A stretch of DNA of 34,679 nucleotides from Alphaproteobacteria bacterium (lineage in GTDB: Bacteria > Pseudomonadota > Alphaproteobacteria > Acetobacterales > Acetobacteraceae), in the NCBI GenBank assembly GCA_026400775.1, contig JAPLOK010000263.1, forward strand, positions 1 through 34,679, in the 5' to 3' direction. Both the position numbers and the translations under genes were made by a program. Below the pieces are notes generated by a model, which worked only from the letters and a program-made list of their open reading frames with translations, had not been told where the DNA came from and did not search any database. Within the stretch, counting starts at the first letter, position 1; each line of letters opens with the position of its first letter. Shown piece by piece: positions 1-34,679 of the stretch.

Positions 1-4
1 GGGC

Positions 5-893
5 ATGGAGGGCGTCTCCAAGAGCCAGGTCAGCCGCCTCTGCGCCGAGATCGACGAGCGGGTGCAGGATTTCCTCAACCGCCCGATCGAGGGTGACTGG
101 CCATACCTCTGGCTCGACGCCACCTATGTGAAGGTCCGCCAAGCCGGCCGCGTCGTCCCCGTCGCCGTCACCATCGCGGTGGGCGTGAACAGTGATGGCC
201 GGCGCGAGGTGCTTGGCATGGCGATTGGCGCTTCTGAGGCCGAGACCTTCTGGCTCGAGTTTCTGCGCTCACTGACGCGACGCGGCCTGCGCGGCGTGAA
301 GCTCGTCATCTCCGACGCCCATGAGGGCCTCAAGGCGGCAGTGACCAAGGTGCTGCGCGCCACCTGGCAACGCTGCCGCGTCCCCTCGCCGGGCTTACCG
401 CCCGGCGTTCCTGCGGAAACGGATCGGCTGCTTGCCGCAGCCGATCATGCGCAACGCCACCGCCCACGCCGGCAAGAACCAGCGTCGCCTGGTCTCGGCA
501 TGGATCGGCACCGCATTCGCCGAGGCTGATGCACCGGCCGCCCACGCCCAGTGGCGCCGCGTCGCTGACCAACTCAGGCCCAAGGTGCCCAAACTCGCCG
601 AACTGATGGACACCGCCGAGCACGACGTCCTGGCCTATATGGATTTCCCCCGCGAGCACCGCGCCAAGATCCACAGCACAAATCCCATCGAGCGGCTCAA
701 CGGCGAAATCAAGCGCCGCACCGATGTCGTCGGCATCTTTCCCAATGAGAGCGCGATCACACGGCTGATCGGCGCCATTCTGCTGGAACAGTCCGATGAG
801 TGGGCCACGCAGAGAGCGCGCTACATGACGCTGGAAACCATCGGCTCGGTGAGCGACAATCCCACCGTCAGCCTGCCGGCAGTGGCAGCCTGA
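5..893 (+). pseudogene. IS256-family transposase, 5' incomplete and frameshifted
   Basis: This is a Mutator/IS256-type DDE transposase, which would move its own insertion sequence. The first reading frame (5-382) carries GMSKSQVS-like and WPYLWLDATYVKVR motifs with the first catalytic Asp, then VISDAHEGLKAA with the second and the usual ATWQRCRV. Family members continue directly with HFMRNALAHAGK. Here that continuation (MRNATAHAGK) begins at 447 in another frame and runs through STNPIERLNGEIKRRT, which holds the catalytic Glu region, to SLPAVAA. The 64 bases between (383-446) replace the 6 expected, so the protein cannot be made intact. The N-terminal ~150 residues lie left of the window or are missing. 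Family assignment is secure; the inactivation is read directly from the frames. Confidence 0.93.
383..446. repeat. Triple-hairpin insertion inside the IS256 transposase
   Basis: This segment interrupts the transposase between the codons for RCRV and MRN. It folds as three consecutive perfect hairpins: CGCCGGGC/GCCCGGCG (387-407) with loop TTACC, a small TTCC/GGAA hairpin (409-419) with loop TGC, and GATCGGCTGC/GCAGCCGATC (422-446) with loop TTGCC. The two large loops are nearly identical. The net length change, 58 bases, shifts the frame. It resembles a REP/palindromic-element insertion, but I cannot name a family. Confidence 0.6.
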
Positions 894-929
894 CACGGCG
901 GCTCAACCCGCCAAGGATCAACGCGGTCC

Positions 930-954
930 TACACCACGTGACGGGACACGATCC
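930..954. repeat. Probable right terminal inverted repeat of the IS256 element
   Basis: The stretch ending ACGTGACGGGACACGATCC lies 37 bp after the transposase stop and has the form of IS256-family ends, which carry a TGTCCCGTCA-type core on the opposite strand. The left end is outside the window, so pairing of the two ends cannot be shown here. Confidence 0.45.
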
Positions 955-1029
955 ATGCCGACCGCTGAACCTGCTCTTCTTCATCGTCCATCTCCTGTGC
1001 GAGACGGACTCTCACCCAAACCGAGGGAT

Positions 1030-1153
1030 CAGGCAGGGGGCAGGTCAGGAGCGCAGTACTGCTCGGAGCGCCCTCACGGAAGGCCCGGCTGACGGCGGAT
1101 TGCGAAACCCAGGCGGCGGCGCCATGCAGGGAGGTGATGTGGCGGGGCTTCAT
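1030..1153 (-). pseudogene. N-terminal HTH remnant of a LacI-type regulator
   Basis: From a Met codon at 1153 the minus strand reads MKPRHITSLHGAAAWVSQ then SAVSRAFREGAPSSTAL. This matches the LacI-family helix-turn-helix (S-x-x-D-V-A-x-x-A-G-V-S-Q-S-x-V-S-R). After about 38 residues the similarity stops; the expected ELGYRPN hinge is absent and unrelated DNA leads to the IS256 end. The fragment is on the same strand as, and downstream of, the 1254-6373 catabolic cluster, so it may be what is left of that cluster's regulator (inference). It has no ligand-binding domain and could not work as a normal repressor. Confidence 0.5.
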
Positions 1154-1253
1154 CGCGGCCTGCATAGCGTGAGCGGGAGGCGGGTCGCCAGGACCGCTAC
1201 GCACTGATCAGCTGGCGATGGGCCGGTTCAATCGGGCCAGCACAGCACGCCGG

Positions 1254-2093
1254 TCAACGCTTCCCACCGAGCAGGTCCAGCGCCTGCGGCAGATCCAGCT
1301 CGACCTCGCGCGTCTGCGCCCCCATCGCGAAAAATCGCGGCAGGCGCTCGCCCGCACCCGCGGAGGCCAGCGCCTGGCCCGCCCAGAATTGTTCCTCCAG
1401 CAGGCCGGCATGCAGGCCAGCCTCGCTGGCCCGCACCGCCTGCCTGGCCAGCCGAACCGCTTCGGCGGGAAAGGCTGCGATCCGCAACGCCAGCCGCTCG
1501 ACGAAGGGGCCGATCGTCTCGGCGGGCAGAGCACGATTGACGAGCCCGTATAGCTCGGCGCCTTCGGCATCGATGTCGTCGCATCCGAGCAGCATCTCGA
1601 GCGCCCGACCACGACCGATCAGGCGGGGCAGCCGTTGCGTGGCCCCGCCGCCTGGAACACAGCCCACCGCCACCTCGAACTGGCAGAACACGGCGCGCCC
1701 CAGCGCCGCGAAACGCATGTCGAGAGCCAGGACGAATTCGCAGCCGCCGCCCCGGCAACGGCCCTCGACCTTGGCGATCGTGGGCTGCGGCAGCGCGTAG
1801 AACAGCTCCCGCATGGCGTAGCCCTCGCCCAGCCGATCAGCGCGTGGTGGCGGCGGGTCGGACAGCCGCTGCAGGAACGGGGTCGCGTCGGTATGGGCGA
1901 TGAAGAACTCGGGATCAGCCGAGTCGAAGACGATGACGCGCACCCGCTCATCGGCTGCAACGGCGCGCGCGAATGCCTCAAGATCGGCCCTAAGCCTGCG
2001 GTCCAGCAGGTTGATCGGCGGGTTGTCGATCGTGACGAAGGCAACGCCCTGCTCCAGCTTCACGCGCAGGGTTTCGAACTCGTTGTATGACAT
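1254..2093 (-). CDS. Enoyl-CoA hydratase/isomerase family protein
   Basis: A crotonase-fold protein of 279 aa, predicted cytoplasmic, acting on a CoA thioester (hydration, isomerisation or hydrolysis). FVTIDNPPINLLD near the N-terminus is the typical start of the fold. KVEGRCRGGGCEF (about residues 110-122) is the oxyanion-hole segment, and FCQFEVAVGCVPGGGATQ retains a Glu in the catalytic-loop position. The DIDAEGAELYGLVNRALP segment is the usual hinge before the C-terminal helices. It is the last gene of the minus-strand cluster, starting 22 bp after the dehydrogenase stop. The ATG at 2093 is preceded by a GGGGAG stretch. The actual substrate cannot be told; context suggests a late step in ring-product breakdown. 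Confidence 0.9.
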   Translation of the reverse strand: MSYNEFETLRVKLEQGVAFVTIDNPPINLLDRRLRADLEAFARAVAADERVRVIVFDSADPEFFIAHTDATPFLQRLSDPPPPRADRLGEGYAMRELFYALPQPTIAKVEGRCRGGGCEFVLALDMRFAALGRAVFCQFEVAVGCVPGGGATQRLPRLIGRGRALEMLLGCDDIDAEGAELYGLVNRALPAETIGPFVERLALRIAAFPAEAVRLARQAVRASEAGLHAGLLEEQFWAGQALASAGAGERLPRFFAMGAQTREVELDLPQALDLLGGKR

Positions 2094-2114
2094 CGCTGGG
2101 CCAGACTCCCCGTT

Positions 2115-3050
2115 TCAATATCCGCGGCCGCGCTCCACAGCGTCGAGCAACGGCTCGCCGCCACGCAGCCGGTTGAGATTCTCGAGGATCCGCCGCGCCG
2201 AAGCCTCCGGTGTGCTGAGCCCCGCGGAGTGCGGCGTGATCCGGATCGCGGGATGCCGCCAGAAGGGATGGCCGGGCGGCAAAGGTTCGCTGCGGAACAC
2301 ATCAAGTGTGGCGCCAGACACATGGCCGGCGTCGAGCGCCGCCAGCAGATCCGCTTCGACCAGATGCTCGCCACGCCCGACATTGACGACATGCGCACCC
2401 GGCGGCAGGCGCGCGAAGCAGTGGCGGTCCAGGATGCCCTCGGTCGCGCGGGTGCGCGGCAGCGCACAGACCAGGATATCGGTCTCGGCGAGCATGCGCG
2501 CCAGGCCCTCCTCCCCGGCATGGGCGGTCACGCCAGACAGGCCGCGCGCGGTGCGGCTCCAGCCGCTGACCGGAAAACCCAGAGCCACCAGATGCCGCGC
2601 GGCACCGGCGCCGACCGCGCCCAGGCCCAGCAGCCCGACGCGCCGCCTGCCGCCCGGCCGCGCGACCAGCCGCCGCTCCCATCGCGCGTCCCGCTGCAGG
2701 TGGTCGAACCGGTCACTGTCGCGTTCGACACGCAGCACGGCCAGCACGATATACTCGGCGACTTGCGCCACCATTTCCTGCGTGACGACGCGCATCACCG
2801 CAACACCGGCCGGCAGGTCGGGGTCCGCCAGGATATGGTCCGCGCCCATGCCAACCGAGGAGACGAGCCGCAGCCCGCGCAGCGTCGCCAGCGCCCCGGG
2901 CTGCGGCCGCGCGACGATGGCGCATTCGGCGTCCCTGGCGCCATCCGCGTTCCAGGTGAAAAAGCCTTCCTCCCGCAACACGGCCGCGAAGCCGGCGCGC
3001 CAGGCCTCCGGCACGGCGGTGCCGCCGATCAGGCAAATCCCGCCACTCAC
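2115..3050 (-). CDS. D-2-hydroxyacid dehydrogenase (GhrA-like)
   Basis: An NAD(P)-dependent D-isomer-specific 2-hydroxyacid dehydrogenase of 311 aa, reducing 2-oxoacids such as glyoxylate or hydroxypyruvate or working in reverse. The Rossmann motif VGLLGLGAVGAGAARHL lies near residue 135. VNVGRGEHLVEADLL carries the catalytic Arg, HVSGATLDVFRSEPLPPGHP contains the Asp and Glu region, and RITPHSAG carries the catalytic His. The start is a GTG at 3050, because the frame further upstream encodes nothing recognisable and this GTG overlaps the stop of the monooxygenase as GTGA, a sign of translational coupling. The length fits the GhrA subgroup. The substrate is unproven. Confidence 0.9.
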   Translation of the reverse strand: MSGGICLIGGTAVPEAWRAGFAAVLREEGFFTWNADGARDAECAIVARPQPGALATLRGLRLVSSVGMGADHILADPDLPAGVAVMRVVTQEMVAQVAEYIVLAVLRVERDSDRFDHLQRDARWERRLVARPGGRRRVGLLGLGAVGAGAARHLVALGFPVSGWSRTARGLSGVTAHAGEEGLARMLAETDILVCALPRTRATEGILDRHCFARLPPGAHVVNVGRGEHLVEADLLAALDAGHVSGATLDVFRSEPLPPGHPFWRHPAIRITPHSAGLSTPEASARRILENLNRLRGGEPLLDAVERGRGY

Positions 3051-4231
3051 CCTGTCTTCCCGAGGGCGGCATAGCCCTTGGGTTCGTAGCGCGCCGGGCG
3101 GGTCATCTGACGCTGCACCCAGGCCATGCGACCGGCACGCGGCACCACGATCGACCACAGCCATTCGGGCCAGGCCAGCGGCGCGGTGAAGAGAGATGAC
3201 CAGCGCTGGGCATGCTCGATGATCGGCCGTTCGCTGCGCTCCCATTCCCGCAGCGCCGCCTCGATATCCGGCGCATCCGCAACCGTCAGGGCGAGCGCCA
3301 GGGCGTTCATGATCGCGCAATTCGCGCCCTGCCCCAGATTCGGCACCATGGCGTGGGCGGCGTCTCCCACCACCGCGACGCGCCCGCGCGACCAGCGCTT
3401 CAGGCGGATGATCTGGTACTGCGCCCAACGCGCCTCCGCCCAGTTCGCCTCGCGGGTCGCCCTTTCGATCACATGCGCCACAGTCGGGAAGGAGCGCATC
3501 CAGGTCGCGGCGTCGATCGGGACCTGCCGGCCGGACAGGTCATTCTGCGGGCAGGTGACGGTGCAATAGGCCGTGGTCGCCGTCGCGGGACGGTACAGGA
3601 AGCGCCGCCGGCCGGACCAGAATTCGAAACCGGTATCCCCGTCATCATCCTGGCCAAGCTCACCGGGCACCCGCGGCATGATGAATCGCGTAGCGCCTTC
3701 GCCGGGTATCGTCCGGCTGGCGAGAAGCTGCATGGCGTCACGCAGCTTCGAATTCACGCCATCGGCAGCGATCACCAGGTCGCCGCGCAGCGTCGTGCCG
3801 TCGGCGAGTTGCAGCACGCCTTCCGCCAGGGCGCCGGCGACCTCCGCGCCGAAGCGGAATTCCGCGCCCAGGCGCTGCGCCTCCTCTGCCAGCACACCGG
3901 CAAGATGCGGGCGGGAGACCCGGAAGACTCGGTAACTCGCATCGAAATCGGCGGTCACCCGGCCATGCCGGTCGCGGGTTTGCCGGCTTGGCATCCGCTG
4001 CGCGCCATCGAGCGCGCGCTCCACCAGTCCCAGCACCTCGAGAGAGCGCAGCCCGTTCTCGTGGAAGGCGATGTTGTAGCCCTCGGAGCGCACGCTCGAG
4101 GCGCGCTCGCACAGCGTGACGGACCAGCCGCGCTGCAGCAGCGCCACGGCCGCGGTCAGGCCGGCGAAGCCCGCGCCGCCGATCACGGCATGTCTCACGC
4201 CGGTGGCCTTTGCGCGCATGCGGCGCCGCAT
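3047..4231 (-). CDS. FAD-dependent aromatic monooxygenase (salicylate/6-hydroxynicotinate hydroxylase type)
   Basis: A group A flavoprotein monooxygenase of 394 aa that uses NAD(P)H and O2 to hydroxylate an aromatic or heteroaromatic ring. The dinucleotide-binding motif VIGGAGFAGLTAAVALL is near residue 15, the DG motif is GDLVIAADGVNSKLRD, and the GD motif GRVAVVGDAAHAMVPNLGQG is in the C-terminal third. I chose the ATG at 4231, which has GGGCAGGG about 10 bases upstream; an ATG at 4219 is possible but has no ribosome site. It lies 20 bp after the Bug receptor gene and overlaps the next gene by 4 bp. With a NicX-like dioxygenase in the same cluster, a NicC-like role is attractive but is inference. 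Confidence 0.88.
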   Translation of the reverse strand: MRRRMRAKATGVRHAVIGGAGFAGLTAAVALLQRGWSVTLCERASSVRSEGYNIAFHENGLRSLEVLGLVERALDGAQRMPSRQTRDRHGRVTADFDASYRVFRVSRPHLAGVLAEEAQRLGAEFRFGAEVAGALAEGVLQLADGTTLRGDLVIAADGVNSKLRDAMQLLASRTIPGEGATRFIMPRVPGELGQDDDGDTGFEFWSGRRRFLYRPATATTAYCTVTCPQNDLSGRQVPIDAATWMRSFPTVAHVIERATREANWAEARWAQYQIIRLKRWSRGRVAVVGDAAHAMVPNLGQGANCAIMNALALALTVADAPDIEAALREWERSERPIIEHAQRWSSLFTAPLAWPEWLWSIVVPRAGRMAWVQRQMTRPARYEPKGYAALGKTG

Positions 4232-4250
4232 AAGGTCATGGCCCTGCCCT

Positions 4251-5222
4251 TCACGGACGCGGTACGCCGACATCCTGGATGACCCGTGCCCAGCTTCGCA
4301 CCTCCTGCTGCATGAATTCGCTGAACCGGGCGGCGGGCATGAAGGCCGGTTCGATGGCCAGCCTGTCGAGCTGCCCGCGCAATGCCGGGTCATCCATCGC
4401 CTCGCCCACCGCGCGCTCCAGCCGGGTGGTGAATTCGGCCGGGGTGCCGGCGCGCAGGAAGATGCCCATCCAAGGAACCAGCGCGAATTCGGGATAGCCA
4501 AACTCGGAGACGGTGGGCAGGTTGGGCAGCGAGGTCGGCCTGCGCGTCGACATCGCCGCCAGCGGCCGCACCCGGCCGTTCTCAAGGAATTGCGTGGCGG
4601 CGCCGAGCGCGCCCACCGTCACCTGCACATCGCCGCGCAGCAGCGAGATGAACAGGGGAGCCGAGCCCTGAAAGGGCACGGGCACGATGTCGATCCCGGC
4701 GGCGCGCCTGAACCATTCCATCGTCAGGTAGTGCGGCGCGCCGACGCCGACATGGCCATAGTTCAGCGTGCCGGGGCTGGCCTGCGCGAGGGCGACCAGC
4801 TCGCGCAGATTCCGCACGGGCAGTTCAGCGCGCACCATGATCGCAAAGGGCAGTTCGGCCACCCTGGCGAGCGGCGTGAGCTCGCGCAGGGCGCTGAAAT
4901 TCTGGTTCTGCGGGAGCGTTTCGTTGATCGCCAGCGCGTTGGAGAATATCGCGATGGTGTATCCGTCAGCGGCGGCATTGGCCAAGGCGCGCGCCGCCAG
5001 CATCTCCGAGGCGCCCGGGCGGTTCTCGATGGCGACGGGTTGGCCAAGGGATGCCTGAAGCCGCGTGCCAAGCGCGCGCGCGATGACATCCGTGCTGCCG
5101 CCCGGCGGACTGCCGACCAGGAATGTGATGGACCGCGTGGGGTAGGTCTGCGCCTGGGCGCCGGCCAGGCCCGTAGCAGTGACGACCGAGAGAACCAGCA
5201 ACAAGCCTGCGAAAAGCCGCAT
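4251..5222 (-). CDS. Tripartite tricarboxylate transporter receptor (Bug/TctC family)
   Basis: A periplasmic solute-binding protein of about 323 aa. The N-terminus MRLFAGLLLVLSVV...AGAQAQ is a clear Sec signal peptide. TFLVGSPPGGSTDVIARALG is the first ligand loop, PVAIENRPGASEMLA the typical Bug signature, and DGYTIAIFS and LNYGHVGVGAPHYL follow in family order. The frame opens with GTG (5225) directly before ATG (5222); I prefer the ATG. It sits inside the ring-degradation cluster and may deliver the cluster's carboxylated substrate. No TctA/TctB membrane subunits are nearby, so the partner must be elsewhere or the protein may act as a sensor subunit. Ligand unknown. Confidence 0.93.
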   Translation of the reverse strand: MRLFAGLLLVLSVVTATGLAGAQAQTYPTRSITFLVGSPPGGSTDVIARALGTRLQASLGQPVAIENRPGASEMLAARALANAAADGYTIAIFSNALAINETLPQNQNFSALRELTPLARVAELPFAIMVRAELPVRNLRELVALAQASPGTLNYGHVGVGAPHYLTMEWFRRAAGIDIVPVPFQGSAPLFISLLRGDVQVTVGALGAATQFLENGRVRPLAAMSTRRPTSLPNLPTVSEFGYPEFALVPWMGIFLRAGTPAEFTTRLERAVGEAMDDPALRGQLDRLAIEPAFMPAARFSEFMQQEVRSWARVIQDVGVPRP

Positions 5223-5357
5223 CACATTGTCCCATCTGTCTGGCAGACCCGGTCGGGCCGCGTATCACCCGGCGGGCGCCGGATCGTGGTGGGGCTGGCG
5301 CGCGGCGGGGTCAAGCATTGTTGTGGCGCCGCACAGGCGATCACGGCGGGCCGCTGC

Positions 5358-6373
5358 TCAGTCATCCGGCACCAGCACCCCGTCGCGCACCACCGCGACA
5401 CCATCCAGCGCCACCGTACAGCCGCGCATCGGCCAGTCGAAATGGCCGCGGGTGAAGCGGCCGGCATGCTCGTTCGATCCGGTGGAGAACAGGAAGTTGC
5501 CGGCGAAGGCGCGCAGCTCGGTGCCGTTCACGTCGCGCTTGTCATACGCCATCAGGGCATCCCAGCGCGCCTTTGGATTGAGCCCCCAGCCGGCATGCGA
5601 GACGCACCAGGCATCGGGCTCGTTCCAATCGGCGAGCTGCCCGCGCAGCATCGCGGCCTCCATGCCCTGGCCGTGGATGGCGATGATCCGGTCATCCTCG
5701 ATCTCGAGGGCGGTGTGCTCGCGCAGATACTCCTTGAAGGTGAGGTTGACGTCGCCGGGCGCGAGCACGACGCGGCCGCGCACGCAGCCGGCCAGCGGGA
5801 AACAGGCGACAAGGCCCGCAGGCCAGTAGGCGACCGGCGCCGGATCGGCGCGCCCTCGAGCTGCACGGTGAGGTCCGTGCCGGCGGCGGAGGTGACGCGC
5901 ATTTCGCGAGCCGCCCTGGCGCGCGCCACCGCCCGCCGCACGACAGGAATGATGGCGGGGTCGGGTTGCAGGCGTTCCAGCACCTCGGGGTGCTCATTGC
6001 TCACCATCATGACGCGCGCGCCGCCGGCCATGATGGCGCCGCGCTCGGGGGCGTGCAGCAGCCCCTCGACCGTGCAGTCCACGACCAGGCGGCTGGCCGC
6101 AAGCGCTGCAATCGCCGCCCGATGACCGCCGATCGCCAGTGAGGTGCCGGTGGAGCGGACCGGGATGGTACCCTGCACCGCGGGCGAGGGCATGACGACA
6201 TGAAAAGGCCGCGCGCCCATCCGCAGCAAGGCGAGTTCGGCAAGCCGCGGCAGCACCGGCCGCGATTGTGTTTCGCTCAGCACGGCGACCTCGTCACCGG
6301 ATGCGACGCCGCACAGGCCAAGCGTATGGGCGAAGGCGTCGATCCAGCGCGCCTCGATCCGTTCGATCAACAT
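5358..6373 (-). pseudogene. NicX-like 2,5-dihydroxypyridine-type dioxygenase (M29-related), frameshifted
   Basis: The product resembles the NicX/2,5-dihydroxypyridine 5,6-dioxygenase family, mononuclear iron enzymes with an aminopeptidase-M29-like fold. The N-terminal part runs from MLIERIEARWIDAF to TSAAGTDLTVQLEG. The C-terminal part, in another frame, contains LTFKEYLREHTALEIED, CVSHAGWGLNPKARW, RAFAGNFLFSTG and TRGHFDWPMRG. The His of SHAGWG and the H-x-D of GHFDW match the His-His-Asp iron site of NicX in spacing (51 and 2 residues). The frames join only if one base is missing near 5840-5855, where AYWPAGLVACFPLAG becomes readable. The ATG at 6373 has GGAAGG seven bases upstream. Repaired length would be ~338 aa, close to NicX. 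This is a real lesion or a sequencing error; all key residues survive. Confidence 0.8.
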
Positions 6374-6428
6374 GTGGCGGCCTTCCATTGGGAGCAGGAT
6401 GCGGTGATGGGTGGGCGAAACGCCCTTA

Positions 6429-6498
6429 GAGCATGATCCGCAAAGGCGGAATCGCCGACGCGGTGAATCATTCTCGCACAACGGCTACAGTATAATCC
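6429..6498. repeat. Dispersed repeat A, copy 1
   Basis: This stretch, beginning GAGCATGATCCGCAAAGGCG, is nearly identical to 6788-6857 in the same orientation, with only scattered substitutions over about 70 bp. It also repeats its own ATCCGCAAAGG core at its right edge (6494-6504). It lies just upstream of the NicX-like gene, where a promoter would be expected, and next to repeat B. It looks like a small non-coding mobile repeat. Confidence 0.7.
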
Positions 6499-6504
6499 GC
6501 AAAG

Positions 6505-6555
6505 GTGTGAACCGCCCCGGATTTGCCGGAGGCTGTTTGGCTTTAGTTACGCCGT
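6505..6555. repeat. Repeat B, copy 1 (IS3-type terminal-repeat-like)
   Basis: The segment starting GTGTGAACCGCCCCGGATTT and continuing GCCGGAGGCTGTTTG matches, with several mismatches, the reverse complement of 32765-32812. TGAACCGCC-CGG-TTT is the style of IS407-group IS3 terminal repeats. No transposase adjoins it, so it is probably a solitary IS end. The family name is from memory. Confidence 0.5.
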
Positions 6556-6597
6556 CAGTGGCAGCCTCGCCTTGCGTCCCGCCGAGGGGCGAAGATG

Positions 6598-6786
6598 CTA
6601 CCCCACGGCCACCAGCGCGCGCCGCAGCGCGTCGACCGTCTCAGCCACCTCGCTCTCGCGCACCACCAGCGGCGGCGACAGTAACATCATGTCGCCGGCC
6701 GCGCGCACCAGCACGCCCGCGGCCAGGCAATGATCCGCCACCGCGGCGCCGCGCGCGCCAGGCGCCTGCGGGCGGGGCGGTGGATT
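6598..6786 (-). pseudogene. C-terminal remnant of a class III (omega-type) aminotransferase
   Basis: The minus strand reads GAAVADHCLAAGVLVRAAGD, then MMLLSPPLVVRESEVAE and TVDALRRALVAVG before a stop at 6598. This is the standard C-terminus of PLP-dependent class III aminotransferases (x-GVLVRxxGD-xxxxSPPLxxxxxEVxExVxALRxAL). Only ~60 residues remain and the PLP lysine is absent. The break coincides with the start of repeat A copy 2 at 6788, so the repeat or a deletion ended the gene. Confidence 0.75.
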
Positions 6787-6787
6787 G

Positions 6788-6857
6788 GAGCATGAACCGC
6801 AAAGGCGGACTCGCCGACGCGGTGAAGCATTCTCGCACAACGACCACAGCGTGATCC
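6788..6857. repeat. Dispersed repeat A, copy 2
   Basis: Same-orientation copy of 6429-6498, with a shared core CGCCGACGCGGTGAA followed by CATTCTCGCACAACG. It truncates the aminotransferase remnant on its left, and its right end merges into the strong hairpin at 6846-6878. In translation, both copies give the same minus-strand peptide style (RRRxRLCGSCS), which is a consequence of the DNA repeat and not a sign of coding. Confidence 0.7.
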
Positions 6858-6878
6858 CGTGTTGCGGGATCACGCTGT
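6846..6878 (-). terminator. 14-bp perfect hairpin after the deaminase gene
   Basis: ACAGCGTGATCCCG and CGGGATCACGCTGT form a perfect 14-bp stem around the loop TGTTG. On the minus strand it lies 20 bp after the stop of the 8-oxoguanine-deaminase-like gene, where a terminator belongs. No run of T follows on that strand, so classical intrinsic termination is uncertain; it may instead be the structured end of repeat A. Confidence 0.5.
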
Positions 6879-6898
6879 AGCCCCGCGGCCGAGGCGCC

Positions 6899-8215
6899 TC
6901 ATCCCGCCTGCATAGCCCTCGCCGCCGCACTATGCGCGGCGATCAGCCCGGCCAGGTCGAGGCCCGGGATGGCGCCATCCTCCACCACCCAGCGCCCATT
7001 CACCATCACCCGATCGGCGCGATGCGCGCCGCAGATGACCAGCGCCGCCAGCGGATCGCCCGCGCCGGAGAAGCGCAATTCATCCAGCGTGAACAGCGCT
7101 AGATCCGCGGCCTTGCCAGGCGCGATCACGCCGAGGTCTGCGCGGCCGAGACAGGCGGCGGAGCCCCGTGTCGCCCAGCGCAACGCATCCAGATGCGTCA
7201 CCTGTGACGGCTGGCTCGCGACCCGCCGCAACAGGAATCCCTGCCGCACCTCCTGGATCAGGTTCGAGCAATCCTGCGCCGCCGCGCCATCAACGCCGAG
7301 GCCCACCGGCGCGCCCGCGGCCTCCAGCTCCGGCACGCGGCAGATGCCCGATGAGATGATCATGTTCGAGGTCGGGCAATGGCAGATGCCGGTGCCGGCG
7401 CGGCCCAGGCGCGCGATTTCCGCGTCCTGGAAATGGATGCCGTGGGCGAGCCAGACGCGATCATTCAGCCAGCCCACCTCCTCCAGATAGTCCAGCGGCC
7501 GCATGCCGAAGCGGGCCTCACAGAAGGCGTCCTCGTCGTGCGTCTCGGCCAGATGCGTGTGCAGCCGCACATCTAGCCGCTGGGCCATTTCCGCAGTCTC
7601 GCGCATCAATGCGCGAGCAACCGAAAATGGCACGCACGTCGCGCCCTCGCCGCGCTGGTGATGGCGCGCGACGACGCGTTCGAAATCGGCCAGGATCACA
7701 TCGTCCTTCTGCACGACGGAGGCCGGCGGCAGCCCGCCATCCTCCACGCTCAGGCTCATCGCGCCGCGCGTCAGCACGACGCGGATGCCCAAGCCCGCGG
7801 CCTCCTCCACCTCGATGTCGAGCGCCTGTTCAAGCCCGGCGGGATAGACATAGTGGTGGTCGCTCGCCGTGGTGCAGCCGGAGAGCAGAAGCTCCGCATA
7901 GGCCACCCGCGCGGCCAGTCGCAGCGCATGCGGCGTCAGCCTGGCCCAGACCGGATAATTCGTCGTCAGCCAACCGAACAGCGGCTGGTTCAGCGCCGGC
8001 GGAAAGGCGCGCGTCAGGGTCTGGTAGAAGTGATGATGCGCGTTGATCAGGCCCGGGATCACCACGTGCCGCCCGGCCTCGAACACCGCCGCGACCGGGA
8101 TGGTGGGCGCGCCGCCCGCGGGGATGCACTCCACGATGCGCCCGCCCTCGACCACCACGCCACGCTCCGCGCCATCGGCCAGGATGGCCAGCGGGTCCTT
8201 GATCCAAAGCGCCAT
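6899..8215 (-). CDS. 8-oxoguanine deaminase-like amidohydrolase
   Basis: A zinc amidohydrolase of 438 aa that would convert 8-oxoguanine to urate and ammonia, or deaminate a related heterocycle. VVIPGLINAHHHFYQTLTRA (about residues 51-70) has the metal-binding HxH. VRLHTHLAETHDEDAFC, VWLAHGIHF, GICHCPTSNMIISSGIC and APVGLGVDGAAAQDCSN supply the other metal His, the catalytic Glu and the late metal Asp, in the order seen in Pseudomonas 8-oxoguanine deaminase. About seven residues that normally precede the CSPFSV strand are missing (GEGATCVPFSV here, near 7638), which may affect activity. ATG at 8215 follows GGAGGA with 6-base spacing. The nearby Mo hydroxylase supports a purine or N-heterocycle role. 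Confidence 0.88.
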   Translation of the reverse strand: MALWIKDPLAILADGAERGVVVEGGRIVECIPAGGAPTIPVAAVFEAGRHVVIPGLINAHHHFYQTLTRAFPPALNQPLFGWLTTNYPVWARLTPHALRLAARVAYAELLLSGCTTASDHHYVYPAGLEQALDIEVEEAAGLGIRVVLTRGAMSLSVEDGGLPPASVVQKDDVILADFERVVARHHQRGEGATCVPFSVARALMRETAEMAQRLDVRLHTHLAETHDEDAFCEARFGMRPLDYLEEVGWLNDRVWLAHGIHFQDAEIARLGRAGTGICHCPTSNMIISSGICRVPELEAAGAPVGLGVDGAAAQDCSNLIQEVRQGFLLRRVASQPSQVTHLDALRWATRGSAACLGRADLGVIAPGKAADLALFTLDELRFSGAGDPLAALVICGAHRADRVMVNGRWVVEDGAIPGLDLAGLIAAHSAAARAMQAG

Positions 8216-8228
8216 CATGCTCCTCCAT

Positions 8229-8254
8229 GCGCGGCGCTGCGGGAAGCGCCGCGC
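8229..8254. promoter_or_regulatory. 5'-UTR hairpin ahead of the deaminase gene
   Basis: GCGCGGCGCT and AGCGCCGCGC form a perfect 10-bp stem with loop GCGGGA, immediately upstream of the minus-strand GGAGGA ribosome site (8221-8226). It lies in the ~250-bp divergent region 8219-8471, which should carry promoters for both the deaminase and the plus-strand operon. The same region holds a direct repeat TGGTTGATC at 8358-8366 and 8415-8423, a possible regulator site. No riboswitch family is recognised. Confidence 0.35.
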
Positions 8255-8471
8255 CGGGAGGTGCTTTCGCCCGGTCTGGCGCTGCTGGGAATATCCCACC
8301 TGTCTCCGGCGATGCCCGCGCGTGTCGATTTGCCCATTTTCTGGTCGCTGCGCTGCCTGGTTGATCCATCGTGCGGCGAGGCGCCCAATATTGCGGCGTT
8401 TTGTGGCGCTGCATTGGTTGATCTCATGGCCCGTGCCGGGTCTCCTCCGTCGCGCTGACAGGAGAGTTTCG

Positions 8472-9473
8472 ATGCGCCATTCCCCGCTTTCACGCCGCGC
8501 GATCGGCGCGATGCTGGCCTCGGGCCTCGCCGCGCCGGCCTTGGCCCAGGGGCCGCAGCCATTGCGCCTCATGCTCGACTGGCTGCCCAATGGCGATTAC
8601 GGCGCCTACTACTTGGGGATCGAGCGCGGCTTCTGGCGTGATGCCGGCATCGCACTGACCATTGAGCGCGGCTTCGGCTCCTCCGATACCGTCACCAAAA
8701 TCGCCGCCGGCACGGCGCCCTTCGGCCTCGCGGACATTGCCGCGCTGATGGCCGGCCGCCTCCGCGGCCAGGTGCCGGTCAAGGCCGTCGCACCCATCTA
8801 CACCCGGCCGCCGCACGCGATCTTCACCCTCGACGGCCCGATCCGCAGCTTCAAGGACCTGGAAGGCCGCAGCCTCGCCGGCGCGCCGGGCAGTTCCGTG
8901 CGCGTGATGCTGCCGCTGGTGCTGCGGCGGAACAATGTCGACATCGCCCGCATCAACATGATCAACAGCGAGCCCGCGACCATGGTGCCGCTGCTGATGA
9001 CCGGCCGCGCCGATGCGGTGACCAGCTTCATCACCAACACGCCGCGCTTCGAACAGCAGGCGCGCGCGATCAACCGCGGCATCCGCCCCTTGCCCTTCCA
9101 CGACACCTTGGAAATCTACGGCAACTGCCTCATCGCCTCCGAGGCGACGCTGGCGCAAAGCCCCGACCTGGTTCGCCGCTTCACCATTGCAATGATGCGG
9201 GCACTCGGCGCCGCGCGCGAGAATCCGCGTGCCGCGATCGAGGCTATGATGCGCGTCGTGCCTGGCCTGAATGCGGAGATCGACACCGGCCAGCAGGAAA
9301 TCGTCAACAGCCTGACCTTCGACAGCGCCGTGGCCCGCGCCAACCCGACCGGCAGCTGGGATGCGCCGCAGCTGCGCCGCACCTGGGAAGCGGTGGCCGA
9401 GGCGCAGGGCTTCGACCTCGCGCAGGCCGATGCGGAAAGCTTTGTCGCGCGCGGCTTCACCGCCGGTGCCTGA
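8472..9473 (+). CDS. ABC transporter substrate-binding protein, NMT1/THI5-like
   Basis: A periplasmic binding protein of 333 aa for an importer of the nitrate/sulfonate/thiamine-precursor class. The N-terminus MRHSPLSRRAIGAMLASG has a twin-Arg-like pair and a signal peptide ending ALAQ. RLMLDWLPNGDYGAYYLG is the characteristic NMT1-domain start, followed by RGFWRDAGIALTIERGFGSS and GTAPFGLADIAALM. It starts at an ATG eight bases after AGGAGAG. It is the first gene of a seven-gene plus-strand operon, and its stop overlaps the ATPase start by 8 bp. The ligand is unknown; the following Mo hydroxylase and the upstream purine-type deaminase suggest an N-heterocycle. Confidence 0.92.
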   Translation: MRHSPLSRRAIGAMLASGLAAPALAQGPQPLRLMLDWLPNGDYGAYYLGIERGFWRDAGIALTIERGFGSSDTVTKIAAGTAPFGLADIAALMAGRLRGQVPVKAVAPIYTRPPHAIFTLDGPIRSFKDLEGRSLAGAPGSSVRVMLPLVLRRNNVDIARINMINSEPATMVPLLMTGRADAVTSFITNTPRFEQQARAINRGIRPLPFHDTLEIYGNCLIASEATLAQSPDLVRRFTIAMMRALGAARENPRAAIEAMMRVVPGLNAEIDTGQQEIVNSLTFDSAVARANPTGSWDAPQLRRTWEAVAEAQGFDLAQADAESFVARGFTAGA

Positions 9474-10281
9474 CGCGGGCGGCGTTCTGCCCGCCATCCG
9501 CTTCGGCGCCATCCGCCACGCCTACCCGACGCGCGATGGCGGCGAGGTGCTGGCGCTGGATGGCATTGACCTGACCGTCCGCCGCGGGGAATTCGTCGCC
9601 CTGGTCGGCCCTTCAGGCTGCGGCAAATCCACGCTGCTGCGGCTGCTGGCCGGGCTGGAAAAACCCACGCGCGGCATGGTCGAGGTGGAGGGCCTGACCC
9701 CCGATGCCGCCGGCGAGATGGTGGGCCTGGTCTTCCAGAAACCCACCCTGCTCGACTGGCTGACGGTCGAGCGCAACATCCTGCTGCCCGTGCGCATCCG
9801 TCGCGGCCGGCCCGGCCCCGCTGATGTCGCCGCCGCGCGCCAGTTGATGGCCATGACCGGCATCGCGGGGTTCGCACAACGGCATCCTTCGGAACTCTCG
9901 GGCGGCATGCAACAGCGCGCCGCCATCTGCCGCGCATTGATCCAGGACCCGGAAGTGCTGCTGATGGATGAACCCTTCGGCGCGCTGGACGCGCTGACGC
10001 GCGAGGAGATGTGCTTCGAATTGCTGCGCCTGTGGTCGGAACGGCGCAAGACCATCCTCTTCGTCACGCATTCCATCCCCGAAGCCGTGCTGCTCGCCGA
10101 CCGCGTGGTGGTGATGGCGCCGCGCCCGGGGCGCATCGCCGCCGAAATCGTGGTCGATCTGCCCCGCCCCCGCGGCCTCGGCACCATGGCCGATCCCGCC
10201 TTCCAATCCGCCACGCAGCGGATCCGCGAATTGATCTATGGCGATGCCGCGCGCGCGGCCGCTACGGCCACCACCCTGTGA
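9466..10281 (+). CDS. ABC transporter ATP-binding protein (nitrate/sulfonate/taurine type)
   Basis: The ATPase of the importer, 271 aa, at the cytoplasmic face. Walker A is GPSGCGKSTLL, the Q-loop is GLVFQKPTLLDWLTV, the signature is LSGGMQQRAAICRAL, and Walker B plus D-loop is VLLMDEPFGALDALTRE; the switch His is in TILFVTHSIPEAV. The frame is open further upstream, but homology begins at PAIRFGAIRHAYPT, so the GTG at 9466, overlapping the previous stop, is the likely start. The next gene begins by a GTGA overlap at 10278. The close match to SsuB/TauB/ThiZ-type ATPases fits the NMT1-type binding protein. Confidence 0.94.
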   Translation: MPDAGGVLPAIRFGAIRHAYPTRDGGEVLALDGIDLTVRRGEFVALVGPSGCGKSTLLRLLAGLEKPTRGMVEVEGLTPDAAGEMVGLVFQKPTLLDWLTVERNILLPVRIRRGRPGPADVAAARQLMAMTGIAGFAQRHPSELSGGMQQRAAICRALIQDPEVLLMDEPFGALDALTREEMCFELLRLWSERRKTILFVTHSIPEAVLLADRVVVMAPRPGRIAAEIVVDLPRPRGLGTMADPAFQSATQRIRELIYGDAARAAATATTL

Positions 10282-11096
10282 CAGCCGAACGCCTGCTGCC
10301 CGCGCCATCGCCGGCCATGCGCGCCTGGTTCGCCATGCGCGGTGTGGTGGTGCCCTGCCTCACGCTGGCGCTGCTGCTCGCCCTGTGGGAGGCCGCGGTG
10401 CGCGGCTTCGCGCTGCCCGTCTTCCTGCTGCCCGCGCCGTCGCGCATCTGGGCGGAGATGCTGGTGATGCGGCCGCATCTGCCGGCCAATATCCTGGCCA
10501 CTCTGGCCACTGTGGCGCTGGGCTTCGTCGCCTCCGTCATGCTCGCGGTGCCGATCGCGGTGGCGCTTGCATCATCGGCCATGGTGGCGCGCGCCAGCTA
10601 CCCGCTGCTGCTGATGACGCAGTCCACGCCCATCGTCGCCATCGCGCCCATCCTGGTGGTCGCCTTCGGCACCGGGCAGCTCTCGCGCACCATGGTGGCC
10701 TTCCTGATCGCCTTCTTCCCGCTGTTGGTCTCCACCGTGACGGGGCTGCTGGCCGTCCCGCGGGAGGTGCAGGATCTCTCGCGCTCGCTGCGCGCTGGGT
10801 TCTGGCAGGATCTGTGGCTGGTGCGGCTGCCCTCGGCCATGCCCTTCGTCTTCTCGGGGCTGAAGGTCGCGATCACGCTGTCGGTGATCGGCGCGGTGGT
10901 GGCGGAATTCGTCACGGCCAATGCGGGGCTGGGCTACCTGATCACCCAGAGCACCGCCTTCTTCAACACGCCGATGGCCTTCGTCGCGGTCATCCTGTTG
11001 GCGGCGATGGGCATTTCGCTGTTCGGTCTGGTCGTGCTGGTCGAACGGTTGTTCTTCCCCTGGTCCGCGCGCGCGGGCCGACCTGAGGCGCGCTGA
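10278..11096 (+). CDS. ABC transporter permease (SsuC/ThiX-like)
   Basis: An integral membrane permease of 272 aa. Hydrophobic segments include VVPCLTLALLLALWEAAV near the N-terminus and several in NILATLATVALGFVASVM and onwards. The cytoplasmic EAA loop that docks the ATPase is PREVQDLSRSLRAGFWQDL followed by VRLPSAMPFVFSGLK. It starts with GTG at 10278 in a 4-bp overlap with the ATPase stop. It forms a complete importer with the two genes before it. The molybdenum hydroxylase genes follow after 3 bp, so uptake and oxidation of one substrate are probably co-transcribed. Confidence 0.93.
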   Translation: MTAERLLPAPSPAMRAWFAMRGVVVPCLTLALLLALWEAAVRGFALPVFLLPAPSRIWAEMLVMRPHLPANILATLATVALGFVASVMLAVPIAVALASSAMVARASYPLLLMTQSTPIVAIAPILVVAFGTGQLSRTMVAFLIAFFPLLVSTVTGLLAVPREVQDLSRSLRAGFWQDLWLVRLPSAMPFVFSGLKVAITLSVIGAVVAEFVTANAGLGYLITQSTAFFNTPMAFVAVILLAAMGISLFGLVVLVERLFFPWSARAGRPEAR

Positions 11097-11099
11097 GCC

Positions 11100-11846
11100 A
11101 TGGCCCAGATCACGCGCGCCATCAGCATCGCCGATGCGCGGGCCGCCATGGCCGCAGGCGCGCGCCCGGCCGCGGGCATGACGCTGCTGGCGCTGGAATG
11201 GCACGCCGCACCGCCGCAGGGTGCATTCTGCGACATCTCCGCGATCACCGCGCTGCGTGGCATCGCGCCGGTCGATGCGGGCCTGCGCATCGGCGCACTG
11301 ACCAGCCTGGAGGCGATGCGCCGCGACCCTTCGCTGCGCGCGGGCTGGCCCGCCATCACCGCCCTGCTCGACAGGATCGGCGGGCTTGGCGTGCGCGCGC
11401 AGGGCACGCTGGGCGGCAATCTCGGCTGGGGCGCGGGCGATCTCGCGCCTGTCATGCTCGCCGCCGATGCGCGGGTGCAGCGCGATGCAGGGCTGATCGA
11501 AAGCGTCACCTTGCCGCGCGACGGCTTTACCCTCTTCGCCGAGAAGATCGGCCATCGCGAGGCTTTCTCGCCCACGCTCATCACCATCGCCGGCGCGGTG
11601 CAACTGGCGGGCACGCGCATCGCCGCGCTCCGCCTGGCGGTGGGCGGCGGCCCTACTGCAGCGCAACGCCTGCCGCAGGCTGAGGCTGCGCTGCTCGGCG
11701 CGGATGTCGCGCAGCTCGACTGGCGCGCGGAGGGCGCGCGTATCGCAGCCACCATCGCGGCCGGCACCGATGCGCTGGCCTCTGCCGCGCATCGCGCGCG
11801 TGTCGCGGGCCGCGCTCTGGCCTATGGCCTGGCGGGGCTGGCATGA
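11100..11846 (+). CDS. Molybdenum hydroxylase FAD-binding subunit (XDH family, CoxM-like)
   Basis: The medium, FAD-carrying subunit of a xanthine-dehydrogenase-family enzyme, 248 aa, which passes electrons from the Fe-S subunit to an acceptor. The FAD site motif is RAQGTLGGNLGWG (about residues 100-112), and GAGDLAPVMLAADARV is the usual next segment; LRIGALTSLEAM is the T-x-x-x-L region. At 248 aa it is shorter than most CoxM proteins (about 280) and its first FAD loop is abbreviated. The start ATG at 11100 is 3 bp from the permease stop. The stop overlaps the large subunit as ATGA. Confidence 0.87.
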   Translation: MAQITRAISIADARAAMAAGARPAAGMTLLALEWHAAPPQGAFCDISAITALRGIAPVDAGLRIGALTSLEAMRRDPSLRAGWPAITALLDRIGGLGVRAQGTLGGNLGWGAGDLAPVMLAADARVQRDAGLIESVTLPRDGFTLFAEKIGHREAFSPTLITIAGAVQLAGTRIAALRLAVGGGPTAAQRLPQAEAALLGADVAQLDWRAEGARIAATIAAGTDALASAAHRARVAGRALAYGLAGLA

Positions 11847-13984
11847 GCACGCGCCTGCCACTGCTGACCGATATCGTCTGCCCCAGCGCGCTGTATGGCG
11901 TGGTGCTGCGCAGCCCGCATCCGCATGCGCGCATCCTCGCGCTCGACCTCGCCGCCGCGCGCGCCATGCCGGGCGTGCATGCGGTGCTGAGTGCTGCCGA
12001 TATTCCGGGACCGCCCTGCTTCGGCGTGCGCATCGCGGACCAGCCCGTGCTCTGTGCCGATATCGTGCGCTGCGTGGGCGACCCGGTGGTGGCGATCGCG
12101 GCCGCGACGCGTGCGCAGGCGCTGGCCGCGCGCGATGCGCTGCACGTGGAATGGCAGGTGCTGCCGGTGCTGGATGACGCCGCCATGGCGCTCGCAGAAG
12201 GTGCGCCGCCATTGCACCCGGCGGGCAATCTGCTGCACCGCGTGGCGCATGCGCATGGTGATGTGGCGGCAGGCTTCGCCGCCGCGGCGCATGTCGTGGA
12301 GTTGCGCCTGGACACGCCGCGCCAGGTGCATGCCTATATCGAGAATGAAGGCGCGCTGGCCGTGCCGGGTGCCGATGGCGTGCTGACCATCCATGCGCCA
12401 GGCCATTGGGCGGAGGCCGAGCGCAGCACCATCGCCGCGATCCTGGCCGAGGATGCATCGCGCCTGCGCGTCATCGCGAGCCCCGTGGGCGGCAGTTTCG
12501 GCGGCAAGGATTGCCTGCACGCACAACCGCTTGCAGCCCTGCTGGCACGCGCCACCGGCCGCGCCGTGCGCCTGCACTGGACCCGAGAGGAGAGCTTCGC
12601 GATCGGCGTGAAGCGTCACCCCTTCAGCATCACGATGCGCTCGGCCTGCGACGCCGCCGGCCGGCTGCTGGCACATCAGGTGGCGTTGCTCGTCGATACC
12701 GGCGCCTATGCGCAGCACGGCCCGGAAGTGCTGGAAACCGCCTTCGAGAATGTGCAGGGCCCCTATGCCTGGCCTGCTTTCCATGGCGAAGGCCGGCTGG
12801 CCTACACCAATAACGGCATCAGCGGCGCCATGCGCGGCTTCGGCGCGATGCAGGTGCAGGTGGCGCTGGAGCAGCAGATGGATGCGCTGGCCGCGCGCCT
12901 GGGCATGTGCCCGCTGCGCTTCCGCCAGCGCAACCTGCGCGCCGATGCCGCACCCGGGCAGCTGGGCCAGACGCTGGTCGCCCCATCGCATGCCGCACTC
13001 GCCGCGGCCCGCCTGACGCCGCCGCCGCCGCCGCGCGATGCAGGGCGCTGGCGCATCGCCCATGGCATTGCGCTGGTGGAGAAGGGCGAGGGCTTCGCGC
13101 AGGGCGGCCCCAACCAGGGCGCGGCGCGGCTGACCATCGAGGCCGATGGCCGCATCTGGGTGCGCCTCGGCCTGTCGGAACTGGGCCAAGGCCTGCCGGA
13201 GGCCGCCAGCATCGCCGCATCGCGTATCCTGGGCTGCGCCTTGCAGGACATCATGGTCGGCCTCGGCGACTCCGCGACCACGCCCGATGCCGGCCCGCTG
13301 GCCGCCAGCCGTGGCGCGGGCATCGCCTGGCGCGCGATCCTGGATGCACGGCCGCATTTCCTCGATGCGATCGCCGCGCGTGCAGCGGCGCTCGGGCTTT
13401 CGCCGGGGCTGCGACTGGGCGCCGGCGGGCTGTGGCGCGAGGGCGGCAATGCGCCCGAGATTCCCCTCGCCGCCCTGGCTGGCGTGGCGGCCGACGGTAT
13501 CGCCGCGGCGGTGGAGACCCGCACCGGCCACGGCGCCGTGCATGCCGCCTTCACCGCCTGCGCCGCCGAGGCGACGGTGGCGCTGGACCGCGTGACCGGC
13601 CGCGCGCGTGTGCTGCGCGTGAAGCTGTTGCCGGTCTCCGGCCCCGTGCTGTCCGAGGCCGGGCTGCGCGCACAGATGGAAGGCTGTGCCGCCATGGCGA
13701 CCGGCTTCGCGCTGACCGAGGAACTGCCGGCGCAGCATGGCCGCTTCCGCGCGAGCAATCTCGACACCTATCTGGTGCCCACGCTGGCCGACACGCCGCA
13801 GGTCGAGGTCGAGGCCATCGAAGACATTCCGCCCGATGCCCTGGGGCCGCGCGGCGTGGGCGAGATCGGCGTGAACGCCGCCGCGCCGGCCATCGTGACC
13901 GCGCTGATGGCGGCACTCGGCCGGCCCTTGGCCGCCCTGCCCGCCACCGCCGAGCGCAACCTAGCCGCCTGGGAGGAGGCATGA
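11843..13984 (+). CDS. Molybdenum hydroxylase large subunit (Mo-cofactor binding, XDH family)
   Basis: The catalytic molybdopterin subunit, 713 aa, which hydroxylates an N-heterocycle or aldehyde with oxygen from water. VVLRSPHPHARILALDL begins the conserved a/b hammerhead. ASPVGGSFGGKDCLHAQP is the GGxFGGK Mo-cofactor motif, GAMRGFGAMQVQVALEQQ the R-G-F-G-x-x-Q motif, and GPRGVGEIGVNAAAPAI carries the catalytic Glu. Some 20-30 residues common at the start (the R-x-D-G-x-x-K-V-T-G segment) are absent, and the translation starts at ATG 11843 inside the ATGA overlap. The three-gene order FAD-Mo-FeS is typical. Substrate not determined; purine or pyridine-like is likely from context. Confidence 0.92.
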   Translation: MSTRLPLLTDIVCPSALYGVVLRSPHPHARILALDLAAARAMPGVHAVLSAADIPGPPCFGVRIADQPVLCADIVRCVGDPVVAIAAATRAQALAARDALHVEWQVLPVLDDAAMALAEGAPPLHPAGNLLHRVAHAHGDVAAGFAAAAHVVELRLDTPRQVHAYIENEGALAVPGADGVLTIHAPGHWAEAERSTIAAILAEDASRLRVIASPVGGSFGGKDCLHAQPLAALLARATGRAVRLHWTREESFAIGVKRHPFSITMRSACDAAGRLLAHQVALLVDTGAYAQHGPEVLETAFENVQGPYAWPAFHGEGRLAYTNNGISGAMRGFGAMQVQVALEQQMDALAARLGMCPLRFRQRNLRADAAPGQLGQTLVAPSHAALAAARLTPPPPPRDAGRWRIAHGIALVEKGEGFAQGGPNQGAARLTIEADGRIWVRLGLSELGQGLPEAASIAASRILGCALQDIMVGLGDSATTPDAGPLAASRGAGIAWRAILDARPHFLDAIAARAAALGLSPGLRLGAGGLWREGGNAPEIPLAALAGVAADGIAAAVETRTGHGAVHAAFTACAAEATVALDRVTGRARVLRVKLLPVSGPVLSEAGLRAQMEGCAAMATGFALTEELPAQHGRFRASNLDTYLVPTLADTPQVEVEAIEDIPPDALGPRGVGEIGVNAAAPAIVTALMAALGRPLAALPATAERNLAAWEEA

Positions 13985-14445
13985 TGCCCACCACGCTGGA
14001 TGGTCGCGCCATTCCCGAAGCGCTGTTCGCGGCCGACCCATTCCGCCCGCTGATCGCGCTGCTGCGCGAGGAATGCGGCGCGATGGAGCCGAAGCATGGC
14101 TGCGGCATCGGTCGCTGTGGTGCCTGCCTGGTGCTGCTGGACGGCGTGCCCGCCGCGGCCTGCCTGACGCCGGCGCATGCCGCCGCCGGCCGCGCCATCA
14201 CCACCGCCGATGGCCTGCCATCTGCACCGGCACAAGCGGTGCGCGCGGCGCTGGAGGCGGAGCGCGCCTTCCAATGCGGCGCATGCGCACCCGGCGTGGT
14301 CCTGGCCCTGACCTGGTTGCTTATCACGCATCCCGACACCGCAGCGCCCGAAGCTGAGGCGCTACTGGTCGGCCAGATTTGTCGCTGTGCCGCACATGGC
14401 GGCCTGCGCCGCGCCATCGCGCAGCTTTTCCCCCAACCCACCTAG
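13981..14445 (+). CDS. Molybdenum hydroxylase [2Fe-2S] subunit
   Basis: The small iron-sulfur subunit, 154 aa. The plant-ferredoxin-type cluster is bound by HGCGIGRCGACLVLLDG plus a later Cys (AAACLTPA). The second cluster by FQCGACAPG and QICRCAAHGG. Both cluster motifs are complete, although the second differs slightly from the common QCGYCTPG and CRCTGY. The N-terminal strand region before the first Cys is short. ATG at 13981 lies in an ATGA overlap with the large subunit (a second ATG follows at 13984). It completes the three-subunit enzyme; no XdhC-type maturation gene is present in the window. Confidence 0.92.
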   Translation: MMPTTLDGRAIPEALFAADPFRPLIALLREECGAMEPKHGCGIGRCGACLVLLDGVPAAACLTPAHAAAGRAITTADGLPSAPAQAVRAALEAERAFQCGACAPGVVLALTWLLITHPDTAAPEAEALLVGQICRCAAHGGLRRAIAQLFPQPT

Positions 14446-14456
14446 CCGGAGACAGC

Positions 14457-15485
14457 ATGATGCAGCGTCGTAGCCTTCTCACCTTGCCGGTCGCAGCCCT
14501 GGCCGCACCGGCCGCATGGGCACAGCCCGCGCGGCAGAATCTGCGGTTCGCGGTGGACTGGGTCATCCAGGTCAACCATTCCTGGGCCGTGCTGGCCGCA
14601 CGCCGCGGCTATTTCCAGCAGGAAGGGATCAACGCCACGGTCGAACGCGGCTTCGGCTCCGGCCAGACCATCCAGCAGGTGGCGGCCGGCGCATTGCCGC
14701 TGGGCTTTGCCGACATCCCGACCGCGATCCAGTTCGCCATGCGCAACCCGCAGGTCGGGCTGCGCGTGGTGGGCGTCATCTTCGACGGCTCACCGCTGGT
14801 GCTGACGGTGGATGCCAATGGCCCGATCCGCTCTGCGCGCGATGTGGAGGGCCGGCGCATCGCAGCGCCCGAGGCCGATGCCGGCCGGCAGATGTTCCCC
14901 GCCTTCGCGCGTGCCGCCGGTGCGGATCTCTCGCGCGTGGAATGGGTGAACGTGACTGGCCAGTTGCGCGAAGCGATGCTGGTGCGTGGCGAGGTGCATG
15001 GCATCACGGGCTTCATCACCTCGACCATCATGGGGCTGGAATCAATCGGCATGCCGGCCGCGCGGCAGCGGCATTTCCGCTATCGCGAGGCGGGGCTGCC
15101 GTTCTTCTCGGGCGGGCTGATCACCACGCAGCGCTTCGCCGCCGAGAACCCGGCGCTGCTGCGCGGCGCGGTGCGTGCCTTGATGCGCGGCACGCAGCAC
15201 ATGGCGCGCGACCCCAATGACGCGATCGCCGCCGTGCGCGAACAAGAACCGCTGACCGACCCCGCCGTGGAGCGCCGCCGCTGGGAGGTGGTGCGCGACG
15301 AGATGCTGGTGACCGAGAATGTGCGCGCCAATGGCCTGTCCTTCGTCGATCCCGCGCGCATGCAGCGCAACATCGACATCGTGCGCGACACCTTCGGGCT
15401 GACGCAGCCCTTCACGCCGGCCGATATCTGGGATGGCAGCTTCCTGCCGCCGGCAGCCGAACTGGCGCTGCCGCCCACGACGTGA
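14457..15485 (+). CDS. Second ABC substrate-binding protein, NMT1/THI5-like
   Basis: A periplasmic binding protein of 342 aa with signal sequence MMQRRSLLTLPVAALAAPAA cut near AWAQ. LRFAVDWVIQVNHSWAVLA is the NMT1-domain opening, followed by GYFQQEGINATVERGFGSGQ and LPLGFADIPTAIQFAM, clearly homologous to the first gene of the operon but diverged. GGAG lies five bases before the ATG. The operon thus has two binding proteins for one ATPase-permease pair, which could widen substrate range. It ends 3 bp from the stop of the converging operon, leaving no room for separate terminators. Confidence 0.9.
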   Translation: MMQRRSLLTLPVAALAAPAAWAQPARQNLRFAVDWVIQVNHSWAVLAARRGYFQQEGINATVERGFGSGQTIQQVAAGALPLGFADIPTAIQFAMRNPQVGLRVVGVIFDGSPLVLTVDANGPIRSARDVEGRRIAAPEADAGRQMFPAFARAAGADLSRVEWVNVTGQLREAMLVRGEVHGITGFITSTIMGLESIGMPAARQRHFRYREAGLPFFSGGLITTQRFAAENPALLRGAVRALMRGTQHMARDPNDAIAAVREQEPLTDPAVERRRWEVVRDEMLVTENVRANGLSFVDPARMQRNIDIVRDTFGLTQPFTPADIWDGSFLPPAAELALPPTT

Positions 15486-15488
15486 CGC

Positions 15489-16091
15489 TCAGCCGTGGTC
15501 GGGCATGCCCGGCATCCGTGTGAAGCCGGGCTGGGCGCGCAGCCGGCGCGCCCAGCGTCGCAGCCGCGGGAACTCCTCATGTTCGCAGCCCCAGTCGCGC
15601 GAGAGCTGGAAGGCCGGGAACAGCGCGATATCGGCAATGCCGGGCATGGCACCCAGCAACCAGTCGCGGCTGCGATCGGCCATGTGTTCCTCCAGCAGGC
15701 GCAATGCAGCGCGCGCGGCCGCGGCGTGAAGCGCAGGCCCGCCGAACAGCGCCGCCTGACGGGCCTCGCGCGCCGCCCACATCTCGCGCGCCGCGAAGAA
15801 CAGCCAGTCGGCCTGTGCCGGGTCATCGGACCAGAAGCGCCGCGCCGGGTCATGGCGGAAGGCCAGCCGCGCCAGGATCGCCTGCGGGTCGCGCAGCGTG
15901 ATGCCACCGGGTTCTTCCCACAGGGGCAGGCGCGCGAGCGGGTTGCGGGCGCGGAAGGCCAGGCTTTCCGGCTCCCGGCCCGGCAGCACATCCACCGCGA
16001 CGCGCGCATGCGGCAGGCCCATCAGCGACAGGCCCAGACGGACCTTGTAGGCCTCGTCATCCAGCTCCCAATCGTGCAGCGTGCCGATCAT
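15489..16091 (-). CDS. GST-like protein, possible oxygenase partner (NdmE-like role)
   Basis: A glutathione-S-transferase-fold protein of 200 aa. The N-terminal thioredoxin-like half starts LHDWELDDEAYKVRLGLSLMG, and NPLARLPLWEEPGGITLRDPQ contains the cis-Pro region and the E/D-S/T-x-A-I position (here LRDPQAI). The helical C-terminal half includes WLLGAMPGIADIALFPAFQL, with the conserved N-capping Asp of GSTs. It is the last gene of the minus-strand operon and overlaps the oxygenase catalytic gene by ATGA. In the methylxanthine N7-demethylase, NdmE is a GST-like protein that holds a Rieske-less catalytic subunit and its electron donor together. The same gene company here suggests a structural role and not detoxification (inference). 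Confidence 0.82.
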   Translation of the reverse strand: MIGTLHDWELDDEAYKVRLGLSLMGLPHARVAVDVLPGREPESLAFRARNPLARLPLWEEPGGITLRDPQAILARLAFRHDPARRFWSDDPAQADWLFFAAREMWAAREARQAALFGGPALHAAAARAALRLLEEHMADRSRDWLLGAMPGIADIALFPAFQLSRDWGCEHEEFPRLRRWARRLRAQPGFTRMPGMPDHG

Positions 16092-16939
16092 GCGCCGCCC
16101 TCCGTGGTGCCGAAGCGCAAGCCCTTCTCCTTCAGCCAGCGCCGATAGACGACCGAGGACGCATCCGCTCGCGTCGGGATTTCCGCGCGCGGTTCCAGCG
16201 GCAAGGTCAAGGGCCGCTGGTTCTCCACGATGATGCGGTCCTGCAGGAAGATGGTCTGCTCGAAATGCAGCATGGCGCTGTGGGTCGAGATCTCGTCCAC
16301 CAGCCACATGATGGGCAATGCGCGGCACAGCGCCGCTTGCATCGGCTGGATGAACAGCGCGATGCAATCCCGCCTGTGCGGCTGCGAGGGCGCGAAGCGG
16401 TACAGCATCACCACGAAGGGCGAGGGCACGCGGTAGTCGATCTCCATCATCGTGCCGGTGGTGTCGGTCGCCGCCGCGCGCGGCTGCCAGAAGCGGCAGC
16501 CGGTGGCCCAGACCTCATCTGCTTCGCGGTCGATGCCCGAGGGGTAATGCATCACTTCCGTGTGCGGCTCCGCGCCCAGGATGCCGTGATGCACATAGGG
16601 GAAATGCGCCATGTCGAGGAAGTTCTCCACGATGCGCAGGCCCGAAGCGTGGATCGTGGTCCACCCACAGGGCACCACGCGGCGATCGGTTTCGGCAGCC
16701 TCGGCGATGTGCACGATGTCCCGCCGCGGCTGGCCCAGCGTGGTAAAGAGCAGCCCGTAGGCTTCGCGCGCCGGCAGCGCGGCGCCGGTGCTGTCGCGCG
16801 GCGTGGCGATGCCGGCCTCGCGTTGCAGCGTGATCTCCTCGCCCAGCAGCTGTGTGCATTGCGGCGTGGCGCCGAGCTCGGCGGCCGTCGCGACCGCGTA
16901 CCAGTCATTCAGCGCGACCGCATCGGTGGTGCGGGTCAT
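16088..16939 (-). CDS. Oxygenase catalytic subunit lacking the Rieske cluster (NdmC-like architecture)
   Basis: A ring-hydroxylating/N-demethylating oxygenase alpha-type protein, 283 aa. The C-terminal catalytic domain is complete: ENFLDMAHFPYVHHGILG has the mononuclear-iron His pair (H112 and H117 or H118) with bridging D109, and TIFLQDRIIVENQRPL supplies the third-ligand Asp. The N-terminal ~90 residues begin like a Rieske domain (LNDWYAVATAAELG then LLGEEITLQREAG) but contain no CxH or CxxH motif, so no [2Fe-2S] cluster can be bound. Electrons must come from another protein; the next upstream gene encodes exactly a stand-alone Rieske protein. Overlaps are ATGA on both sides. This split matches NdmC, whose Rieske domain sits on NdmD. 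Substrate unknown. Confidence 0.87.
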   Translation of the reverse strand: MTRTTDAVALNDWYAVATAAELGATPQCTQLLGEEITLQREAGIATPRDSTGAALPAREAYGLLFTTLGQPRRDIVHIAEAAETDRRVVPCGWTTIHASGLRIVENFLDMAHFPYVHHGILGAEPHTEVMHYPSGIDREADEVWATGCRFWQPRAAATDTTGTMMEIDYRVPSPFVVMLYRFAPSQPHRRDCIALFIQPMQAALCRALPIMWLVDEISTHSAMLHFEQTIFLQDRIIVENQRPLTLPLEPRAEIPTRADASSVVYRRWLKEKGLRFGTTEGGA

Positions 16940-17508
16940 GGCGCGGCCTCCAGGCTGCGACGCCGGGCGTGCAAGGCTGCGCGCAAGCCGGCCGCGTCCA
17001 ACGGCTGCTCCAGCGCCACGACGTGCCAGGCCGACTGCGTGGCGCTGCGCGGCTGCGGGGCGATCAGCAGCCGCGTGCCGGCGATGGTCTCCTGCCAGGG
17101 CGGGCCCTGGCTGACGGGCATGTCGAGATACAGGCTCAGCACCGGCCAGGCGGGCATGTCGGGCGGTGGCGGCTGTGCCTGGGCCGCCACCCAGACCATG
17201 CCTGCGGCCTCCTGGCAGTGGTGCCGTGCGACGGCGATGGTCGATGGCGGCGAGAGTTCGGGATGCGCTGGAATCGCGCGGCAGCGGCCTTGGCCATTGA
17301 ATTGCCAGCCATGGTATAGGCAGGCCAGCCGGTCGCCGCGCGCGAAGCCGAATGACAGGCGCATGCCGCGATGCGGGCAGCGATCTTCCCAGGCATGGGC
17401 GATGCCGGCGGCGTCGCGCCACAGCACGATCTCCGCGCCGCCCAGCCGCGTGCCGGCGACATCGCCGGCGGCCAGATCATCGCTCAGTGCAACCGCGGTC
17501 CAGGCCAT
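16936..17508 (-). CDS. Stand-alone Rieske [2Fe-2S] protein
   Basis: A 190-aa protein with one Rieske domain: AWEDRCPHRGMRLSFG (C44, H46) and LACLYHGWQFNGQGRC (C63, H66) give the two Cys and two His ligands. Residues 1-110 follow the oxygenase-type Rieske fold. The remaining ~80 residues (LSLYLDMPVSQGPPW to the end) lack the mononuclear-iron motif, so this is longer than a Rieske ferredoxin yet has no catalytic site. It is the complement of the adjacent Rieske-less catalytic subunit, and the two are translationally coupled. It probably passes electrons to that subunit. No reductase gene is present in the window, so the primary electron donor must be encoded elsewhere. Confidence 0.9.
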   Translation of the reverse strand: MAWTAVALSDDLAAGDVAGTRLGGAEIVLWRDAAGIAHAWEDRCPHRGMRLSFGFARGDRLACLYHGWQFNGQGRCRAIPAHPELSPPSTIAVARHHCQEAAGMVWVAAQAQPPPPDMPAWPVLSLYLDMPVSQGPPWQETIAGTRLLIAPQPRSATQSAWHVVALEQPLDAAGLRAALHARRRSLEAAP

Positions 17509-17742
17509 TCAATCCTCTCTCGTCATGCCGCTGACCAGGCAGTCGATCGGGCCCAGCATGCAGGCCATCTCGAAGGCGTCGAGCATCGCGCGCGGACCAT
17601 GCAGCACCGCGCGCGCGCCGCCATGACCGACCTCCAGCATGTCCAGCACCAGGCCCAGCCGTGCCGCGCGGTGGCGCGCGAAACCCTCGAAGCTCGCGGG
17701 CACCAGGCGGCCGTGGAAGTGGAACGCCGCGCGTTCAGGCAT
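17509..17742 (-). CDS. Small acylphosphatase-like protein without catalytic residues
   Basis: A 77-aa protein in the middle of the operon, stop directly abutting the Rieske start and 5' end overlapping the GMC stop by 8 bp. AAFHFHGRLVPASFEGFARH then RAARLGL, GGARAVLHGPRAMLDAF and LGPIDCLVSGM follow the acylphosphatase pattern of strand, helix (VGFRxxxRRxAxxLGL in active enzymes) and alternating strands. The catalytic Arg in the VGFR loop is Glu-Gly here (ASFEGF), and the catalytic Asn (WVxN) is missing. If the fold call is right, it is an inactive relative with a binding or structural job. The match is by eye and the protein is short, so I hold the family only moderately; the gene itself is well supported by spacing. 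Confidence 0.6.
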   Translation of the reverse strand: MPERAAFHFHGRLVPASFEGFARHRAARLGLVLDMLEVGHGGARAVLHGPRAMLDAFEMACMLGPIDCLVSGMTRED

Positions 17743-19195
17743 GGAGCAGGAACTCCGCCGCGCGCTCGCCGATCATCACGCTCGGCGCATGGGTGTTGCC
17801 GGTGGGGATGTGCGGCATGACCGAGGCATCGGCGATCATCAGCGCCTCGGTGCCCAGCAGCCGCAGCCGCGCATCGACGACACTGCCGATGGCGCAACTG
17901 CCGCAGCAATGGAAGAAGGTGGAGATGCGCTGGCGCAGGAAGGCCAGGCCCTGTGCGCGCGAAAGCCGATGCGGCGGCGTCAGAGATGCGGCGACCCAGG
18001 GGCGCAGGGCGGGGCTGGCGGCCAGGTCCTGCACGAGTTCCAGCCCGTCCAGCAGCGCCTGCGCATCGCGCGGATCGTCCAGGAAGTTCGGCTGGATGCT
18101 CAGGCTGCCATCGGCTTCCGGCCGGAGGAATCCCCGGCTGTGCGAGCCCATCAGCCCGGGCGAGAGCGCAAAGACATGCGCTGCGCCATCGGGCACCGGA
18201 CCATGCGCGCCCTGGACCAGCAGCACATGCAGGTCGGGCAGTGCCGCGCCCTGGCTGCGCGCGTTGAGGAAGGCGCGGCCGCCGAGCGAACCCGCCGCGC
18301 CCACCGGCATGCGCGCCGCGAAATTCACGCCGGTCACAAGTGGATGGTCCTGCAGGTTGCGCCCGACGCCCGGCAGCGCCACGCGGCATGGCACGCCGAT
18401 GCGCGCCAGATCCGCCGGGTCACCGATGCCCGAACGCCAGAGCAGCGCGGGCGTGTGGATAGCGCCGGCCGAGAGCACCACGCTCGCATCGGCGCCCAGC
18501 GCCGTGCCGTCGGCCAGTGTGACGCCGGTGCAGCGCGTGCCGGTGAAGCGCAGCGATGCAACCTCGGTGCCGGTGCGCAGCGTGAGGTTGGACGGAGTGG
18601 CGGCCAGGTAGCCATCGGCGCAGGACCAGCGCCGCCCGTCGCGCATGGTCAACTCGCCCATGAAGGCGCCCTCCATGCGCGGTCCGTTATGGTCGGACAG
18701 GATGGCGTGCCCGCATTGCGCAGCCGCCTGCAGGAAGGCCTCGGCCAGCGGATGCGGCGCGGGTGTCTCAAGGCGCAGCGGGCCGCCAGCGCCGCGCCAG
18801 GCATCGGCGCCGCGCACCAGGTCTTCGGCGCGGCGGAAGAAGGGCAGCACGTCGGCGAATGACCAACCTTCGCCCCAGCGGTCGTAATCCGCAGGATGGC
18901 CGCGGTTCCACAGCATGGCGTTGATGCTGGATGAACCGCCCAGCACGCGGCCGCGCGGGATGGGAATCACCCGGCCATCGAGATGCGGTGCGGGTGCGTA
19001 GTCCAGGCCCCAATCATGGGTGCCGCGCAGCAGTTCGACCCAGCGCGCGGGGTCCCGCACCGCGGGGTCGGCGCGCGCATCGAGGCCGGCTTCCAGCAGC
19101 AGCACGCGGCGCGTGCCATCCGCGGCCAGCCGCGCAGCAACCGCGCAGCCGGCGGAACCGGCGCCGATGACGATGTGATCCCAGGTCGGGATCAT
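17735..19195 (-). CDS. GMC-family FAD oxidoreductase (alcohol dehydrogenase/oxidase)
   Basis: A glucose-methanol-choline flavoprotein of 486 aa that oxidises an alcohol. The FAD motif is IVIGAGSAGCAVAARLA with LLLEAG. GRVLGGSSSINAMLWNRGHP is GMC signature 1, and SAGAIHTPALLWRSGIG signature 2. The active-site pair is in FFHCCGSCAIG and PTGNTHAPSVMIGERAA. It lacks a signal peptide and is shorter than choline dehydrogenase (~550). It starts at ATG 19195, 3 bp after the TPP subunit stop. In this operon it could oxidise a hydroxymethyl or aminoalcohol intermediate made by the oxygenase; that is inference. Confidence 0.92.
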   Translation of the reverse strand: MIPTWDHIVIGAGSAGCAVAARLAADGTRRVLLLEAGLDARADPAVRDPARWVELLRGTHDWGLDYAPAPHLDGRVIPIPRGRVLGGSSSINAMLWNRGHPADYDRWGEGWSFADVLPFFRRAEDLVRGADAWRGAGGPLRLETPAPHPLAEAFLQAAAQCGHAILSDHNGPRMEGAFMGELTMRDGRRWSCADGYLAATPSNLTLRTGTEVASLRFTGTRCTGVTLADGTALGADASVVLSAGAIHTPALLWRSGIGDPADLARIGVPCRVALPGVGRNLQDHPLVTGVNFAARMPVGAAGSLGGRAFLNARSQGAALPDLHVLLVQGAHGPVPDGAAHVFALSPGLMGSHSRGFLRPEADGSLSIQPNFLDDPRDAQALLDGLELVQDLAASPALRPWVAASLTPPHRLSRAQGLAFLRQRISTFFHCCGSCAIGSVVDARLRLLGTEALMIADASVMPHIPTGNTHAPSVMIGERAAEFLLHA

Positions 19196-19198
19196 GGT

Positions 19199-19843
19199 TC
19201 AGTTGTGCTCGCTCGGGCCCATGATGACGATGCCTTCGGTCTTCTCGACATGGCGGACGAAAATGTACTTGTCCTCGCGGCCGTCGGAATGCTTGCGCTT
19301 CACGTCGCGCTTGGAACTGCGGTCCACCTTGGCCACCAGCACGAAGGGTTCCTCTGCCGCCAGGCCCTCGGCGCAGAGCCTGTCGAATTCATCGAGGGTG
19401 GTAGCGGTGTGCGCTTGGCGGATGCCGCAGCCACGGGCGATGGCGGCGAGATCCACGCGGCCCAGATGGGTATGTGTGGGCGGGCCGCCGATCGACTGGT
19501 AGCACTCATTGTCCCACACCACGACGAAGAGATTCTTCGGCCATTCATTGGCGAGCGTGGCCAGGATGCCGAGGTTGAACATCAGCCCGCCATCGGTGTC
19601 GAGTGAGACGATGCGCCGGTGCGGCAGGCCGGCCGCCAGCCCGAAGGCCTGCGGCGTGACGCAGCCCAGTTGTTGCTGGAACAGGCTCGCATCGCGCATG
19701 TGCGGCGCGGCGTTGTACCACTCATCCACGCTGGCGCCGAGCGAGAGGATGACGAGCTCCTCGCGCAGCCGGGCTGCGAGCTTGAGCATGCAGTCATAGC
19801 GGGTGAGCGTGCCTCCTATGGGTTGGTCCCCTTGCGCGCTCAT
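19199..19843 (-). CDS. TPP-dependent decarboxylase, PP-domain (beta) subunit
   Basis: A 214-aa subunit carrying the diphosphate-binding domain of a two-component thiamine-pyrophosphate enzyme of the sulfopyruvate/phosphonopyruvate decarboxylase (ComE-like) type. IVSLDTDGGLMFNLG begins the TPP/Mg motif (D-G-G...), and FVVVWDNECYQSIGG provides the distal Asn about 27 residues on. LGCVTPQAFGLAAGLP is the usual approach to that motif. The stop of the alpha gene overlaps its ATG (ATGA). The C-terminal ~50 residues (RSSKRDVKRKHSDGRED and onward) are unusually charged for the family. Substrate, likely a 2-oxoacid, is unknown. Confidence 0.85.
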   Translation of the reverse strand: MSAQGDQPIGGTLTRYDCMLKLAARLREELVILSLGASVDEWYNAAPHMRDASLFQQQLGCVTPQAFGLAAGLPHRRIVSLDTDGGLMFNLGILATLANEWPKNLFVVVWDNECYQSIGGPPTHTHLGRVDLAAIARGCGIRQAHTATTLDEFDRLCAEGLAAEEPFVLVAKVDRSSKRDVKRKHSDGREDKYIFVRHVEKTEGIVIMGPSEHN

Positions 19844-20340
19844 CGCACGACCTCCCCGCCCAGGCAGACGGCCGAGTGGTAATAGGCCGCGTAGGACCAG
19901 GCATAGGCATCGGTGATAGCGCGCCGGATATCGGCCTTCTTGGTGACGATCCGGTGCGGAATGCGCATGGCGTCCAGCAGCGGTTCCATGGTCATGCCAT
20001 GCGGGATGGCCCACCAGTTGTTCTCACCCAGCTCGCCGCGATAGCTCATGATCATCACGACGGGGATGCCCGCACCCATGCCCATGCGCGCCAGCGGTTC
20101 GATCGAGGCGCGAAGGCCCGAATTCTCCATCACCAGCACGGCGCGCTTGCCTGACAGAAACACCCCGCCACAAATCGCCGCACCCTCGCCCTCGTTGGTG
20201 ACGCGGATGGTGCGGATGTCCGGATCAGTGTCCAGCGCCGGATAGAGGCCCCGGAACAGGCTGTCGGGCAGGTAGCAGGCGAGCGATACGCCGGCCTCCT
20301 TCAGACCGGCAAGCACTTCCTGGACGGCGTCTGGCTGCAT
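19840..20340 (-). CDS. TPP-dependent decarboxylase, Pyr-domain (alpha) subunit
   Basis: A 166-aa subunit with the pyrimidine-binding domain, ComD-like. SLACYLPDSLFRGLYPAL near residue 20 and IRVTNEGEGAAICGGVFLSG (Glu50/Glu52 region) match the conserved segment whose Glu activates the TPP aminopyrimidine. AVLVMENSGLRASIEPLARM and IPVVMIMSYRGELGENNWW continue in family order. It is the first gene of the seven-gene minus-strand operon; the ATG at 20340 follows GGAG by nine bases. Together with the next gene it makes one active site across two chains. Phosphonopyruvate, sulfopyruvate or another small 2-oxoacid are possible substrates. Confidence 0.86.
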   Translation of the reverse strand: MQPDAVQEVLAGLKEAGVSLACYLPDSLFRGLYPALDTDPDIRTIRVTNEGEGAAICGGVFLSGKRAVLVMENSGLRASIEPLARMGMGAGIPVVMIMSYRGELGENNWWAIPHGMTMEPLLDAMRIPHRIVTKKADIRRAITDAYAWSYAAYYHSAVCLGGEVVR

Positions 20341-20771
20341 GGGCGGCTCTCCTTCGGGGCCGCATGCTGGCCGTATCATCGGCGCTGGGAAGGGGACCGG
20401 CATGGTCCAAGGTCTTGGTTCGGAAGGCCATTGCCGCAGGCTTGTGCATGGCGCGCGGCGAATGCCCCGCCGCTGAGCCGCGGGGCCATGGCGACAAGCC
20501 GCCCCGGCCCAGCACCTTGCTTCAGGACGCCGCTTCTTCGAACTACTTCAAGGTCTTGCCGCCGCCCATGATCCCGGAGGATAGCGCCGAGCTTTGCGAC
20601 AATAGCCGGAGAGGATGAGCAGGGCGTTGCCTTCCAGCGCCGATCGATCCCTTACGTGCGTGGCGGCGAGGCCGACCGACCAGGACCAGTCGAAAGCCAT
20701 CAGCAGAAAGGTCAGGATCGCGCCATTGGCGTGCGCGCGCCTTTGCCAGGCTGCGAGCGACGCCGCGGGGG
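20341..20771. other. Intergenic region upstream of the TPP/Rieske operon
   Basis: About 430 bp between the operon start and the flavodoxin stop. It must contain the promoter of the minus-strand operon, but I see no clear -35/-10 pair or palindrome. A minus-strand frame at about 20590-20770 reads a hydrophobic stretch (NGAILTFLLMAFDWSWSVG); I recognise no family and it lacks a good start, so I do not call a gene. Confidence 0.4.
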
Positions 20772-21319
20772 TCAACGCGCTGCTTGCCCGAAGGCCAGCA
20801 TCGTCGAGAGATGCGCCTCGGCCTGCTGCGGCGTCAGGCCACCAACGCCGCCGATCAACGTCTCGCGCACCGGCGCGATGCCGCCGAAGCTGAGGATGTT
20901 TCGCCTCAGCGCCTTCACACTCGGGGCACCGAGCCAGCAGCGGAAGACGAAGGCAGGCATGCCCATGGCGGCGACGATCCTTGCAGAGCGGTCCTTGAGC
21001 AGCCCGCCGGAAAGACTGACATCGGGCTTGAAGGCAAAGCCGGGCCGCAATGTCTGCTCCGGAAAGCCCTTGAGCAGCGCGGGCATGCTGCCTAGCCAGA
21101 TCGGATAGATCAGCACCCAATGCTCGGCGTCGAGCAAGGCGTACTGTGCCGCCAGCGCCGCGGCAGAAAGTTCGCCGGTCTGGAGGTCCCCGGGCAGGCG
21201 CAACAGCGACAGGTCAAGCTCAGCAACGCTGAGGCGCGTGACCTGATGCCCGCCCGCGAGCGCACCCGCCGCATAGGCTTCGGTGAGGGCGCAACAGAGC
21301 CGCGCCGCGACCGGATCCG
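20772..21319 (-). pseudogene. NAD(P)H:quinone-oxidoreductase-type flavodoxin protein, N-terminus removed by IS3 end
   Basis: A flavodoxin-fold FMN protein of the KefF/MdaB type. The body is intact: [70 protein letters not shown] and APVRETLIGGVG. The normal first strand and phosphate loop (RILxIxGHPDP) is missing: just before PDP the DNA becomes an IS3-type end whose plus-strand reading is TGACCCTGCCCCCAA (21320-21334). The frame stays open a little way into the IS (an ATG at 21350), so a protein could be made, but without the FMN phosphate loop it is unlikely to work. Confidence 0.75.
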
Positions 21320-21830
21320 GTGACCCTGCCCCCAAGTCGTCCTCGTTCATGAACAGAGGCTGTTGTCTGTATGCCCCTGTCGGGTGGGGGGGCTGCAAAG
21401 GCGTTGGGGGAGAGCACGTTCAAGCTCGTGTGCGGGCGTTGCGTGTTGTAGTCGATCCTCCAGACTTCGATGATTCGGCGCGCGGCAGACAGGCTGCCGA
21501 ACAGGTGTTCGTTCAGGCACTCGTCGCGGAGCCGGCCGTTGAAGCTCTCGACGAACGCGTTCTGGGTCGGCTTCCCGGGCGCGATGTAGTGCCACTCCAC
21601 CTGCCGATCCTGCGACCAGCGCAGGAGCGAGGTCGACGTCAGCTCCGTGCCGTTGTCACTGACCACCGCCAGAGGCTTGCCACTGAGCGCCACAATCGCG
21701 TCGAGCTCCCGCGCCACCCTGGCGCCCCACAGCGACGTATCGGCCACTAGCGCCGGCCATTCGCGCGTAAAGTCGTCCACCACGCACAAGATCCGAAGCC
21801 GCCGGCCGCAGCCCAGCGCATCCGCGCCAC
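21320..21830 (-). mobile_element. IS3-family element fragment with transposase C-terminal part (OrfB)
   Basis: The minus strand encodes the rve core of an IS3/IS407-like transposase: [20 protein letters not shown] (first Asp), [19 protein letters not shown] (second Asp) and [21 protein letters not shown] (catalytic Glu), then [21 protein letters not shown] run of seven G (plus strand, near 21386-21392) shifts the frame; after it, [14 protein letters not shown] reaches a stop at 21347. The N-terminal half is gone: similarity begins only at ADALGCGRR near 21825. The right end is at 21320 inside the flavodoxin gene. The element is dead. Confidence 0.85.
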
Positions 21831-22102
21831 AAGCAAGCGCCATTGCCCTTGATAAACACAAAGCTGCGAACCACCGCATAAACATCCACAGAAAACATCC
21901 CCGGCCGCCCACAAAGCGAACAGCTTATCATTGGACGGGTTTTGCAGCGCCCTTGTCAGCACGGCGCCGACGATCCTGTGGCCTGCTTTGTCACCTCCCT
22001 GCACAATGGCATCGGCACCCTGCGCAACACCTTGGCGGGAGGCGAATAGCGCAGCGCTGCAGCCTGTCCTAACCTGCACAAGCTGCCTGAAGGACACCGC
22101 CT
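21831..22102. other. Unassigned region between IS3 fragment and amidase
   Basis: About 270 bp, less GC-rich than its surroundings around 21840-21930. No frame resembles a known protein, and no matching IS3 left end is visible. It must hold the amidase promoter. A GAAGGACA stretch at 22089-22096 is the likely ribosome site for the TTG start at 22103. Confidence 0.4.
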
Positions 22103-23500
22103 TTGCCCCAGCTCCACGCTCTCTCTGCCACCGAGATCGCCGCCCGGGTCGCTGCCAGGACCCTTTCCGCCCGCGAGGCGACCGAGGCCGCCCTGACCCG
22201 GATGGATGCGGTCAACCCCGCCATCAATGCGGTGGTCAAGCCGCTGCATGAAGAGGCCCGCGCCGCTGCTGATGCCGTGGATGCCGCCATCGCTCGCGGC
22301 GAGACGCCCGGTATCCTGGCCGGCGTGCCCATCACGGTGAAGGTCACTGCCGACCAAGCCGGGCATGCGACCACCAATGGCCTGACCATCCAGAAGGATC
22401 ACAAGGCGGAGATCGACAATCCGGTCATCGCCAATCTGAAGAAGGCCGGCGCCATCATCATCGGCCGGACCAATACACCGGCGTTTTCGCTGCGCTGGTT
22501 CACCTCCAACAACCTGCATGGCGCGACCAAGAACCCCTGGAACCCCGCCATCACGCCCGGTGGCTCCTCGGGCGGCGCGGGTGCTGCGGTGGCGGCGGGC
22601 ATTGGTGCGCTGGGCCATGGCACGGATATCGGCGGCTCGGTCCGCTACCCTGCCTATGCTTGTGGCATTCATGGCATCCGCCCCACGCTGGGCCGAGTGC
22701 CGGCCTGGAACGCCTCGCTGCCCGAGCGCGAGATTGGTGTCCAGTTGATGGCCGTGAGCGGTCCGCTAGCGCGCAGCATCGCCGATCTGCGGCTCGGCCT
22801 GGAGGCGATGAGCGCCCCCGATATCCGCGACCCTTGGTACACACCGGTGCCGATGAACGGCCCGCCGGCGCCCAAGTGCGCCGCGCTCTGCATCCGCCCC
22901 GAGGGCATGAACGTGGTGCCCGAGGTGGAGGCCGCCCTGCGTGGCGCCGCCCGCCGCCTGGAGGATGCCGGCTATACCGTGGTGGAGGTGGATGCCCTGC
23001 CGCCGCTGCGTGAGCCCGCCCGACTGCAATCGCAGCTTTGGCTGACCAACTTGCCCCGCGGCGGCCTGGCCAAGGCTGAGCGTGAGGGCGAGGCGGCGTC
23101 GCTCGCGGTTTTTCGCTACATGCAGCGGCTGACCCAGCAGCCCGATTACCACGGGTTCCAGGATGCGCTGACCGCGCGGTCGGGCTTTCTCCGGCGATGG
23201 ATGATGTTTTTTGAGAAATACCCGGTGGTGATCTGCCCGGTTTCCGGCGAGCTGCCCTTTCCCGACCAACAGGATGTGCAGAGTTTCGAGGCCTTTCAGG
23301 CCGTGATGGAAGCGCAGCTGACCCAGCTGGGCCTGCCACTGATGGGCCTGCCGGGGCTGACAGTGTCCACCGGTATGGTTGGTCGCACGCCGGTGGGGGT
23401 GCAACTGCTGGCTGGCCGCTTCCGCGAGGATCTGCTGTTTGCCGCCGGTGCCGCGATTGAGGCGGCGGGCACGCCGCATACCCCGGTGGACCCGGCTTGA
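22103..23500 (+). CDS. Amidase (amidase-signature family)
   Basis: A Ser-cisSer-Lys amide hydrolase, 465 aa, predicted cytoplasmic. Lys80 lies in GVPITVKVT, the cis-Ser155 in TPGGSSGGAGAAVAAG and the nucleophile Ser179 in TDIGGSVRYPA; the spacings (75 and 24) equal those of well-studied members. The C-terminal LPLMGLPGLTVSTGMVGRTP and VGVQLLAGRFREDLL are family-typical. The start is a TTG at 22103, because the next Met is inside conserved helix 1. It stands alone on the plus strand between IS debris and a nuclease remnant. Substrate could be an aryl or aliphatic amide; the sequence does not show which. Confidence 0.9.
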   Translation: MPQLHALSATEIAARVAARTLSAREATEAALTRMDAVNPAINAVVKPLHEEARAAADAVDAAIARGETPGILAGVPITVKVTADQAGHATTNGLTIQKDHKAEIDNPVIANLKKAGAIIIGRTNTPAFSLRWFTSNNLHGATKNPWNPAITPGGSSGGAGAAVAAGIGALGHGTDIGGSVRYPAYACGIHGIRPTLGRVPAWNASLPEREIGVQLMAVSGPLARSIADLRLGLEAMSAPDIRDPWYTPVPMNGPPAPKCAALCIRPEGMNVVPEVEAALRGAARRLEDAGYTVVEVDALPPLREPARLQSQLWLTNLPRGGLAKAEREGEAASLAVFRYMQRLTQQPDYHGFQDALTARSGFLRRWMMFFEKYPVVICPVSGELPFPDQQDVQSFEAFQAVMEAQLTQLGLPLMGLPGLTVSTGMVGRTPVGVQLLAGRFREDLLFAAGAAIEAAGTPHTPVDPA

Positions 23501-23599
23501 TGCGCGGCTGATGGATGCCGCCGCCGCTGCTGCTCGCGGCCTGCCCTGGGCCCGGGCAGGAGCGCGCCTGTGCGGGGGCTTAGTGCCAGGGCTGCGCGC

Positions 23600-23805
23600 T
23601 GGCAGCAGTGCCACTCTCTACCCGCAGCGTCGACGCAGATCTGCCCGCTCTCGGGCGCATCGACGCCAAACAGGCGAATGCGCCGGCCGTGAATTTCGAT
23701 CGTGTCGCCATCGATGACACTGGCCACACCGACGACCGAAGTCTGTGCATCCGCGACGCCGGTGAGCGCCATTGCCAGGACGACACCAAGCAAAAAGCCC
23801 CTCAT
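23600..23805 (-). pseudogene. Staphylococcal-nuclease-like (thermonuclease) fragment
   Basis: From an ATG at 23805 the product has a signal peptide (MRGFLLGVVLAMALTGVADA) and the first part of an SNase domain: VASVIDGDTIEIHGRRIR, LFGVDAPESGQICVDAAG and REWHCCQRAALAL, with the DGDT metal site and the D-A-P-E motif. Intact members continue with an R-x-V-E-C core and the catalytic Arg/Glu; here similarity stops after ~65 residues, just before the amidase 3' end. A secreted or periplasmic nuclease cut short by a deletion is the best reading. Confidence 0.7.
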
Positions 23806-24072
23806 CGGCCAGCCCCCAGCCAGGCCTGCAGATAGGTCTTTGGACCTGCCATGATGATGTCAGTCGGCGGATTGCACGGCGTCCGCGTTTTCTAACAGTC
23901 GATCGTATGTCGCCTTCCTCATGGCGCACAGGTCCAGTCGGGTGGTGCCCATACCGGCGGGCGGCCAGATGGCCATGATTGTCGCCGATGTTAGGCATCA
24001 GGCGCACTGGGTGGCCCATTCGAATGACGACCCTCTCAACGCCTATGACCAAGCGGAGGGATGCAGTTTTTT
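23806..24072. other. Region without a confirmed gene; possible 38-aa ORF
   Basis: On the minus strand an ATG at 23976 opens a 38-codon frame to a stop at 23860, reading MGTTRLDLCAMRKATYDRLL internally. It lies just upstream of the nuclease fragment, on the same strand. No ribosome site or family is recognised, so I record it only as a possibility. Confidence 0.25.
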
Positions 24073-24091
24073 TGTTCTACAGTACGGAACA
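24073..24091. promoter_or_regulatory. Palindromic operator candidate 1 (TGTTC-N9-GAACA)
   Basis: TGTTCTACAGTACGGAACA has perfect 5-bp half-sites and the same layout as the site at 24178-24196. The centre-to-centre distance is 105 bp, ten helical turns. GTTC-N9-GAAC palindromes are typical of IclR-type binding sites, and an IclR gene ends at 24234. Confidence 0.5.
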
Positions 24092-24177
24092 CCCATGATG
24101 CTGGCGGCTCCGATTTCGCTTGCACTATCTATTTTTCAGCGGATAGCGTGAGTGCAGAGGAAACGAAAGTCCAACCG

Positions 24178-24196
24178 TGTTCTGCATGATGGAACA
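24178..24196. promoter_or_regulatory. Palindromic operator candidate 2 (TGTTC-N9-GAACA)
   Basis: TGTTCTGCATGATGGAACA shares both half-sites and the first spacer base with the site at 24073-24091. It lies 38 bp from the 3' end of the IclR gene. The gene it once controlled is not evident; a deletion may have removed it. Confidence 0.5.
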
Positions 24197-24233
24197 GCCG
24201 AACCGAGGCCGCGAACCGGGCCCGTCCGTGCGC

Positions 24234-24989
24234 TCAGCTGCCAGGCAGACGCCCGCCGATGCATCCGGTGATCGCGGCGGCGGCTTCGCGGACGAAGGGA
24301 GCCAGTTCGGCAACCCGCCTGACGGTCAGCCTCGCGCGCGGTGCGGTCAGACCGACCGCCGCCACGGGAAGGCCCTGCTCACCGAAGATTGCCGCGCCAA
24401 TGGAATTCACGCTGTCGCGCCACTCGCCGCGACTGGTGGCGAAACCCTGCCGCCGCACCTTCGCAAGATTGGCCCGCAGCGCGATCGGGTCGGTGATGGT
24501 GTGGCTGGTGAACCCCTGCGGCCGGGCGCAGGCCTCGGCGACCAGCGCCTCGGGCGCGTAGGCCAACATGGCCTTCCCGGTGGCCAGCGCATGCAGCGGT
24601 GCGCGGATTCCGACATAGCCGGCGGTCCGCCCCGCCGGCGGGCTTTCGATCCGCTCGATGAAGACGGCATGCGCGCCGTCGAGGAGGACGAGGTTGACCA
24701 GTTCCTGCGTCTGCTCAGAGAGCCGCAGGAGATAGGGCACCGCGCGTTCACGGATATCGATCCGCGCCATGACCTTCTGGCCCAAGTCCCAGAGTTTCAG
24801 CGTCGCGGCATACCTGCCGTCGGTCGCGTCATGTGCCACGAAGCCGCTGGCGACCAGGCTGCGCAACAGGCGGTGCGCATTGCTCTTGGTGATACCGAGT
24901 TCGCGGGCGATTCCGGTGACGCCGCTGCGTCCATCTGCCAGCGCCACGGCTTCAAGCACGGCCAACCCCTTGAGGAAGCTCCTGTCCAT
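24234..24989 (-). CDS. IclR-family transcriptional regulator
   Basis: A 251-aa DNA-binding regulator. The winged HTH covers residues 1-65: FLKGLAVLEAVALADGRSGV, TGIARELGITKSNAHRLLRS and DGRYAATLKLWDLG. The effector domain shows GIRAPLHALATGKAMLAYAP, ATSRGEWRDSVNSIGAAIF and GLPVAAVGLTAP, the usual IclR C-terminal landmarks. Its start (24989) is only 38 bp from the divergent Bug gene (25028), the usual arrangement for a regulator of a catabolic operon. No palindrome is seen in that short gap; two good candidates lie instead beyond its 3' end. It probably controls the 25028-31080 gene set. Confidence 0.93.
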   Translation of the reverse strand: MDRSFLKGLAVLEAVALADGRSGVTGIARELGITKSNAHRLLRSLVASGFVAHDATDGRYAATLKLWDLGQKVMARIDIRERAVPYLLRLSEQTQELVNLVLLDGAHAVFIERIESPPAGRTAGYVGIRAPLHALATGKAMLAYAPEALVAEACARPQGFTSHTITDPIALRANLAKVRRQGFATSRGEWRDSVNSIGAAIFGEQGLPVAAVGLTAPRARLTVRRVAELAPFVREAAAAITGCIGGRLPGS

Positions 24990-25027
24990 GGCGCGGTACC
25001 TCCGTCGTGCGTCTGCCGCACCTTGGT

Positions 25028-26014
25028 ATGCGCCTGATGAACGGCGGTCAAAGCACCGTATCGCGCCGCGGCGTTGCCGCCCTGCTGGCGGCACCGGCTA
25101 TCGCTCATGCCTCCGAGTGGCCGGATGGTCCGCTGCGGATCATCATTCCCTTTCCGCCAGGCGGCGCAAGCGACGGCGTGGTACGGCTGCTGCAGCCCCA
25201 CCTCCAGGCCCGCCTCGGTGTGCCGGTGGTGATCGACAACCGCGCCGGCGGCGGCACCACCATCGGCACCGGGGCGGTGGCGCAGGCGCGCGACGGCCGG
25301 ACCTTTGGCCTCACGACCGACGCGATCTCGGTCAACCCGGCTATCCTGCCTGAGATGCCCTACGACACCATTCGCGAAATCCAGGGCGTCATGGAGATCG
25401 GCACGGCGCCGCTGCTGCTCGCGGCGGCCACCGGCCGCCGGCCCTGGCGCGACGCAGCTGAGATGCTGGACGCCGCCCGCCGACGCCAAGGCAGCGTCTC
25501 GGCAGGCACCAGCGGCTCGGGCCTGAGCAACCTCTTCGTCGTGCTGGCCAGCGCCCAGACCGGAGCGGGGCTGCTGCTGGTGCCCTATCGCGGCGCCGGG
25601 CCGCTGCTGAACGACGCCCTGGCCGGGCATGTGGACTTGGTGGTGGGCACTACCTCGGCGCTCGCGCCGCATCTGCGCAGTGGCGCGCTTCGTGCGCTGG
25701 TCCAGGCGGGCGCCACCCGCGCCGCCCTGCTCCCGGATACGCCGACCTTCGCCGAACTTGGGTTCCCGGAGGTCGTCGCCGAGGTCTCCTGGGGGATCAT
25801 CGCCGCCACGCGCATGGCGCCGACCGCAATCGCAGGGATGCATGCGGCACTCGCCGCGGCACTCGCCATGCCCGACGTGCGGCAGCAGATCGAAGGCGCC
25901 ATGGCCATGCGAGTCATTGCCTCCTCGCCGGCCGAATACACCCGGCGGATCTCCGCCGACATCGCACGCTGGACGGCGCTGGTGCGCCACCATGGCCTGC
26001 GCGTGGAACAATAG
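25028..26014 (+). CDS. Tripartite tricarboxylate transporter receptor (Bug family)
   Basis: A periplasmic binding protein of 328 aa. A twin-Arg-like STVSRRGVAALLAAPAIAHA signal precedes WPDGPLRIIIPFPPGGASDG, then PVVIDNRAGGGTTIGTGAVA, SVSAGTSGSGLSNLFVV and LVPYRGAGPLLNDALAG, in the order of the family. The ATG at 25028 is chosen; an ATG at 25037 is equally possible and neither has a strong ribosome site. It heads the plus-strand set divergent from IclR and ends 15 bp before the dioxygenase gene. Probably binds the organic acid or sulfonate used by the downstream oxygenases. Confidence 0.92.
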   Translation: MRLMNGGQSTVSRRGVAALLAAPAIAHASEWPDGPLRIIIPFPPGGASDGVVRLLQPHLQARLGVPVVIDNRAGGGTTIGTGAVAQARDGRTFGLTTDAISVNPAILPEMPYDTIREIQGVMEIGTAPLLLAAATGRRPWRDAAEMLDAARRRQGSVSAGTSGSGLSNLFVVLASAQTGAGLLLVPYRGAGPLLNDALAGHVDLVVGTTSALAPHLRSGALRALVQAGATRAALLPDTPTFAELGFPEVVAEVSWGIIAATRMAPTAIAGMHAALAAALAMPDVRQQIEGAMAMRVIASSPAEYTRRISADIARWTALVRHHGLRVEQ

Positions 26015-26029
26015 GAAAGGAACGACCAC

Positions 26030-27097
26030 ATGACCGACCGCCCGGTGCGCACAACACCCGTGATCGATCGCAGTGCCTGGACACGCGCCGATGCTGAGCG
26101 CGACCGGGCATGGCTGTTCCAGCTGACGCCCGCCTGGATCGAGGAGATCGAGCGCGGCGTCGCGCAGCTGCGCCGACTGGGTCGGACCATCGACACGATG
26201 ACGCGCGAGGATTTCCCGCTGCCGACCCTCGCCGTGGAACTGAACCGTCGCATCTGGGGCGAGGTCTGCACCGGCCTCGGCTTCAACGTGATGCGCGGCT
26301 TGCCGGTGGAGCGCTACAGCGATGCCGAGGTGGGCATGATCGTCTGGGGGCTCGGCCAGCATCTCGGCCCGGGCGTCTCGCAGAATGCCATGGGCGACAA
26401 GCTTGGCCATGTCTTCAACCAAGGCAAGGATTACGAGGCGCTGAATGTGCGTGGCTACCAGACCAGCCACCAGCTGAAGTTTCACACCGATTCCGGCGAT
26501 GTGCTCGGCCTGATGTGCCTGCGCAAGGCGCGGGAGGGCGGGCTCTCCTCCATCGCCAGCGCAACGACGGTGTTCAACACCATCCTGCGCGAGCATCCCG
26601 AATACCTGCCCATCCTGTTCCGCGGCTTCGAGTTCGACCGCCGTGGCGAGGAGACACCCTTCCAACAGGAGGTTAGCGGCAAGCTCCCGATCTTCTGCGA
26701 GGTGGAGGGCGATCTCTCGATGCGCTACGTGCGCCAGGCGATCAAGACGGCACGACCCAAGCTCGGCATGCCCTTCTCCGACATCGAACTCGCGGCGCTC
26801 GATTTCCTCGATTCCGTCGCGGCGCGGGAGGAGGTGAACTTCGCTATGATGCTCGAGCCCGGCGACATGCAATGGGTGAACAACTACACGGTGATGCATT
26901 CGCGCACCGAATACGCCGATTGGCCGGAGCCCGGACGTGAACGGCACATGCTGCGCCTGTGGCTGAAGCTCCATGGCTATCGCAAGCTCGACCCGTTGCA
27001 ACTCGACCATGATGACCAATCGGGTTGGAGCCGGCGCGATGGCATCCTGCCGCGCGGCTACTCCATGCGTGACGGCCGGCTGCAGGCTGCGGAATGA
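26030..27097 (+). CDS. TauD/TfdA-family 2-oxoglutarate-dependent dioxygenase
   Basis: A non-haem Fe(II)/2-oxoglutarate dioxygenase of 355 aa. The iron ligands are H152 and D154 (LKFHTDSGDVLGLMCL) and H290 (NNYTVMHSRTEY); R309 in ERHMLRLWLKLHG binds the 2-oxoglutarate carboxylate. GFNVMRGLPVERYSDAE and VSQNAMGDKLGHVFNQG are typical of the family's gab-like branch. AGGAAAGGAA lies just before the ATG. Its stop overlaps the flavin monooxygenase start as ATGA. Such enzymes often release sulfite from sulfonates or hydroxylate carboxylic acids; with the sulfurtransferase downstream, a sulfur role is reasonable but not shown. Confidence 0.92.
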   Translation: MTDRPVRTTPVIDRSAWTRADAERDRAWLFQLTPAWIEEIERGVAQLRRLGRTIDTMTREDFPLPTLAVELNRRIWGEVCTGLGFNVMRGLPVERYSDAEVGMIVWGLGQHLGPGVSQNAMGDKLGHVFNQGKDYEALNVRGYQTSHQLKFHTDSGDVLGLMCLRKAREGGLSSIASATTVFNTILREHPEYLPILFRGFEFDRRGEETPFQQEVSGKLPIFCEVEGDLSMRYVRQAIKTARPKLGMPFSDIELAALDFLDSVAAREEVNFAMMLEPGDMQWVNNYTVMHSRTEYADWPEPGRERHMLRLWLKLHGYRKLDPLQLDHDDQSGWSRRDGILPRGYSMRDGRLQAAE

Positions 27098-28248
27098 GCC
27101 TCCAGGAAAGCCCGGACGCGTTCGGGGACAGCCCGCTGTCCCGCGTGCTGAAGCAGCCCCTCATGCTGGGCCTCTTCCTGCCCATTCAGTCTGGTGGCTG
27201 GAGCGCCTCTACCCTGCCGCGCACCACCGACTGGAGCTTCGACTACAACGCCGCGCTGACCAGGCAGGCTGAGGCGCTGGGTTTCGACTTGGTTTTCGGC
27301 CTCGCGCAATGGCCGCCCAAGGGCGGGCATGGTGGCGAGATGCGCTATCGCGAGACCTCGATCGACAGCTTCATGACCGTGGGCGCCCTGGCTGCGGTGA
27401 CGCAGCGGATCCTGCTAATCTCCACCGTGCATGTGCTCTACGGGCCCTGGCATCCGGTCCATATGGCGAAATTCGGTGCGACGCTCGACCACATCTCGGG
27501 CGGCCGCTGGGGGATGAACGTGGTGACCGGCCATGTGCCGACCGAGGCACGCATGTTCGGCCAGGTGCGGCCCGACCATGAACGCCGCTACGAGATGGCG
27601 GATGTCTTCACCACCCGCCTGAAGGAGCTCTGGTCCGCCGACGAAAACCTGACCGTCGATGGCCCCTTCTGGGCCATGGAGAATGCCTTCGTCACGCCCA
27701 AGCCACGGTTCGGCCGGCCGGTGCTGGTCAATGCGACGGGCTCACCGGACGGCATCGCCTATGCGGTGAAGCATTCCGACCTGATCTTCATCACCAGCCC
27801 CGGCGGCAACCAGATGTCGGAGGCGATGGCAACCCTGCCCCCGCATATCGCCCGCATCCACGCGGCGGGCGCGGCGGTGGGCCGCAAGCCGCGCACCATC
27901 ATCAACCCGATGATCGTCTGCCGGCCAACGGAGCGTGAGGCCATCGCCTATCGTGACGCCATCATCGACGCGGCGGACCCCGGCGCCGTCGAGGGCTTCG
28001 CCGGCGTGATGAAAAGCGGTGACGCCGTGGCCTGGCGCGAAGCGAAGCGCCATTACCGTGCGCTCGGCGGGAACCTGCACATGGTCGGCTCGCCGGAGCA
28101 GATCGTGGATGGCTTCATCAAGCTGAAGCAGGCAGGCATCGATGGCGTGCAACTCACCTTCTTCGATTTCGCGCCCGACCTCGCCTACTTCGGCGAGGCA
28201 GTGCTGCCGCTGATGCGGCAGGCCGGGCTTCGGATCGACATCAGCTAG
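27094..28248 (+). CDS. LLM-class flavin-dependent monooxygenase (RutA/SfnG-like)
   Basis: A luciferase-like TIM-barrel monooxygenase of 384 aa using reduced FMN. LGLFLPIQSGGWSASTLPRT, DYNAALTRQAEALGFDLVFG, SFMTVGALAAVTQRILLIST and LDHISGGRWGMNVVTGHVPT are the conserved barrel strands. MVGSPEQIVDGFIKLKQAGI and YFGEAVLPLMRQAGLR close the C-terminus. The layout matches both RutA (pyrimidine-ring opening) and SfnG (dimethylsulfone monooxygenase); I cannot separate the two by eye. No flavin reductase is adjacent. It overlaps the TauD-type gene by 4 bp and precedes a Bug gene by 13 bp, so it is co-transcribed. Confidence 0.9.
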   Translation: MSLQESPDAFGDSPLSRVLKQPLMLGLFLPIQSGGWSASTLPRTTDWSFDYNAALTRQAEALGFDLVFGLAQWPPKGGHGGEMRYRETSIDSFMTVGALAAVTQRILLISTVHVLYGPWHPVHMAKFGATLDHISGGRWGMNVVTGHVPTEARMFGQVRPDHERRYEMADVFTTRLKELWSADENLTVDGPFWAMENAFVTPKPRFGRPVLVNATGSPDGIAYAVKHSDLIFITSPGGNQMSEAMATLPPHIARIHAAGAAVGRKPRTIINPMIVCRPTEREAIAYRDAIIDAADPGAVEGFAGVMKSGDAVAWREAKRHYRALGGNLHMVGSPEQIVDGFIKLKQAGIDGVQLTFFDFAPDLAYFGEAVLPLMRQAGLRIDIS

Positions 28249-28261
28249 GCGGAGAGAGATC

Positions 28262-29227
28262 ATGATCACCACGCGCCGCATCCTGCCGGCCACCCTGTTC
28301 GCACCAGCGCTCGTCCGCGCGCAGGGCGCTGAGTGGCCCAACCGTCAGGTGCGCTTCATCAGTCCCTTCGCGGCCGGCGGCGCCACGGACGTGGTTTCCC
28401 GCCTTTACTGCTCGCAGATGGCGAGCCTCACTGGCCAGGTCTTCGTCGTGGAGAACCGGGTGGGGGCGGCAGGCATAGTGGGGACCGACGCCATCGCCAA
28501 GGCGGCGCCGGATGGATACACGCTTGGCCTCGGCAGCATTGCAGTGCATGCCATCGCACCCTCGCTCTATGCCCAGCTGCCATTCGATGCGGGACGCGAC
28601 TTTACCCAGATCAGCGGCCTCGCCCGCAGCCCGAACATGCTGGTGGTCAATCTCGACGTGCCAGCCACCACCTTGCCCGAGCTCATCGCGTTGATCCGAG
28701 CCAACCCGGGCCGCCTTGCCTATGCCTCCTCCGGCTCGGGCACCACGCTGCACCTCATGGGCGCCTGGCTCGCCCAGGCCATCGGCGGCGATATGCTGCA
28801 CGTCTCCTATCGTGGCATCGCGGCCGCGATGGTGGATCTCTTTGCCAACCGGGTGCAAATGATCTTCGCCAACATACCGGATGGCATCGCGCAGATGCGG
28901 GCTGGCCGCGTGCGAGCCATCGCGGTGACCAGCGCGCAGCGCAACCCGGCGGTGCCCGACGTACCGACCATGGCGGAGACCATTCCCGGTTTCGAACTTC
29001 TCCCCTGGAACACGGTGGTGGGGCCAGCCGGCATGGCGCCGCCGCTCGTCGCGCGCATCAACGCGCTGACCCGACAAGTGCTGGAGAGCGCCGAGACGAT
29101 GCGGACTCTGGCCGAGCTCGGTTCCGCTGCATGGTGGACGACTTCGCAGGACGCGACCGCCTTCCGCGCGGCCCAGGCGGCTATGCTGGCCCCGATCATC
29201 CGCGCATCAGGAGCACGGGTGGAGTGA
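28262..29227 (+). CDS. Tripartite tricarboxylate transporter receptor (Bug family)
   Basis: A 321-aa periplasmic binding protein. A short signal (MITTRRILPATLFAPALVRA) precedes WPNRQVRFISPFAAGGATDV, FVVENRVGAAGIVGTDAIAK, DGYTLGLGSIAVHAIAPSL and LAYASSGSGTTLHLMGAWL. GGAGAGAG lies just before the ATG. It is the second intact Bug gene of this operon and clearly different from the one at 25028, so the two probably bind different ligands. Membrane subunits are absent from the window. Confidence 0.92.
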   Translation: MITTRRILPATLFAPALVRAQGAEWPNRQVRFISPFAAGGATDVVSRLYCSQMASLTGQVFVVENRVGAAGIVGTDAIAKAAPDGYTLGLGSIAVHAIAPSLYAQLPFDAGRDFTQISGLARSPNMLVVNLDVPATTLPELIALIRANPGRLAYASSGSGTTLHLMGAWLAQAIGGDMLHVSYRGIAAAMVDLFANRVQMIFANIPDGIAQMRAGRVRAIAVTSAQRNPAVPDVPTMAETIPGFELLPWNTVVGPAGMAPPLVARINALTRQVLESAETMRTLAELGSAAWWTTSQDATAFRAAQAAMLAPIIRASGARVE

Positions 29228-29302
29228 ACAACGGGCCCGGTGCCGGCCTCACGCGTGGTTTGCGCACCGCCCCATTTTCAGTGCGCTTCAAGGACACATG
29301 CC

Positions 29303-30904
29303 ATGGCTGCAACCGCGATGCTAACGCCGCAACAGGTCAAGGCCGCGATCCGTGGCAACCAGGAACTCGCCCTGCTCGATCTGCGTGAGGAGGGAGCCTT
29401 CGCAGCGCAGGGCCACCTCCTCTTCGCCGTTCCGGCACCGCTTAGCCGTCTGGAGCTGATGATCGACGGGCTCGTGCCACGCAGAGCGACGCGCATTATC
29501 CTGGTGGATGGCGATGGCACGCTTCTCGATCGGGGTTCGGCCGTACTGGCGCGCTGCGGCTACAGCGATGTCTCGGCACTCGCCGGCGGCACCGGGGCCT
29601 GGGCGGCCGCCGGCTTCGAGGTCTTCACCGGCACCAACGTGCCCAGCAAGGCCTTCGGCGAGGTGGTGGAGGTCGAGACCGGCACGCCGCATCTCTCGCC
29701 CAGCGAAGTCGCGCGCCTCCAAGCCGAAGGCGCCGACCTCGTAGTGCTAGACAGCCGGCCCATCGGCGAATTCGCCACAATGAGCATTCCAGGCGGCATC
29801 GACTGCCCAGGAGCCGAACTGGTGCATCGCGCCCGCCAGGCCGCACCGGATCCAGGGACGCTCGTCGTCGTAAACTGCGCCGGCCGGACCCGCAGCATCA
29901 TCGGCGCGCAGTCGCTCATTAACGCGAAGCTGCCTAACCGCGTCGTGGCGCTGGAGAACGGCACCATGGGCTGGGAACTGGCGGGCCTTTCCCTGGCGCA
30001 TGGGCAGACGCGCACCGTGCCGCCGCCGGAGCCCAGGAATCTCGACTGGGCGCGCGCCGCCGCGGCCGATCTGGCACGCCGCGCCGACGTGAAGCGATGC
30101 AGCCCGGCCGATCTGGCCAGGTTCGGCGCCGAGACGAATCGCAGCCTCTTTGTCTTCGACGTACGCAGCCCGGAGGAGTACATTGCCGGCCACATGCCGG
30201 GCACGCGCTCCGCCCCCGGCGGCCAGCTTGTGCAGGCGACGGACCAGTATGTTGGCACGCTGAACGCGCGCATCGTTCTGGTGGATGCTGAGGGGGTGCG
30301 CGCCCTTATCACCGCATCCTGGCTCGTGCAGCTCGGCTGGAGGGACATCTACGTGCTAGAGGACGGGCTCGCCGGCGCGCTGGAGACCGGGCCGGAGCCG
30401 CGGCTTGTGCCGGGACTGGGGGCGCTGCGCCCGGATTGGATCGACGCGACGGCGCTGCATGCGGCGCTGGAGGCGCCCGGCACCGTGGTCTTCGATGTCG
30501 GCAGCAGCCGGGCCTTCCGCGCGGGGCATGTTCCTGGCGCATGGTTCACGCCGCGCGCGCGCCTGGCCGAGGCGGTCGCGGCGCATGCCGGCGCGGCCCG
30601 CATGATCGTGATCACGGCCGACGACGTGTCCCTGGCGATGCTGGCCGCCACGGACCTGGCCGGCGGCGGCTTGCGGGTCAGGACGCTGCTGGGGGGCAAC
30701 GCAAGCTGGCGCGCGGCCGGCAAGCCAGAGGAGAAGGGCGGCCAGCGCCTGCTAAGCCAGGACGATCTCTGGCTCGCCCCTTCGCAAGTCCCGCCGGAGC
30801 AGCAGGAGGCGGCGAAGCGTGGCTACCTCCAGTGGGAACTAGATCTGCCGGCGCAGATCAAGCGCGACGGAGATGCGCGCTTCCGCGTGTTGCAGCCAGC
30901 ATGA
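29303..30904 (+). CDS. Four-domain rhodanese protein with a single active-site Cys
   Basis: A sulfurtransferase-fold protein of 533 aa made of four tandem rhodanese domains at about residues 5-110, 130-235, 265-365 and 395-495. Each has the strand-helix pattern LLDLREEGAF, VLDSRPIGEF, VFDVRSPEEYIAGHMPG or VFDVGSSRAFRAGHVPGAW. Only domain 2 has the active-site loop, VVNCAGRTRS with Cys192; the equivalent positions are VDGDGTL, VDAEGVR and ITADDVS in the others. ATG at 29303 is 8 bases after AAGGA. It ends the intact part of the organosulfur-like operon, and a truncated Bug gene overlaps its stop as ATGA. It may move sulfane sulfur released from the operon's substrate (inference). Confidence 0.9.
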   Translation: MAATAMLTPQQVKAAIRGNQELALLDLREEGAFAAQGHLLFAVPAPLSRLELMIDGLVPRRATRIILVDGDGTLLDRGSAVLARCGYSDVSALAGGTGAWAAAGFEVFTGTNVPSKAFGEVVEVETGTPHLSPSEVARLQAEGADLVVLDSRPIGEFATMSIPGGIDCPGAELVHRARQAAPDPGTLVVVNCAGRTRSIIGAQSLINAKLPNRVVALENGTMGWELAGLSLAHGQTRTVPPPEPRNLDWARAAAADLARRADVKRCSPADLARFGAETNRSLFVFDVRSPEEYIAGHMPGTRSAPGGQLVQATDQYVGTLNARIVLVDAEGVRALITASWLVQLGWRDIYVLEDGLAGALETGPEPRLVPGLGALRPDWIDATALHAALEAPGTVVFDVGSSRAFRAGHVPGAWFTPRARLAEAVAAHAGAARMIVITADDVSLAMLAATDLAGGGLRVRTLLGGNASWRAAGKPEEKGGQRLLSQDDLWLAPSQVPPEQQEAAKRGYLQWELDLPAQIKRDGDARFRVLQPA

Positions 30905-31108
30905 CCGACCCTGGCCGTCGCGCCGCCAACATACGCGCAGGCTTGGCGGCCAAGCCAGACCGTTCGCTGTATCATCGGCGCAGCGGCAGGCGGGACGCTC
31001 GACATCCATGCCCGCGCCGCCGCCCCGGCCCTAGTGGAGCGGATGGGGCTGCCCGTGGTGGTGGAGAACAATGGCGGCGACGCGGCGACGCCGCCGCCCG
31101 CGCGCTGA
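30901..31108 (+). pseudogene. N-terminal fragment of a Bug receptor gene
   Basis: An ATG at 30901 overlaps the rhodanese stop. After a frame change the plus strand reads TVRCIIGAAAGGTLDIHARA then AAPALVERMGLPVVVENNGG, which is the first ligand loop and VVVEN-x-GG signature of the Bug family. Similarity stops near 31085, where phage-type sequence begins. About 60 residues of the family's ~320 remain. It would have been a third Bug gene in the operon. Confidence 0.7.
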
Positions 31109-31722
31109 ATGGCAACGCCGTCGTCACCCGCCGCGCCCCCGACACCAATGCCTGGTGGGTGGTGGTCGAGACGAACGAAGGTGGCCCAGCCTGGTGTGTG
31201 GTCAGCTACACACTGGCCGATGACGACACGCCCCAGAATCAGGGGTGGCACACCAGCCGCTTCCCCGCTGAGCAGGCGGTTGAGCGCATGGCCCAGGGCC
31301 TGCCGCCCGAAGTGCCGGGCCTGCCTGAGCAGCCGCTGCCTGAGCCTGTCACCGGCACGGCGCTCGACGCCTTGAAGGAGACGCTGCGCCGCGGTGTGGA
31401 TGCGGCGGCCGAGCAGGCCAGGCTGCGCTACATCACGCCCGGGACCGGCCAAGCCATGGTCTATCTGGCCAAGGAAGAGGAAGCGCGTGCTGTGCTGGCG
31501 CTGCAAGGGCCGTCCGTCGCCGGCCAGTATCCGCTCCTGGAAGCCGATGTCAGCATCGGCGCTGCCGAGAGCGTCGTGGTGGCTGCCCAGACGGTGGTCG
31601 CGCTGGCCGCGCAGTGGCGCAGGGTCGCCGCGGCGATTGAGACCACCCGGCTCGGCGCCAAGGCGGCGATCACGAAGGCCAAAGATGAAGCTGCCGCGCG
31701 CGCGGCAGCTTCCCATTGCTGA
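31084..31722 (+). CDS. Phage-type protein of unknown function, 5' end uncertain
   Basis: An open frame of about 210 codons follows the Bug fragment without a clear start codon, so it may be truncated by the junction. The first third (TNAWWVVVETNEGGPAWCVV) is unlike the rest. The C-terminal half, RLRYITPGTGQAMVYLAKEE then EARAVLAL, YPLLEADVSIGAAES and VVVAAQTVVALAAQWRRVAA, resembles conserved proteins found near tail-fibre genes of alphaproteobacterial prophages. I recall the pattern but cannot name the family. The small gene after it has the same prophage flavour. Confidence 0.5.
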   Translation, partial: GDAAARALNGNAVVTRRAPDTNAWWVVVETNEGGPAWCVVSYTLADDDTPQNQGWHTSRFPAEQAVERMAQGLPPEVPGLPEQPLPEPVTGTALDALKETLRRGVDAAAEQARLRYITPGTGQAMVYLAKEEEARAVLALQGPSVAGQYPLLEADVSIGAAESVVVAAQTVVALAAQWRRVAAAIETTRLGAKAAITKAKDEAAARAAASHC

Positions 31723-31880
31723 ACTGGAGCAGTCGGATCGCCGAGCGGCTGGAGGCCACAGGGGAGCACGTCAGGTCTACGGACACCCTGCGGGTGATGG
31801 CGCGGAACATCTCGGGCACCACGATCGATCTGGGGGCGGCGACGCTGTCGGTGCAGGTGGTTAAGCGGCGGGTGCCGTGA
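31716..31880 (+). CDS. Small phage-type protein, TTG start
   Basis: A 54-aa protein reading LNWSSRIAERLEATGEHVRS, TDTLRVMARNISGTTIDLGA and ATLSVQVVKRRVP. The W-S/N-x-R-LA-x-RL-x-A-T-G start and the TTLDLGxATLxVQVV end form a pattern seen in short prophage-linked proteins, but I have no function for it. The TTG at 31716 overlaps the previous stop by 7 bp. No strong ribosome site is visible. Confidence 0.45.
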   Translation: MLNWSSRIAERLEATGEHVRSTDTLRVMARNISGTTIDLGAATLSVQVVKRRVP

Positions 31881-31966
31881 CGCATATCCGCTTTACCCGG
31901 CCACCGACGACAGCCGAACCGGCCTTTCGCCCGGTCACGAGCGCCAGCACCGCATTCAGCCGCCAC

Positions 31967-32512
31967 TCAGTTCAACGTGATTGCGGCTTCCCGAACGACG
32001 CGTGCCCACTTCGCGCGGTCGCGGACCAGCAACTCATTGAATGCCGCGGCCCCGGCGGGCTGCGAGAGCAGGCCCTGCGCGGAAAACCTCGCCGGCAGGT
32101 CGGTCTCGCCCATGATCGCGACGACCGCGGCTTCCAGCCGCGCCACCGCTTGGCCTGGCGTGCCCGCTGGTGCTGCGATGCCGATAAAGCCGGACGCCTC
32201 GATCCCGTCGAGGCCCGCCGTCTCGCCGACTGTGGGCAGGTCGGGATGAGTGGGCAAACGTTCGGCGTGAAGCGTCGCGAGAACCCGCAGTCGACCGGCG
32301 TCGATGCCGGCGCCGAAGCTCACCAGCGTGTCGATGCCGATCTGCAGCCGGCCGCCGAGCAGTTCGCGATTGACCTCCGACCCACCGCGAAAGGGGATAT
32401 GGGTGATGTCGAGCCCGCCCGCGCGCAGCTTCAGCAGCTCGAGCGCGAGGTGCTGCAGCGAGGCGGCCATGACCATCACCTCCTGCGGGGCGAGGTTGCG
32501 CGCTTCGAGGCG
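31967..32512 (-). pseudogene. C-terminal half of a Bug receptor gene
   Basis: The minus strand encodes LQHLALELLKLRAGGLDITH, IPFRGGSEVNRELLGGRLQI, LATLHAERLPTHPDLPTVGE and SGFIGIAAPAGTPG, the distal lobe of a Bug-family protein, ending at 31967. The signal peptide and first ~140 residues are missing; upstream in the same frame an in-frame TAG (32531-32533) separates it from unrelated sequence. It cannot be exported or bind ligand. It is oriented opposite to the Bug N-terminal fragment at 30901 and overlaps none of its sequence, so the two need not come from one gene. Confidence 0.85.
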
Positions 32513-32530
32513 GCTAGGGTGCAGCGCGGC

Positions 32531-32762
32531 CTAACGCGGGATGGAGGCCTCGCGCGAGGCGATCTGCGCCGCGCGCAGCGTTGTGGCGGCATCGGCCATG
32601 GCCACCTGGCTTGCGCGGATCGGCGCCATATCATCGAAGGCGGCCGCACCCAGCGCGGCAAGCCGGCCCGCCGACAGGCGCTCGGCCGCGTCGATCTGTG
32701 TTAAGAGTTGGCCTTCGGCCACGCGGTCGCCGCAGGCGACAAGGATGGCGCTGAGGCGAGGG
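32531..32762 (-). pseudogene. Unidentified fragment with a biotinyl/HlyD-like start
   Basis: The minus strand reads LSAILVACGDRVAEGQLLTQ then IDAAERLSAGRLAALGA, followed by a helical stretch (RASQVAMADAATTLRAAQIA) and a stop at 32531. The first part resembles the lipoyl/barrel-sandwich motif of membrane-fusion proteins (V-x-x-GDxVxxGQ-x-L-x-x-ID). It lacks its own start, since repeat B lies immediately upstream. The identification is weak. Confidence 0.3.
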
Positions 32763-32764
32763 GG

Positions 32765-32812
32765 TTGACCAAAATCAAACAGCCTCCGACAAACCCGTGG
32801 CGGTTCATACAC
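32765..32812. repeat. Repeat B, copy 2 (IS3-type terminal-repeat-like)
   Basis: Read on the minus strand this is GTATGAACCGCCACGGGTTT then GTCGGAGGCTGTTTGATTTT, matching 6505-6555 at most positions. As at the other site, it stands beside a truncated gene with no transposase, which suggests a solitary IS end left by deletion. Confidence 0.5.
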
Positions 32813-32879
32813 CAAGGACGCGACATCAGAGGGTATTGCAGGGGTGGGGATGTTGTGGAATAGAGACTACCGCGAGCGG

Positions 32880-33995
<1,116 letters not shown>

Positions 33996-34175
33996 GGCGC
34001 AACCTCCTGAGAAGCGATGTATTCGGCCAGATACGCCAAGGTGTAGCGCGGCCGGCCGCCGATCATGACATGCCGGATTTTCCGCCCGCGCCGCATGCGC
34101 TGCATGGTTGCTGGCGAAAGCTTCAGCCGGTCGCCGGCTTCAGCCTCCGTCAGCAGCTCGGGCAGGATGGTCGGC

Positions 34176-34679
34176 TCAGGCAAGGGGCACCGTCTCCGCC
34201 TGCGCCGGCCGCGGATTGAAGCCCTCGATCTCGCGCACCTCGTTCGGGTCCAGGATGCCAGCATCCACCGCGATCTTGTGAGACTGCCAGCGGGTTTCAG
34301 CATCGCCGCGCATGAGCGCGCTCATGTCGATTTCCAGGCTCATGGCAGGGTCGGTGAAGACGCTGCGCGCGAACTCGGCTTCGATCTTGCGGCACCATGG
34401 GCTGAGCGTGAATTGCGCGAACCAGCGGCCCGCCTCACGGCTGTTGGTGAATGTGCCGTGGCTGAGGTCTTGCACGATCGGCGGCGGCACCTGGAACAGG
34501 CGGCACAGCTCTTCCACCGTGAAGCGCCGTGACGCCAGCACCTCGGCATCCTCAGGTGACACGCTGAGCGGTTGCCACGAAGCGCCCTGCTCGAGGATCA
34601 GCACCTTCCGCGCATTGCCTGGGCCGGCGAAAGATTGGCTGAGCTGCTCGCGCAGGACGGCGCGCACATCGGCGCCGAT
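34176..34679 (-). CDS. HK97-type phage portal protein, C-terminal part (continues beyond window)
   Basis: The frame is open to the window edge and lacks its start. SQSFAGPGNARKVLILEQGA, WQPLSVSPEDAEVLASRRFT, EELCRLFQVPPPIVQDLSHG and TFTNSREAGRWFAQFTLSPW are the conserved end of HK97-family portals, which form the DNA-entry ring of the capsid. Here 167 residues are visible of the usual ~400. It ends with QAETVPLA and its stop overlaps the HTH gene. A structural gene directly next to alpA and int is not the usual prophage order and suggests a compact element. Confidence 0.88.
   Translation of the reverse strand: MGADVRAVLREQLSQSFAGPGNARKVLILEQGASWQPLSVSPEDAEVLASRRFTVEELCRLFQVPPPIVQDLSHGTFTNSREAGRWFAQFTLSPWCRKIEAEFARSVFTDPAMSLEIDMSALMRGDAETRWQSHKIAVDAGILDPNEVREIEGFNPRPAQAETVPLA

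Follow-up and report, generated by a model that had tools for sequence, protein, structure and literature searches.

In a Rieske oxygenase, the iron in one subunit is supplied with electrons by the cluster of its neighbour. The locus described here, from an alphaproteobacterium of the Acetobacteraceae (assembly GCA_026400775.1, contig JAPLOK010000263.1), raises the question of whether cluster and iron can reside in separate gene products and, if so, on which substrate such an enzyme might act. It lies in a window of 34,679 nucleotides, which is the whole stretch of DNA that was analysed. The answer favoured here is that a free Rieske protein (RSK), a Rieske-less catalytic subunit (CAT) and a GST-like protein probably make up one oxygenase, in which RSK would pass electrons to the iron of CAT and the substrate would be purine-like. 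A precedent is NdmCDE, the 7-methylxanthine N7-demethylase of Pseudomonas putida CBB5, whose NdmC lacks a Rieske cluster (PMC4408171).

Gene arrangement

The three reading frames named in the original prediction are present, on the minus strand, which it had left unstated: RSK (16936..17508, 190 aa; ORF, Pfam and predicted structure), a Rieske [2Fe-2S] protein; CAT (16088..16939, 283 aa; ORF, Pfam, tree and predicted structure), an oxygenase subunit with a mononuclear-iron site; and the GST-like protein (15489..16091, 200 aa; ORF and Pfam), in the position of NdmE. The junctions RSK/CAT and CAT/GST are both ATGA overlaps, as predicted. The assignment of the third protein as GST-like held as well: GST_C_2 (E 3.4e-8) and GST_C (2.7e-7) score over their cut-offs, the N-terminal GST models under theirs.

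Judged by spacing, these genes are the 3′ end of a seven-gene operon running from 20403 to 15489, presumably a single transcription unit. The genes upstream, on the same strand, did not figure in the prediction. The first, TPPa (19840..20403), encodes the putative alpha half of a thiamine-diphosphate enzyme (models under cut-offs) and shares an ATGA overlap with TPPb, the beta half (19199..19843, scanned as 19199-19867), which is sulfopyruvate/phosphonopyruvate decarboxylase-like at scores under the cut-offs of those models. Next come a GMC-family FAD oxidoreductase recognised by domain models (17735..19195) and, directly upstream of RSK, a small acylphosphatase-like protein of 77 aa (ACYP, 17509..17742); for the latter there is no Pfam match, and NCBIfam acylphosphatase models match only at E 0.05-0.16. 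Such an ORF precedes the free RSK gene in 28 of 44 distinct cases, and ACYP is a possible extra subunit.

Several further genes were assigned by domain models. On the plus strand, a second NMT1/THI5-like binding protein (14460..15485) converges with the GST gene and is preceded by a molybdenum hydroxylase with three subunits, similar to xanthine dehydrogenase (11100..14445; FAD subunit 11100-11846, Mo subunit 11843-13984 with pucD as best model, under its cut-off, and [2Fe-2S] subunit 13981-14445) and by an ABC uptake system with an NMT1/THI5-like binding protein, an ATPase and a permease (8541..11096, starts approximate). An 8-oxoguanine deaminase lies on the minus strand (6899..8320, the open frame extending to 8590; NF006055, 625.9 bits against a cut-off of 532).

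Cluster and iron in separate chains

RSK matches the Pfam Rieske domain over residues 3-85 (E 1.2e-23), with the ligands Cys44-x-His46 and Cys63-x2-His66; the iron motif D-x2-H-x4-H occurs in none of 44 distinct free RSK proteins. In CAT, the situation is reversed. VanA_C covers residues 97-271 (E 1e-15), Pfam finds no Rieske domain, and the iron site consists of His112 and His117, within D109-x2-H112-x4-H117, and of Asp234, which from its position we take to be the iron aspartate; Asp109 is the bridging residue. The original assignment of the full cluster site to one protein and of the iron site to the other is thereby borne out. All ligand columns are invariant across 45 CAT proteins, and the motif is kept in 171 of 171 Rieske-less places (148 distinct), defined as places scoring at least 150 bits that have no Rieske motif. 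Within the first 85 residues of the 148 distinct proteins, C-x-H occurs in two, C-x2-H in two others and both in none.

Both AlphaFold models contain a Rieske barrel followed by the helix-grip catalytic fold, the catalytic part being much reduced in RSK; cluster motif and iron site do not occur in one chain, as they would in a single-chain oxygenase alpha subunit. The CAT model superimposes on SxtT residues 1-334 with Z 31.9 over 272 residues; NdmA and NdmB (PDB 6ick, 6icl; Z 23-25) come next, with dicamba monooxygenase near them. RSK aligns with residues 10-286 of GxtA over 189 of its 190 residues (Z 17.6), and the other complete oxygenases listed among its matches span Z 13.8-17.6. The saxitoxin-pathway enzymes SxtT and GxtA (PDB 6wn3, 6wnc, others) are the top PDB match of both proteins in sequence and structure, but they carry both centres in one chain, here divided between two; no functional link is implied. 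NdmA and NdmB, the methylxanthine N1- and N3-demethylases, share the superfamily and are likewise complete single-chain oxygenases. A more remote hit carries the annotation HpxD-type xanthine hydroxylase, by that label a Rieske oxygenase with a purine as substrate.

As neighbours with complementary domains, RSK and CAT might be taken for the opposite ends of a single oxygenase gene that a stop codon or frameshift has split in this lineage. The models give each protein its own N-terminal Rieske-barrel region, so that no single break could yield the pair, and Rieske-less CAT proteins are found across Alpha-, Beta- and Gammaproteobacteria; the chance of such a split is negligible, and a single broken gene was ruled out by the overlap of the two predicted folds. 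The models point instead to two copies of a whole Rieske oxygenase, both shrunken and deprived of opposite centres: RSK would have kept the cluster, CAT the iron. The C-terminus of RSK is predicted to be a sheet-and-helix domain resembling a much reduced oxygenase catalytic domain. For its derivation from a catalytic domain the predicted structure speaks, the sequence weakly: compared with CAT, the putative shrunken part scores 75.5% probability in NdmD-type proteins and 5.6% in free RSK, and the same C-terminal parts compared with Rieske-bearing oxygenases 0.1% each.

Relation to NdmCDE and distribution

NdmCDE and the present system are alike in having a Rieske-less catalytic subunit, a GST-like subunit in the operon and a Rieske cluster supplied by a second protein; they are unlike in that NdmD fuses the Rieske domain to an FMN/NADH/[2Fe-2S] reductase, while RSK stops at 190 aa. 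RSK aligns with the N-terminus of NdmD-type proteins at 100% in hhalign, over columns 3-220 of its 227-column profile. The prediction had seen in the locus the logic of NdmCDE, with NdmD replaced by a Rieske protein that stands alone, and had called for a tree with NdmC and a survey of other genomes. In the tree, 51 Rieske-less representatives, CAT together with the NdmC-type proteins of L163-L165, form one clade against seven Rieske-bearing relatives (support 100/99.9), which supports the proposed kinship. NdmC, NdmD and NdmE in the clusters concerned (L163-L166) were named by gene order and context, their records being generic and the P. putida CBB5 sequences themselves standing outside the comparison. 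To the NdmC-type protein of L165 the window's CAT is 42% identical, with a separate subclade and different neighbours. Homologues with an intact Rieske motif, which would have pointed to local decay, do not occur inside the clade; the nearest ones found (L152-L158, 32-41% identity to the best query) fall outside it. Local decay of an intact oxygenase was ruled out by this single Rieske-less clade together with the iron motif kept throughout.

In the survey, which covered 299 genomes of the order, RSK accompanies CAT in 39 of 39 genomes with CAT, occurs alone in one (G141), and both are missing from 259; in two genomes (G100 and G153) the genes lie on different contigs. In the wider set, 78 of 148 distinct CAT genes have no Rieske gene inside the stretch examined, which in many cases added no more than 1.5 or 6 kb of flanking DNA. 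Of 34 free RSK genes, 33 have a GST gene at most 1.8 kb away, and for the remaining one it lies slightly farther off.

These data also bear on the idea that RSK is an ordinary Rieske ferredoxin serving some other, complete oxygenase, with CAT a dead paralogue retained by linkage. The genome holds six other Rieske-domain matches, and oxygenase ferredoxins are commonly stand-alone Rieske proteins. Those of three-component dioxygenases feed oxygenases that have a cluster of their own. Compared with such ferredoxins (PDB 3dqy, 5bok), RSK also stands alone but has an extra domain and a presumed partner without cluster: the structural match (Z 13.8) extends over only 99-100 residues, and about 70 residues of RSK are foreign to plain ferredoxins. 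A dead CAT would further have to be reconciled with its invariant ligands, the iron motif present in every Rieske-less place and the strict co-occurrence with RSK even on separate contigs; we consider this reading very unlikely.

Among the Rieske domains, the fused (NdmD) form is supported as one group (96/90.7) and represents a single change on the tree. The best topology puts NdmD-type domains within the free proteins, which are not one clade in the best tree of a second analysis either. Since the data also tolerate a topology constraining them to one clade (p-AU 0.275), the trees do not fix the direction from free to fused, and derivation of NdmD from a free Rieske protein, although it fits the best tree, was not adopted.

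The free Rieske partner, often encoded as a protein of its own, would be what is new relative to NdmCDE. The three-part oxygenase had been called possibly undescribed; this stands for the free-Rieske form, of which no description was found in the open-access PMC texts searched, but not for the arrangement as such, as ndmCDE-like clusters of unknown function are already on record in Sinorhizobium, Mesorhizobium and others (PMC4408171).

Proposed electron path and its source

In the mechanism proposed, the Rieske cluster of RSK would receive electrons, presumably from a reductase, and hand them on through the conserved Asp109 to the mononuclear iron of CAT, which would activate O2 and hydroxylate the substrate; an N-alkyl group might be lost afterwards. 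The GST-like protein may clamp RSK to CAT, much as has been proposed for NdmE.

The locus contains no reductase gene. Searches of the window's own genome (94.4% complete, 516 contigs) with an NdmD-type reductase, PF00175 and PF14759 gave no match, and neither a VanB-type reductase, the dedicated ferredoxin-NAD reductase of two-component (class IA) oxygenases, nor an AIF-type reductase was detected there; eight of 15 other genomes of the family with CAT gave weak reductase matches only (best E 3e-13 to 1e-8). PF14759 matched in eight of 13 genomes, in seven of them only partially, in frames of 516-615 residues. The negative result in the window's genome and the weak matches in those eight relatives could be taken to mean that CAT is fed by another donor (a flavoprotein, the molybdenum hydroxylase or the GST acting with glutathione) and that RSK acts elsewhere in the same pathway. 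Yet CAT has kept the bridging Asp109, some clusters pair a dedicated reductase with a free Rieske protein (free Rieske, CAT, GST and a separate reductase occur together in L132 and L204), and NdmCDE provides the precedent (PMC4408171); a bypass of RSK therefore appears improbable. In Variovorax, CAT itself is fused to a reductase, beside a free Rieske protein and a GST.

Candidate substrates

The neighbours, an 8-oxoguanine deaminase that possibly belongs to the pathway of the oxygenase and the xanthine-dehydrogenase-like genes, point to a purine context, and a purine-like N-heterocycle is the most likely substrate. A substrate new with respect to NdmCDE, as originally suggested, is plausible from the same genes. 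Within 6 kb of 61 CAT1-labelled genes, the type found in the window, genes for GMC (60), an amidohydrolase matching those of L118 or L120 (59), TPP (57), XdhMo (54) and ALDH (48) recur. Guanine- or 8-oxoguanine-deaminase-type genes lie within 6 kb of 27 of 42 CAT2-labelled genes, which makes 7-methylguanine or 7-methylxanthine attractive candidates for CAT2; no open-access PMC text was found that unites 7-methylguanine, demethylase and Rieske. A pterin or a cytokinin was also considered.

Formaldehyde genes were found within 6 kb of none of the 61 CAT1- and none of the 42 CAT2-labelled genes, nor did the references used match any in the window; plain N-demethylation is thus not indicated for the window's enzyme. 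The same enzyme might then carry out another chemistry, compatible with the reading preferred here: a CAT1-type ring hydroxylase, or an enzyme for longer N-substituents, feeding the TPP, GMC, amidohydrolase, molybdenum-hydroxylase and aldehyde-dehydrogenase genes. With the conserved CAT1 neighbours on its side, we give this variant slightly less than an even chance, given that NdmC, the closest relative of known function, catalyses N7-demethylation (PMC4408171) and that formaldehyde genes do occur in the free-Rieske clusters L132, L202 and L204 (in L204 at 6.8 kb).

Implications

Where a cluster contains two different CAT genes but a single RSK and a single GST, as some do, the core may be shared. 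It is an evenly balanced proposition that the locus represents a widespread heteromeric class, made of reciprocally degenerated oxygenase copies and a GST-like clamp, in which a single cluster subunit would work with a number of interchangeable catalytic subunits devoted to different steps in the catabolism of purine-type compounds, NdmCDE being the reductase-fused branch and many members, lacking a dedicated reductase, drawing on another electron donor. With cluster and iron as separate conserved gene products, the electron step would be open to study by mixing parts, and a natural precedent would exist for modular Rieske enzymes with a single electron-transfer subunit and exchangeable catalytic subunits. 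It would also mean that NdmCDE is not peculiar to caffeine eaters, and it hints that rhizobia, methylobacteria and acetic acid bacteria possess a purine-type pathway still to be characterised.

The three-gene unit and its surroundings

Reading frames and domain matches bear out the three proteins of the original prediction, all of which are encoded on the minus strand. The first is a free Rieske protein of 190 residues (RSK, 16936-17508) with C44-x-H46 and C63-x2-H66 and a match to the Pfam Rieske model (E 1.2e-23); the second is an oxygenase subunit of 283 residues (CAT, 16088-16939) whose only matches are to models of oxygenase catalytic domains (VanA_C, E 1e-15, residues 97-271; its score for KshA_C lies below the cut-off of that model); the third (GST, 200 residues, 15489-16091) is GST-like by its C-terminal domain. 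RSK and CAT, as well as CAT and GST, are joined by ATGA overlaps, as predicted. On the same strand, 5′ of RSK, lie a 77-residue acylphosphatase-like frame (17509-17742), directly adjacent to it, a GMC-family FAD oxidoreductase gene, and two halves resembling a thiamine-diphosphate (TPP) decarboxylase; because the gaps are small or the genes overlap, the operon is taken, by spacing, to extend from 20403 to 15489. Of the 44 distinct genes for free RSK, 28 are preceded by an acylphosphatase-like frame of 75-98 residues, with a common stretch close to F-E-M-A-C-x-L-G-P; its product is maybe a further subunit.

Close to the operon end, the plus strand carries genes for ABC uptake, for a molybdenum hydroxylase of three subunits, and for a second binding protein; an 8-oxoguanine deaminase scoring above the NCBIfam cut-off is encoded on the minus strand. 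The gene cluster is flanked by a Mutator-type transposase piece (5-529, with an overlapping second frame at 432-893) and by a transposase integrase core (21220-21912). Further right, the genes at 26030-30904 suggest organosulfur use: they encode a TauD-like and a luciferase-like oxygenase and, at 29240-30904, a protein of 554 residues in which rhodanese domains occur at least three times; the right end (32891-34667), which encodes a phage integrase and a phage portal protein, is likely a prophage edge.

The catalytic subunit: iron site kept, cluster lost

Across the collected loci, 191 places match CAT-type queries. D-x2-H-x4-H is kept in all 171 Rieske-less places scoring at least 150 bits; the other 20 are 17 Rieske-bearing oxygenases and three short pieces below 150 bits. 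H112, H117, D234, and Asp109 of CAT are invariant in 45 sequences and common to NdmC-type proteins and one Rieske-bearing relative. Local decay of an ordinary oxygenase is argued against both by these 171 places and by the nearest Rieske-bearing relatives (L152-L158), which share 32-41% identity with the best query.

The 171 places correspond to 148 distinct sequences, which were thinned to 52 representatives at a 78% identity limit, with certain loci retained by choice. The genes of loci L163-L166 were named NdmC, NdmD, and NdmE, after the 7-methylxanthine N7-demethylase of Pseudomonas putida CBB5, from gene order and context. A careful tree of 58 rows, built after removal of five long-branch rows (L132_6620, which is Rieske-less, and four from the outgroup), separates 51 Rieske-less from 7 Rieske-bearing rows (support 100/99.9) and thus places CAT, as had been proposed for checking, in one group with NdmC-type proteins; the CATs accompanying NdmD-type fusions, 11 in number, group together (92/91), and the window CAT belongs to a clade of 14, CAT1 (100/100). 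The simplest reading of these sequences is that the cluster was lost once in the sampled set and that NdmC would be one member of a larger group.

Two loci may show further reduction. In one CAT relative (L148/L204, G626:C1:1018795-1019460; open frame of 230 residues) even what remains of the Rieske region may be missing, since the match to CAT begins at residue 58. In L168, positions 8751-8879 match the first Sinorhizobium CAT gene over 46 residues, 5′ of the surviving second gene, which suggests that one CAT copy was lost.

The free Rieske protein

Single-chain AlphaFold2 models of both proteins are confident: CAT with pLDDT 88.7 and pTM 0.89 from 45 sequences (pLDDT averages 53-64 in blocks 111-130 and 251-260 and at the C-terminal tip), RSK, from 9 sequences of which two are truncated, with pLDDT 91.9 and pTM 0.86. 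The CAT model superposes on the entire single-chain Rieske oxygenase SxtT (272 residues aligned to chain residues 1-334; Z 31.9, rmsd 2.1); residues ~1-75 of CAT thus resemble a Rieske barrel minus the cluster loops. The RSK model aligns over 189 of its 190 residues with residues 10-286 of GxtA, likewise a complete oxygenase (Z 17.6, rmsd 2.7), whereas the match to plain Rieske ferredoxins is limited to 99-100 residues (Z 13.8). The sheet and helix at the C-terminus of RSK (121-188) thus resemble a shrunken catalytic domain. The iron motif is found in 0 of 44 free RSK proteins. These models point to a reciprocal loss of opposite centres in RSK and CAT. Sequence comparison backs this unevenly: RSK aligns nearly end to end with the NdmD N-terminus; the extra domain of NdmD matches CAT with 75.5% probability, at the matching strand, that of free RSK alone matches CAT with 5.6%, and free RSK matches the NdmD extra domain with 26%; no match was found between the extra domains and Rieske-bearing oxygenases.

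A 68-row tree of Rieske domains, the outgroup of which includes one NdmB-like oxygenase row that had carried an NdmD-type label, separates free and NdmD domains from oxygenase domains on a weak branch (87/76); without this row and one long outgroup row, support against 11 oxygenase domains is 97/100. In this reduced tree, the NdmD domains form one group (96/90.7). The best tree nests NdmD within the free Rieske proteins, but the alternative, with the free proteins as one clade, is not rejected (p-AU 0.275).

Co-occurrence and gene arrangements

Among 299 genomes of the order, CAT is found in 39 (best score at least 254 bits); next in score come second copies, at 127 bits, in G276 and G291, the former Rieske-less and within the CAT clade in a quick tree, followed by oxygenases at 82 bits or less. 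The RSK profile finds 42 places in 40 genomes (at least 174 bits; two RSK genes each in G200 and G291) in stop-to-stop frames of 199-337 residues, save one of 543 (G128); scores then drop to 130 bits, where almost all frames are of full-oxygenase length. With thresholds placed at these gaps once scores were known, and among the matches listed, CAT and RSK occur together in 39 genomes spanning 9 genera, CAT without RSK in none, RSK without CAT in one, and neither in 259 (Fisher p 3e-48, kinship ignored). The one genome with a free RSK but no above-threshold CAT is G141 (RSK at C45:15664-16278); in G100 and G153, the two genes lie on different contigs. The three-gene neighbourhood recurs: each of the 34 free RSK genes flanked by 900 bases on both sides shares its locus with a CAT, which in 24 cases is no more than 1.5 kb away, and GST lies within 1.8 kb of 33, the 34th being that of Variovorax (1.82 kb, beyond the fusion).

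Four arrangements are seen. The NdmCDE form (CAT, GST, and a Rieske-reductase fusion) occurs in Pseudomonas, Klebsiella, Sinorhizobium, and others; free Rieske protein, CAT, GST, and a separate reductase share a single cluster in L132 (G276) and L204 (G626); and Variovorax (L169) combines a free Rieske protein and GST with a CAT-reductase fusion, the reductase on this plasmid (8322-11469) being fused to the catalytic subunit and not to the Rieske domain. Among the 70 distinct CAT genes with a Rieske gene in the locus, 47, that of the window included, show the fourth: free Rieske protein and CAT, with the reductase absent from the stretch. Within the stretch examined, 50 of 148 distinct CAT genes have a free Rieske gene only (3 of these with reductase), 15 a fused one only, and 78 none; 5 are flagged for both. 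In Variovorax, one of these five, the second match is to the remnant Rieske fold of the CAT itself; the other four loci are cut inside the fusion or merged with such loci. Two CAT genes are accompanied by a single RSK and a single GST in L118, L067, and the overlapping pair L209/L210, so a cluster subunit may be shared between two catalytic subunits; G200 and G291 differ in having two RSK genes. The 8-kb contig of L132 (G276:C32, 1145-7696) encodes an NdmB-like oxygenase, a separate reductase, and two each of Rieske-less CAT, free Rieske protein, and GST, adjoining formaldehyde dehydrogenase pieces; it is a caffeine-like cluster with all parts unfused.

The Rieske-reductase fusion, a defining feature of NdmCDE, is absent from the window, where the Rieske domain is free, as predicted. 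The suggestion that the system is undescribed holds in part: no description of the free-Rieske form was found in the open-access literature, but the principle is known from NdmCDE, and functionally uncharacterised ndmCDE-like clusters are on record for rhizobia and other bacteria (PMC4408171).

Proposed mechanism and substrate

In ordinary Rieske oxygenases, the aspartate corresponding to Asp109 forms the link between the iron and the neighbouring subunit's cluster. RSK would dock on CAT where such a cluster-bearing neighbour would sit, and the GST-like protein might stabilise the assembly, like NdmE, for which this role is postulated in PMC4408171. As to the electron source, the NdmD reductase part, PF00175, and PF14759 have no match in the window's genome (94.4% complete), whereas the other 24 of 25 genomes queried with that reductase part have a match at E 1e-5; of 15 others of the same family, 7 have strong matches (E 1.3e-44 or better) and 8 weak ones only.

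Neighbours within 6 kb, bounded by the flank available and labelled by best match to reference genes, point to purine-like heterocycles as substrates. Genes labelled CAT2, a second CAT type (n=42), have a BMP-type ABC transporter nearby in 35 cases and a guanine- or 8-oxoguanine-deaminase-type gene in 27; those labelled CAT1 (n=61, including the window) are accompanied by GMC oxidoreductase (60), amidohydrolase (59), TPP enzyme (57), molybdenum hydroxylase (54), and aldehyde dehydrogenase (48) genes. Since formaldehyde dehydrogenase genes are present in the free-Rieske clusters L132, L202, and L204, while formaldehyde genes lie near 0 of 61 CAT1-labelled genes in this flank-limited range, some members of the family likely catalyse N-demethylation, and the CAT1-type enzyme of the window may carry out ring hydroxylation or removal of a longer N-substituent.
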